Origin: Magnolia sinica
Taxonomy: Eukaryota > Streptophyta > Magnoliopsida > Magnoliales > Magnoliaceae
DNA: 64,000 nt
Reading direction: 5' to 3'
Assembly (NCBI RefSeq): GCF_029962835.1
Contig: NC_080587.1
Span: 55,519,528-55,583,527, forward strand
Shown: positions 1 to 64,000 of the stretch, one piece after another
Layout: every line of letters begins with the position of its first letter
Position numbering within the stretch: position 1 is the first letter of the stretch
Notes under the pieces: generated by a model
The model's database searches: none
Told to the model about the DNA's origin: nothing
The model's input: the letters and a program-made list of their open reading frames with translations, nothing else
Translations under genes and position numbers: made by a program

Positions 1-541
1 ACATTGAAACTCCGTATCAGACCTAGACCGCGTGTCTAAAGTCCAATTACTGTGAAACTATACACTAATGACCACCTTATTGGGCTTGACAACCATCTCA
101 GAAATCAAGTTCTAATAGTATCCAGAAATGCAAAACTTGAGCCCGGAGCGAAGGTGTGACAAACGGGAATAACTTTAGGAAATGAACTGAAACTTAAGTA
201 AATTGAGCCATTCACTTATAGGCCAAATTTAAGTTTTCAGACCGTCAAATTTTGACCTAAATACACCCTCGGATCAAGAAAATTTCCCAACACATGTCAG
301 TGTACTTGTTACCCTAATCGAGTGTCGATGACCGTTGAACTGAAACTGACCCTCCACGGTCGATCTGTAAATTTGATTGGACTGAAAACTTAACTTAACC
401 TAAATCCAATGTCAGGGAACTTTCCCTGGACCGTACTCTGAAAAGGGGCCTCCAGATGTGCTACGTTGGACTGAAACAGCCAACTTTTGGCTATGACCTA
501 AGTATACAATGGCCCTGGGGCCAATCTCATCAGTTCTGGGC

Positions 542-552
542 CTATATAAGGG
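542..552 (+). promoter_or_regulatory. LTR TATA box
   Basis: CTATATAAGGG lies inside the left Gypsy LTR about 2.4 kb before its 3' end. A pyrimidine-rich stretch and a GA-rich stretch follow, a layout typical of an LTR promoter and 5' leader. The plus orientation agrees with the LTR end at 2933. Confidence 0.5.
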
Positions 553-1786
553 CCTTAAACCCTCTTTCTCTCCCTTACCATATGAATTCTAAAACCTTAG
601 GAGAGAGAAGAGAGCAAAGAGAGAAGGAAACAGAGAGGAAGAGAGAGAGACTTGGCGATTGTTCCTGGGATTCAATCTCATTGCTTCACGTGCTTAGCTA
701 CCTCTTCCGTATCATTATACCAGCGATTCTGATTCCGTTCTTAGGTAAGAAATCCTAATCATAATATGTTTTAGGAATTCAAATAGAGTAAATAGTGAAA
801 TAGCTAACTTATTTTATACTATAGGTTGTCATTGTGCCGTAGACGAAGACATAGTGTTCGAGTTGAGTTCGATACGAGTCTACCGACGAAAGGTGCAGAC
901 TATAAACGTTTAGGTTATGGTTTTTAAGGCTTTCAATGCCAGCAATGATATATATTTGACTTGAATGCTATCACATATGGTTAGATATAATGTTTTTCGT
1001 TTATTACGCATATATGTAAACTATAGTGATTTTAAATGCATTCCATGTGTTTGTTGAAATGCCTGACTGAATATGGAAGTTGGATTTGTGTTTGCCATGA
1101 TTATTAATTGTAAATATATGATGGTTGTACTTGTGACAACTCCTTTATGAGAAGACTTGTCATAATTTATGTTATAACTAATATATTACATGTATATGTA
1201 ATATGTGTAGTCTAAGTGTTTGATAAAATTCCTGAATGAGAAAATGCTTGATGTAATGTACTTAAAGAGGGTGTTGAGATAGGATTCTCAATTCCCTTAC
1301 ACAGTTATAGTTTCTTGTGTGTAACCTATCTGACTACTATGTGTTTTATAAATGAAATGCCTATGTGTGGTAACATATGTATTATGTGGTTGTTGAAATG
1401 CTCAACTGAGATTTATGTTTGAATTTATCTATCACATGTTGTCTTGGATTATTACATGTCAATGCTATTGGTTGGAGTGTGATTGGGGCTACGATGTAGT
1501 CCAAGTAATCGATAATAGTTTACGACCGATGGCCGAACTGTTTTACCTATGACGGATGCGTTCAATGAGTCCGAGTCATACGTCGTTTAACGATAGTGGT
1601 TAGGCCACGCAGAATACTTACGCACTCCATGTTGATTAATTCAACGTACAATCGTACCAATTGAGCTTGTCCAGTAACCCGATTGGCCTAATGTATGCTT
1701 ACCATGTATAGATGTTACTGCTTGAATCTAAGGTACCAACTTACTAGTGAAAATCTCATTTAACCTTCGTAACTCGATCCGCTAAG

Positions 1787-2075
1787 ACTTATGAGCCGGA
1801 CATGGTGGTGTATGGGACACCATGATCGAACTGTAGGCATACGCTGGGGTGATTAGCCTCCCCGTAGTGACCAGTGAGCAACCCAAACTCATGAGCCGAA
1901 TATGGTGGTGTATAGGACACTGTATTCTAGCTGTCGGCCTATGATCAAGTGACGAGCCCATAGTGACTATGAGTATACCCTAGGACTATGCTAAGGTGAC
2001 GAGCCTTTCCGTAATGACCTCGAGTATAAACAGTCCTGTGTTGAGGTGACGAGCCGCTCCGTAACGATCTGGAAC
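1787..2075 (+). repeat. Imperfect repeats inside Gypsy LTR
   Basis: Two diverged units start with TATGAGCCG/CATGAGCCG and continue ATGGTGGTGTAT.GGACAC. Shorter units built on GGTGACGAGCC...CCGTAA.GA follow (near 1992 and 2044). They lie in the transcribed part of the LTR. No function can be assigned from sequence. Confidence 0.5.
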
Positions 2076-2933
2076 TATTTTTCGTATGTGATTAACTAGG
2101 ATTGACGACCCTAAATGGATCAATGTTTGGGTTAATGATATAAAGGGAGGTACCTTAGCTTCCCAATCCTGCTGTATGAATATGCTTAATTAAGAACTTG
2201 ACTAATCACGCACATGCACCACATTGCATGTGCCTTTGGCATTGGAGTTGAGCACATGGGAGTGTTGCATGCAGCGATCGTGAGATGATGTCACATAGGG
2301 AGTGCAGGTGAGGGCATGCATCATTATAGCATATCATCCTTGCATTAACCAGAGTACCTAAGATTGCTTGTTGTATTGCTTTGTCATTACTACTTGACTG
2401 AATTGATAACATGTTAACCTTTGCTTTATATCTCCACTGAGTTAATCACTCACTGCCATGTTCTGAGACGGTGCTCTAAACACCAACCAGACTCTGGTTT
2501 AGTTGCAGATGATGGCAATGCTTGCAAGGCGGAGCTTGATTTTTATGATGACAAGGAGGAGTTCTCCTACATGCAGTTACCAGGCGGGTCTATATAGGCC
2601 TTGTTCTGATCGTTGTAGATTATTGGGATGCTGAATAGATGACATTGTATATTTTGTATATTTTGGAATTTTACATGTAATTAATGGACCTGGTAACATG
2701 ATCATACTCAAGACACTTACAATGACTCATATGCTTTATATACTTTCCATAGTCTTCTGCTTAGGAAATTTCAAATGTCTCTGGAATATGATATGCTGTT
2801 TTGGTATAATCTCACTCATGTTTAATACACGAATACGAACAACATTTAATCATCATTATCTATGCTGCATAAATGATGCATTGGGACTCAGGAGTTGGGC
2901 TCCTACTCGACCTCCAATTTTCAGGACGTTACA

Positions 2934-3899
2934 ATCACTAACTTATCTTTCTGAGTGGCGTATTGATTTAGCTTGAATTGAATATCAAACTCTAAAATTT
3001 GTGCTCTATTTATAGTTGCAAAAATCGCACTCTCGACTGGTCTTAAGGTCGGTACAACTGGTCGTAAGACCAACAAACTTTTGAAAGTTTGGGCGCGATA
3101 AGATAAGGTTGCTCCACGACTGGTCATAGGGTCTGCTCGACCGATCGAGTGGCCTGCACGATCGGTCGAGTCCTGTCCACAACTGGTCGTGTAAAACCCA
3201 ATTTAGTTGTTGGACTTTGAGTCGAGCCTACAGGACTAGTCGAGCACAGATCGAGCACTGTTCACACGACCAGTTGAGCAGTCTCTAGGACTGGTTGAGG
3301 CTTTAACAAAAATTCTTGAAAATCAGTAACAAACTTAGGACTGGTCGAGCTAGTGCTAGGACTAGTCGAACTTTGTTTAAGACTAGTCGAGAAACAGTCA
3401 ATACACTTACAAAGTGACTCAATTTAAATTATATATTCAAAATGACCTACCCTATGGTCACTCTAGGGTCATTCATACCTTGTAAGTAATGTATGAACAT
3501 TGAATCTTCATTTGCTTCAGTTAATAGTTGTTCTTTGAGGTTCACGAAGCTTGGTATCTTGTCATATGATGAATCTTGAGCTCGAGACTTTTGAGACTTG
3601 AATATGACTAACATTGAAGCTTGAGCTCGGAGTTCAAAGTAAAGAAACGTTGTCTTAACTTGGACGAAGCTTTGAAAACTTAAACTTTGAAGCTTGAAAG
3701 ATTAAAATCACACTTGGTGTTGTACTTAAACTTGAACATGTAATCTTGTATTTGAAGTTCTTGAAGTAAAGACCTTTGTCCTTTTACATGAGATGCACTA
3801 CCTTGTATATGTAGATTTGCTCCACAAGACACAAATTCCAAGAGATTTTGGCACTACAAAATTTAACAATAATGGGAGCTAGAAATTGTAACACTTACA
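2934..3899 (-). repeat. 3' LTR of element A (partial)
   Basis: It matches 11476-12461 almost throughout and ends CACTTACA at 3899, so on the minus strand it begins TGTAAGTG. The portion matching 10490-11475 is absent because a Gypsy LTR interrupts it at 2933. It contains the TATA box (CTATTTATAG read on plus) near 3008 and the palindrome-motif array. It lacks one 20-bp unit present at 11881-11900 of the 5' LTR. Confidence 0.85.
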
Positions 3900-3900
3900 A

Positions 3901-3911
3901 TCTCCCCTTTT
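3901..3911 (-). promoter_or_regulatory. Polypurine tract of element A
   Basis: The minus strand reads AAAAGGGGAGA immediately next to the inner end of the 3' LTR. This is the expected primer for plus-strand DNA synthesis in an LTR retrotransposon. Confidence 0.75.
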
Positions 3912-4070
3912 ATCAAATTTGTGACAAAACACACTTCATAACATAAGCATTATATGCACAAAGAATCATGCACTAGTTATCAATATAAACCAGTTACAAC
4001 CTGGTTAAAGAATCATTAAAGAATTATGCACTAGTTATAAACAGGTTAAAAATTCGCATCAAAAATAAAA

Positions 4071-4172
4071 CTCCCCCTTACTCCCCCTTACAAAAATAAG
4101 GTTACCCACCTATCCACAATCCACATGCCATTTATCATATATCACAAGCATGATAAAATTCTCCCCCTTTTT
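4071..4172 (-). promoter_or_regulatory. Distal polypurine tracts, element A
   Basis: Three further purine runs on the minus strand (4071-4080, 4081-4090, 4161-4172; core AAGGGGGAG or AAAAAGGGGGAG) lie 170-270 bp before the proximal tract. The last is followed by TTGTCACAA and ATGACAAA, echoing the TTTGTGACAAAA next to the proximal tract. Multiple polypurine tracts are a described Sirevirus feature. Confidence 0.6.
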
Positions 4173-4389
4173 GTCACAATATGACAAAGGAAGGAACCAA
4201 CAAAAGGAATAAGAAGTAGATAAATAAGGAAGAATAAGAAGAGTAATGAGGAATAAATGATCAAGATACTAAAACAAGTATAGTTCAAGCATGATCAACC
4301 ATGTTCAACCAAGCTCAATGAAGTTCAACCCCATAAAACAAAAGAAAGCCAAGTATCATAAAAGTTATTACAAACCAGATAATCAAATA

Positions 4390-5524
4390 CTAATCAGAAC
4401 CCAAAGAAGGAGCAGGTATGGTACGATCAAGTTGATGAAGTCCCTTGTTAAGGCGCCTAAGATATTTGTGCATATATTTGAATTGCAAATCATGGGACAA
4501 ATTCATATTCTCTACCTTCTTCTCAAGTGAGCGCAACCGCGCATCAAAGTCAGGTGGCTAATAATAAGGATCATTTGCTGAATCAAATTCGATCTCATTA
4601 AAAATATCATCCATATTGATATCATCGGGAGGTAAATCACCTTATTTTTCATTTGTAGCATCAGCTCCACCAACACCCACATTAACTTGGCATGCGGCCA
4701 ACCACAGATTCAGTTTTATTTATATTGAAATTGTTGAAGATTAGGTGTTGAATCGAAGCTTCTCCAATAGGCATAGCCACTAAAATATGACAGGCTAACA
4801 CAGTCATAAGATACGCGAAGGGAATGTCACTGTGTCCTGGATGGAGACGGAATTGAATGATGCAACAACAAATCAAAGAAGGAAGACATACAGAGGCACC
4901 AAAGATGTTGGAATGAAGAATCTGAACCATGAACGCAGTGAGTTCGGTTTTGTTACCAGAACGAGGATAAACATTGAAAATGAATTTCTTATGAAGGACT
5001 CTGTGTCTGGGTAATAAATGCTTTGAGGCAAGTGCATTTCTATTAGTACTCCATTCCGCATCTATATTGTACAAAGCTTTAGTAAGCATACGCTTCTCAG
5101 AATCAGATGGTTTTTCCACTAGAGTACTAATGGGAATACCTTCATCATTGACAGGTATGTCCATTAGACCAAAAATAAGATGTCATTCTATTTCAACAGG
5201 ACCTTCTCTAGTTACAATAATGAATGTCAGATTTTTAGTATAAAAATAAAAAATACATGCATACATAGCTTGCACAATTGACCAGTATGCCAGCCCACCC
5301 CAATGTAGAATATTATCCCATCCTACAGATTGGAGGAGAGGAAGGATATCAAACGGAGCTAGATGATCAACATGAACAGATCGTTCAACTATAACATTGC
5401 GCAACCTAATATCCCACACATAAGAGGGATCATCTTCGGGTGATCGAAGGTGGCGCATTGTGATAGGAGTCGACCTAGAAGTCAAAGGACCATGAGAACT
5501 TTTCTTTCTAGTTCTACCTTCCAT
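4390..5524 (-). pseudogene. Third ORF of element A (broken)
   Basis: It lies between RNase H and the 3' LTR, in the same direction as pol. The start is the ATG at 5524, giving a basic N-terminus MEGRTRKKSSHGP. A conserved segment with GWDNILHWGG follows, then VNDEGIPIS, RVLHKKFIFNVYPRSGNK, a cysteine-rich hydrophobic stretch (CLPSLICCCIIQFR) and PFAYLM. The C-terminus is a heptad-like helix ending in SLGSD with a stop at 4390. A stop after residue ~114 and an internal frameshift break it. Matching ORFs occur in elements B and C. The layout recalls the plant family called putative plant transposon protein (Transposase_32) and occupies the env-like position of Sireviruses. The family link is inference. 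Confidence 0.7.
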
Positions 5525-5727
5525 TTGCAACAATGAATACAAGAAAAATGGAGATTGTAAAAGAGGAAGTGTGGGTTTTCACTAGATCAAATTTTTAAGA
5601 AGAAAACCCCAAAAACCATTATGAATCAAGAAATAAATCACACTAATGATGAAAAAGGAGTGCTAAGAACTTGAATCTACAATGAAAACGAAAACAAAGC
5701 ACTAACCTTGAAGAAATAGGAGATGGG

Positions 5728-5880
5728 TTCGACTGGTCGACCTAGGACCTGTTGGAGAAGAAACCCAAAATGAAGAAAAAGGAATTTTTTTTCCTCCAAA
5801 TAAAGCACCAACCCGTGCTACACAGCTGGTTGAGTACATGCTCGACTGGTAGAGTATGTACTCGACTGGTCGTGCATAGC
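5728..5880. repeat. Palindrome motifs in the pol-ORF3 gap, element A
   Basis: CGACTGGTCGA at 5730 and several close variants between 5825 and 5880 lie just upstream of the third ORF. These are the same motifs that form arrays in the LTR. The core TCGAC-TG-GTCGA is an interrupted palindrome. Confidence 0.6.
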
Positions 5881-5967
5881 CCAAAATGTGCAATATTCTC
5901 AAAATTTGAAATTTTAAACAATTAAACTAACAACTATATACAATATGATACAGAAATACATGAATTT

Positions 5968-6620
5968 TTAATTCAAATTGCACATACCAAGATCAAATTT
6001 CAATTTGGCAAACTTGCTTTTATCGAGTGGTTTTGTGAATATGTCTGCAAGTTTAGTCTCGGTCGGTATGTATTCTAAATAAATTGTATTTTCTTCCACT
6101 AATTCACAAATGTAGTGATATCTAATGTCAATGTGCTCGGTTCGTGAATGCTAGATTAGATTTTTAGATATATTAATTGCACTAGAATTATCACAATATA
6201 AAGCCATAGAATTCTGTGCAATTCCGTAATCACTTAGCATCATTTTCATCCATACAAGTTGAGTACATGCATTACCTGCTGCAATGTATTCAGCCTCAGC
6301 AGTTGAAAGCGATACAGAACTTTATTTCTTACTTAACCAGGAAACTAAACAGTTCTCAATATAGAAACAACTACCACTAGTTGATTTCCTATCATCAACA
6401 TTACCAGCACAATCAGCATCCGTGTAACCAGCTAATTGAACACTAGTATCGTGTGGATACCAGAGACCCAAATTTACTGAACTTACGACATATCGCATAA
6501 TCTGCTTAACAACAGTTAAATGTGACTCTTTAGGGTCAGATTGATATCTAGCGCAAATTCCTACGCTAAATGCAATATCAGGTTTACTTACAGTTAAATA
6601 AAGCAAACTTCCAACTATAC
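5968..6620 (-). pseudogene. RNase H region of element A pol
   Basis: The minus strand encodes the Copia RNase H: SKPDIAFSVGICARYQ, then GYTDADCAGNVDDRKSTSG, then STAEAEYIAAGNACTQLVWM, YCDNSSAINI, the ADIFTKPLD block and GMCNLN with a stop at 5968. The role is removal of the RNA strand from RNA/DNA hybrids during reverse transcription. The reading frame is broken by a stop near 6322 (Q codon after SWLSKK replaced) and another near 6160. Metal-binding D and E residues of the recognisable blocks are still present. Confidence 0.8.
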
Positions 6621-6779
6621 CATGATATAGTTAGGATCCACACTCTTAACTGTAGAGTCCTTTGAGAGTTTCAAAGTAGTACTCATAAGAATATCAAAAC
6701 TTTTCCCATTCTCAAATCCAAACTTTTTAACTAAGTTCAGAGCATATTTGGTTTGAGAGATAAAGAAACCATTAGGTTA

Positions 6780-7500
6780 CTATTTAACTTGCAACCTAAG
6801 AAAATAATTTAATTCACCAACCATGCTCATTTCAAACTTTGATTTCATAAGAACTGCAAATTCAACAGTTAGATTAGCACAGGTAGATCTATAAATTATA
6901 TCATCAAGATAAATTTATACTATTAAAATGTGATTATTATGTTTCTTAACAAACAAAGTCTTATCAACACTTCCCATTAGAAAATTATGACTTAGTAGAA
7001 ACTTAGTCAACTTTTTGTACCATACCCTGGGAGCTTGTTTTAAACCGTAAAGAGTCTTTTTTAGGCGATAGACATGATCAGCATTCTTAGGGTCTTCAAA
7101 ACTCATTGGTTGTTCAACATACACTTCTTCATGCAAATCCCCATTTAAGAAAGCACTCTTTACATCCATTTGGTATATTTTGAACTTTTTAAAGTATGCA
7201 ATGGATATAAATAGTCTGATTGATTCAAGACGAGCTACTTGGGCAAAGGTCTCATCATAATCGATGCCTTCAATTTGAGTGTACCCTTGTACAACTAGCC
7301 TAGCCTTATATCTAATGATATTACCAAGTTCATCAGACTTATTTTTGAAAATTCATTTTGTTTTGATAATGTGTTTATCTTTCAATTTAGGAACTACGTA
7401 CCAAATATTATTTCTAACAAATTGATTAAGCACTTCTTGAATCGCAACTATCCAGTTTTCTTCAGTAAGAGCTTCTTTTACGTTGGCTGGTTCTATCTAA
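6780..7500 (-). pseudogene. Reverse transcriptase region of element A
   Basis: Copia RT (RVT_2) blocks are visible in order: [40 protein letters not shown] (7169 downward), [14 protein letters not shown] and the YLDD catalytic box near 6900. The YLDD aspartates are intact, but an in-frame stop sits two residues before this box, and other stops occur near 7340 and 6780. It would copy element RNA into cDNA if intact. The 7169-6915 stretch is an open block of 84 codons inside this domain, not a separate gene. Confidence 0.85.
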
Positions 7501-8405
7501 GATGTAAAGCACATGTAGTTACACATATCTTCAAGTTGTTTACAAGTGCGTACATCAGTGAAAGGGTTTTCAAGAATTTGATTAGTTGGATGGTCTTTAA
7601 AAGTTCTCAGTTCAGAGTTATTTAGACTTGATGAAGAATCTGATTGATCAATTAGAAGTGTTTCATCATTTTCTAAACTTGAGACAAGTGTATTCAAGTG
7701 ATCGTCAATAACCACATTAATGGACTCTTGAATTACACCAGTCTTCTTATTGAGAACCCAATATGCTCGACTATTCAGAGCATACCCTAAAAATATTCCT
7801 TCATCACTTTTGGTGTCAAACTTACCCAGGTTTTCTCGGTCACGTAAAATATTGCACTTGCTGCCAAAAATTCGAAAGTATTTGACAGTAGGCTTCTTAT
7901 CAAACCACATTTCATAAGCCATTTTACTATTTGATTTTCTAGTATAAAGGCGGTTAATTATATAACACACAGTATTTACAACTTCGACCCAAAGATTTTT
8001 GGGGAGCTTCATACTATTTAATATTACATTTGTCATTTCTTGAAGCATTCTATTTTTTCTTTCTACTATACCATTTTGTTGTGATGTTTTGGGCACAGAG
8101 AATTCATGTGATATTCCCTGATCACTGCAAAACTTCTCAAAACCGTTATTCTCAAATTCTGATCCATGATCGCTACGGATCTTATGGACTTGAGACTCTT
8201 TTTCAGTTTGGATATGTCTAAGTACCCTTTTTACTTCATCTAGAGTTTCTGATTTGTCTCTCAAGAAGACTACATATGTATATCTGGTAAAGTCATCAAC
8301 AATTACCAGAATATACTTCTTGCCACCTTGACTCTCCATTCTAGTTGGTCCAATAAGATCCATATGAAGGAGTTCGAGCAGTTTAGATGTGGCATTGGAG
8401 TCCAC
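7497..8405 (-). CDS. Integrase catalytic core, element A (open block of pol)
   Basis: A 302-codon open block of the Copia polyprotein. The retroviral integrase core (rve) is at the N-terminal half with the catalytic triad visible: D in HMDLIGP, D in IRSDHGSEF and E in NGIVERKNR. The copia-specific region follows: MAYEMWFDKKP, YFRIFGSKC, DEGIFLGYA and AYWVLNKKTGVIQESINVVIDD. Function: insertion of element cDNA into chromosomes. The upstream zinc-binding and protease parts are cut off by a stop at 8462, and the block ends in a stop before RT, so it cannot be made as a full polyprotein. It is the best-preserved coding stretch in the three elements. Confidence 0.8.
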   Translation of the reverse strand: MDSNATSKLLELLHMDLIGPTRMESQGGKKYILVIVDDFTRYTYVVFLRDKSETLDEVKRVLRHIQTEKESQVHKIRSDHGSEFENNGFEKFCSDQGISHEFSVPKTSQQNGIVERKNRMLQEMTNVILNSMKLPKNLWVEVVNTVCYIINRLYTRKSNSKMAYEMWFDKKPTVKYFRIFGSKCNILRDRENLGKFDTKSDEGIFLGYALNSRAYWVLNKKTGVIQESINVVIDDHLNTLVSSLENDETLLIDQSDSSSSLNNSELRTFKDHPTNQILENPFTDVRTCKQLEDMCNYMCFTS

Positions 8406-8461
8406 CTTTTTGTGAGTACTCCTAGTTTGTTTGCCAATTTGACATTCACCACATATTTTGT

Positions 8462-8995
8462 CTATAGTTTAGGTAGACCTCTTATCAACTCTCTTTTGCT
8501 CAATCTATACAAGTTATGGTAGTGTACATGTTTGAGGCATTTATGCCATAGCTCAGTCTCATCGGTATGGACCATGTAGCATGTTAGATTAGATGAGCTT
8601 GAATCACTTACAATGTAGTAGTTTTCAGAAGTTTTGCGACTAATTAATATTACAGAACCATTTTTATTTAAAATTTCACACCCTCGGTTAGTAAATTTCA
8701 CGCTATGATTATTATCACATTTTTGAGAGATGCTTAATAAGTTATGTTTTAACCCTTCTACATATAAAACATTCTCAAATAAATGAAGGCTAAAGAGTTG
8801 AACCATGCCTTGGCCAACAATCCTGCAGTTGCTACCATCACCGAATGTGACTGAACCACAGTCATATCTTTAAGATTGGTAAATAGACCCTTGTCACTTG
8901 TCGTATGTCTAGAGCAACCACTGTCTAGGTATCACTTTGAATGGCTTGAAGCTTTGCAAGTGGTGTGGGCAACCAAATAAGTAAACTTAGGAACC
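8462..8995 (-). pseudogene. Protease and pre-integrase region, element A
   Basis: The aspartic protease signature YLDSGCSRH is present near 8930, preceded by a stop in place of the usual tryptophan codon (TGA). Downstream is the GAG-pre-integrase segment: NVLYVEGLKHNLLSISQ, then KFTNRGCEIL, then ETELWHKCLKHVHYHNLYRLSK. The histidine pair of the integrase HHCC zinc site is visible in HKCLKH. The block ends in a stop at 8462, in place of the residue after GLPKL. Role: polyprotein cleavage and integrase zinc domain. Confidence 0.75.
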
Positions 8996-8999
8996 CATT

Positions 9000-10405
9000 T
9001 CATTATAGTCTTGGGTTAAGGAGTATAGTTGGTCTTCTTATGTTAGTAGTTGTTATAAGACTGACCTATTGAGTTAGATTTTATGAGCTCCTTAAGTAAA
9101 TCAACAATTTTCTCAGCTAAAGGATTACGATTCTGATTTTTATAGTTAATATGGTTGCTTTTAGGTTTTAAGTATTGAAATGTTTTAACATTATTAGAAT
9201 AATTTTGATTTAGACTTTTTCCTTAGGATAGTTTTACAACAATTTTACAACTTTCCTTGTATAGGGCATTATAAGCATCTTGAAGATCTTCTTCATTTTC
9301 ATGATCACTATTCAGATTTTCTTCACTAGTTGAATCATCATGATCCGAAAAAGTGAACTTAGCTAGAGCCATAAGGGCTTTGATTTCATTACCCAACTCG
9401 ATTTCAGAATCTTTTGATTCAGAAGAGACTTCAGAGCTAGAATATTCATCCCAAGTAGCCAAAATACCTTTCTTTTTTAGGTTTATCCTTTTTAGGACAC
9501 TACTTCACTAAATGCCCATATTTATGGCAGTTGTAACAACGACTGTCTTTTAAAGATTTTCAGGTTTTAGATTTAGATTTTTTCTTTTCATTAGGTTTTT
9601 GTAAATCAACCCTCTTTTTACTTTTGAAAATCTTATAAAACTTTTTAGCTAAAAGGGCCATGTCATCTTCAAAATTTTCTAAATCAGAATTACTACTATT
9701 TTCTTGAAAAATACATTTATAAAATTTAAGAGTGATGGATTTACCTTTAGGAGATTTAAAGTTTAATTCATAGGTCTGTAATGAACCAATTAATTCTTCT
9801 ACCCTCATATTATCTGTATCACGAAGTTCCTGAATCACTGTCACCTTTGAATTGAGCCGTTCAGGTAGTGAGCGTAGTATCTTTACACAGACCTTGCTTT
9901 CTGGGATTCTATCATCGAGACCCCATATAGAGTTAACAATGTCATTTAATCTTGTATAGAAGTCCATGAAAGTTTCACTTTCTGCAATACGTATTTTCTC
10001 AAATTTGGTTGTGAGAATTTGGACTTTAGATTTCTTAACAATTGTTGTTCCCTCGTGGGTCATTTCTAAAATATCTCAGGCTTGCTTTGCAGTATCTCAG
10101 GATATAATTCTCTTGAATTTATCAGGTGATAGTGTGTAAGTGATTGCATTTAGAGCCTTTGCATTGGCACTACTCTCACTTTTTTGAAGAGTGGTCCAAG
10201 AAAAATAAGGTGTGACTTTCATAGATTTGGATTCATCAATACCAGTTACTCCAGTGGTAGGAGGGGTCCAATTAGTCACTGTGGCTTGCCACACGCTGTC
10301 ATCCATGGATTTTAAGAAAATCCTCATTCTGGCTTTCCAATGGGCATAGTTAGAGCCATCAAATGGTGGGAGCCTAGTGACTGAAAGGCTATCAAAATTT
10401 GACAT
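9000..10405 (-). pseudogene. gag of element A
   Basis: Start ATG at 10405 (MSNFDSLSVTRLPPFDGSNY), then the YAHWKARMRIFLKSMD motif of Copia gag N-terminal domains, the UBN2-type core (GTTIVKKSKVQILTTKFE...FYTRLNDIVNSIWGL), a basic KSKKRVDL stretch, a CCHC zinc knuckle near 9545 (CYNCHKYGHL, ending with a stop before the last cysteine) and an acidic serine-rich tail (ATWDEYSSSEVSSES). Two TGA stops replace tryptophan-like codons near 10097 and 10080, and a frameshift precedes the zinc knuckle. A segment of about 400 bp encoding a lysine/glutamate-rich coiled coil, present in B and C, is missing near 9223. Role: capsid and RNA packaging. Confidence 0.8.
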
Positions 10406-10474
10406 CTTACAAAGCTCAGATCGATTAGCACAGGAAATTAATACAAAAGAAATAACAATTAAAACGAGCTATTA

Positions 10475-10487
10475 GGCTCTGATACCA
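10475..10487 (-). promoter_or_regulatory. Primer-binding site of element A
   Basis: The minus strand reads TGGTATCAGAGCC two bases inside the 5' LTR. It is complementary to the 3' end of initiator methionine tRNA, the usual primer for Copia elements. The match fixes the strand and the LTR inner boundary. Confidence 0.9.
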
Positions 10488-11547
10488 CTTGAAAAGGCTG
10501 AGCTATTAAGTCCTAGAGGGGGGGTGAATACGACTATGCTAAAATAAAATAAAAATTAACAGCGAAATTTAAACAAATATAAATACTGATAGCAATAAAC
10601 AATCCCACAATGCAGACATGTAAAACAACCTCAAGAGAACAAGTATTGAGAGGTTGATATAGATGTTGTTCTAAGAACAACCTTATATCAAAAACCAAAG
10701 GTTTATGGTAGGACAACCTGATTCCTAGAACGGTCTGTGTATCAAAAACTCAAACTGATATAGAGGAATAAAGAAATAAATAGCAATGGAAATAACTAAG
10801 CTATTACAATATTCCCACACTTGCATAAAAGAAATTACAACATTCTCCACAAATGTAAAAAGGAAAATTACAAACATCCACAAAAAGAAATAATCAATCA
10901 ACCACATGACTAGAAATTATAGTGGTTCACTTGTGTGTACACCAACTGTTTAGAAAAATAGCCGGACAACTACTCCATACCTAATATCCTCACACAGTGG
11001 ATATTAGCGTTCACTATGAAATAGGTTTTTCAAGGTTCACCTAAAACCCTCACAATTGTGTCTTTCAAGTGGGCTTACACAATTCAAAAATCCCACGCTC
11101 TGAATTTTCTGGATCACCTCAGACAAACCAAAACAATGAGATTTTTCTGGCACAATCTCAATGAAACCAAAATAATGAATTTACAAAACTGTAAAATACT
11201 TATTTGGATATTCTCCTTTTGATGCAACCTAGAAGAACCAATTCGAAGTAAAAGATCAACGTAGAAGTTCAATGTTCACACTCTCTTATGAAATGGTTAT
11301 AGGTTCTAAATAGATTTTAAATTAAAAACCTTGGGCTTGCTTGCTTTGATTTTGATTCTAAGAAATGGGAATACTTCAATCCCTCTTCCAAATAAAATTA
11401 AAATGTAGAATACAAAATCAAATGCAAAAAGTTAATTAAAGAGAATATAAAATGAGCATTAAATAGCTTAAGAATATCACTAACTTATCTCTCAGAGTGG
11501 TATATTGATTTAGCTTGAATTGAATATCAAACTCTAAAATTCGTGCT

Positions 11548-11557
11548 CTATTTATAG
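11548..11557 (-). promoter_or_regulatory. TATA box of element A 5' LTR
   Basis: CTATAAATAG on the minus strand, conserved at the same LTR position in the B (22037-22046) and C 3' LTR (35024-35033) copies. In the C 5' LTR (43063-43072) it is mutated to CTACAAATAG. Confidence 0.7.
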
Positions 11558-11576
11558 TTGCAGAAATCGCACTCTC

Positions 11577-11965
11577 AACTGGTCCTAAGGTCGGCACAAC
11601 TGGTCATAGGACCAATAAACTTTTAAAAGTTTAGGCGCGATAAGATAAGGCTGTTCCACGACTGGTTGTAGGGTCTGCTCAATTGGTCGATTGGCCTCCA
11701 CGACCGATCGAGTCCTGTCCACGACTAGTTGTTTGGGGCCCAATTTAGTTGCTGGACTTTGAGTCGAGCTTGCAGGACTGGTCGAGCACAGGTTGAGCAC
11801 TGTTCACATGACCGGTCAGGCAGTCTCCAGGACTGGTTAAGGCTTTAATAAAAATTCCTGAAAATCAGTAACAAACTTAGGACTGGTCAAGGAATTCTTG
11901 GACTGGTCGAGCTAGTGCTAGGATTAGTCAAACTTTGTCCAAGACTAGTCAAGAAACAATCAACG
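11577..11965. repeat. Palindromic motif array in U3 of element A
   Basis: Ten or more copies of a short unit close to GGACTGGTCGAG, with variants such as CGACCGATCGAG and GACTAGTCAAG, lie directly upstream of the TATA box. The core TCGAC..GTCGA pairs with itself. Equivalent arrays lie at 3033-3395, 13416-13705, 22064-22400, 35049-35380 and 43097-43390. Confidence 0.75.
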
Positions 11966-12461
11966 CACTTATAAAGTGACTCAATTTAAATTATGTATTC
12001 AAAATGACTTACCCTATGGTCAATATAGGGTCATTCATACCTTGTAAGTAATGTATGAACATTGAATCTTCATTTGCTTCAGCTGATAGTTGTTCTTTGA
12101 AGTTCACGAAGCTTGGTATCTTGTCATATGATGAATCTTGAGCTTGAGACTTTTGAGGCTTGAATATGACTAACATTGAATCATGAGCTTGGAGTTCAAA
12201 GTAAAGAAACATTGTCTTAACTTGGACAAAGCTTTGAAAACTTGAACTTTGAAGATTGAAAGATTTAAATCACACTTGGTGTTGTACTTGAACTTGAACA
12301 TGTAATCTTGCATTTGAAATTCTTGAAGTAAAGACCTTTGTCCTTGTACATGAGATGCACTGTCTTGTATATGTAGATGCGCTACACAAGTCACAGATTT
12401 CAAGAGGTTTTGACACTATAAAATTTGACAATAATAGGAGCTAGAAACCATAACACTTACA

Positions 12462-14120
12462 ACTATACCAAATAAAAATTAAAGTACCGAAAGAATAAAT
12501 AAATTAGAACTTAATCAAAGATCTCTATCGTAATAGTATTGAGAAATTGATACAAACCTTGTTCAAAGGACAACCTTACACCAAAAACAAATGTTTAGGG
12601 TAGGACAACCTAATTTGTTAAACACGATAAGGATAAAGATCGCAAACTAAAACAAGAGGCAAATAATGAAAACTATCCATTATAAGCATTCACCACATGT
12701 ATATAAATATTTACAAACATTCACCACATATACAACTCAAAAATCATTCACCACATAAACAGCTAGAATTATAGTGGTTCAGTGTGTACACCAATTGTTC
12801 TCAAATAGCCACACCTACTCCACTCACAATAATCACAACCCACGTGATATTGGCTTTGACTAATAATCAAGGTTTTCACAAGTTCACCTTAAAACATATA
12901 CAATTGTGATTTTAGAAGGGCTATCACAATAAAAAAACCCCACACACTGAGATTTTCTGGCTATCTCGGTCAAACCAATACATGAGATTTTCCTAGATAT
13001 CTCAAATAAACCAAAAATAGAAAAGTAGATACTTATCTTCTTCAGAAGACGCTGAATGATGTAGCCCATAGAACCGCTTTGATTGATGACGAATGTTCAA
13101 TGTTCGATGTCCAATAACCAAAATGAAGGGTTCTAGGTTCTAGATAGATTGTAATTTAATTCAAACCTGGGCTACGTGTTTGAATTTCTTAAATCTCCAA
13201 AGGAAGGACAAGAACTCCTTTTAAAACATATGATTCATAAAAAGAGATTTAGAAATTACAAAACATTAAGTTATTAAGAAGAATTTAAAATACCGTTCTA
13301 TAGCTTGAAGAAGATGGGGACTTTTCTCTCTGAAAATTGAAGGCTCTTGGTGGCTTGAATAATATATTTCGGAGTGAGAAAAGACCTCTATTTATTGGAT
13401 AAAAATTTGTTGCTTCGACTGGTTTAAGGTCTCCTTCGACTGGTTTGGCCTGCTCCACTAGTCGAGCAATCCCTTCGACTAATTGAGGATGCCCAAAATA
13501 CATTGCTAGACTTCGAGTCAAGCCACCTTCGACTGGTCGAGGGTGTGCCTTCGACTGGTCGAGCCCATTTTTGGACTGGTCGAGGAATCTAACAAATTTT
13601 GTCCAATTTTCAGTCGAAAGATTAAAATGGTCAAAGTTTATCTTAGATTGGTCGAACCAAAGCCTAGACTAATCGAACTAAGGTTTAGACTAGTCGAACT
13701 TAAGCCCATTTAAAGTATAGAAACCTAACTATGTTTGCCATTCGATAGAACCAAAGTCTAAGGTCTTTTTAGGGTAACATATACTTGAAAACAATGAACA
13801 TTAAAGTGTATACCTTATAGCTTGTACTTGTATCTTCAGTTGCATTCATTTGATCTTCTATTTGAAGTAGTCTTGTAACTTGATCTTGAACTGGAAGAGA
13901 AGTAGAGCTAGAGAACTTTGGACTTAAAGTAACCATCTTCTTGTTTTGAACTTGCAATTTCAAACTTTATGTCTTGAACCTTAAAGGTGAACTTTCCATC
14001 TTCATATCTTAAACTTTAAAGGTGAACTTTCCATCTTCATGTCTTGAACTTGAACAAAAGTTGTTTTGTCCATCGAACTTTCACAAAAATAAATATGATT
14101 TATACTTCACAGCACTTACA
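12462..14120 (-). repeat. 3' LTR of element B (lacks outer 41 bp)
   Basis: It matches 21116-22811 and ends CACTTACA at 14120. It begins abruptly at ACTATACCAAATAAA, joined to element A. A TATA box lies near 13391 and a palindrome-motif array at 13416-13705. Confidence 0.85.
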
Positions 14121-14364
14121 ATCTCCTCCTTTGTCAAATTCGTGACAAAACATAACAAAACACACACACAAGTTCAACATTCCTGCTTTGCTTGAAATCA
14201 CATACTCTCCCACAATATGAGCGCTCAGTTTACTCCCCCTCAATCAATGCTTGAATACCTGTAGAATATCTGTATGTACATACATATCCATTCTAATAAT
14301 ATATAATCAATTAATTCCAATCATCATATCCATACACATCCATACACAAACTCTCCCCCCTTTT
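14121..14364 (-). promoter_or_regulatory. Polypurine tracts of element B
   Basis: The proximal tract at 14121-14132 (minus CAAAGGAGGAGAT) is interrupted. Better purine runs lie at 14232-14240 and 14351-14364 (minus AAAAGGGGGGAGAG). The last is followed by TTGTCACAAATTGACAAA. This is the same spacing pattern as in A and C. Confidence 0.6.
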
Positions 14365-14641
14365 GTCACAAATTGACAAAGGAAAGTAGGAATATGAGAC
14401 ATATGAATAATAGAATGGTAACTTAAGCATCATGATTTAGAGTAAAATCGAAATAAGCATAAAGAGAGCATGATAATATCTAAGAAAGATTATCCAAGTT
14501 ATACAACCAACTTAAGCAAAAGTTTAAAGTCATACAACCCCAAAATCAAAACAAAGCAAGTTAATCTAAACAAGAGGAAGAAGGCGGTGGAATAAATGGG
14601 TCAATCTGGTGAAGGCCCTTCGATATGCAATGAAAGTATTT

Positions 14642-15705
14642 TCACATATATTTCAGTGAAGAGCGATAGCTTTCAGTCAGATTGTCCTGAGATACTTTTA
14701 AAGCATCCACCTTGTCCTCAAAAGACCAAAGGCGATCATCGAGTTGAGACAGTTGATAGCCAGGATCCGCCTCATCATCAGTCTCTAACTCATCAAAGAT
14801 ATCATCCATTGTAGTATCTGCTGGCAACAGTGCTTCCTCTTCTTCGAACTCATCCTCGTCTTATTGACTGGGGAGGTAATTTAAAGACATTTTATTAATG
14901 TTCGCATTGTCAAATGGAAGAACTGACTCAGCGGCCTCAGTGGTCGGCATAAAAACATTGCAATGAATGGCAAGTGTTATCATAAGATAAGCAAATGGAA
15001 TAGAACCATAACCAGGATGAATGCGAAACTGAATAATCAAATAGCAAATCAAAGAAGGAAGGCAAATGGGGATACCCGATGCGACAACATGGAGAATACA
15101 AGCCATTAATGGAGTGAGCTTAGATTTATTTCCAGATCGTGAATAGATGTTTGAAGTAAAAATGCGATGAAGGACACGAAAATGGGGAATCATCTTGGTG
15201 GCATGGAGTGCATTACTGTCAATCCACTTGGCATTAAATCTGCATAATTTATGGGTAATATCTCTACGCTCTGATTCAAACATCTTATCACAAAGAGTAT
15301 GAATCGGGATACCTTCATCATTAACATTTACATCAAGTAGATCCAAAATTAGGTGCCTATCTATTGACACTGTCCCTTCTCTAAAATTGATGGAAAATGT
15401 AAGATTGTCAAGGGACAATTCTCGATAGATACAAACATGCCTTATGCCATGGAGTGGTAAGCCGGTCCACCCCAACCAAAAATATTTTCCCAACCTATGG
15501 TGGAGAGAATGGGTAACAACTTGAAGCGAGCAATATGGTCAAGATTTACCATCTTTTCATTTATTATATCTCAAGTGCGGAAATCCCTTACATGCTTCGA
15601 TTCTTCTTCGGGAGCTCTTAGGGTTCTCACCCTAATTGGAGTCATTCGGGAGGAGGAGTCGCTAGGGCCCTTGTGTGTGGCCTTCTTCTTAGACCGATGC
15701 TCCAT
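14642..15705 (-). pseudogene. Third ORF of element B (broken)
   Basis: Start ATG at 15705 (MEHRSKKKATHKGPSDSSS), then VRTLRAPEEE, GWENIFGWGGPAY, INFREGTVSIDRHLILDLLD, VNDEGIPI, FRVLHRIFTSNIYSRSGNK, a hydrophobic run (GIPICLPSLICYLIIQFR), PFAYLM and, after an acidic linker, a C-terminal coiled-coil-like segment (DDRLWSFEDKVDALKVSQ) ending KYM at the TGA at 14642. It carries a stop near 15574, a frameshift near 15493 and a stop at 14861. The open block 14861-15493 shows the core well. Downstream of the TGA the frame would continue with GLHQIDPFIPPPSSSC, as in A. Function unknown; env-like position, resemblance to Transposase_32 proteins. Confidence 0.72.
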
Positions 15706-15889
15706 GTAGACTATGCACAAGAGAATATAATATATTGGTTTAGCTTAGGTCAGATTTTTACCCAAAAACCCTTGAAGAAAAGAGTTAAAATCACAAATCA
15801 ACAACACAACAAAGATTAAAATGCATATAGGAACCCAAATCTAAAAGGAAATTGAAAATAATGCACTTACAAGGACTATAGAGATGGGT

Positions 15890-16050
15890 TTGACGGGTCG
15901 AGAAAGGAGTTGTTGAGGAAGAAGAAGAAAATGGGAAGAAAAAGTGACTTTCCCCCTTTTTAGGAAGCCAACCCACACTCCTCGACTAGTCGAGTATGTG
16001 CTCAATTGGTCGTGGCTCGACTGGTCGAGTGCATGCTCGACCAGTCGTGC
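15890..16050. repeat. Palindrome motifs and purine tract in the pol-ORF3 gap, element B
   Basis: CTCGACTAGTCGAG at about 15979, CTCGACTGGTCGAG at about 16017 and weaker relatives lie between the pol stop and the start of the third ORF. A polypurine run on the minus strand (CTAAAAAGGGGGAAA) sits at about 15951-15964. The region looks like a small copy of LTR-edge motifs. Confidence 0.55.
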
Positions 16051-16129
16051 AGACCAAAAAAAAAAATATTTTTATTTTTTAAAAAATTATAAAATTTTAC
16101 TTAAAAATAAAAACAATAACATGACATAA

Positions 16130-19100
16130 TTAATTTAAAATACACATACCCATATCATGTTTTAATTTAGAGAACCTATTCATGTCAAGCGATTTCATAA
16201 AAATGTCAGCAAGTTGATTTTTGGTCTGTATGTATTCCAAAGAGATGTACTTATCTTCAACCAATTCTCGAATATAATGGTAACGAATGTCTATGTGCTT
16301 CATACGAGAATGTTGAATGGGATTTTTATAAATATTAATTACACTAGAGTTATCGCAATACGAGATCATTGTATCCTGCGTAATTCCATAATTGGTTAGC
16401 ATTCTCTTCATTCAAACCAGCTGAGTACATGCATTACCTGCTGCAATGTATTCAGCTTTAGCTGTGGATAAGATACCGAACTTTGTTTCTTACTGTACTA
16501 GGAAAACAGATAGTTTCCAACGTAAAAACATCGACCATTAGTAGATTTTCTATCATCGATGTTCCCAGCCTAGTCAACATCTGTATATCTGGCTAATTGA
16601 ACATTTGTATCATAGGGATACCAAAGACTGTAATTAGCAGTACTTGCGATATATCTAATTATTTGCTTAACAGCAATAAGATATGATTCTTTTAGATCAG
16701 ATTAATATGTTATACAGATTCCAACACTAAAGAAAATATCAGGTCTACTAGCAGTTAAGTATAATAGACTACCAATCATGTTACGATATAAGCAAGAGTC
16801 TATACTCTTACCTGTTTCATCCTTTGAGAGTTTAAGAGTCATAATCATATGAGTATCGAATTTCTTACTATTCTCGAATCCGAATTTCTTAACCAAATTT
16901 AAGGCGTATTTGGTTTGAGAAATGAAGATACTCTCTTCTTGCCGTTTGACCTGTAAGCCTAGAAAGTAATTCAGTTCTCCAACCATACTCATTTCCAATT
17001 TGGATTTCATCAATTCTGCAAACTCAACAGACAGGTTAGTACATGTAGAACCATATATGATAACATCAACATATATCTGTACAAGCAGTATGTGTTCATT
17101 GAATTTTTTAATGAATAAGGTTTTATTAACACTTCCTATGATAAAACTTTGACTGAGTAAGAACTTAGTCAACTTTTCATACCATACCTTGGGAGTTTGT
17201 TTTAAATCGTAAAGTGCCTTTTTAAGGCGATATACATGATTTGAGTGTTGGGGGTCCTCAAAACCCTTAGGTTGTTCAACATACACCTCTTCATGTAAAT
17301 CCCCATTTAAGAAAGTACTTTTGACATCCATTTGATGTACTTTGAATTTTTTAAAGCAAGCAATGGATATAAACAATATGATAGATTCAAGATGAGCTAT
17401 TGGTGCAAAGGTTTCATCACAATCTTTTCCTTCTATTTGAGTGTACCCTTGTACAACCAGTCTAACCTTATTTCTAATTATATTGCCAATTCATCAGATT
17501 TATTTTTGAAAATCCATTTGGTTCCAATTATATACTTATCAGTTGGTCTTGGAACCAAATACCAGACATTATTTCTTACAAATTGATTCAATTCTTCTTC
17601 CATGGCAACAATCCAATTCTCATCAGTAAGTGCATCTTTTACGTTTGTTGGTTCAACTTGAGAAGTAAAACAAATATAATTGTAAATATTTTCTAGTTTT
17701 TTTCTTGTTCACATTCCAGTGAGAAGATTCCCTAAGATTTGATTAGTAGGATGATCCTTGACTAATCTTAGTTTAGTATTAACTGGACTAGATGAAGAGT
17801 CAAGTTTTTCAATTAAATTAACTTCTTCATCTTCTCAACTAGGTGTGGGTGTGATCAGGTGATCATTGATTACGACATTAATGGATTCCTGAATCACTCC
17901 TGTTCTTTTATTCAGAACACGATACGCTCAACTATTACAGCATATCCCAAGAAAATCCCTTCATTACTCTTTGCTTCAAACTTTCATAAGTTTTCATGGT
18001 CACATAAAATAAAACACTTACTTCCAAAAATTGGAAAGTACTTAACCATTGGTTTCTTATTGAACCATAATTCATAAGCTATTTTATCTTTACATTTTCT
18101 TAAATACACACGATTTATAATATAGCATGTAGTATTTATAGCTTCAGCCCACAAATTTTTAGGTAGATTCATGTTGTTCAGCATAACATTAGCCATCTCT
18201 TGTAACACTCTATTTTTCCATTTAACAACCCTGTTTTGTTGAGGCATCTTAAGAGCAGAAAACTCATGCAATATGCCATGATCAATATAGTATTTCTCAA
18301 AATTGCTATTCTCAAATTCGGTACCATGATCACTTCTGGTCTTGATAACATTCATTTCTTTTTTGGTCTGAATTCGTTTTGATATCTTTTTAACTTCATT
18401 GAGAGTTTCAAATTTTTCTCTCATGAAAGCTACCTAAATAAATCTGGTAAAGTCATCGATGATAACTAAAAAAGTACTTTTTACCACCTCGACTCTCCGT
18501 TCTTGTAGGTCCAACTAGGTTCATATGGAGAAGTTCAAGTAGTTTGGTTATGGTTAAGGAGTTCATCTGCTTGTGACTACTCTTAGATTGCTTGCCAATT
18601 TGGCATGCACCACATACTCTATCAACCATTTTCAAATTGGGTAGACCTTAAATAAGATCAACTTTGCGTACTATATAAAGGTTTCAATAGTTAACATGTC
18701 CAAGGCATTTGTGCCATAATTCAGTTTCATCAGTTTGGACCATGTAACATGAGAAAATAGATGAGCAAGTTTCATTAATGATATAGCAATTCTCAGATGT
18801 TCTATGACCACTTAATATCACACAACCTTTCTCATTTGAAATCTCGCATCCTTGATTAGTAAATTTAACACTATGTTTGTTATCAAAAATTTGAGATATA
18901 CTTAGAAGATTATGCTTAAAACCTTTAACATAGAAAACATTTTCAAAAGCAGGAAGGTTAGAAAGTTGTACAGTACCTTGAACTATAATCTTGCAGTTGC
19001 TTCCATCGCCAAAAGTAATTGAACCATTGTTCATTTATTTGTAGTTGGTGAATATCTCCTTGTCACCTGTCATATGTCTTGAACATCCACTGTCCAAGTA

Positions 19101-19190
19101 CCATTTTAAATGACTAAAAGCTTTAAAGGTAGTGTGGGCAACAAGACAAGTAACTTTAGGAACCCATTTCATTGTAGTCCTAGTTTTAGG
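16130..19190 (-). pseudogene. pol of element B
   Basis: Domains in order: protease YLDSGCSRHMTGDK (near 19095), pre-integrase FKHNLLSISQ and ELWHKCLGHVNY, integrase with CGACQIGKQ, then RT and RNase H ending GMCILN at 16130. Key residues are lost. The first integrase aspartate is asparagine (HMNLVGP near 18522). The catalytic glutamate is lysine (RVVKWKNR near 18220). The RT box is YVDV instead of YVDD (near 17065). Several frameshifts separate the blocks (18453-18635, 17984-18424, 16702-17376, 16130-16411). The RT block 17376-16702 shows [20 protein letters not shown] and LNYFLGLQVK. The element cannot be autonomous. Confidence 0.82.
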
Positions 19191-19199
19191 AATACCATT

Positions 19200-21002
19200 G
19201 GTTTTTCTCGGCTTGTGAGAGTTGAAATATCTCTACTTGCTAACTCAAATAACATTCGAGTTAGATTTGAGAAGCTCTTTAAGTAAGTCCACTATTTTTT
19301 CAGCTAAAGAGCTATGACTTAGATTTCTAGAGCTAATGTTACTAGACTTGACTTTAAAAACTTGAAAAGGTTTTGAATTTTTGAAATTGTTTCGGTTATT
19401 TCTCGAGTTCTTACCTTTTGAGTTTGAGGACTCTCCTTTTACAAAAATAGGAGATGCATTCATATTTTTCAATGGAGCATTTTTATTGTAGCCCAGACCT
19501 GATCTATTGCCTTCTGGAAGTAGTTAACAACTTTTCCAGCTCAGGGTCTCCTTGGGCGTATCTCCAAGTGTCCTTAGAACTCAATAGGGAAGAGACTTCA
19601 AGTTTTAACTTCTCATTTTCTATTCTGAGTTTTTCAAATTCAAAATTTTAAAAACTTGAATCAAGTTTTGTTTTTTCATAGCAATCAGAAAAATATGACT
19701 TTTCCAAAATAACTTTTTCAAGTTCTTCTTTTAGTTTAAGAAATTTTTCTTTTTGAATCTTTAACTTGATGGCTATTTTGCAACTCTCCCTGTATTGGGC
19801 ATTATAGGCATCTTGAATATCATCTTCATTCTCATTTTCAGGGTCATTGTTGAGATTCTCATAATCAGATAAGTTACAACTATCTGAGGAGGTGATTCTG
19901 GCTATAGTCATTAGGGCTTTCACTTCATTTGAAGTTTCTTGTTCAGAATCATCTGACTCAGAGAAACTTTTAGAATCGGATGATTCATCCCATGTTGCAA
20001 TCATGCCCTTTCTCAGAAAAACTTTTAGAATCAGATGATTCATCCCATGTTGCAATCATGCCCTTTCTTTTAGATCTTTCCCTTTTGGGACATTTATTCG
20101 CCAAATGCCCATGTTCATGGCAGTTGAAACATTGACTGTCTTTTACAGATTTTTAAGTTTTTGATTTAAATTTTTTTTTATCAGAAGGTTTTTAACAATT
20201 AGATCGTTTCTTATTTTTTGAAAATTCTGTAAAAAAAATTTAGCAAGTAAAGCCATATCATCATCCTCAGTATCTTCTAAATCAGAAAAAGTATTGTTTT
20301 CTTTTGAAATAGACTTGGATGACTTAAGGTCTATGGACTTACCTTTAGGAGCTTTGAAACTAACTCGTGTGTTTGGACTGAACTAACTAACTCCTCAACC
20401 TTCATCTGATCAGTGTCTCTAAGTTCTTGAATGGCAGTCACTTTGGAATTAAACCTCTTAGGAAGTGATCACAGTATCTTAGTGCAAACCTTTCTTTCTA
20501 GGATTTCATCACCTAGACCCCACATGGAATTCACTATGTCATTTAATTTTGTATAGAAGTCTATGAATGTTTCATTTTCTTCCATACGTATTTCCTCAAA
20601 CCTTGTAGTGAGGATTTGGACTTCAGATTTCTTGACAATAGTGGTTCCTTCATGTTTCATTTCAAGGATGTCCTAGGCTTGCTTAGTTGTATCACATGAT
20701 ATAATTCTTTTGAATTCATCAAGTGATAGAGCGTAAGTAATGGCATTTAAGGCCTTTACATTTGCACTGCTTTCATTTTTCTAAGATATGGTCCATAAAT
20801 AATAAGGTGATTCTTTAATGGACTTGGTTCCATCACTGCTTAGAGCTTCAGACACTAGTAGTTTCCATTTGGTCACCATGGCTTGCCACACGCTTTCATC
20901 AATGGATTTTAAGAAAATCCACATTCTGGGTTTCCAATAGGCATAATTTGAGCCATCAAATGGTGGTGGCCTGGTAATAGACAGACTATCGAAATTTAAC
21001 AT
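19200..21002 (-). pseudogene. gag of element B
   Basis: Start ATG at 21002 (MLNFDSLSITRPPPFDGSNY, YWKPRMWIFLKSIDE). The UBN2-type core is at 20660-20469 (GTTIVKKSEVQILTTRFEE, FYTKLNDIVNSMWGLGD), a degraded CCHC knuckle near 20130, an acidic serine-rich stretch and a lysine/glutamate-rich coiled coil (KIQKEKFLKLKEELEKV, 19790-19650), then LAEKIVDLLKELLKS at 19320-19250. Stops and frameshifts are frequent. A 55-bp tandem duplication at about 19963-20072 shifts the frame. Confidence 0.78.
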
Positions 21003-21060
21003 ATTAGAAGCTCTAGATCTTTAAACTTTAGGAAATTAATCTAAATAAATGAGTCACTTA

Positions 21061-21072
21061 GATTTAGTACCA
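21061..21072 (-). promoter_or_regulatory. Decayed primer-binding site of element B
   Basis: The minus strand reads TGGTACTAAATC beside the 5' LTR, where A has TGGTATCAGAGC. The position is right but several bases no longer pair with initiator tRNA-Met. Confidence 0.6.
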
Positions 21073-21074
21073 CT

Positions 21075-22811
21075 TGAAAGAGGCGAGCTTACCATCCTAG
21101 AAGGGGGTGAATAGGACTATGCCAAATAAAAATTAAAGTACTGGAAGAATAAATAAATCAGAACTCAATCAGAGATCTCAATCGTAATAGTATCGAGAAA
21201 TTGATACAAACCTTGTTCAAAAGACAACCTTACACCATAAAACAAATGTTTATGGTAGGACAGCCTGATTTCTTGAACGTAGTAAGGATCAAGTTGCAAA
21301 CTAAAATGAGAAAAATAATGAAAACTATTTATTACAAGCATTCACCACATGTACATAAAGATTTACAAACATTCACCACATGTACATATCAAAAATCATT
21401 TATCACATAAACACCATGAATTATAGTGGTTCGATGTGTACAACAATTGTTCTTAAACAACCACACCAACTCCACTCCTAATAATAACAACCTACATGAT
21501 ATTGGCATTCATTAATAATTAATGTTTTCACAGGTTCACCTTAAAACATGTACAATTGTGATTTTAAAGGGGCTATCACAATCAAAGCCCCACACACTGA
21601 GATTTTCTGGCTATCTCAGTCAAACCAATACATGAGATTTTCCTGGATATCTCAAATAAACCAAAAATAGAAAAGTAAATACTTATCTTCTTCAGAAGAC
21701 GCTGAATGATGTAGCCCGCAGAACTGCTTCAGTTGATGACGAATGTTCAATGTTCAATGTCCAATAACCAAAATGAAGGGTTCTAGGTTTTAGATAGATT
21801 TTAATTTAATTCAAACCTTGGTGACTTGTTTGAATTTCTTAGATCTCAAAAGGAAGAACAAGAACTCCCTTTAAAACATATGATTCATAAAAAAAAATCT
21901 AGAAATTACAAAATAATAAGCTATTAAAAGGAATTTAAAATACCATTTTATAGTTAGAAGAAGATAGGAACTTTTCTCTCTCAAAACGAAGGCTCTTGGT
22001 GGCTTGAATGATATATTTCGGAGTGAGAAAAGACCTCTATTTATAGGCTGAAAATCTATTACTTCGACTGGTCTAAGGTCTCCTTCGACTGGTCTAAGAA
22101 ACTACCAAATTTCAAATTTCAGGCGGGATCAGATCAAAACTGTCCTTTGACTAGTTGAGTAATGCCTTCGACTGGTCGAGAATGCCCAAAATACATTATT
22201 GGACTTCGAGTCGAGCCACTTTCGATTGGTTGAGGGTGTGCCTTCAACTGGTCAAGCCCATTTCTGGACTGGTCAAGGAACTAACAAATTTTATCCGATT
22301 TTCAGTTGAAAGCTTAGACTGGCCGAATTTTTTCCTAGACTGGTCGAACCAAAGCCTAGACTAGTTGAACTAAGGTTTAGATTAGTCGAACTTAAGTGCA
22401 ATTAAAGTATAAAAACCCAATTATGTTTATCATTCGAACGAACCTGAGTCTAAGGTCTTTCTAGGATCATATATACCTGAAAACATTGAACATTGAAGTG
22501 TATAACTTGTTGCTTGTACTTATATCTTAGTTGTGTTCATTCGATCTTCTATTTGAAATAGTCTTGTAACTTGATCTTGAACTAAAAGAGAAGTAGATTT
22601 AGAGAACTTTGGACTTAAAGTAACCATCTTCTTGTTTTGAACTTGCACTTTCTAACTTCATGTTTTAAACCTTGAAGGTAAATTTTCCATCTTCATATCT
22701 TAAACTTTGAAGGTGAACTTTCCATCTTCATGTCTTGAACTTGAACAAAAGTTGTTTTATCCATCAAGCTTTGACAAAAATAAATGTACTTGATACTTCA
22801 AGACACTTACA
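21075..22811 (-). repeat. 5' LTR of element B (1737 bp)
   Basis: On plus it starts TGAAAGAGGCGAGC and ends CACTTACA. The TATA box is at 22037-22046 with the palindrome array at 22064-22400 upstream on the minus strand. It is the complete reference for the truncated 3' LTR at 12462-14120. Confidence 0.88.
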
Positions 22812-23338
22812 GATTGATTATTTATGCATATGCTTAATTATGTTAATATAGTGAATGATTAACTTATGAATGCATAGTTGGATGTATGCTTAAGTTGATA
22901 GGTTGCACATCCCATGCACCCATGTTCACTATCTTTTTATAGGCTAGTTTCTTAACTTGCACAACTTTTGTAGCCTATGTGATTAGACCCTCTAATTTCT
23001 TGGAAGCCTTAGGGTTAAATTGCCTCACTTAGTTTAATTGCTAATTAGTTTAAGTTAGGCATTGTTGTTTTTAAATTGTCATAAATTTTAAATTGGTCTG
23101 AATCAGCTCCCTTCTAGGAAATAGCCTACATTCTGTAGCTCTGTCATACTTCTGCACTTAATGCATTATGACATGAAAACTGTAATTTCAAATATAAGAA
23201 ACAATGGTGATTGATCATTAAAAACTAGTAGGTGACAAATTCTTTCTTATATTTATTTTTTCCCTGCATCTATGTCCATGTGACTTTATCAACAGGTTAG
23301 ATTGTAAATAGACATTACAATGGGCCCAAGGGAGTTTA
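22812..23338. other. Flank between element B and Gypsy LTR
   Basis: AT-rich sequence with no recognisable gene or repeat end. It is the sequence into which element B and the neighbouring Gypsy LTR inserted, or an unrecognised older element. Confidence 0.5.
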
Positions 23339-26276
23339 TGTAACAACCCAGATCGCCATACGATGTCTGGATGATCCAGATTACTACGATAATATCCCAT
23401 TACCCCATCTTAAAACTAGTTACTAATATTCATGAGACAAAGACACAACTCACTCTAAATGAACTACGAAAGGAGCCACACAAACATCAAGATATAGGAC
23501 CAGAACACCATCCAACCATTTTACTCCCTTTAAAAACACCATCTAACTACTCATCAAGACTAGATCTACTAGATGGGCCACCCAGACAATAAAATGATTT
23601 GTCCAGAACAAACATCGTAAAGAACACAACCAAAATCACTGGTTAACCCCTCTTATAAATGCATAAAGATGATACCTTAAGTCTCTAAAAACTGTGGACC
23701 ACTAGGAACACATCTTGGTCATCTTAGGGAGATCGGGGTTCAAACTTAACCGATAGAAAGAGCACGAACAATGAGGAATGCTCGCCCAATTTCAAGACAA
23801 TAGGATGGTGCATCTTGGTGTAACAAGAGTCAGAAGACAATCCTGTATGAGATGGAATAATTGTAAATTAGTGAAATTCCTCACGCATGTCACCCAGCAT
23901 AAGTGGGAAGAGGGGGTTCCTCCATTGGTGTACACCACCTCCTCAATGACTAGCGGTGTGGGCCACACAAAGCTCAGATCCATTCTAGATTTTGGCCTAC
24001 AACCTAACACTATTACACAAACCAGGTGAACGGAGTGGACCTTCCAAAAGACTGGAAAAGGTGGACCCCACCGACTCCAGCAAAGAACCGGAGTCGAATT
24101 TCTTTCGCAAACAATAGCCAGTGGAGAAAACGGACGTGTTCAAAACTCCCATACGTAGGGCGACCAAACTCAAATACCTGGCTCCGATCTGAGCAGTCCA
24201 AACCATAGGAAATGGGATTTCTATCGTCCCCAAGCCATCCAAAAGTAATAAAAGGACGCAGAGAACACGACATTCTGATATTTTCTCACGCAGGGTAATC
24301 GCCCCACGAGGAAATCATGTTCGCAAGAACAAGAATGATTGGACCACCCATCTTGTGGGCCAGGGACCATTAAATGGCAATCCCACACCCTCCAAAAGAA
24401 TAGTTTCGAACAAAGAATGGTCAGAGACAAATCTGCCATTGGAGCAGAACTCATCTTCCCGACCGATTACTAGACAGCAGCGTCTGTCTTAAGCATTCAA
24501 ACAATGATTGTAACCGTCCATCTATTGGCCCTTCAGTTAGGAAACCTGTCCCAACACTTTAGATGCAACCGAATGCTAAATTACACCGCGAATCTAAATC
24601 CACGCAGGCCAACGGTGGGATTTTTACGCGTAAACAAAGTGCAGAAGACACAATCGTTTTCAACTAGGACTCTCCTTTTTGCTGGACTGAAGCCTTATAA
24701 AAGCCTGGTACTTGGAGGTGGGAAAGAAACATTCAGCCTCTACACTGGGAGAGAAGGAGAGAGAGAGAGAGAGGGAGAGAGAGTCGTCCAACAGTGGGAG
24801 GATAAGAAAGAAGCCAGGAGGCAGAGTGCTGCGACTCGCTGAGTCACCGAGTCATGCCAGACTCAAGCTAGGCCCCATGCCCAGTCCTTTTCTTCCTTCT
24901 AGATTTCCTTCTTTCCCTCTTTTTCAACACCTTGAACTAAGATATTCAAGATCAAGTCAAAACGAGTCGACTCGACCAGAAAAACCAGTTGTAGATTCGA
25001 GACAGGTCGGTTAAGGTTAAAAAATAACCGAAGAACTCCTTTACCTTACTAAGTTCACATCAAAACAGCCATATTGGTAAAACATATCCAAACCAAAAAC
25101 TTCAATTCAAATCACAGTACTCGATCATAACTATGTAAGAAGGATTATGCAGAAATCTAACCATTCAAATTGTTAAACACTAAGTTAGAATTCAAATCCT
25201 ATGGCATATACTCACACTCGAGGAAGAAACAACATTAGAGGTGAGAGTTTTTCCTTTAAACTTTGCAATTTAAATTGATTTGATTACACCTCTCGTACAT
25301 GTTTCAAGTTTTTATTTATCTTCACCATATAAATCAATGTTACATAATTCGAATTACTACATGATTATTTTGCACGCAAGTATTCTGTGGGAAATCCCAC
25401 TTCTAACAATCAATATAATATTGTGGACGTAATTCGTTACGAGTAGTGGCCCTCTTGGTCGATACGTAATTCCATAGATTTTGAGTAGTGGTGTACAAAT
25501 CGATGTAAGTAATTCACAATGCGTGTTACATCACTTTCGAGATTGGATGTTGCAAATATTCGCTCCATAAATAATTCTGTCACATAATTCATCTGATTCC
25601 TATGTTGTGCCACCTTAAGATGTTCACATAAATCCATGTCAACATTGGACACATAGACGAATCTCTGATGCAAGGCAAGCCGGGTATCTTTATAACTATT
25701 CTCCACTTTGTGAAGATGGCTACATGTGATGGACTGCACATACTTTACTAGGCATGCATCTCATATGGAATATTTGTGCATACTGATACCACTCGTATTT
25801 GTGGAGTATGGGATGTATCCGAACTCTTCTATTATTCTTATGAATCACTTGGATCGTTGTAAACTTTAAAGGACAACTACCACTATGAGTAGGGCATTGA
25901 CCCTCTCAAACCATAGAGATATTGTAGGTGAAGTTCAAATTGATGATATCAACGATGATCATTCTACGGAAGATGCCTTCGAATAGAGAAGAAGGATAAC
26001 ACTATGATTTACGAAGTTCTCTACCTATTTCATTTATGTTTCTGTTACTTACTCTGAACTAATGTAATAAGCTCCCAATGAGAGGGCATTAGGAAGTTTA
26101 ATTGAACCTTTTACTTTATTGGAATAATAAACGTTATCCTTTCGAATGCCTACCTTTAATGATGAGGTGTGTAATGTGGCCATCAATTATACAATCTAAG
26201 TATTGTGTATGAAAATTAATGTCTGTAATTCTCGGGATGGGCACAGACTCGAGCCTTGTAAATTCGGGGTGTTACA
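23339..26276 (+). repeat. 5' LTR of Gypsy element (2938 bp)
   Basis: It starts TGTAACAACCC and ends GGGGTGTTACA, followed two bases later by a tRNA-Met primer site. Such ends are typical of plant chromovirus (Del/Tekay-like) LTRs. A TATA box (TTATAAAAGC, 24695-24704) is followed by a GA-repeat leader near 24745. The part 25440-26276 is related in inverted orientation to 27882-28700. Small ORFs inside it show no conserved domain. Confidence 0.75.
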
Positions 26277-26278
26277 GT

Positions 26279-26290
26279 TGGTATCAGAGC
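26279..26290 (+). promoter_or_regulatory. Primer-binding site of Gypsy element
   Basis: TGGTATCAGAGC, complementary to initiator tRNA-Met, two bases after the LTR end. It fixes the plus orientation of the element. Confidence 0.88.
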
Positions 26291-26816
26291 ATGAGAATGA
26301 GAGTAACTGGGCCTGAGGATATGGACCATCATAAATATTACAAAGTCTAGGATAGAATCATGAATTAGATATCTATACTTAGGATTGTTCCCCAAAGAAG
26401 TGAGGAAGTTGAGGAATTATAAAACCATATTTAGGATCCCATCTTTATACTTGCTAGACTAGAAATTTAGAAACTACGAGTCTATATACCCCTGAAAAAA
26501 TCCCCAAAATCCTAAATAAACTTGTCTTAAACCAAGAGTCATCCATAAACAAGATCATAATCAAGAAGTACAAGTCTCCCACGTGGAAATAGCAAATTCC
26601 TAAATTTTTCCATAATTTTTTAATTCAATAAAATTCGGACATGTTATGAAATCTCCAAATTTTGAATAAACTGGATGTGTGAAACGGAAATTAAAACTTT
26701 GAGAATGCATGGCTACTTAGAGAACCTACACTATTCCCATAAATGAAGAATAAACAAGATAAGATTTACGCTAGAAGCATGGCGTCACCATAATCAATAT
26801 TTTTTGTACAAAAGAT

Positions 26817-27881
26817 ATGGCCCCTAAGAAAAAGACCACTCGAGCAAACTCCGTACCTCCAAAACGTGCAACTGAGAACTACGCCTCTCGGGAAATGCCT
26901 ATAAGAGAGTCTACATCATCTCCATCGGCAACCGACCAAGGAGCCACACTCCCAGGACTACCCCAGGACTAGCTCCCCCTGATACACAAGCATGGGCACC
27001 ATTCTTTACCATCTTAAGGTGTATAGAGACTTTCAGGTAGAGGACCCAGCAAACTGTGGAGGACCTACAGCAACAGGTCCACAACACTCTCCCAAGGACT
27101 GCAACACCTCCTGCACCACTTACTCGTGATACATCTCTAGCTCCACCTCGACCTGAATGCCATGATGAGTCATTCATGTTAGAAAAGTTCTTAAAGCTAC
27201 GACCTCCCGAATTCTTAGGCACCCCTAATCCAGTGGCAGTCGAACATTGGTCCAAACAGATTAAGAGAACATTGAAAACTATGGGATGCCCTAAACACCT
27301 TAAGGTTCTCTTAGCCACGTTCAAGTTTGAGGGAGAGGCCATTATTTGGTGGGAAGCAATAGAAAAGACCGTTCCCGAAAACCACACATGGGCCTGGGAG
27401 GAGTTTCAAAAAAAGTTCTTTTGGAAGTACTTCCCAAAATCATATCGGGATGAGAAGATGTCTGAATTTTTAAAGCTTACCCAAGGCGAAATGACCATTG
27501 CACAGTACGAGGCCATGTTCACTCAATTATCATGATATGTGCCAAACTAATTGAAGACGAAGACTTCAAGATCAAGCAATGCAAAGATGTCCTAAGACCT
27601 TCAATCCACTCCAAGATATGCTACTTGGATCTGCCAACCTATGCTGACATAGTAAATAAGGCCACCCGGGCCAAAAATGATGATGATTGAAGGACAAGGG
27701 CCCGACTATAGCACCACGAGATAGGGAAGAGATTCAAGACCAACTTCAACACACTGTTGATACCAGATAAAAATCCCAAGGTCACTCTACAACCGAATGC
27801 TGCTCTAGAACAAAGGAAGTGGGGAGACAATCCCCCAGGCTACAACTATTGCAAAAAAAATGGGCCATGTGGTTAAAAACT
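26817..27881 (+). pseudogene. gag of Gypsy element, interrupted
   Basis: The likely start is ATG at 26817 (MAPKKKTTRANSVPPKRA). After a frameshift the Retrotrans_gag core is open at 27056-27535: FLKLRPPEFLGTPNPVAVEH, IIWWEAIEKTV, WEEFQKKFFWKYFPKSYRDE, MTIAQYEAMF. Further stops follow. Near 27850 a decayed CCHC zinc knuckle is visible (YCKK.MGHVVKN). At 27882 a foreign LTR begins; beyond its far end the next bases restore a TGC codon, the expected last cysteine. Role: nucleocapsid and capsid of a Ty3/Gypsy element. No pol was found in this window. Confidence 0.75.
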
Positions 27882-28954
27882 TGTAACAGTCCGAAATTTC
27901 ACAACTAGAGTTCGTACTCGTGCCTGAGAAAATCGGGTGTTAATAATGTATAAACTTAGATACTTTTGAAAATCGCACCTTATTATCATTTTTTCATTTG
28001 GATCACATCTAGATACATTCAAGAAGGTAATATTCACAAGAATAAAATCAAGTGTATTAATTATATTTCATCAATGTAAAAAGAATAATGAAAGGCGTTC
28101 TCTATGGAAGCTTATTACATTCATCGAGTTCACAACGGAAGTATAACTCTAATTAAATAATCTAGCTTTGAATTCTTTCAGCGTAGTCTTCTACAAGAAG
28201 CGACCCTCTAAGTCTTTAAACCTGTACATCACTTGTATAATCTGTACAGTTGGGAGAGGGTTAATGCCCTACTCATAGTGAAGGTTATCTTTTAAGTTTA
28301 ACAATAATTCAAGAGATTCATAACAGGTAAAGTAAGGGTCTGATACATCCCATGCTCCACTAACACGAGGGTATCAGCATGCATAAACAACCTACATGAG
28401 ATGCATGCCTAGTAAAGTATGTGGGGCTCATCATACATACTGATCATGACAATGTGGAATACGATTTATAGATAACCGGCTCGACCCGCACTCTCACTAT
28501 ACGGATATTCGCTGGCATGGCCAACGCTACCATGGATTTACGAGAACTCCTCAGAGCACACAACACATAGGCTGGGTGAATTACATGACATGATTTGTTC
28601 ATGGAGCGACTATTTGTGACATCCAATCTCAGAGTGATGTGACACTGCATTTACAAACTATACACATTCATTTGTGCACCACTACCCGAAGGCTTAAGAA
28701 CTTACATGCCCCAAGAGGGTCTCTACCCAGAGGGCATTACGTCCATGATAGATTATTTGAATCACTAGTTGTGATACATCAGACCACATCGCTTACAATT
28801 ATAGAAAATATAAACTAAGTCATAAAGAATATAAATTGGATCATAAAGAATATAATCTGAATAATGGAGAATATAAATTGAATCATGGAGGTTCTAGAAT
28901 AGCAAGACACATGCCCCAGCCTTAAAGATAGACGGTACAAGGCCAAAATAAATA

Positions 28955-29100
28955 AGAGAAGAGTGGCAATGGTCAACTCAATAAAAGAAGAGTAGCAATG
29001 GCTAACTCAATCGATAGAAGAGTGGCAAGGGCCAACTCAATAATAAGAAGAGTGGCAAGGGCCAACTTAAATAAAGAGTTGAGTGGCAGGGCCAACTCAA
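28955..29100. repeat. Imperfect ~33-bp tandem repeats
   Basis: Four units close to GAAGAGTGGCAAGGGCCAAC followed by TCAATAA occur in a row inside the inverted Gypsy LTR. They are diverged from each other. Confidence 0.6.
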
Positions 29101-29297
29101 TAAATTTGATAAGGCAGGGCAAGGCTTGTATCCATGGCCTCACATAAATTTAGAGGAATCTCTTGTATTTGATATCATATCGTAAACCCAAAGGGCCAAT
29201 AGTTGTAATGATATTAACGAAATCAATTGATAAGATAATTCCCAGAAAAATATGTAAACATGAAAGGTAGGATAATTCACATCACCAAAGGCATGAC

Positions 29298-29621
29298 AAG
29301 GCAAGATAATTCACCTCTTTAAAAGCATAGAAAGGCAAGATAAATATAATAACTTAAATTAATGTAAGATTAAATGATAAAACCCTCACCTCTTAAGTCG
29401 GATTGCTTTCAAAGATTTGTCAGAACTTGACGTATAAGGCATAGGATCGGATTTTATCCAAGGCAAGATAATTCACCTCTTTAAAAGCATAGAAAGGCAA
29501 GATAAATATAATAACTTAAATTAATGTAAGATTAAATGATAAAACCCTCACCTCTTAAGTCGGATTGCTTTCAAAGATTTGTCAGAACTTGACGTATAAG
29601 GCATAGGATCGGATTTTATCC
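29298..29621. repeat. Perfect tandem duplication, 162-bp unit
   Basis: 29298-29459 and 29460-29621 read identically by eye. The unit begins AAGGCAAGATAATTC and ends GGATTTTATCC. It lies inside an otherwise diverged LTR, so it looks recent. Confidence 0.85.
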
Positions 29622-29850
29622 TATTTAAAATAATTCCTGCGGTTAGATTTCAACATTGTATGATTATGATTAAATGTTAGGTTTTTAAGGAATTGATTCC
29701 CTAATTCAGAAATATGAATCTATACTAGGTATTTATATTTAAATATCCACTTACCTTGTTTCGGCTTAGATCTTCCGGGGTTTTAACAATCTTTTTGCTG
29801 AGTCGACTCAGTTCAACTTGACTGTGACTCGATGAGTCACAACACAAGGC

Positions 29851-29854
<4 letters not shown>

Positions 29855-29892
<38 letters not shown>

Positions 29893-30100
29893 TTTCTCTT
29901 TCTCTTTCTCTTTCTTTTCTTTTCTTTCTTTTCCTTTCTTTTCTTTCTCTTTTCTTCCTCTCTTTCTCTCTTCCTTTCTCTCTCTTTATTTCTGGGCTAG
30001 AACGTCCAGTGTGGTGCGACAGCACACTTCTCCCACCCGTTTTTTTCTCTCTTCCTTTCTTCTTCTTCTTCTTCTTTTCTTTTTCTTTTTCTTTTTCTTT
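29855..30100. repeat. (CT)n and pyrimidine-rich low complexity
   Basis: A CT microsatellite followed by CTTTT/CTTCTT runs. The predicted serine/leucine-rich ORFs here are by-products of the repeat, not genes. Confidence 0.9.
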
Positions 30101-31496
30101 TAACTGTTGGACAACACCCTATTTATAGGGTGCTGCGTATTTTCTAGAGTGTTCCAGCGAATCTCTTTCGCAGAACTGATTTTGCACAGACTCTGTTTTG
30201 GTCCGGCGAAAACCGTGGAGGCCGACCTGCGTACGATCGGATTTTGATTGGCTGACTATCCAGATCTTCAAATCCGACTTCTTGGATGGAGCCGGGCCCT
30301 TCATTGCACAGGAGTTTGGATGGTCCAGATCAGGCCCATGATGTCGGGCATGAATTTCCTATGCAGAAGGATACGTCAGCGCCCTTTTTCTGGGTATTTC
30401 TGCGTCGGCTTTGCAACAGCCGTTTATCTGTTAAAACAGGTTGCGAAAAGGCAAATTTTCTAGTCGGATTCCCCCTCCAAACAATATGGATGGTCTAGAT
30501 CTTCGATGTGGTGGCCCAATCTGCATCAACTGCAAGTCGTCCATTGGCAGCCCGTTGATTCGCGTTTAAAACTGAGTGCGTACAATGGCTCAGAAGTACG
30601 TGGAGAGGTGTAAGGTCCAGTTTATTTTGACTTGTCTTTAAGATGGATGACTCGGATCTCTCTTTTGATCACGGTGGTGGGCCATCGATCGTCCCAGCGG
30701 ATGATCGTCCGAACGGACGCAAGAGAGAGGAGAGAGAGTCTCTCTCGGACTCGTATTCCTCGGGTCAACTGGTTTTGACCCGGAGCTCCAGTCTCGTGCA
30801 CCTCAAGTGCATGCGCAAGACGTGCTCATGCATCACAGGTGGGCTCCATCAGTCTGCCTTTTGTGAAATCTACACCGTCCATTCATCTTTTCAACTGATA
30901 TAAGGGGTTGAACCCAAATTTAAAGTATATCCATAGATTGGGTGGGCCCGAAATCAAGGGTTAACGTATGATCTATCTAATGGACTGTTCTTATAATGAT
31001 CCAGGGGTTTAAATCCAACCTGTACGGTTAACTTGTGATACAAAGGCTTGGCGTAATGTTTTACATCAAACGAATTGTGGACACTATGTGATTTGGAGTC
31101 ATGGGTCTATATTAATGGCAATTTTGTAATTACTACTGGTATGTGAGTTTTGAGAAATCCAATGGCTCCACAAGGTTCTAGGCACGTTTCTAAGAAATTC
31201 TTACAAAAGGACGTATATCTAAATCATTTCGGATAGGAAGTTATTTGTCGTGTCATCTATGGGGACTTAACTACTTCAAATCATGTGATGGATGGTCTTG
31301 TCTTGAAATCAATGGTCAGATGGTTGGGTTTATTGAATGGATGTAATTCCCAATAGTTAGATTTGTGTCAGGACGAGGATGTGAGGCTATGCTAGTTGGA
31401 TTGGTATCGTACACATGTACACGTAAGTTAATTTATAGGTAACGATGGAGAACTTTCAATACTCAGGTATTAAAAAGTTCGATGCATTACAAAACT

Positions 31497-32385
31497 GCTT
31501 CAAAATATAAAAGATGAAGGTTGTCCCATTGTCTCAAACAAGAAACAAATGTATTCGATTTGGGGAGATTTTCTTATTCAAATGTAACAGAGAAAAAATT
31601 TATGAAGAACCATCATCATATTATTAATACTTAGTTCATTTACATCCTCAAACATCCCTTGATTTTAAGATAGGTTTTTTAGAATGTAGAAATTGATAAA
31701 ATTCAAATGTTGAATCTCAAATTCTACAACATTTCAATAGTCGCTTCAGTCATATTATTATTATTATTATTATTATTTATTTTTATAAGATGTAGGAGCA
31801 CACCACCTAAACTGACTGGTATTACTTATAGTGCATGAAAATATGGGATTTTATTAACGAAAATACTTGGATAAACTTTATTTGTATCTTATTGTTTAGT
31901 CAGGCCTTGTAATTCTAGAAGTGAAAGCTTTCAGTAAATTTGTCAAGCTAGCTAGCACTCGAATTGTTCACTATACATGAGTCGAATCAAGTTGATCTTG
32001 GCTTAACTCAGCTCGACTCGGCTAGCAAGCTACCCCAACTAGAACTTGATTTGACTCGGTCCTTGAGCCTAGTTAGGTAGCTCGACTCGGCTCGGTCAGT
32101 AGCTCAGGCCAGTTCAAGCCAAGTTTGAGTTCGAGCTTCTGAATTGAGTTTGAGCTCAAGCTTCCAAGCCTAGTTCGAGTTTGTCACTTCAATATGAGTT
32201 TTTGCTTTCTAGCAGAGTTCAAGTTCGATATATTGAGTTTGAATCGAGCTTGAATTCGATTTTAAATTCGAGTTTGAAGTTGAACATAACACTAAAATAT
32301 ATAAAATGCATAAAATAGAATTATAATCCATTATAATTATATTGTTCACAAATTACAACTAATAACATCCATAGATGGAGTGCCT
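31497..32385. other. Region without genes, GCTCGA-rich patch
   Basis: Nothing recognisable as gag or pol follows the 31491 LTR end. A (TTA)n run lies near 31757-31780. Around 31960-32290 there are many copies of CTCGACTCGGCTCG-like and GAGTTTGAG-like words, resembling subterminal repeats of a DNA transposon. They may belong to the hAT remnant next to them. Confidence 0.4.
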
Positions 32386-33063
32386 TCATGTTCTTGCCTT
32401 ATAATTATAAGCTCCTACATTATCGTCCGATCCATCCAAACTTCTATTTAATTTTTCATATAAATATTGGTTGACCTCTTTTGAATCAGATGGTGAATAG
32501 AGGTTTCCTTCATACTCATTTATAATTTGAAATATATTTTTCAAACTTTCTTTATGAAGATTTGTACATAGTACCTCATGCCTTTTAAAATTCACCGAGA
32601 TGGATGAAAAGTTGAATTTGTTGCTCTTCTTCTTTTTATTTCTTGTGTTTGATTCTGTTTTAACATCATGTTCTCGTGGAGGACATTTTTTATGTCTAGA
32701 AACCCCTTTCTTATTACGTTTTAAGGCAAGTTGGAGTTGATCTTCTTCCAAAGCTTTTAATCTGGCTTCCTCCTCTGCCTCTTTCATGGAAGTCTTCCAT
32801 GTATCTGAAGGTTTGGATGGAGTAGAGGGTTTCCTATTCGAATCTAGAAGGGCCTAAAAAAGAATTTGGATATGCTTTAGAGCATTGGAGCATGGTTTTG
32901 CATCACCACCTCGACATGCAAAGTGTAACTGAAGCCGATTAGATTTTTTTTAACAAGCTTTACCCCACACAAACTATACACAATCTCTGTTCTTCAAGGC
33001 CTTGGTGAGTTGACTAGGGAATTATAGTTCAAAATGTTGGTCAATGAGTCAGATGATGACATA
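32386..33063 (-). pseudogene. hAT-like transposase, N-terminal remnant
   Basis: The start is probably MSSSDSLTNILNYNS at 33063. It is followed by a decayed BED-type zinc finger (C..C spacing lost to one stop, then KSNRLQLHFACRGGDAKPC). Then comes a basic, glutamate-rich open block (32787-32386) with ARLKALEEDQLQLALKRNKK. The BED finger would bind transposon ends. The catalytic middle and the C-terminal dimerisation domain are absent downstream. Confidence 0.5.
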
Positions 33064-33365
33064 TTTACAATCAATTTTTAAAAAAATAGTATGTTAAGGA
33101 TTTATAAAAATAAATAGAAATTATAAATGAATAACTTAATATAAGATAAAATTAAAATAAATATGAATATATGATAAATAAAAGCAAATAAGTAATAATG
33201 AGTCAAAGTCACATTGCACCACTTTCAAGTTAAGTATCATTACACCGAGTTCAAGTTTCAACAAAAAAAATATATATATAACCATCTTCATGTAGTTGTT
33301 GTTACAAGTATAGTCTTGTGCTGACTCTCAATCTCTTCCTCTTAATCTTTATGAATATTATCTCC

Positions 33366-33560
33366 TCACCATATCGGACGCAACCAATCTTGTGTAAAAA
33401 TTAATGTTTCAACTGTTTTTGGTAAAAGTGACCTTTGATGCTTGCTCACAACCGTACTCTCCATGCTAAAAGCGAGTTCTAATGCTACTATTGAAATTGG
33501 TATTGATAATATGTCCCGTGCCATCACAGATAATGTAGAGTATTTTGATTCACTAACTCG
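33366..33560 (-). pseudogene. hAT transposase C-terminal dimerisation remnant
   Basis: The minus strand encodes VSESKYSTLSVMARDILSIP, then VALELAFSMESTV and RSLLPKTVETLIFTQDWLR, the conserved core of the hAT dimerisation domain. It lies upstream (on the minus strand) of the N-terminal remnant, so it comes from another copy. At 33561 the match stops at CACTACACTAAAA. Confidence 0.75.
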
Positions 33561-33880
33561 CACTACACTAAAATATAGGAACAATTGAAAACCGTTCCTA
33601 AACCCTAAATAGGGCGTCATAAGAAATTATGAACGGTTGAAACTGTTGCAAATTTTAGAAAACATAAAATTAGCAACAATTGAAAATCATCATGAATTTT
33701 AGAAAACAACAATTTTAGAATGGTTTTGAACCCTTCCTTATTTAGGAAGCGCCGATAAAAGTTGTGCAACCACTGGCAATAGCTAGTATTTTTTTTTTTC
33801 CAATTAGAACCTGTATATTTTTTAATATTTAAAACCCAAAGAATGTTGCAGTGCAATTAAAAATGAATATTAAACAAATA
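33561..33880. mobile_element. CACTA-like end inside hAT remnant
   Basis: Starts CACTACACTAAAATA and carries repeated GAAC.GTTGAAA / AACAATTGAAAA words, like CACTA subterminal repeats. The second terminus was not found, so the extent is a guess. Confidence 0.35.
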
Positions 33881-34109
33881 TTGTAATATCGACAACCTGG
33901 TAGTATCTGAACTATACATCTCAATATCCTCTACAGGTCATCGGACGTTCCGAAAAGGACCTGAACTAAGCATGCAAGTACACATCCGAGTGAATAGAAC
34001 TCCACGAATTAAAAATCTACATCAACATGACTACACCGTTTCCATGAATCAATCAGTACCCTCGCGAGCCAATACGCATGCCCGATCGTGGGATATCAAA
34101 TAAAGAACC
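33881..34109. other. Unassigned flank of element C
   Basis: No gene or repeat end seen. GAACC just before 34110 may be the left target duplication of element C (TAACC at 43722-43726 on the right, 4 of 5 matching). Confidence 0.4.
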
Positions 34110-35773
34110 TGAAAAAGATGAGCTCTTAGTCCTAGAGGGGGGAGAGGATGAGTAAGACTATGCCAACTTAAAAATTAAAGAACTGAAAGATTAAATAAAT
34201 CATAACTAATTAGAGATCTCAGTTGTAATGGTATTGAGAAATTGATTCAAACCTTGTTCAAATGACAACCTTCCACCAAAAATAGATGTTTTAGGTAGGA
34301 CAACCTGATTTCTTGAACTTAGTAAGGATCAAGATCGCAAACTAAAACAAGAGGAAAGGAAGAACGCTAACTATTACAAGCATTCACCAGATGTAAATGA
34401 AAGGATTACAACCATTCAACACATATACATTACATACATCATTCACTATAAAACACCAGGAGTTATAGTGGTTCGATGTGTACACCAACCGTTCTCAAAC
34501 AGACACACCTAAACTACTTCCAATAATCACAACCCACACAATATTGGCGTTCACTAATAATCAAGGTTTTCTCAGGTTCACCTTAAAACCTATATAGTTG
34601 TATTTTTAAATGGGCTATCACAATTAAAACCCCACGCTGAGATTTTCTGGCTATCTCAAAAATGAATAAAGAATACTTTTCTTCTTCTGAAAATGCTCTT
34701 TGATGTAGCCCGTAGAACCACTTCTCTTGATATAGAAATGTTCAATTTCCAATAACACAATTAAGGGTTCTAGGTTCTAAATTGATTTTAAATTAATTCA
34801 AACCTTGGGCTACTTGTTTGAATTCTTTAGATCTCACAAGATAAAGTATGAACTCCCTTTTAAAATATAAGATTCATAAAAGAGATTAAGGAATTACAAA
34901 AACAAAAAGTTATTAAAAGATTTAAAATTACCATGTTATAGCTTGAAAATGACAGAGACTTTTCTCTCTCAAAGTGAAGGCTTTTCATGGCTTTTATGAC
35001 TGAATTAGAATGAGAAAAGACCTCTATTTATAGGTTGTAAATTGGTTGCTTCGACTGGTCTAAGGTCTCATTCGACTCGTCTAAGAATTAACCAAATTTC
35101 AAATTTTGGGCACGATCAGATTGAACTATCCTTCGACTGATCGTAGGGCCTGCTCCACTGGTCGAGGACCCTGCTTGACTGATCAAGCATTTCCTTCGAT
35201 TGGTCGAGGGAGTACAAAATCAGTTGCTGGACTTCGAGTCGAGCTCCCTTCGACTGGTCGAGGGTGTGCCCATGACTGGTCGAGCACCCCGCTCGACTGG
35301 TCGAGGAACTACTAGAAAAATCCATTTTTTAAGTTTGAATCTTGGACTGGTCAAATCAGGGCTTGGACTAGTCAAACAAAAGCCTAACCCAAGTATAAAA
35401 ACCCATAAATGTTTAGCATATGAAAGGACCTAAGACTAGGGTCTTTTTAGGGTCAAGTATACCTGAAATTATTGGACATTGAAGTATATACCATGAAACT
35501 TGAATCTTCAGTAGCGTTCAGTGGATCTTCTACTTGAAGTAAACTTGTAGTTGTAGCTTGATCTTGAACTTGAAGTGAAGTAGAACTCAAACTTGACATA
35601 ACTATCTTCATGTCTTACACATTCCAATTTCATGTGTCGATCTTGAAGGTAAACTTTCCATCTTGATTCACTTGAAGGTGAACTTTCCATCACATGAGTG
35701 AGTCACACTATAAGCTATCTTGTCCCATCAAAATTTGACAAATAAGGGTGCTTTATACAACACAACACTTACA
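34110..35773 (-). repeat. 3' LTR of element C (1664 bp)
   Basis: On plus it starts TGAAAAAGATGAGC and ends CACTTACA. TATA box at 35024-35033, palindrome array at 35049-35380 with perfect CTCGACTGGTCGAG near 35293. Confidence 0.88.
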
Positions 35774-35907
35774 AACTCTCCCTTTGTCAAATTCGTGACA
35801 AAACATCAAAACATTTTGAGAACAAAATACAAATACACTCTCTCAATATGAAAACAACAACTACTCCCCCTCAATCTGAGCTTGAACTTGTGTACAATAC
35901 CTGTATT

Positions 35908-35962
<55 letters not shown>

Positions 35963-36042
35963 ATACAATCCACACAATTCATTTCAAAAGCACATGATTT
36001 AATCATAACCATAACATACATATCAAATCTCTCCCCCTTTTT
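35774..36042 (-). promoter_or_regulatory. Polypurine tracts of element C
   Basis: The proximal tract at 35774-35786 (minus CAAAGGGAGAGTT) sits next to the LTR. Distal runs are at 35863-35872 and 36029-36042 (minus AAAAAGGGGGAGAG). An (AT)n microsatellite lies between them at 35913-35959. Confidence 0.6.
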
Positions 36043-36327
36043 CTCACAACTTGAAAAAGGAAGACAGAATGACAAACATAAATAGATAAATGAAAGACAA
36101 TACAGAAAATATGATTAAGAGTAAATCAAGAGAGTAGGAATAAGAGTTAGAAAGCATAAAGGAACATCCAAGAGTGTGAATTAAGTCATAGAACCCATGC
36201 AAAAGTTAGAGTTATATAATCCAACACAAATAAAATCAAAGTCAAGCTGGTCAGAACCAGAGGAAGAAGGAGGTGGGATAGACGGGTCAATCTGATGAAG
36301 TTCTTTAGTAATGCGATGAAAGTATTT

Positions 36328-37380
36328 TCACATATACTTCATTGAAGACTTGTGACATTCCGTCAGATGGTCAAGTGAAACTTTTAACTCAACCACCTTC
36401 TCCTCTAAAGAACGAAGGCGATCTTTAAATTGAGACGGTTGAAAGTCTGGATCTGCCTCATCATCAGTTTCTAGTTCATCAAGGATGTCATCCATAGTAG
36501 TGTCTACAGGCAAGGTGTCTTCTTCTTCTTCAACATCTCCCTCATCTCGCTGACCAAGCAGATACTACAAGTTTATCTTGTTGATGTTGGAGTTATTAAA
36601 TGGAAGAACTACTATCGGTGCCTCAACAGGAGGAATGACCACATTGCAATGAATTGCAAGGGTAGTCATAAGATAGGAAAAATGAATATAGCCATGGCCA
36701 GGACGGCGACGAAATTGTATCATGCTGTAAAAAATCATAGAAGGAAGCCAGATAGGAATGCCAAACATTACAGAGTGAAGAATACGACACATAAAGGGAG
36801 TAAGCTCAGCCTTATTCCCAAACTTAGGATAGATATTAGAGATAAAAATGCGATGAAGAACTCTGTACTTGGGCAACATTTAATTGGCACGAAGGGTATT
36901 ACCTGAACTCCATTCGGCATTAAACCGACACAATTTGTGGGTAATTGTTCACCGTTCAGATTCAGTCATTCTCTCAACTAATGTAGGTATTGGAATAGCT
37001 TCATCATTTACATTTATGTCAAATAGACCTGAGATAAGATGTCTATCTACAGGGAATGTCCCTTCTCTAAAATTGATAGAGAATGTCAGATCATTAAGGG
37101 ATGCTTCACCTATAGATGCATACATAGCTTATAAAACTGAGCGGTATGCCGGTCCGCCCCAATTTAAAATATTTTCCCAACCAACAGAGGTAAGGATAGG
37201 AAGAAGCTGAAATGGAGCTAGATGATTGATATTAACTGTCTTTTCCATTATGACTTCTCTATTGCGAAGATCCCGAACATACTCCAGGTCTTCCTCCGGG
37301 GCCTATAGGGTTCTAACCCTAAGTGTAGATGCCTTAGAGGATGAGCCACGAGATACTCTCCTCTTAATTCTATGTTCTAT
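36328..37380 (-). pseudogene. Third ORF of element C (broken)
   Basis: The expected start codon at 37380 is ATA, followed by EHRIKRRVSRGSSSKAS, so the ATG is lost. VRTL then a stop and APEEDLEYVRDLRNREV, GWENILNWGGPAYRS, LTFSINFREGTFPVDRHLIS, VNDEAIPIPTLVERM, YRVLHRIFISNIYPKFGNK (36879 downward), GIPIWLPSMIFYSMIQFR, an acidic linker and coiled-coil-like SLEEKVVELKVSLDHL ending KYM at the TGA at 36328. The same TGA ends B. Hydrophobic residues of the core are kept despite decay. Confidence 0.72.
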
Positions 37381-37764
37381 TATAATGATTGTAATAGAGA
37401 AAATCAAAAATAGAAGATGAGTATGACAAGAAACAGATTTTTTTATATATCAAAAACCCTCTAAGAAAGGAATGGAAATCTCAAATCAACAACAAAATGA
37501 AGCATAAGATGCATACAAGAACCCAAATCTAAAAGAAAATCGAAAATGAGGCACTTACAATGACTCTATGGAGAGATGGGTTTAACGAGTCTAGTGAGAG
37601 CTTGTTGAGGAAGATGAAGAAAAATGAAGAAAAAGTGATTTTCTCCCATTTAGAGAAGTCCACCCACGCTCCTCAACTGGTCGAGTACATCCTTGAACAG
37701 TCGTGTCATACTTAAATTTGAAAATTTTTCAAAATTTTTGCATTAAAAAAAAACATGATTCAAT

Positions 37765-40486
37765 TAATTTGAAATACGCATACCAATATCATGTTTAAAT
37801 TTGGAAAATCTATTCCTGTCAAGTGGTTTAGTCATATTGTCAGCAAGTTGATTTTCGGTCTGGATATATTCTATAGAAATGCTTTTATCTTCAACCAATT
37901 CTCAAATATAATGATAAAGAATGTCTATATGCTTTGTACGAGAATGTTAGATGAGATTTTTTGAAATATTAATTACGCTAGAGTTATCGCAATACAAGAT
38001 CATTGTATCTTACACAATTCTGTAATTGTTTAACATCTTTTCATCCAAACCAGCTAAGCACATGCATTACCAACTGCAATGTATTTAGCTCAGCTATAGA
38101 TAAAGATACCAAACTTCGTTTTACCTACTTCATCCTTTGAAAGTTTAAGAGTCGTACTCATAGGAGTATCAAATTTCTTACCGTTCTTGAATCCAAACAT
38201 CTTAACCAAATTTAAGGTATATTTGGTTTGAAAAATGAAGATACCATCTTCTTGCTATTTAACTTGTAAGCCTAGAAAGTAATTCAATTCTCCAACCATA
38301 CGTATCTCGAACTTAGATTTCATAAGCTCTGCAAACTCAATGGATAGGTTAGTACTTGTAAAACCATAGATAATATCATGAACATATATCCGTACAATTA
38401 GTATGTGTTCATTAAACTTTTTAACAAATAAAGTTTTATCAACACTTCCCATAATAATAATTGCGCTGAGTAAAAACTTAGTCAGCTTCTCATATCACGC
38501 CCTGGGAGCTTGTTTTAGACCGTAAAGTGCCTTTTTAAGGCGATATACATGATTTCAGTGTTTAGGGTCCTCAAAACCCTTAGGTTGTTTAACATAAACC
38601 TCTTCATATAGATCACCGTTTAAGAATGCACTTTTAATATCCATTTGATATATCTTAAATTTTTTGAAGCAAGCAATGAATATAAATAATTTGATGAATT
38701 CAAGGCGAGCTACTGGTGCAAAAGTTTCATCATAATCGATTCCTTTTATTTGAGTGTATCCTTGTACAACCAGTCTATCCTTGTTTCCAATTATATTTCC
38801 CATTTTATCATATTTGTTTTTGAAAATCCATTTAGTTCCAATTATATGCTCATCAGATGGTCTTTAAACCAAATACCACACATCATTTCTTACGAATTGA
38901 TTTAACTCTTCTTACATGGCTACAATCCAATTTTCATCGGTAAGTGCTTCTTTTACATTGGCTGGTTTAATTTGAGAAGTAAAGCAAACATAATTGCAAA
39001 TATTCTCTAATTATTTTCTTATTCGCACACTAGTATGAGGATTATCTAATATCATATTAGTAGGATGGTCTTTGACTGATCTTAGTTCAATATTAACTAG
39101 ACTAGATGAAGAGTCAGGTTTCTCAATTAAGTTGACTTCATCATCTTCTATGCTAGGTGTGGGTGTGATCAGGTGATCATCAATTACAATATTAATGGAT
39201 TCCTAAATCACTCTTGTTCTCTTGTTAAGAACACAATATGCTCGACTATTCAGAGCATAATCCAAGAATATCCCTTCATCACTCTTAACTTCAAATTTCC
39301 TTCAATTTTCATAGTCATGTAATATGAAGAACTTACTTCCAAAAATTTGAAAGTACTTAACCATTGGTTTCTTATTGAACCACAACTCATAGGTTGTTCC
39401 ATCTTTTGATTTTCTTACATGCACACGATTTATAATATAACATGTAGTATTTATAGCTTCAACCCACTAGTTTTTGGGTAAATTCACGCTATTTAACATA
39501 ACATTGGCCATCTCTTGTAGCACTCTATTCTTTCTCTCAACAACCCCATTTTGTTGAGGTGTTTTAAGAATAGAAAACTCATGTCATATCCCATTATCAA
39601 TGTAGTATTTCTTAAAATTGGTATTCTCGAATTCAATACCATGATTTCTTCTGATCTTAATAACATTTATTTCTTTTTCAGTTTGAATTCGTTTTAGTAT
39701 TCTTTTGACTTTATCGAGAGTCTTAGATTTTTCTCTCATGAATGCTACCCAAGTAAATCTGGTAAAGTTATCAATAATAACCAGAAAGTACTTCTTTCCA
39801 CTTCAATTCTCCATTCTGGTCAGTCCAATTAGATCTATATGGAGAAGTTCAAGAGATTTGGTTGTGGTAGAGGAGTTCACTTTCTTATGACTACTCCTAG
39901 TTTGTTTCTCGATTTGGCATGCGCCACATATTTTATCAACTCTTTTTAGTTTGGGTAGACCTCGAATAAGATCAATTTTGCTCAATCTATAAACGTTTCG
40001 GTAGTTAACATGTCCAAGACGTTTATACAATAATTCTGTTTCGTCTGTTTAGACCATGTAACATGAAAATATAGAAGAGTAAGACTCACTGATAATATAT
40101 CAATTTTCAGAAGACCTACGACCATTTAATATCACATAACCATTCTCATTTGAAATCTTGCATCCTTGATTAGTAAATTTTACACTATGTCTGTTATCGC
40201 AGATTTGATATATACTTAGAAGATTGTGTTTAAGACCTTCAACATATAAAACGTTTTCAAAAGGAGGAAGGTTAGAGAGTTTAACAGTACCTTAACCGAT
40301 AATCCTACAGTTGCTTCCATCACCAAAAGTAACTGAGCCATCATTCATTTCTTTGTAGTTGGTGAATATATCTTTGTCACCTGTCATATGTCTTGAACAT
40401 CCACTATCTAGGTACCGTGTTAAATGGCTAGAAGCTTTAAAGGTAGTGTGGGCAACAAGATAAGTAACTTTTGGAATCCATTTCAT
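37765..40486 (-). pseudogene. pol of element C
   Basis: Protease YLDSGCSRHMTGDKDIF with intact DSG (40486-40292); integrase zinc part RLGHVNYRNVYRLSK and ICGACQIEKQ (40030-39803); decayed integrase core; RT blocks [19 protein letters not shown] and [19 protein letters not shown] (38803-38555). The catalytic RT box is YVHD instead of YVDD (near 38383). RNase H is mostly deleted: at about 38122 the text jumps from the STAEAEY area to the RT connection region, removing roughly 300 bp relative to B. The terminal MTKPLDRNRFSKFKHD block remains near 37800. Confidence 0.8.
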
Positions 40487-42215
40487 TGTAGTTCTGGGTT
40501 TAGGAGTACCATTGGTCTTTTTTGGTTTGTGAGAGTTGAAATTTCTTTGTCATCAACTCTAATAACATTGGAGATAGATTTGAGAAGCTCTTTAAGTAAG
40601 TCTACTATTTTTTCAGCTAAGGGATTGTATATTTGATTTCTAAAGTTGATGTTATCTGAATTAACTTTAAAAGCTTGAAAAGGTTTTGAATTTTTAATAT
40701 TGTTTTGGTTATTATTTTTCAAATTCTTACCTTTTGAGTTTAAAGATTCTCCTTTTACAAATATAAGAGATGCATTCTTATTTTCCAGTGGAGTATCTTT
40801 AATATAGCCAAGACTCGATTTATCACTACACTTTCTGGATGCGGTTAATAATTTTTCCAACTTAGGGTCTCCATGGGCATATCTCCAAGTGTCCTTAGAA
40901 CTCAATAGAGAAGAAACTTCAAGTTTTAAATTCTCATTTTCTATTCTAAAATTTTCAAATTCGAAGTTTTGAAACTTAAATCAAGTTTTGCTTTTTTTAT
41001 AACAATTAGAGAGATGAGATTTTTCCAAAACAATATTTTCAAGTTCTTCTTTTAATTTAAGAAAATTTTCTTTTTGAATCTTTACTTGACAGCTATTTTG
41101 TAACTTTCCCTGTATAGGGCATTGTAGGCATCTTGAAGATCATCTTCATTTTCATTTTCAGGGTCACTCCAAAGATTCTCATGATCAAATAAGTTACAAC
41201 TATCTGAGGAGGTGACTTTGGCTATAGTTATTAGGGCCTTTACTTCATTTGAAGTATCCTGTTCTGATTCATCTGACTCAGAAGAACTTTCAGAGCTGGA
41301 TGATTCATCCTAAGTAGCTATCATGCCCTTTCTCTTTGACTTATCCCTTTTGGGACATTTATTTTCCAAATGCCCATATTCATCGCCCTTCCTCTTATCA
41401 GAAGGTTTTTGAAAATCAACTCTCTTCTTACTTTTGAAAATCCTGTAAAACTTTTTAGCAAGTAAACCCATATCATCCTCTGTATCTTCAATATCAAAAT
41501 TAACATTATTATCTTTTGAAATAGATTTGGATGACTTAAGGGCAATGAACTTACCTTTGAGAGCTTTAAAATTTAACTCGTATGTTTGAAGAGAACCAAC
41601 TAACTCATTAACCTTCATTTGATCAGTGTCTCTTAGTTCCTGAATGACAATAACTTTAGAATTGAACCTCTTAGGAAGAGACCACAGTATTTTAGCACAA
41701 ACTTTGCTTTCTGGGATTCCATCTCTTAGACCCACATAGAATTAACTATGTCATTTAATTTCATATAGAAGTCCATGAAAGTCTCATTTTCTTCAATACG
41801 AATTTCCTCAAACCTTGTAGCGAGGATTTGAACTTTAGATTTCTTGACAATGGTAGTTCCTTCGTGTGTCATTTCAAGAATATCCCAGGCTTGTTTAGTT
41901 GTATCACATGAAATAATTCTTTTGAATTCATCAAGTGATAGAGCACATGCAATTGCATTTAAAGCCTTAACATTTGCACTTCTTTCATTTTTCTAAGGTA
42001 TATTTCATAAATAAAAAGGAGTTTCTTTTAATGGACTTGGTTCCATCACTGCCTAGAACCTCAGACATAGGTGGTTTCCATTAGGTTACCGTGGCTTGCC
42101 ACATGCTTTCATCTATGCATTTTAAGAAAATCCTCATTCTAGCTTTCCAATAAGCATAATTTGAACTATCAAAGGATGGTAGCTTGGTAATAGACAAGCT
42201 ATCAAAATTTGACAT
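40487..42215 (-). pseudogene. gag of element C
   Basis: ATG at 42215 (MSNFDSLSITKLPSFDSSNY). The open block 41735-41310 has SKVCAKILWSLPKRFNSKV, TYELNFKALKGK and the basic KSKKRVDFQKP. The zinc knuckle has lost its first half: KGDEYGHLENKCPKRD keeps only H and the last C, through a deletion of about 70 bp relative to B. The 40905-40483 block holds the post-knuckle region (SSKDTWRYAHGDPKLEKLL, LAEKIVDLLKELLKS). Confidence 0.78.
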
Positions 42216-43721
42216 AATTAAAGAACTGAAAGATTAAATAAATCAGAACTAATCAAAGATCTCAGCTGTAATAATATTAAGAAATTGATTGAAACCTTGT
42301 TCAAAGGACAACCTTACACCAAAAACAGATGTTTTAGGTAGGACAACCTGATTTCTTAAACTATTATAAGCATTCACCACATGTACATGAAAGGATTACA
42401 ACCATTCAATACATATACATCACATACATCATTCACCACAAAACACCAGAAGTTATAGTGGTTCGGTGTGTACACCAACTGTTCCCAAACAACCACACCT
42501 ATTCCACTCCTAATAATCACAACCCATGTTGATATTGGTGTTCATAATAATCAAGGTTTTCTCAAGTTCACCTTAAAACATATACAGTTGTGTTTTCAAA
42601 TGCGCTATCACAATCAAAATCCCACACTAAGATTTTCTAGTTATCTCAGTCAAAACCAATATAGAGATTTTCTGGATATCTCAAGAAACCAAAAATGAAT
42701 AAAGAATACTTATCTTCTTCTGAAGACGCTCTTTGATATAGCCTGTCGAACCGCTTCTCTTGATGTAGAAATGTTCAATGTCCAATAACACAATCAACGG
42801 TTCTAGGTTCTAAATTGATTTTAAATTAATCTAAACCTTGGGCTACTTTTTTGAATTCCTTATATCTCACGAGGTAGAGTACGAAGTCCCTTTTAAAACA
42901 TAAGATTCATAAAAGAGATCAAGGAATTACAAAAAAAAAAAAAAAAAACTATTAAAAGATTTAAAATTACCATGCTATAGCTTGAAAATGACGGGGACTT
43001 TTCTCTCTCAAAGTGAAGGCTTTTCGTGGCTTTTATGAATGAATTAAAATAAGAAAACATCTCTATTTGTAGGCTATAAATTGGTTGCTTGGTTGCTTCA
43101 ACTAGTCTAAGGTCTCCTTCGACTCGTCTAAGAATCAACCAAATTTCAAATTTTGGGCCCGAAATTTAGAAACGAATCTGCGTAACCATGACCGGTCGAG
43201 CAGACTGCACGACCGGTCGAGCGGACCTCATGAGCGGTCATGCATAGCCCCCAATCGGTCGAGCACCTTGGACCCAAAAATTGATGCTCACTGGATTTCG
43301 AGGCGTGCCATTTGGACTGGTCGAAGATTTCTTAGACTGGTTGAACTAGAGCTTGGACTAGTCGAACTTAGGGTTGGACTAGTCGAACCAAAGTCTAACT
43401 CAATAATAAAAACCCATGGATGTTTAGCATATAAAAGGACCTAAGACTAGGGTCTTTCTAGGGTTAAGTATACTTGAAATTATTGGACATTGAAGTATAT
43501 ACCATGAAACTTGAATCTTCAGTAGCATTAAGTGGATCTTCTACTTGAAGTAAATTAGTAGTTGTAGCTTGATCTTGAACTTGACATGAAGTAGAACTCA
43601 AACTTGAAGTAACTATCTTCATGTCTTGCACATTCCATCACATGAGTGAGTCACACTATAAGCTATTTTGTCTAATTAAAATTTGACAAATAAGGGTGCT
43701 TTATACAACACAGCACTTACA
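42216..43721 (-). repeat. 5' LTR of element C (internally truncated)
   Basis: Matches the 3' LTR from 34173 onward but lacks its first ~63 bp and a ~70-bp internal piece near 42357. It joins gag at ...GACAT|AATTAAAGAACTG. TATA-like CTACAAATAG on minus at 43063-43072. It ends CACTTACA at 43721. Confidence 0.82.
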
Positions 43722-44298
43722 TAACCCAACAATACTCATATGCAAGGTGTCATTCATAATACTATGAAAACTTTTCAAGAAACTTATTAAGCTAATCAAA
43801 TCCTCATAATCTATATCTTAACATGGCCTTAAAATCCAATTAAAGTAACTTTATTAGGACAACATCATACTTTTGATGAAAGTCAACATATCTCCTTAAA
43901 TTAAGGAGAGGTAGGGCACCTAACCCCCTTCTAGAAGTCATTAGTAGGAGTTTCTTAAACACATTTAAGGGCAACCAAATATAACTAACTAGTGTAATGA
44001 GTAATTATTACTTAACTAATAAAATTTCATATTACCAAAGTCAAAAAGCTCTTGTTAAATCAAGGAGAGTCTAGTATTTCGTTTCCAACTTTTCTAAAAA
44101 GTTGACTGTTACCTAGTTAAGGGTCATTAGAACCTTTTAAACATGCTTAAGTGGGATAAAGTCTCCTTAAAATAAGGATGACCTTTCACCTATACCAATT
44201 TTAGAAACTACTTCCCTAATCACCCTCAACTATATAAATAAGCACACTCTAACACAAATTTGGGCCACCTTTTGTGCCTAAATTCCAATCCATACTAA
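43722..44298. other. Gene-free AT-rich flank
   Basis: No coding signal. Short hairpin-like CTCCTTAAATTAAGGAG near 43891 is the only structure noted. Confidence 0.5.
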
Positions 44299-44663
44299 TA
44301 AGGGTGCACAAAGAACCAGTAGAATCGTGGAACTAGACTGGAATCGACTAAACTGTACGGTTTAGTCCTGTTCTAGAGTGCACTGGTTCCGGTTCCGGTT
44401 TCAAAAATCAAAGAACAGTTTAGTTTGTTCGGTTCTTGGTTTGGGGTACATAGAACCAAACCGTGGAACCGAACCTATATTTTAAAAAATAAAAAAAATC
44501 CTAATACCCTTCTCACCCATTCACACTGACCCTGCTGCGGCTACCCCCAATCCCCCTCTATTCTCTTTCACTTCATGGCTCTCTCTCTCTCTCTCGATGG
44601 TCCTCTCTCTCTAGCTGGTTCTCTCTCTCTCTCTCTCTCTGATCCTCTCTCTCTCTCTCACTG

Positions 44664-44698
<35 letters not shown>

Positions 44699-44946
44699 AT
44701 CTCTCTCTCTCTCATTAGTCCTCTCTCTCTCTCACAGGTTCTCTCTCCCAGAACCATGGAACCGATCCAGAATAGAACTAGTTTTAACGGTTTAGTTCTA
44801 GGGTGCTAACGGTCTAGTTCTGGTTCCGATTCAGTTCTAGGGTGCTAACGGTCTAGTTTAAGTTCCGATTATCCTAGAACCATTAACAACGGTTCCGTTC
44901 TGGTTTCACCCGAGAACCGAACCGAACTGACCTATGTGCACCCCTA
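44299..44946. mobile_element. Non-autonomous hAT-like element
   Basis: Terminal inverted repeats TAAGGGTGCACA (44299-44310) and TGTGCACCCCTA (44935-44946) match at 11 of 12 positions. The flanks CATACTAA and CTTGCTAA agree at 6 of 8, consistent with an 8-bp hAT target duplication. The interior has GGTTCCGGTT / GAACCGAACC subterminal words and a central block of (CT)n runs (44581-44740). No transposase. Confidence 0.6.
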
Positions 44947-45118
44947 CTTGCTAAATGCCTTTAAAGCTAAGAGATATGGAGAGAGGAGGAGGAGGTGGGC
45001 CACACATCAAGGCCTTACAACAAGACCATCCAATTACTTTGAGGAGATCCATACCATCAACCAAGTGAGTACACCCTCTCCATTCATCACTTTTTTGTTT
45101 GTTTCTTTATATAAGATA

Positions 45119-45152
<34 letters not shown>

Positions 45153-45242
45153 TGGGACCACTGGTAATGTGCCCCACTATGATGTTGGTATGCCTTCCCA
45201 TACCATCCACCTATTCATTAATTGTCATACATGTGGCTGGTT

Positions 45243-45289
<47 letters not shown>

Positions 45290-46629
45290 TGGGGAAGTCA
45301 CTAGACTATCCAGTGTTATAAGGGAAACCCCTTTTAGGCATTATAGTGGAGACCCACTCACCAGCCCTGCTTTGCCCAATGTCAATGCATTAACGTATTT
45401 AGTCAGTAAATACATCTTTTAGTTTAAAAGTAGGCAAAGTTTTTTTTTTTTTTTTTATTGCAACGGCTTAAATGTTCATTTATTCAATTCTCATTAACAG
45501 TCATCAGGATATGAATCAATACAAAAAAGAATCATCATAGTATGTTATCAAAGCTATACAATAGGAAATTAATCATCGCTACTATGATAATCGTAACACA
45601 CATATCTCCAATCTTAACCGTACATGTATGACACACGTTGGGATTCACTCACCTATTCGTGGTAAGGTTGAATCCATCAAATAGTCAAATGCATAAGTAT
45701 TAATGCTCTGAAGTCCTATTAATATTATTTAACATAATACAAATTAAATTAAACTATATCATTATGTGGGGTCCACCTTTTTTCAAACTAAGATGGTCCA
45801 CAATTAATCCTTATAGCCTTAGTCAATAACTATTTCAGTTATAAGCCGAAGTAGGGAACTGTCGGTCGATGTCGTCGATCGATCGAGCCAACTCGAGAGC
45901 CCTTCAATCAATCCACCATGGATCAATGATATTCTAATTTAGCTTGTAATTAATTCTTTGGACACTTTTGGTCATTCTTGATCGATCAAACTTGGTTGGA
46001 TTAAATCAATTTGCTCACTGGATAAAAATAGTAAACTTCGATCGATCAAGATGGCGTGAGGTTCTCCTCGATTGATTGAACCTCAATGTAGATTAATCGA
46101 AATGAATCTCAAATTATGGTTTTTGGTCTCAGGACATAAATTGACTTCATTGATCGATCGAATTCGGACAAGTTCAATCTATTACACGATCTAATTTTTT
46201 GAAAGTTTTAAGGTTCTCCCATTTTTCCTTATTTTCTTGATTGTAATTGCTTTTAGGGTTTGGGTTCAACACATCCAGTGATTTTTCTTATTGTCATATT
46301 TAAGATTACCAAAGGATCATTTGAATCTTAAACACCAAAAATTCATAACTAGAAGTTGAAAAATGTTTTTTGATATAAAGTATTGTTATATAGACAATTT
46401 ACAATTCATTGTGGGAAATCCTTTAGTCAGATCACTCTAGAATTCGAGGTCCTGACATGATGAGGCTTTAGGATCCTCTGATTTGAATTTTCTTAGACTA
46501 ATTCAGCTGGTTTTTTCCTATAGTGGATCACCCAACATACAAAATTTATGCAAAAATTGTTATTTTTAAAAACTTCTACATGGATTGAAACGATGGGCAT
46601 ATGGTTAATCCATTACACCCATGGGTTAG
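44947..46629. other. Gene-free stretch with microsatellites
   Basis: (GAT)n at about 45120-45150, (GT)n at about 45243-45283 and a poly(T) run near 45440-45458. Between 45865 and 46175 there are several CGATCGATC-type words (TCGATCGATCGAG, GATCGATCAA), reminiscent of the palindrome arrays of the Copia LTRs and possibly an old LTR fragment. No protein-coding signal. Confidence 0.45.
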
Positions 46630-46712
46630 ATCCAGGGTTTTAGAATAGGACTATGAAAAACTAAAAGGATAAATCTAAAAAACCTACCGACGAAGGCTCT
46701 TCTTTCCTAAGG

Positions 46713-46759
<47 letters not shown>

Positions 46760-47695
46760 CTCGTAGGTTTAGGGTTTTCTAAATTTCCTATAGCTCTTCC
46801 CTTATAATAGATAGATCCTCCATTATATAAGATTTTACCGGATTTTTTTTTTTTTTTTTTGTGGGTTTTGACAAAACAAAATTCCTATAACGTTGGGAGT
46901 TAATCTCCTGACTTATCCCTCTACCGAGAGTGCTTCAACTGACTAGCTTTTTTTTTTGGTTCTACTAACTAGCTAAGTGCTTGGTTTTGTTAATAAAAAA
47001 CAAATCAAATTATTATTTTGTTTAATCAGGGTCATTATAATAGAAATGTCAATTCTTCAATTTATATTTCAACGAAAACCCTGAGAGAAATTAGAGAAGG
47101 AAAAATTGAAAGTCAGGAGTGATGGGGGTTAGGGTTCTTTGTCCCCCCATTTAAAGTTGGATTTAATTGTTGGTGGACTAAGATCATCAAAGTGTAAATG
47201 AAGTGGCAAATAGAGAACCATAAACATTACCAAACTCCACACTTGAACATATTGGGTAAGGGTGGAGGGACACTCACAACTCACACTATAAACACCTCGA
47301 TGAGAGAATATATTAGGGAGAAAATATATTACTGCTCCCGATATTCGAACACATGACCTTCCACTCTGATACCATGTCAAACAAACACTTTCTCTAAAAG
47401 ATCGAGCTGTTAAGGATGGTGTATCAATATATGAATTTAACAATAAATGCTTTATATTATTCTCCTTTTTACCTTGTTTCAAGGCTAATGCATTCGTTTT
47501 TCAAAGATCAGATGGATAGACCTAGAAATTAAAGGTTGGGTCCACAATGTGGATGGTCTAGATCCATGACCACATTTCTATTTCTTAAAATCTCCCATAA
47601 TAAGATCAAATTGACTATATAGCAGCATGGGGAGTTGATGGTGGGTCCACTTGATGGGTGATCCACATCCATGTTCGGACCTCTTAGCCATAAAT
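46630..47695. repeat. Tandem duplication, copy 1 left part
   Basis: 46670-47050 and 47575-47695 match 55727-56116 and 56117-56230 (shared: GAAGGCTCTTCTTTCC, TTTGACAAAACAAAATTCCTAT, AAGATCAAATTGACTAT, TTAGCCATAAAT). A piece at about 47051-47574 is absent from copy 2 and contains a minus-strand TGGTATCAGAG (47364-47374) like a primer site of a small LTR element. Copy 1 is broken at 47695 by the CACTA transposon and resumes at 55140. Confidence 0.7.
47364..47374 (-). promoter_or_regulatory. Primer-site-like word in a small insertion
   Basis: Minus strand TGGTATCAGAG preceded by GTGTTTGTTTGACA, inside a ~525-bp piece present in only one copy of the tandem duplication. It may be a TRIM-type or other short LTR element. 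Termini not resolved. Confidence 0.3.
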
Positions 47696-48000
47696 CACTA
47701 CAAGAATTGGGACCTTTAGAGGTGCTTGAAAGCGCCACTAAAAGACCCTAAAGGCGCCGGTGAATGCTTTAGCGGCGCTAGTCAAGCGCCGTTAAATGGG
47801 TATGTCAGTAAAAGTAGTGGTGGCGCTAGGTGACTTTTACCGGCACTTGTATGAGCGCCACTAATTATAGTTTTTCTGACGCGAATAAGCACCTGTAAAA
47901 GTCACTCCGAGCGCCAGTAAAAGTGATTTTTGGACACTTTTTCTCATGAAAAAGCGCTGTAAGATTTCTACACAAGCGCCGGTAAAAGCATTTGTATGGA
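47696..48000. repeat. CACTA left terminal and subterminal repeats
   Basis: Terminal CACTACAAGAA followed by about ten copies of GCGCC/GGCGC words, several as GCGCC.GTAAAAG or CTTTTACCGGC. In CACTA elements such subterminal motifs are bound by the element-encoded DNA-binding protein. Confidence 0.75.
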
Positions 48001-48202
48001 TTTGAGAGGCCTTAGCATGCTAGTAATTTTTATATAATTCAAATGAAACTATATTTTTAAAATATTTAAAACATAAAATGATGCAATATAAAATAAAACT
48101 GAATATTAAAAAAAATTTATATTACTAGACAATAAAAAAAATATAATATTTATTACAATAAATTGAAAATGGTCTTCAATATAAATAAATAAAAACAAAT
48201 CC

Positions 48203-48660
48203 ATCTATCAAAAAAGTTCTTGCCCTCTCCTGGACTTTCAAGCTCCTGTTGCCAAGGAGATGTTTGACAGTTTCCACAATTCCTCAAGCAGTTAAGTTCT
48301 CATCTAGAGGCAGCTTCTCAAGTGCTCCTAGCGCTGCACTGATTGATTCTTCCACAGAACTATCACTTGTGCCACCACTGCACTTGGAGCCATTGGTTGA
48401 GAAACCTATGCCCGTCTAACTGAAGAAAATGATTAAGGCAACCATTCTTCTCTGTTGTTGATAAGGTACTTGCTACAATTGACCATTGTCTGGATGCATT
48501 ACCTACATTCTTCGTAATATTTTCTCTCTGCCTCTACATAACAGCAACCAGCTCTTTGACTCTAGCAAGGTTTGTGAGGCCATCTTTCATCTCAATTGGG
48601 GTGAGGAAATCTTCTAACGTCATATTGCCTTCATGCACCTGCTAGGTACTTCAAACACGC
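48203..48660 (-). pseudogene. Captured TFIIS N-terminal-domain gene fragment
   Basis: The minus strand reads MTLEDFLTPIEMKDGLTN (ATG at 48623), then ARVKELVAVM, stop, NVGNASRQWSIVAST and KNGCLNHFLQLDG. After a frameshift it continues SVEESISAALGALEKLPL, DENL, stop, GIVETVKHLLGNRSLKVQER and ARTFLIDGF. The latter half has the pattern of the TFIIS N-terminal (LW) helical bundle of plant transcription-elongation-related proteins. Two stops and one frameshift make it a pseudogene. It lies last in the minus-strand order of captured fragments. Assignment is from pattern memory; it could be another member of the same fold. Confidence 0.6.
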
Positions 48661-48873
48661 TAATACTCTCATCATCTGCTATTTCTGCAATACACATCTT
48701 AAATTTGATGAGTTGGCTAAAAAATATTAATGTTAATTGATAAGTAATACCAAATAATCCTGAAAGTAAGGGATAAGGTGAGGTGAGTCACAAGTTTAGT
48801 GAACAACAAGATATGTCACATTCTAGGATGAAAAACCAAGCACCGATTATTTTAGAATTCATGTAGTGATTAC

Positions 48874-49159
48874 CTGCTTTGGTTGGCCATTTCTACCCCC
48901 AATAGTTGTCACGATTATATGACCCATCTCTGTGCCATTTCCATTGACCATAGCAGTTTCCATTTCCTAGAATAAAAATTCACATTTCATAGAGAAGGCT
49001 AATATGCTATCAATAAAGCAGAGATAAGATTATATTAAAACCTACCTTGTCATCCCTGATCTTCATATCATTCATTTCTTCAAGCAACCTATCCATGCTG
49101 ATAGCATTTCCACTTGTGTTTCTCAATCCAGTCGCAGGCACCACACTAGCCGATGCCAT
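48874..49159 (-). pseudogene. Captured SHAGGY/GSK3 kinase, first two coding exons
   Basis: Exon 1 (49159-49046, 38 codons) starts ATG and encodes MASASVVPATGLRN...EEMNDMKIRDDK. It is followed by a GT donor; the intron ends in TAG at 48967. Exon 2 (48966-48874, 31 codons) encodes [16 protein letters not shown] then [15 protein letters not shown] and ends at a GT donor. This is the N-terminal extension of plant SHAGGY-related (GSK3) protein kinases, just before the ATP-binding domain. Frame, start and splice sites are all intact, but no kinase-domain exon follows; the next sequence to the left is the TFIIS-like fragment. Truncated by capture. Confidence 0.85.
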
Positions 49160-49179
49160 TTGCTGCAAATTGGGAACCA

Positions 49180-49762
49180 AATAAATCTAGTTCCAGTACA
49201 TTGCAGAATCACCTTTTTTTTTTTCTCAATAACACCCAATCCTTCACCTGCTGTAAAAAATGTAGAGGATCATTTCAGTAAACTAAACAAGCCGAAAAAA
49301 GAAAATAGTGGATTCTCCAGGCTAATCCCTCCCTAAGATTTAAAATATATATACAAGGAAAGAATCTGAGTCTTGCAACAGAAGTCCAATGCATGGACCA
49401 CTGCAAACTGGTCAATGACCATAACTCTGCCAGCCAACGCAATGTAGTGCTTTGAGGAACCCTGACCAACATTTTGTATGGCTCATTAGACTAATGAATT
49501 GTAGTTTCCTTGTTTGCTAACTATCATCCAACCCACCAACGAAGAAATTCGGGCCCACTAATGTTACTTTGCAAATAAAAAATAAAAAATCAAGATGGAT
49601 CTGTGGCAGTAGAGATTGTTTGCAGTTTCTACTCATATAGGAAATGGCATTTATCAAACAAAGTGTTGAAGGGATCGACCTCTTAACTGATTGTTCTTCA
49701 AGAAAATGGACTCTCTTTTTTTTTTGTGGGGGGGGGGGGGGGGGGATTATATAAATATATAT

Positions 49763-49796
<34 letters not shown>

Positions 49797-50540
49797 CAGT
49801 TAGATTTGAACTACAATTGAGGTACAAACATCACCTGCCATTCCAATCTAGTTGGATGATAAAGTAAAAAAAGAAAAAGAAAGGGTAGGGAGGGTGGTCT
49901 AACCAGCACATAAGTTCCAGCAAAGAGAATGCCAGCTACACCAGTAGTGACACGTGTAACTGAAAGTGTAGAGGACCTTGTTCACATGCATTTCTATATC
50001 AAGGAAATACCAAGATTACTGTCAACTTGTGTTAAACAATCAGCTAAAAGAACCAAAACAATAGAAGATGTCTTATCTTACCGCAAAAATTCAAGGAAAA
50101 GCCAAGGATAACAAGACAAAGTTGAGAATCTATTAGCATCTACAAAACTCTTAATTTAATTACACTCTAATATTAAAAAAAGAAAAAATCAAAGAAAACC
50201 ATTCCAAAAGATGGAAGCATTACATCATCCAAATGATCCCTTGCAAACAGACACAATCAACAGAACAAAGATGACCCATTTCTTGCAAACTCCGTATCTT
50301 TACAATCAAAGAGACAATAGGATGGCAGGCACAGTAGACACGTTGGCATGCATGATCAGTACAACTGGTCACAGATGACTGTTTCCCTTCTCCCAAAATA
50401 TCCATATCAAATTTCTAGAGTTTAAAAAGGTATACAGAAAATGAACTCAATTTCACATCCCCTGAAAAATATTTCTTTAAAAATAGATAATTTCAAGCAT
50501 ATCAAGATAATTTCCAAAAAGCAGACACCACATCACAAAA
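49180..50540. other. Pack-CACTA interior with unassigned coding-like patches
   Basis: Two minus-strand patches look exonic but are unidentified: about 49480-49360 (SSKHYIALAGRVMVIDQFAV) and about 49990-49898 (SSTLSVTRVTTGVAGILFAG, then TYVLV, with an AG before and GT after). A G(16) run and (AT)n lie at 49728-49797. The rest may be introns or UTR of the captured genes. Confidence 0.4.
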
Positions 50541-50547
50541 GCCATAC

Positions 50548-50846
50548 CTGGTCTGCCATTGCATATAAAATTGCAATGATGCTTGGAAGACAGCAGCAAA
50601 CAGCAATACCAATGACAGACGCCAGAGGAACACAAAAAACAACAAAGAACATGTGTAAAGTTAATAAGTATCAAGTGTGAGCATGTGCTTCAAGCCCAAA
50701 CCACAACAAGAGTAAGTTGCATATACCAGTAAAGTTGAGGTGCATCACGGGTCAAAGTTTGGCCACTAGGAGATGCCCAATAGAATCCAATGATCCACCA
50801 TATGAATGAAAACATTGTATTTGCAGACTCCAAATGCTTTGCAACA
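50548..50846 (-). pseudogene. Captured membrane RING E3 ligase exons
   Basis: Exon 50846-50727 encodes VAKHLESANTMFSFIWWIIG then FYWASPSGQTLTRDAPQLYW, flanked by AG and GT sites. A second exon, about 50656-50548, encodes [20 protein letters not shown] then [14 protein letters not shown] with a GT donor. Both match the transmembrane part of plant RING-type E3 ubiquitin ligases of the At1g12760/At1g63170 type. The RING finger itself is not included. No stop is visible within either exon. Two hydrophobic segments would be membrane-spanning. Confidence 0.75.
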
Positions 50847-51258
50847 CTGGCACAAGAATGATGGTGAGCAGATACAGTAAGTTAGGAAAGTATTATAAAT
50901 AGGGTTGGTATCTCCCACTTAAACAAGGTATTCAAAAATGGTTACATAATGTCTGTTACGTAACAGTAACAGTGGGAACCATTAGGCATTATGGGGCTTT
51001 AACAGCAGTTAAGGAAAAGATGACCCGTAGTGCCCTTATGGGCCAATACAATTTATTCATTTATTTTTAAAAAGGCAGTAATGGCCATTACGGCTGTATC
51101 TTAATCATTATTGAATGCCATGCACTTGACATCAAGTTAAGCAGATCAAAATGCATTGCCAAAATAGCACAAGCCACAATCGTTGCCAAAGTAATATTGA
51201 AAATAAGGTGCAAATAAAATTGAAACATAATGCATCAGAACTTCAAAACATGTCTCAC

Positions 51259-52060
51259 TTTTGGAGAAGAGAATGTAAATGTTACGCACTACAGTCTTGA
51301 CATCGAACCGTTCGAAATCTGCTTCAGCTCTTCCAGGCTCCTGTAAAAATAAGCGTATCAGCAATATTGACATGAGTGGATGGATTTTTGAAGGTTGAAA
51401 ATGAAGTAAGATCTTAAATAGTACATATTCCTTCTCTAGCTGAATTACCAAAGTGCCCATGGAGCATGGAGAGTCACAATCCTTGCTAATTGTTCATGAA
51501 AGGTTGCCATTTTATTTGACTGTAGAAAGGGTACTTTGAAAGATTACAACCCTCAATTTTAAGGTGTAAAAAGTTGAAACCCATGGAATTTCTAACAGCT
51601 ACATTACAAAGAAATTCCGATTTGCTTCTGTTGGAAGCAATCAATGCGTTAAAGGTGACAAGCATCATTTGCCTTAGTTTGGTGAAATCTGCACAAGTGC
51701 TGACACTTTTTTTTTTCTTTTCTTTTCTTTTTTTTTTTCAAATTCAATTTCAGTATGGCTGATGTTGTGTGCAGCTTTAATGTTCTCTAGCAGATTTCAG
51801 ATCCAACAATTAGCATAACATATTTCATTCAGTACCAATTCCTCCTAAGACGACACAAAAAAAGGGAAACTACATTACCTACCACCTCGATACGTAGAAG
51901 CCTTTGGGGAGATCTTTGCTGATGGTTTTGGAACCAGGAAGGATAAATGGCACACCTAATGTTATGAATCCCAGCAACCTCTCTGGATGAAGGATAGCGA
52001 ATAGCGAAGAGGTAAAGACTCCAAAATCCTTCAAGACAAGGAAAGTCTTCCACATCATCA
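51259..52060 (-). pseudogene. Captured soluble epoxide hydrolase exons
   Basis: The first exon (about 52060-51879) encodes FLVLKDFGVFTSSLFAILHP then ERLLGFITLGVPFILPGSK and LPKGFYVSRW. Its last codon is TAG where the family has glutamine (CAG), then GTAATG. The second exon (51340-51259), after a CAG acceptor, encodes EPGRAEADFERFDVKTVVRN then IYILFSK, followed by GTGAGA. These are adjacent exons of a plant alpha/beta-hydrolase epoxide hydrolase: the nucleophile-elbow region with KDFG, and the cap region. Catalytic acid and histidine are not captured. The C-to-T stop is consistent with methylation-driven decay. Confidence 0.75.
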
Positions 52061-54036
52061 TCACCAAGAAATTAGCATGTTAATGATTCTTGAGTAAGAA
52101 AAGAAAGAAAGTAAACAATTATAGCATAAGCAATTAACTTTGGAGTTGAGTAGCATAGTTTAAAATTCAAAACTCATATCGAATGTATTTTTCTTTCTAG
52201 ATTCTTCATTTCTTTTGACATGTACTGATCTTTCTTTGATTTCCATATTGAAAGAACATAAAAGAGGTGGAAGAAGAAGAAGAAAAGTCATAATCATCAT
52301 CGTCATCTTAGCCTTTTCTCCTAGCGATTTCAGGTTGCCTTTTAAGTGGTAGATTGGCAAGAGTTCTAAAAACGTCCCTGCCCACCAGACATTACCTTCC
52401 ATCACTAATTGATTCATGTCTGTCACTAATTTGAAAACAGGGCATTTAAGTACCTTATGAGAGTCTGTCATTGTTAATTCAACAGTTCAACTCCTGAGCT
52501 GACTAATTACATTGGTACAAGTAAAACTTAAAATTAATACTGAAAGAAGTATTTTATTTATTTATTTTTTTCTATTTTCTTCCCTAATTCCTCTGATTTA
52601 TATATGCTCTATCTTTCTACATGTTTTGTGTTATTTTAAAAGGAAATACAAAAGCAGGAAGGAGACTGAAGTGCCATATGCAGAAGGACGGAGAAGTTTA
52701 CAATTTCTATAGTCATCTTTTCATTTCTCTAATATTCCATTATATTAAAGATGTTCTGTATTAAGATTTGATTCAAAACTCAGAAAATCAAAAAGCAACC
52801 ATATTTTTCTGAATTAAAATTCCTCATGTTTGAAGTAAACTTGGATTCGAGCCTGTCTTTTTAATGAAATTCATTCAATGCATTAAAAACAAAACAAAAA
52901 AAAAAGAAAAAAAGAAAGAAAGAAAGAAAGAAAGAAACGTAATTTCTGTAGCTATCAGGCACCTTTTGGATGCCAAAGGAATGAGAATGAATGTAAGTAT
53001 CCTTGCTAACAAAGGAATAAGAATGCCCATTCCACCATGCATTCATATGATATCTTTCTTGTGTGTGTGTGTATGTATCAAAATGAAAAGGTGCCAGAAA
53101 TCTCATCATTCTGCTTAAATATTTGAGAAACAGGATCTAAGCCTCTAGTTTGTTCTTTAGGGAACAAACTTTGCACCAATCACTAACACAATTGGAGGGC
53201 CGAATATAAAGCCCCTAGCCTCGACTCCTATAAGCATACCAAATTCAATATCAAATCCATTAAATTAAGTGCCTTCTTAGGTATAAGAGCTTTTGTCCAT
53301 CAAACCTTTTGAACAGATCAGATGTTATGCACATATGACACTAGGTAGAAAAGGATTGGCTATATGTAGAAGTTTGTGTACAGTCGCTGCATGAGTAGTG
53401 GATATTTCAAGATTTAAATAACTGTAAGTTCCAGAAAAGGATTGGCTATATGTAGAAGTTTGTGACAACATTCAGGTGTGGTGACCAATGACTCGGTACA
53501 TAAACAGACTTTAATATGCACTTCTAGCCATGGATTTGTGGCCTCTAAAGGAACGGTGAAGATTAAAAGATAGAGATATCATAGAATGCTCAGTCTGAGA
53601 GTTGGCCCACTAAACTCAGTTTTCAATTTGTACTTGGCATTAGTTTGGGTGGTCCATGTACTATGAACGACTCAGATTTGAAGACCTTGTTGTGGTTTAT
53701 TTGTTTGGCCCTGTTGAGTGGTTAAGGATCTTTCCAATAACTGACAACTTCAAAATCTAAAACTGCAGTTCTTTCCATAAAGATTGACACAATTCAACAT
53801 TCTCAAATGAAAAAAAAAAAAAAAAAAAAACAAGAACGGAGAAAAGAGAAACCTCAGAAACTGACTCCCTTCCAGATCACTGCCACCTTCCATGGCAAAA
53901 TCCAAAGCACAAAGTTCATTCCCTTTGGTTCACAAACATCTCCCTCAAAAGATCTAAATGACAAACAGTTACAAATAAGGCTTGACAATTGACAGCCAGA
54001 TTCGTTTGTGATGCGAAGGCAGATAAAACTCACCAA
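52061..54036. other. Pack-CACTA interior, no assignable gene
   Basis: A minus-strand open block at 52471-52160 begins MTDSHKVLKCPVFKLVTDMN but no family was recognised. Elsewhere low-complexity tracts (GAAA at 52900-52935, GT at 53060-53074, poly(A) at 53808-53831) and AT-rich intron-like sequence. A ~20-bp phrase, AAAAGGATTGGCTATATGTA, occurs at 53350 and 53436. Confidence 0.4.
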
Positions 54037-54123
54037 AGCCTCTCTTCCTTTCGATGCTCCAGATCTGGAAGATTTCTTCCCAAACAGAGCCATCTTGATC
54101 CATTTTCCTGGAGATTTCCCCAT
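54037..54123 (-). pseudogene. Captured IQD (IQ-domain) gene, first coding exon
   Basis: ATG at 54123 starts MGKSPGKWIKMALFGKKSSR then SGASKGREAL, ended by GTGAGT. This is the highly conserved N-terminus of plant IQD calmodulin-binding proteins. The upstream sequence to about 54660 is GA-rich and contains AACCCTAA words, consistent with captured 5' UTR or promoter. The calmodulin-binding IQ motifs are not present. As the fragment furthest 5' on the minus strand, with start codon and donor intact, it could act as first exon of a chimeric transcript. Confidence 0.75.
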
Positions 54124-54556
54124 ACTGCAACTGCTAAAGCATATACCCTAAAACCTCTAAAACCCAGAATTCAAGCCTTGCACAAGATCCAGACACCAGA
54201 AACAGCTCAAACTCCATTTGAATACAAGCACAAATGCCACCAGACCATTCCAACACTATTTACCACTTTACCGCAGCATGAGAATAAAATCAGAGGATCT
54301 AAAACCCTATCTAGAAAAGAAAAACCCTAACCTTATAATGATTCAGTGGAATTTTGTTTATTTCGATCCACCAGATCTCGCTAAAATCCCCATAATCAGA
54401 GAGAAAAAAAAAAAAACCCACCAAAATTCACCTCTCCAATGCAGTATCAGAGAATCAAGGAAGAGAGAGAGAGAGAGTGGTGAATGTCGTAATCAAACCA
54501 TAAACACTGGAAAGGAAGCCAGCAAACAAAACTGAAAACCTTGCCACGATCTTCTG

Positions 54557-54561
<5 letters not shown>

Positions 54562-54612
<51 letters not shown>

Positions 54613-54877
54613 TCGGAGATCTGAAGCTTACCATAGGAATGTAGCTCTTTGAAACCCTAATTCAACCATTCCTCAACTCCAAAAACCAGAAAAATACCTA
54701 ATTAGGATTTCAACATTGAATTAGGGTTTCAACATAGTAAATCCCTAATTAGGGTTTCAACATTGTAAATCCCTAATTAGGAAATCACCAAGGTTGAAAT
54801 TGATGAAATCTAGACTCTTGCCTGTTTCAGATCTTCATCTAAGCCCTGAAATTAATGGCAGCTCGTGCGCACGCGTG

Positions 54878-54921
<44 letters not shown>

Positions 54922-54984
54922 GGGTAGGAAGAAGCTGAGAGTCACGCGAGAGAGAGAGTCGGGGGTAGGAAGAAGGTGAGAGTC

Positions 54985-55015
<31 letters not shown>
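54562..55015. repeat. (GA)n microsatellites and short tandem repeats
   Basis: (GA)n at 54562-54609, 54881-54917 and 54987-55015. A ~34-bp repeat with ATTAGGGTTTCAACAT at 54700-54780, and a ~43-bp repeat with GTCGGGGGTAGGAAGAAG at about 54917 and 54958. Confidence 0.85.
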
Positions 55016-55017
<2 letters not shown>

Positions 55018-55139
55018 GAGAGCGAAATGGAAATCGTGGTTTGTCTTTATTTTTAAGAGACATCCGTGGGCCCACTTTTAAATAGCGCCGGTGCATGTTG
55101 CACCCAAAGTGCCGGTTTTACCCATTTTTGTTGGTGGTG

Positions 55140-55715
55140 AATGATCGAACGGGCTAGATCATAATTAGCTTTAATTACAAATACTTTGGCCCATCCATTG
55201 TGTTGACCATTGATAAAATGCAAGGATAATTAGAACAGAACTCTAGATATGGGGAGCTATGGGTAGAGCTTCATGATGGATGGTCGTCATATACATGATT
55301 GGATCTTTTTGGCGTATATAATTTGAACGTCCATTTTCTTTGCAAAAAGACAGCTGGCAAGGGTTATCATATAAATGTAGTTAATGAGATCTATGGTCTT
55401 TCTTTGATTTGATGCGCCTGAATTGGTTGGAACTGGTGTAGGATTTCTTCTTGCCTCTTGGGTTTTTTTTTTTTCCATAGTTTGTCCCAACTGAAGTGTG
55501 AAATGGCCCCTTTTTTAGGCCTCCTAAATAGTGTAGCCCACGTGATTGAAAAATCTGATCATGCAAATACGGACACATGTGAGAACACATGACTTTAGCC
55601 AATTTTTTGCCAAGTATTTAACCTAACATTAAGATCAAAATTACCTTAGAAGAACATAATTGTAAATATCTTCACACATGCGAAGATAACAATGTACAAT
55701 ATGAAGGAGAAATCT
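55140..55715. repeat. Tandem duplication, copy 1 right part
   Basis: Continues copy 1 after the CACTA element. It matches 56231-56780 (shared: CCATTGATAAAATG, ATGATTGGATC, AACCTAACATTAAGAT, CACACATGCGAAGATA). Its end runs directly into copy 2. Confidence 0.75.
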
Positions 55716-55851
55716 GAAGAATTTACTGGTGAAGGCTCTTCTTTCCCGGGCTATACTCTCTCTCTGTTGCTCTTAGGTTTAGGGTTTTCTGAATATCTTG
55801 CAGCTCTCTCCTTTAAATAGAGAGAGCCCTAATTTTAGAAGATTCCACTAC

Positions 55852-55918
<67 letters not shown>

Positions 55919-56790
55919 CGTAGGTTTTGACAAAACAAAATTCCTATAGTATTGAGAGTCAATCCCTTAACCTATCCCTCTACCAAAAATGTTTTTACTA
56001 ACTAGCTAGGTGCTTGTTTCTGTTAACAAAGAAGAAATCAAATTATTAATTTTTTTTTATCATGTTCTCGCATGAGTCACAAAAATCAGGGTCATTACAA
56101 TAGAAAATGCCATTTCTTTAAATTTTCTCATAATAAGATCAAATTGACTATGAAGCAGCTTGGGGAGTTGATGGTGGGGCCACCTAATGGGTGATGCACA
56201 TTCATGCTCAGACCACTTAGCCATAAATAATCTAACGTGTTAGATTATACTTAGTTTTAAATGCAAATATTTTTGCCCATCCATTTTGTTGACCATTGAT
56301 AAAATGGCAAGGATAATTAGATCAGAACTATATGGGGAGCTAGGGGTAGTGCCTCATGATGGATGGTCCTCACATAAATGATTGGATCCTTTTGGCGTAC
56401 ATAATTTGGATGTCCATTTTTGGCGTACATAATTTGGTTTTCGTATAAATGTGATTAATGAGATCTATGGCCTTTCTTTGATGCTCCTGAATTGGTTCGA
56501 ATTGATGTACGATTTCTTCTTGCCACTTTCCTTTTTTTCTTCATATCGTGGCCCAACTGAAGTTTTAAATGGCGTGATTTTTAGGCCTTCTAAATAGTGT
56601 AGCCCTCGTATTTGAAAAATCTGATCATCCAAGCATTGGCACATGTGATAAAATGTGAATTTAACCTTCTTCTTTTTTTCTTTGCCAAGTATTCAACCTA
56701 ACATTAAGATGAAAATTACCATAGAAGAACAAAATTGTAAATAAATTCACACATGCGAAGATAGCAATGTACGATGTGAAGGACAACTAT
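55716..56790. repeat. Tandem duplication, copy 2
   Basis: Uninterrupted copy carrying the empty CACTA target site at about 56219-56231. Contains an (AT)n run at 55854-55916 where copy 1 has poly(T). No coding signal. The strong similarity to copy 1 in order and orientation defines a direct duplication of about 1 kb. Confidence 0.72.
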
Positions 56791-58329
56791 GAGAAGGTAA
56801 CTCATCCCCTTTCACGAAGAGCATAGCATGTATGAAAGAGTAGGTCTAGCATGAGAGAAAAGAGCCATTTGGGCTAGCCAAGGAGACTGCCTATAGGACC
56901 ATGTATACATTTCAATTGAATGGCTCATGTATGCACATGAGCGTATTGAAATGCATGTGAACGTATGCATAGGCAAGTCATTCTTGGCTACCTAAGAAGG
57001 CTCTTTACCTTCATGTAAGATCTCTCTTCCTCTGCTCATTCCTTTGTGTACTGGAATTCCGTTCCTTGGCTTACAAACTTCACTATTTATAGGCAGGTGA
57101 ACGAAAGAACGGATTCGTTTGCACACTTCATTATTTCATTTTTCTCTATTCTTCTAGAGGCCTCATCACCCACTTTCAATCCTATTGTGCCCATGTGGAA
57201 TATATTCTCATGATATACATGCACTGTTTCATGAAAGAGGAATGCTGTTATGATGTTTTTTGCTTCAGGAAGTTACATGAAGTGTTGGCCAACACAGCTA
57301 AACCACACATGTGGTTCATGTGAGTGGCAATCAGAACCGTCAATTAGTTTGGATGTCATATATATGAATTGGCCAGAAGCAAAAAAACTGAGGTGATGAC
57401 TCGATTGATGGCATGGGATCATTTGTGAGGAAATGGAGGGTTAGCACAAAGTTGATAAGAAATGGAAAAGCTTAAAGTTAGTATAAGATTAGAATAATAT
57501 AATCACTACCATTTTTGAGGTATTTCTCATCTACGTGGTGCTCCACTGTATTAACAATAGATTTTCAGCTTCATGGAACTTCCTATAGAGCTTGCATTAT
57601 AGTTTAGCTTTTTTTCTTGTTTGTTGTTGTGTTAATATTTGCTTATGAAGCAGCGGTCCAACAGGGGTTTTTTTTTTTTTTTTTTTTAGTAAATAAAAAA
57701 TAAAAAATAAAAAATAAAAAATAAAAAAAGAAGAATGGGAAGAAGTAGACAAGAAACCGAAGGTTGGAAGCCTTCCATTGCGTTACTGGTTCACCTTTGA
57801 TATCTTCCAACGGGTTTGTCCTGACTCTCCACTAATGTAGGCCAAGTGGCTTTGACCACACTTTAAAGCGAACGGTTCTCAAAATCTCAACAGAAAGCCT
57901 TATCTCCAAGGCCAATAGTAAACTTTAGTGACAACGCCCTGATGAGAGGATTACATCTGGTTGCTTTAACTTCACTTTAAGGACTCATTTTTAATTCTAA
58001 CAACAGTATTTCACCTATTTCATAAGTTATGCCATTCCAAACAACTTTACGCTCAGCCGCCTAAACGCGTCCATATGCACAATATGACACACGTGTGGAC
58101 ATCAGAGCCATCCATCGGGTTTTCCCACACCATGTCAATGCTATTCACACAAAATCCAAGCGGGTCCAATCCAATGAACGAATAAAAACTTGCTTTTATC
58201 TTTTCCCTTGGGAGCAATGTTGGTTTAACGTCCACATTGTAAGTGTAGTGTGGTTAAATGTCCGCATTATGACTTTCCCTTGGGCCCACTGTTAGGCCCA
58301 TATGTGTAGCTGTCTAGGCCCATCTTCAT
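56791..58329. other. Gene-free stretch
   Basis: No conserved ORF. Poly(T) at about 57667-57688 followed by (AAAAAT)n at 57692-57727. The word ATGTATG/GCATGT recurs around 56880-56970. Nothing else recognised. Confidence 0.5.
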
Positions 58330-59480
58330 TATGAACATCATCCACCCCATATAACATATTTAATTCCATGATTCATGATCATATGCATCATACGTATGCT
58401 TGATATGAGAAATGGTTGATCATAGCATAGCCTTCGGGCGATTGTTTAAGGGGCTCCGTGAGTGTTGCCCTACATGAAGCAGAACGCGAGATTTTGCATG
58501 AATAGTGTGATTCATGCATCCGCATTGTGTGGTATGGTTCTACGTCCTGCGACATCGGGAGTAACCTCTGGACGTATCGTGGTTGGCGGGATTGGATACC
58601 GAAAATCATTTGTTCTACATGGGGTGCGATAGATATCCAGTGAAAGTCCCTAAACCCTTATGGTACCAGGAGGTTGCTCCAACGCTAGCCAAGTGGGTGC
58701 ATGGCGTGAGTCCGATACGACGGTTGCGCTTTCCACGTGTCGTGGTCGGTTGGAAGGGGGTGCGGCCTTACCGCCCAAGAGGAGGTAGACTGAGTTCGAC
58801 CGGCTCGAGGAATGGGTCCGCTATTGACAGCCGAGCCCGATATTGGCGGCGGATAGTGAGGTCTTTTCCACTCACCTTATTGCGCGCGATGGGGCGGCAA
58901 TCGGCTTGGAGTGTACTAGACCCGGTGATATTCCAAATTTGAGCCGTATTGACATGTGGACTTAGATGAGGATTTGTATGCTTGACTTGCATTTCGCATT
59001 GCATGGCCTTGGAATGGCCGACATCATTCTTTGCACCGCATGGCCTTGGTACGGCTAATGAGATTCTTAGCATTCATCAGCATGTTCCGCATTACTCTGA
59101 TACTGCATGACTACATTATCACCTTGAGCATACACTTTCACCACCCTCTAAGCTTTCTATAAGCTTATGCACGACCGTTGCGTGCAGGTGACGTTGGATC
59201 GCAGCAGCGCTGAGCTTGGACGCGTGGCTGATCTTTAGGAGCTCTTTTGGTCTATCTTCATTGTATTTCCCTTATGCTCATTGTACTTGTAAAGTTTTTG
59301 ATTATAGTGAAAATGTGATGGAGTTTTTGGTTGTTGTTTGTGGGTTATGCCTTTGGATATGCTTATTACGAATCAAACTGATGTTGAAAATCCTCCTTGT
59401 AGCATCTCAGGATCGGAACCTGGCGAATGGGCGCTGTGATGATTGGAAGGGAAATCAACTATCTACTATACCCAGGAGAC
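58330..59480 (+). repeat. Degenerate Gypsy-like LTR, plus orientation
   Basis: Related to the reverse complement of 62714-64000. Shared phrases include GTGCAGGTG.CGTT followed by GCAGCAGCG, ACCCTCTAAGCTTTC, and GAATGGGCGCTG (versus TTATGGGCGCTG). Two copies of GCATGGCCTTGG lie at about 59002 and 59039. The expected 3' terminus (GGGGCATGACA) is missing, so it is truncated near 59480. Left limit uncertain. Confidence 0.55.
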
Positions 59481-60984
59481 GATGGTGAATCACGAATTTT
59501 ACCAATCTTAACAATATCAGAACATATAAAAAGATATTCAAAGCTTCCACAGCATCTACTGTAATTGGAGTCACAATAAACTATAGAAAACTAAAAATAT
59601 CTCTTAATTCAAACCATAAATCAATAGAAGTTCAATATAAATGTGAATCAAAGTAAGATACTTATCTAAACAAACTACAAGATTCGCCTCTTAGCTCTAG
59701 CTAAGAGGTTTAGCCAACCAAAAACATGATTAAAACCAAAACTCTTAAAGAAAACATAAAAACTAACTAAAAGAAGAAGATTGAGGAATAAGGAAGAATT
59801 CCTTGAAGTTCTCCAATACCTTGTTCCACTCTTCCAACCCTAATTCGTGCTTGGAAATAATTAAGAGACACGTATTTATAGTATTTGCTTGGACCAACTT
59901 TGAAACCGCCTCAAATTTATGCAAAAAGTTACTCTTCAGTTGGATTGAAGTTGGGTTCGGTCGAACCGAATTAAAGCTGAAAATCGCACTTTCTCAATGG
60001 ACAATTCTGCGTGATTTTAGTCAAACCAAATTAAGGCTGAAAATCCTGCTTCTTGCTGGACTGTTTTGCCCGATTTCAGTCGGACCGAAATTAAATTTCG
60101 GTTGAACCAAACTTTGTTTCAAGACTTTTTCTGTTTTAGACTCATAATTCCAGAATATGTTTTTTCAAGCCAATTTTCACGATTCCTTTTTCTTTACTTT
60201 AGATATTCAATTCTCTTCATTCCTGACCTGGTTTCTTAGATCTTTGGCATGTAAATTCTTCATTAATGACTTCCAAATCTCTGAATCTTCATTTAGTAAC
60301 CTTTTGAGCATAAATTTTCCTTTTGGCATTAATTTCACCTTAAGCTCTCGAAACCACATTGCACATGAAAACATGTATAATTAGATCCATTAAGTATTAT
60401 CATGTTTTTAAAACCAAGGTATAAATAGAAAAAAATATGCAATATTTCACACTCAACACTTATCCTATTTACACTCATATATATAACCTTGGAAAGAATT
60501 CTAAACGAAATCGGAAACAAATCCCGCAAATTGCACAGAATCTGCCAATGCCATCAAACACTTATAGATAGCATCGAAACTAATCCTTCGATAGCATCGA
60601 AACTAATCCTTCGATAGCATCGAATACTTATCAATGGCATTGAACTAACACCTCAACACTCCAGAGACAAAACATGATTTTCCAAAAATTCTTGATAGCA
60701 TTGAACACTCATCGATGACATCGAAAAGGTGCCCAATTAGTCCAGCGACCAACTGAAGAAAATTCAGAAACATCGATAGGATCGAGAACTGTTCGATGTC
60801 ATTGAAGGTGACATGAAATAGGCTATTGATGGCATTAAAAAACCATATATTTGATTCAGTTTAAGATACCAAATACAACAATCTTCACCATGTCTTTAAC
60901 CATCAAACGTGTCTTCTCTTATATCTGTCATGCATCATAGCTCCATCAATGCTTCTCGTGCACATTTCGTCCTCCTTTTTATGC
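59481..60984 (-). other. Possible 3' UTR/LTR of the Tork-like element
   Basis: Minus-strand TATA-like CTATAAATAC near 59870 and a TGTTGAGTGTGAAATA start-like phrase at about 60463 suggest LTR sequence downstream of the Copia pol. A 23-bp unit (GATAGCATCGAAACTAATCC + TTC) is tandemly repeated at about 60573-60618, with further ATCGAT/CATCGAA words to 60830. No ORF. Boundaries not resolved. Confidence 0.35.
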
Positions 60985-62713
60985 TATCGTCAAGCACAGA
61001 GAAGTCTCACAGAACTTGAACTTCTCTACAAAAACCATCTTGGTTAGCATATTTGCCAGATTCACGCTCGTTTGAATCATCTCTAAAGTCACGCCTCCTT
61101 CTTTAAAACCTATCAGATAAAGTGATGATGAACATCAATGTGTTTAGTACGATAATGATAAACAAAATTTTTACCCAAATTGATAGTGCTCTCGCTATCC
61201 CATTTCACCACTATGGCCTCCTGATGAAGCCCTAATAGATTTATCATGCTTCTTAACCAAACACATTCCTTAAACACTTTTGTCATTACCATATACCTAG
61301 TTTCTGTTGTAGAAAGAGCCGCCTAGATTCAAGCTTCAACATCAAACTAATTGCTCCATCCTCTAGCATAATTGAGTAACTTGAAGTCGAATTTCTATAA
61401 TCCACACTGCCTGCGTAGTCTAAATCTACATACCCAACCAACTTTGTTCCTGTCTTCTCAAAAGTTAAGACGTAGTCCTTTGTACATCAAATATATTGAA
61501 GTAGCCATTTCATCGCTTCCCAATATTGCTTGTCGAGGTTTGTCATGTATCTTTTCACAACATCGACTACCAGTGAAATATCTGGTCTCATACAGACCAT
61601 GACATACATTAAACTGCCAACTACATTTGAATAAGGCACATGAGACATATCCTGCTTTCCTCAATTATGTTGGGACATTATTTTGAGGAAAGCTTGAAGT
61701 GAGTCGCATGGGGAATACTCACCGGCTTTGCCTGGTCCATACAATACTTGATCAACACCTTTTCAAGGTATTCTTCCTTTGATAACCAAAGCCTGCTCCT
61801 CTTCCTGTCTCTATGAATATTTATGCCAAGAACCCTCTTTACAGCCCCCAGATCTTTCATCTCGAATGTCCGTGATAATTGAGTCTTTAGTGCATCGATT
61901 TTAGACATGTCATAACTGGCAATTAACATATCATCAATATACAGTACGAGGATGATGAAATTGCGATCACTCAGTGTCATGTAATAGACATAGTGATCGT
62001 ATCCACCTTGAGTAAAATTTTGACTTAACATAAAAGAATTAAATTTTTTTACCACTGCCTAGGCGACTGTTTCAGGCTGTACAATAACCTTCGTAACCTA
62101 CAAACTTTATTCTTTGCCCCTTTAACTTTGTAGTCTTCTGGTTGATTTATGTAGATATACTCTTCCAACTCCCGGTGCAGGAATGTAGTCTTGACATCTA
62201 TCTATTACATCTTGAGATCGTATTAGGCAACTAGTGCCAACACGAATCTGATAGATATTTACTTTACAATTGGCATGAATATCTCTATGAAGTCAATGCC
62301 TTCTCTTTGTGCACAACCCTTCACTACTAACCACTCTTTATATCTATTATGTTTCCTTTTGAACAACCACTTACATCCGATCACTTTTTGGCCCACTGGA
62401 AGCTCTACTAGCTCCCATATGTTATTTTTGTGCAATGAATTCATCTCACTGTCCATACCTACCTTCCACTTTTCTGCATCAGGCTCATTAAGTGCCTCCT
62501 GAATAGTAGACGGGTCTCCCTCATATATAATGAGGGCATATGGGATATTAAAGTCGTCCATGTATCTTGCCGATAACCTGAGATCACGCGGTGGATTTCT
62601 TCTTACATGTGGCTACTCCACCTACTCCTATATCTCTGTTTGCGCATCTGTCTCTTCCTGAATTTCATCTAAGTCAATTTGGACGTCTATGATCAACATT
62701 TCTAGTTCCTCTT
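60985..62713 (-). pseudogene. Tork-like Copia pol, broken
   Basis: The minus strand reads EALNEPDAEKWKVGMDSEMN and WELVELPVGQKVIGCKWLFK (62561-62259). After a decayed gap comes RT with the catalytic YIDD box (VLYIDDMLIASYD), MKDLGAVKRVLGINIHRD and LWLSKEEYLEKVL (62055-61678), then RNase H with GYVDLDYAGSVDYRNSTS near 61440. These match the Tnt1/Tork type of Copia polyprotein, distinct from A-C. Stops and frameshifts occur throughout. Integrase is missing: the sequence is cut at 62713 by an LTR. Confidence 0.8.
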
Positions 62714-64000
62714 TGTCATGCCCCAAACTTAGAAATTGGGTTAAAAAATTCCTGATTGCCGAATTCGAACCCAGTGCCGACAGCCTCCGTAGTACCCAAT
62801 TCTCAGCTCCCAGCGCCCATAAGTTAGATTCTGATTCTGGGATCCTATAGGAGGATTTTCTAACGTACATTTGTCTCATAAGAAGCATAACCACAAGTTT
62901 ACCCAAATCACAAAAGCAACATCATCATCAAACATTTGAATACAATGCTAAAAGGGAAATACATATATCGAAAATCAAAGCTCTAGAAGATGTTACGTGC
63001 TCCAAGCTCCACGCTGCTGCAACCTAACGCCACCTGCACACATCTATCATGCAGAAGCTAATGGAAAGCTTAGAGGGTGATGCAAGTGTGTGCACAAGGT
63101 AAGTGCCAAGTATACAATATAGGTCCATAAATTATACAATGTTAAAAATACTAGTAAGTCTGTAAATCATACAATATCAGAGTATACAATGCAGATTGAT
63201 TATGCAATGAGGAGACAAGAGGTCAAATATCATATGCCGAAGATGCTGTGCAATATACAATTCCTGATGAGTTCATGAATACCTTCAGACATATCTAGGC
63301 CATACATCAAACCTACGCATATCGCATGATCATGTGGGGATAACTCCGTCTCACAAGGAGTTCCATAAACATATCAGCCCAATGACATCTGCTTTAATCA
63401 ATCATCCATGACAACATGCATGCGAATGATGGAGGTCCACATAAGGATGGCGGATCTAGTCCAAATATCAAGATAAGCTCACTAATTTAAAACGTGTCAC
63501 GATAGTTAAGGAAAGAATCTAACTTATAGCCACCACAACATCGGATGATGCTCCCGATGTGGGATAAAGTTCTGCCTTCACTATGTGCACAGTAGTCTGC
63601 CAGCACAGTAGCTTGCCAATCAGTGTCTGCCCATGTGGAGCCGCTCACATGTGATCACAGTGATAGAGCATGACAATATCCCCCAACGAGGGCAAATCCG
63701 AGTCTAAGTGCAATAAGTGGGCTTCCTTACCCTCTCTATCGCGCAATAAACTAGACTTTCCTATGGGCCCAATATATACACAAGGTGGGCTCCAAGGTGT
63801 AGGTATCATGATGATATGCTGTCACGTGCTCGATAATTGACCTCAATAAATGGCCTCGGCAATTGGCCTCGACAATCGTAATCGACCTCGATAATCAGCC
63901 TCAACAATCGGAATCAGCCTCGACAATCAGAATTGGCCATAACAATAGGAATTAGTCTCAAGAATCGAAATTGGCCTCGACAATAAGAATCGGTAATCGG
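62714..64000 (-). mobile_element. Gypsy-like LTR inserted in Tork pol, runs off window
   Basis: On plus it begins TGTCATGCCCCAAAC, so on minus it ends GGGGCATGACA. The Copia reading frame runs up to 62713 and stops there. No primer site is seen on its 3' side, so it is a 3' or solo LTR. It is related, inverted, to 58330-59480. The 5' part lies outside the window. Confidence 0.65.
63836..64000. repeat. Imperfect minisatellite at right edge
   Basis: Roughly ten units built on GGCCTCGACAATC with GGAATC spacers (about 15-22 bp each), diverged, continuing to the window edge. Inside the LTR that starts at 62714. Confidence 0.7.

Follow-up and report, generated by a model that had tools for sequence, protein, structure and literature searches.

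A CACTA-type element with an adjoining empty site and intron-bearing pieces of five plant genes in Magnolia sinica

Introduction

Among the closest described systems is Tgm-Express1 of the soybean wp allele, a 5.7-kb CACTA element that, in the available part of its report, carries pieces of five genes (PMC1947982). In the Pack-CACTA or Pack-TYPE elements of Arabidopsis, rice and maize, gene pieces that often stem from more than one locus lie between non-autonomous CACTA ends; these elements were called as repeated families from clustered TIRs together with a search for CDS, and maize Pack-CACTAs held the most distinct loci among the Pack types studied (PMC8903248, accessible sections). CACTA elements of Chenopodium also carry host gene fragments, with one captured gene each beside transposase domains in the portion of PMC8978399 available.

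Here, a 64-kb stretch of Magnolia sinica DNA, referred to as the window, was analysed, in which positions 47696-55139 are very probably a non-autonomous Pack-CACTA element. An earlier note on this DNA had proposed the same, and the proposal is supported by an empty site, subterminal repeats, five gene pieces and the lack of a recognisable transposase. Like Tgm-Express1, the element has a CACTA structure, canonical splice sites and both exonic and intronic parts from five unrelated host genes, although the two sets of five genes differ. A transposase is not mentioned in the available part of PMC1947982, and none is recognisable here. Tgm-Express1 lies in intron 2 of F3H and its chimeric splicing is proven, whereas no host gene was found at the present site and the element is known from its sequence alone. 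It is also seen here as one copy, in contrast to the repeated Pack-TYPE families, and differs from the Chenopodium elements in its several captured genes and the lack of recognisable transposase domains. The earlier note's view that five donors are an unusually rich load has to be given up, as Tgm-Express1 also has five; the element adds a well-documented case to an established class of cut-and-paste, gene-shuffling transposons, and five pieces are no record. Its value lies in a multi-gene CACTA capture that is exact to the base in a magnolia-like plant, with the adjoining empty site as an internal control.

Ends of the element and the empty site

The decisive evidence comes from the flanks of the element, which are part of a tandem duplication of about 1.1 kb, the second copy of which adjoins and has no insertion. 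The features of the ends are as follows.

47696..55139 (7,444 bp), no strand: whole CACTA-type element, ends set by the empty paralogous site
47693..47695, no strand: target-site duplication AAT, left copy, from the empty-site comparison
55140..55142, no strand: target-site duplication AAT, right copy, from the empty-site comparison
55704..56792, no strand: the other, insertion-free copy of the tandemly duplicated flanks, empty-site AAT at 56226-56228
47696..47708, plus strand: left terminus CACTACAAGAATT, AAT directly before
55125..55139, minus strand: right terminus CACCACCAACAAAAA, diverged, read from 55139, AAT after on the plus strand
47731..47980, no strand: left subterminal region, seven AGCGCC motifs on both strands
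55065..55124, no strand: right subterminal region, with ACCGGCACTT and GCGCCGGTGxATG common to the left one

The left flank (47580-47695) matches 56112-56228 at 87% and the right flank (55140-55717) matches 56226-56792 at 80%, and the two matches overlap exactly at the AAT. With the flanks joined on one AAT, 890 of 1063 columns (84%) were identical to the insertion-free copy (424/517 on the left and 466/546 on the right), and the alignment was free of gaps at the junction. Because the flanks meet on a single AAT in the empty site, the trinucleotide that the earlier note had seen on both sides, both ends of the element are fixed to the base. Positions 47696-55139 were inserted as one unit with a 3-bp AAT target-site duplication, which is proved by the uninterrupted paralogous site.

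To our knowledge, Helitrons make no target-site duplication, and that of MULEs is about 9 bp. Both types are known to carry gene pieces, and are also named in the available parts of PMC1947982 and PMC8903248, but the chance that either was the capture vehicle is close to nil in view of the CACTA terminus and the 3-bp duplication found here. A duplication of 3 bp is what the available part of PMC8978399 gives for CACTA elements, whereas the pipeline of PMC8903248, in its accessible sections, uses 5-nt duplications for CACTA.

The left end is a typical CACTA-type terminus, as had been claimed. For the inverted right terminus, also claimed earlier, the end at 55139 stands, and its inverted repeat is weak: it has 4 mismatches to the left end in the first 11 bases, and 736 plus-strand sites in the window equal or better this match, 19 of them followed by AAT. 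With so many such sites, the terminal repeat alone is no better than chance and was rejected as proof of the right end, which we count against the Pack-CACTA reading.

Subterminal repeats, a feature of the CACTA superfamily, are present at both ends of the element, and the GCGCC repeats of the earlier note were recovered. The AGCGCC motif occurs 12 times in the window (chance expectation for the window: mean 3.66, maximum 8 in 100 shuffles), with seven copies in the left subterminal region and one in the right end. There are five sites in 48200-63990 at which GTG is followed directly by AAT, and the GC-rich 8-mers common with the left subterminal region, counted in the preceding 75 bp, numbered 7 at the right end and 0, 0, 0 and 0 at the other four. 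Per 75-bp window, the right end has 9 shared 7-mers and 7 shared 8-mers, compared with 8 and 4, respectively, in the best windows away from it. The right terminus is thus supported by the subterminal k-mers and the empty site.

The divergence of the right terminus would also fit a smaller CACTA element next to an independent patch of pseudogene pieces, in which the insertion is real and the right boundary is due to chance. We regard this as extremely improbable, because on the right the match to the empty site begins exactly at 55140 and the subterminal k-mers at 55065-55139 are more numerous than in any 75-bp window outside the right end.

Repetition is one defining mark of a transposon family; no second copy of the element was found within the 64-kb window, which also weighs against the Pack-CACTA reading. 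A literature search with the terminus string returned a radish CACTA paper as the relevant title and otherwise unrelated ones.

The absence of a transposase, stated earlier, was confirmed to the extent that Pfam, searched in six frames with stops read as X and E up to 0.1, returned 0 families; this negative is not absolute, because Pfam also misses the confirmed gene pieces, and a decayed remnant of a transposase could have escaped so weak a search. For the Pack-CACTA element, a CACTA transposase could be supplied in trans by an autonomous relative, which would recognise both ends and the subterminal repeats and move the stretch as one unit.

Captured gene pieces

The five gene pieces named in the earlier note were all recovered, the IQD, epoxide hydrolase, RING E3 and TFIIS-N pieces by tblastn and SHAGGY/GSK3 by a PDB match, and all five are on the minus strand.

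54034..54123, minus strand: IQD31-like exon 1, start codon and 30 codons, then donor GT; (CT)n-rich sequence upstream
51879..52049, minus strand: exon piece a of the epoxide hydrolase, with TAG in place of the homologues' Q as its final codon, then donor GT
51254..51340, minus strand: epoxide hydrolase exon piece b, acceptor AG ahead, homology ends within the exon
50727..50846, minus strand: exon piece a from the transmembrane region of the RING E3 (At1g12760-like), flanked by AG (5') and GT (3'), from P0015 and other homologues
50548..50649, minus strand: exon piece b of the RING E3, lacking AG at its damaged 5' edge, then donor GT
49046..49162, minus strand: N-terminal exon of the SHAGGY/GSK3 kinase, containing the start codon and flanked by AG (5') and GT (3')
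48874..48966, minus strand: following exon of the SHAGGY/GSK3 kinase, likewise flanked by AG (5') and GT (3')
48212..48623, minus strand: piece of a TFIIS-N-domain gene, from the MTLEDF... start to ...ERARTF, ends within the exon

When sets of homologues (18 IQD, 21 epoxide hydrolase, 99 RING and 52 TFIIS-N) were compared with the window by tblastn, all 376 matches with E up to 0.01 were within 47696-55139 and on the minus strand; as these homologues had been fetched with the element's own peptides, the informative points are the single strand and the lack of matches elsewhere in the window. The IQD piece is 93% identical to M. sinica IQ-DOMAIN 31-like P0121. Epoxide hydrolase pieces a and b match P0007 at 82% over 57 columns and 97% over 30 columns, with an intron of about 540 bp retained between them, and RING piece b matches P0015 at 78% over 40 columns. 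The TFIIS-N piece, which has two stops and one frameshift, is 60% and 64% identical to Tasmannia P0139 in two frames, and the two GSK3 exon pieces together match PDB 8qcw_A (E=1.2e-9). Donor GT was found at 6/6 expected exon ends and acceptor AG at 4/5 expected starts, with the exon boundaries placed by eye to within a few bases.

The presence in the element of intron-bearing pieces of five unrelated plant genes is confirmed, and the retained splice sites and intron point to capture at the DNA level. The pieces could have been taken up as genomic DNA with their introns, over one or several events, either through repair synthesis or when neighbouring insertions fused, and may now be decaying as pseudogene pieces.

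Pfam was rejected for naming the gene pieces, as it gave sub-threshold, unrelated families only. In PDB, the TFIIS-N piece had 11 matches with E between 0.055 and 0.73, to proteins that are unrelated by name, and there was no match for the RING pieces or for the peptide VTRVTTGVAGILFAGTYVL of a possible sixth exon at about 49900-49960.

Homologues of the epoxide hydrolase, RING, IQD and TFIIS-N pieces exist in other plants. Whether the parent genes adjoin, a point raised in the earlier note, was looked at with the best M. sinica homologue of each piece among the matches listed, GSK3 left out; these need not be the true parents. They are on four different contigs: P0121 (IQD) on one of 141.9 Mb, P0007 (epoxide hydrolase) on one of 73.8 Mb, P0015 (RING) on one of 105.5 Mb and P0146 (TFIIS-N, only 57% identical) on one of 116.1 Mb. 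These four are therefore not neighbours in M. sinica, which speaks against a conserved gene cluster. Capture of several adjoining genes in one event, or decay of a gene cluster, would explain why the five pieces share one orientation (a chance of 1 in 16 for five independent pieces), and the GSK3 and TFIIS-N parents could still adjoin in the source species. However, besides the four contigs, internal exons of different genes succeed each other without gene ends, and we consider this origin highly improbable.

Transcription from the IQD upstream region through the exons, which have the same sense, may be possible. It could further be supposed that the element is an expressed chimeric gene under selection with this region as its promoter, since all exons are in one sense, the IQD start codon and its upstream sequence are at the outer edge, the splice sites are canonical and, in the available part of PMC1947982, Tgm-Express1 exons are spliced into transcripts. 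Yet all exons joined can be read for 32 codons from the IQD start and contain 15 stops, and the longest of 128 exon combinations (164 codons) is reached via edges without splice sites; stops are also found within the epoxide hydrolase and TFIIS-N pieces. Because of the stops and frameshifts, a working fusion gene appears unlikely, and the selected chimeric gene is very doubtful.

A possible inner terminus and the order of capture

Within the Pack-CACTA element, one further terminus-like sequence was found.

48856..48868, minus strand: terminus-like CACTACATGAATT, AAT before, a possible fossil inner CACTA end

It has 1 mismatch to the left terminus and is five bases past the GSK3 exon. One tentative scenario is that a smaller element with the TFIIS-N piece (about 47696-48868) was once inserted just behind a GSK3 exon; on a later move, it and another insertion nearby would have travelled as one, carrying along the GSK3 DNA that separated them. 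An inner end at this place would agree with the neighbouring-insertion model of Pack-CACTA capture, in which adjacent insertions fuse. Should it be genuine, a single copy would reveal the capture order and the fusion, both argued until now from element families and from Arabidopsis lines. A search for further right-type inner termini within the element gave only poly-C or poly-A look-alikes, and shared 8-mers are no denser inside the element (6.5 per kb) than outside it (6.1 per kb), which speaks against the inner end.

Decay was measured as codons at least 95% conserved in the homologues but changed here, GSK3 left out, and the changed codons were 1/14 for IQD, 1/30 for epoxide hydrolase, 9/55 for RING and 2/32 for TFIIS-N. 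Dating a stepwise capture by decay was rejected, as TFIIS-N compared with the rest gave p=0.73, and the pieces cannot be ranked by age. Of the nine changed RING codons, four fall where the 5' edge of piece b is damaged.

An empty site bounds the element

When the element (47696-55139; 7,444 bp), extended by 1 kb on either side, was compared with the window, its flanks proved to be one copy of a tandem duplication.

Flanking duplication and element termini
46601-47695 and 55140-55717: first copy of the tandem duplication (~1.1 kb, 84% identical), containing the element; second copy at ~55704-56792
47696: left terminus, AAT then CACTACAAGAATTGGG, by sequence reading
55139: right terminus, opposite strand reads CACCACCAACAAAAATGGGTAAAACCGGCACTT, with AAT next on the plus strand, by sequence reading

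The left flank (47580-47695) had an 87% match at 56112-56228. For the right flank (55140-55717) the match was 56226-56792, at 80%, and the two matches share exactly three bases, the AAT at 56226-56228. When the flanks were joined with one AAT and aligned to the second copy, there were 890 identities in 1063 columns (424/517 on the left, 466/546 on the right) and the junction was gap-free. This is the pattern of a site that was never filled, as opposed to an excision footprint. The gap-free junction and the exact AAT overlap therefore place the element bounds at 47696 and 55139 and give a target-site duplication of 3 bp, in line with the AAT reported earlier on both sides. By the same comparison, the insertion is younger than the tandem duplication, the copies of which differ by 16%.

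Element ends

Over approximately 300 bp inward of the left terminus, GCGCC motifs are abundant on both strands, and 7 of the 12 AGCGCC matches in the window fall within 47731-47980, which bears out the subterminal repeats described in the earlier note. At the right end, where the earlier note proposed a diverged inverted terminus, the AAT is present and subterminal k-mers are shared with the left end, but the terminal inverted repeat is weak, its first 11 bases being equalled or bettered at 736 plus-strand sites in the window, 19 of them with AAT next. Local alignments between the right and left subterminal regions scored only modestly above shuffles (scores reached by 7/500 and 16/500 shuffles). 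Seven GC-rich 8-mers were common to the right end and the left subterminal region, compared with none at each other GTG|AAT site (five sites compared, 48200 to 63990), and elsewhere than at the right end none of the 75-bp windows equalled its counts of shared 7-mers and 8-mers.

Just within the right end, TATTTAAA and GTGGGCCCAC are found at 55068-55086 on the minus strand, which we take to resemble a TATA box and a TCP/site II motif of plants; they might drive transcription into the IQD upstream region.

Captured gene pieces

Gene pieces in the element, right to left, all on the minus strand
54123-54034: IQD31-like exon 1, 93% identity to M. sinica IQ-DOMAIN 31-like
Two epoxide hydrolase exon pieces: identities of 82% and 97% to the M. 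sinica epoxide hydrolase P0007
Two transmembrane-region pieces of a RING E3 of At1g12760 type: P0015, a RING homologue, is the best listed for M. sinica
SHAGGY/GSK3, two N-terminal exons: PDB 8qcw_A, 1.2e-9
TFIIS-N-domain protein piece: 52 homologues at E<=0.01, with 60% identity for the best (Tasmannia) and 57% for M. sinica

Protein and PDB searches matched pieces of all five host genes named in the earlier note. The closest named protein relatives often came from Magnolia sinica, which makes a magnolia-like plant the likely source. The epoxide hydrolase pieces matched 10 PDB chains at E<=0.001, every one named epoxide hydrolase (best 5.3e-5). For the GSK3 pieces, 8qcw_A, named serine/threonine protein kinase, was the sole chain at E<=1, and the SHAGGY label is presumed. 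With the fetched homologues as tblastn queries, all 376 matches in the window fell within the element and on its minus strand. With exon boundaries placed by eye, GT was present at 6/6 expected donors and AG at 4/5 expected acceptors; as introns were retained, capture occurred at the DNA level. Two pieces end mid-exon, epoxide hydrolase at 51254 and TFIIS-N at 48212.

Adjacent parent genes in the same order would indicate something other than capture. Among the M. sinica homologues listed, the best ones for IQD, epoxide hydrolase, RING and TFIIS-N are on four different contigs (141.9, 73.8, 105.5 and 116.1 Mb), which argues against adjacency for these four, but the comparison covered the pieces other than GSK3 and the homologues are not necessarily the exact parents.

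A short open stretch, VTRVTTGVAGILFAGTYVL, at 49897-49965 (minus strand) is flanked by acceptor-like and donor-like sites and may represent an exon from a sixth gene; a PDB search with its peptide gave no match. The stretch that separates the IQD piece from those of the epoxide hydrolase holds a perfect 32-bp direct repeat (53347-53378 and 53433-53464, 86 bp apart).

Decay and coding capacity

The TFIIS-N piece carries two in-frame stops and one frameshift, and the epoxide hydrolase piece has TAG at the position of the homologues' Q. Among codons at least 95% conserved across the homologue sets, 13/131 were altered (IQD 1/14, epoxide hydrolase 1/30, RING 9/55, TFIIS-N 2/32), with four of the nine in RING lying in a damaged edge; no age order among these four pieces was significant by this measure. 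Reading from the IQD start with all exons joined gave only 32 codons, and the longest frame among 128 exon combinations, 164 codons, passes through edges without splice sites. A functional fusion protein is unlikely to be encoded.

A possible fossil of capture

Five bases past the GSK3 exon, at 48868, the minus strand carries AAT plus CACTACATGAATT. Apart from the 13-base left terminus itself, no other site on the two strands of the window comes within one mismatch of that terminus. Among 60 shuffles, sites of this kind occurred at 0.13 per window (counted only when beginning CA), none preceded by AAT. The 8-mer GGTGCTTG lies downstream at offset 24, compared with 25 at the left end (0.13% of random positions), both the site and this offset having been spotted post hoc. 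Two results speak against it: in a gapped 40-base comparison the site ranked only 11th among 1480 CAC starts (the true right end ranked 192nd), and subterminal GCGCC repeats were not found at the site. It could be the fossil of an inner CACTA end left by capture, which we consider rather doubtful. If this terminus is real, two neighbouring insertions would have moved together, carrying the intervening DNA, as in a capture model in which neighbouring insertions are mobilised as one unit with the DNA between them (PMC8903248).

Known elements and other mobile sequence

The Pack-CACTA identity is supported by the empty site, the 3-bp AAT duplication, the subterminal repeats, the five gene pieces and the lack of a transposase by Pfam. 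The nearest precedent is soybean Tgm-Express1, also a CACTA element (5.7 kb), which carries exon as well as intron portions from five unrelated genes, spliced into chimeric transcripts (PMC1947982). The kind is therefore already known, and the present element is a new, well-bounded example. A Magnolia ashei CACTA transposase is mentioned, without captured genes, in the excerpt of PMC8978399.

In agreement with the earlier note, in which no transposase was found, a six-frame Pfam search of the element (stops as X) gave no families at E<=0.1, though the proven gene pieces escaped Pfam as well, so that a decayed transposase remnant may be present. Elsewhere in the window, Copia-type retroelement pieces were found at 7497-8465 (minus strand; integrase core and retroviral SH3-like domain) and 16705-17490 (minus strand; RVT_2 reverse transcriptase), and a Ty3-like retrotransposon gag protein at 27041-27532 (plus strand). 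Two frames, at 4685-5182 and 14864-15538 (both minus strand), gave sub-threshold matches to Transposase_32 (putative transposon protein of plants).
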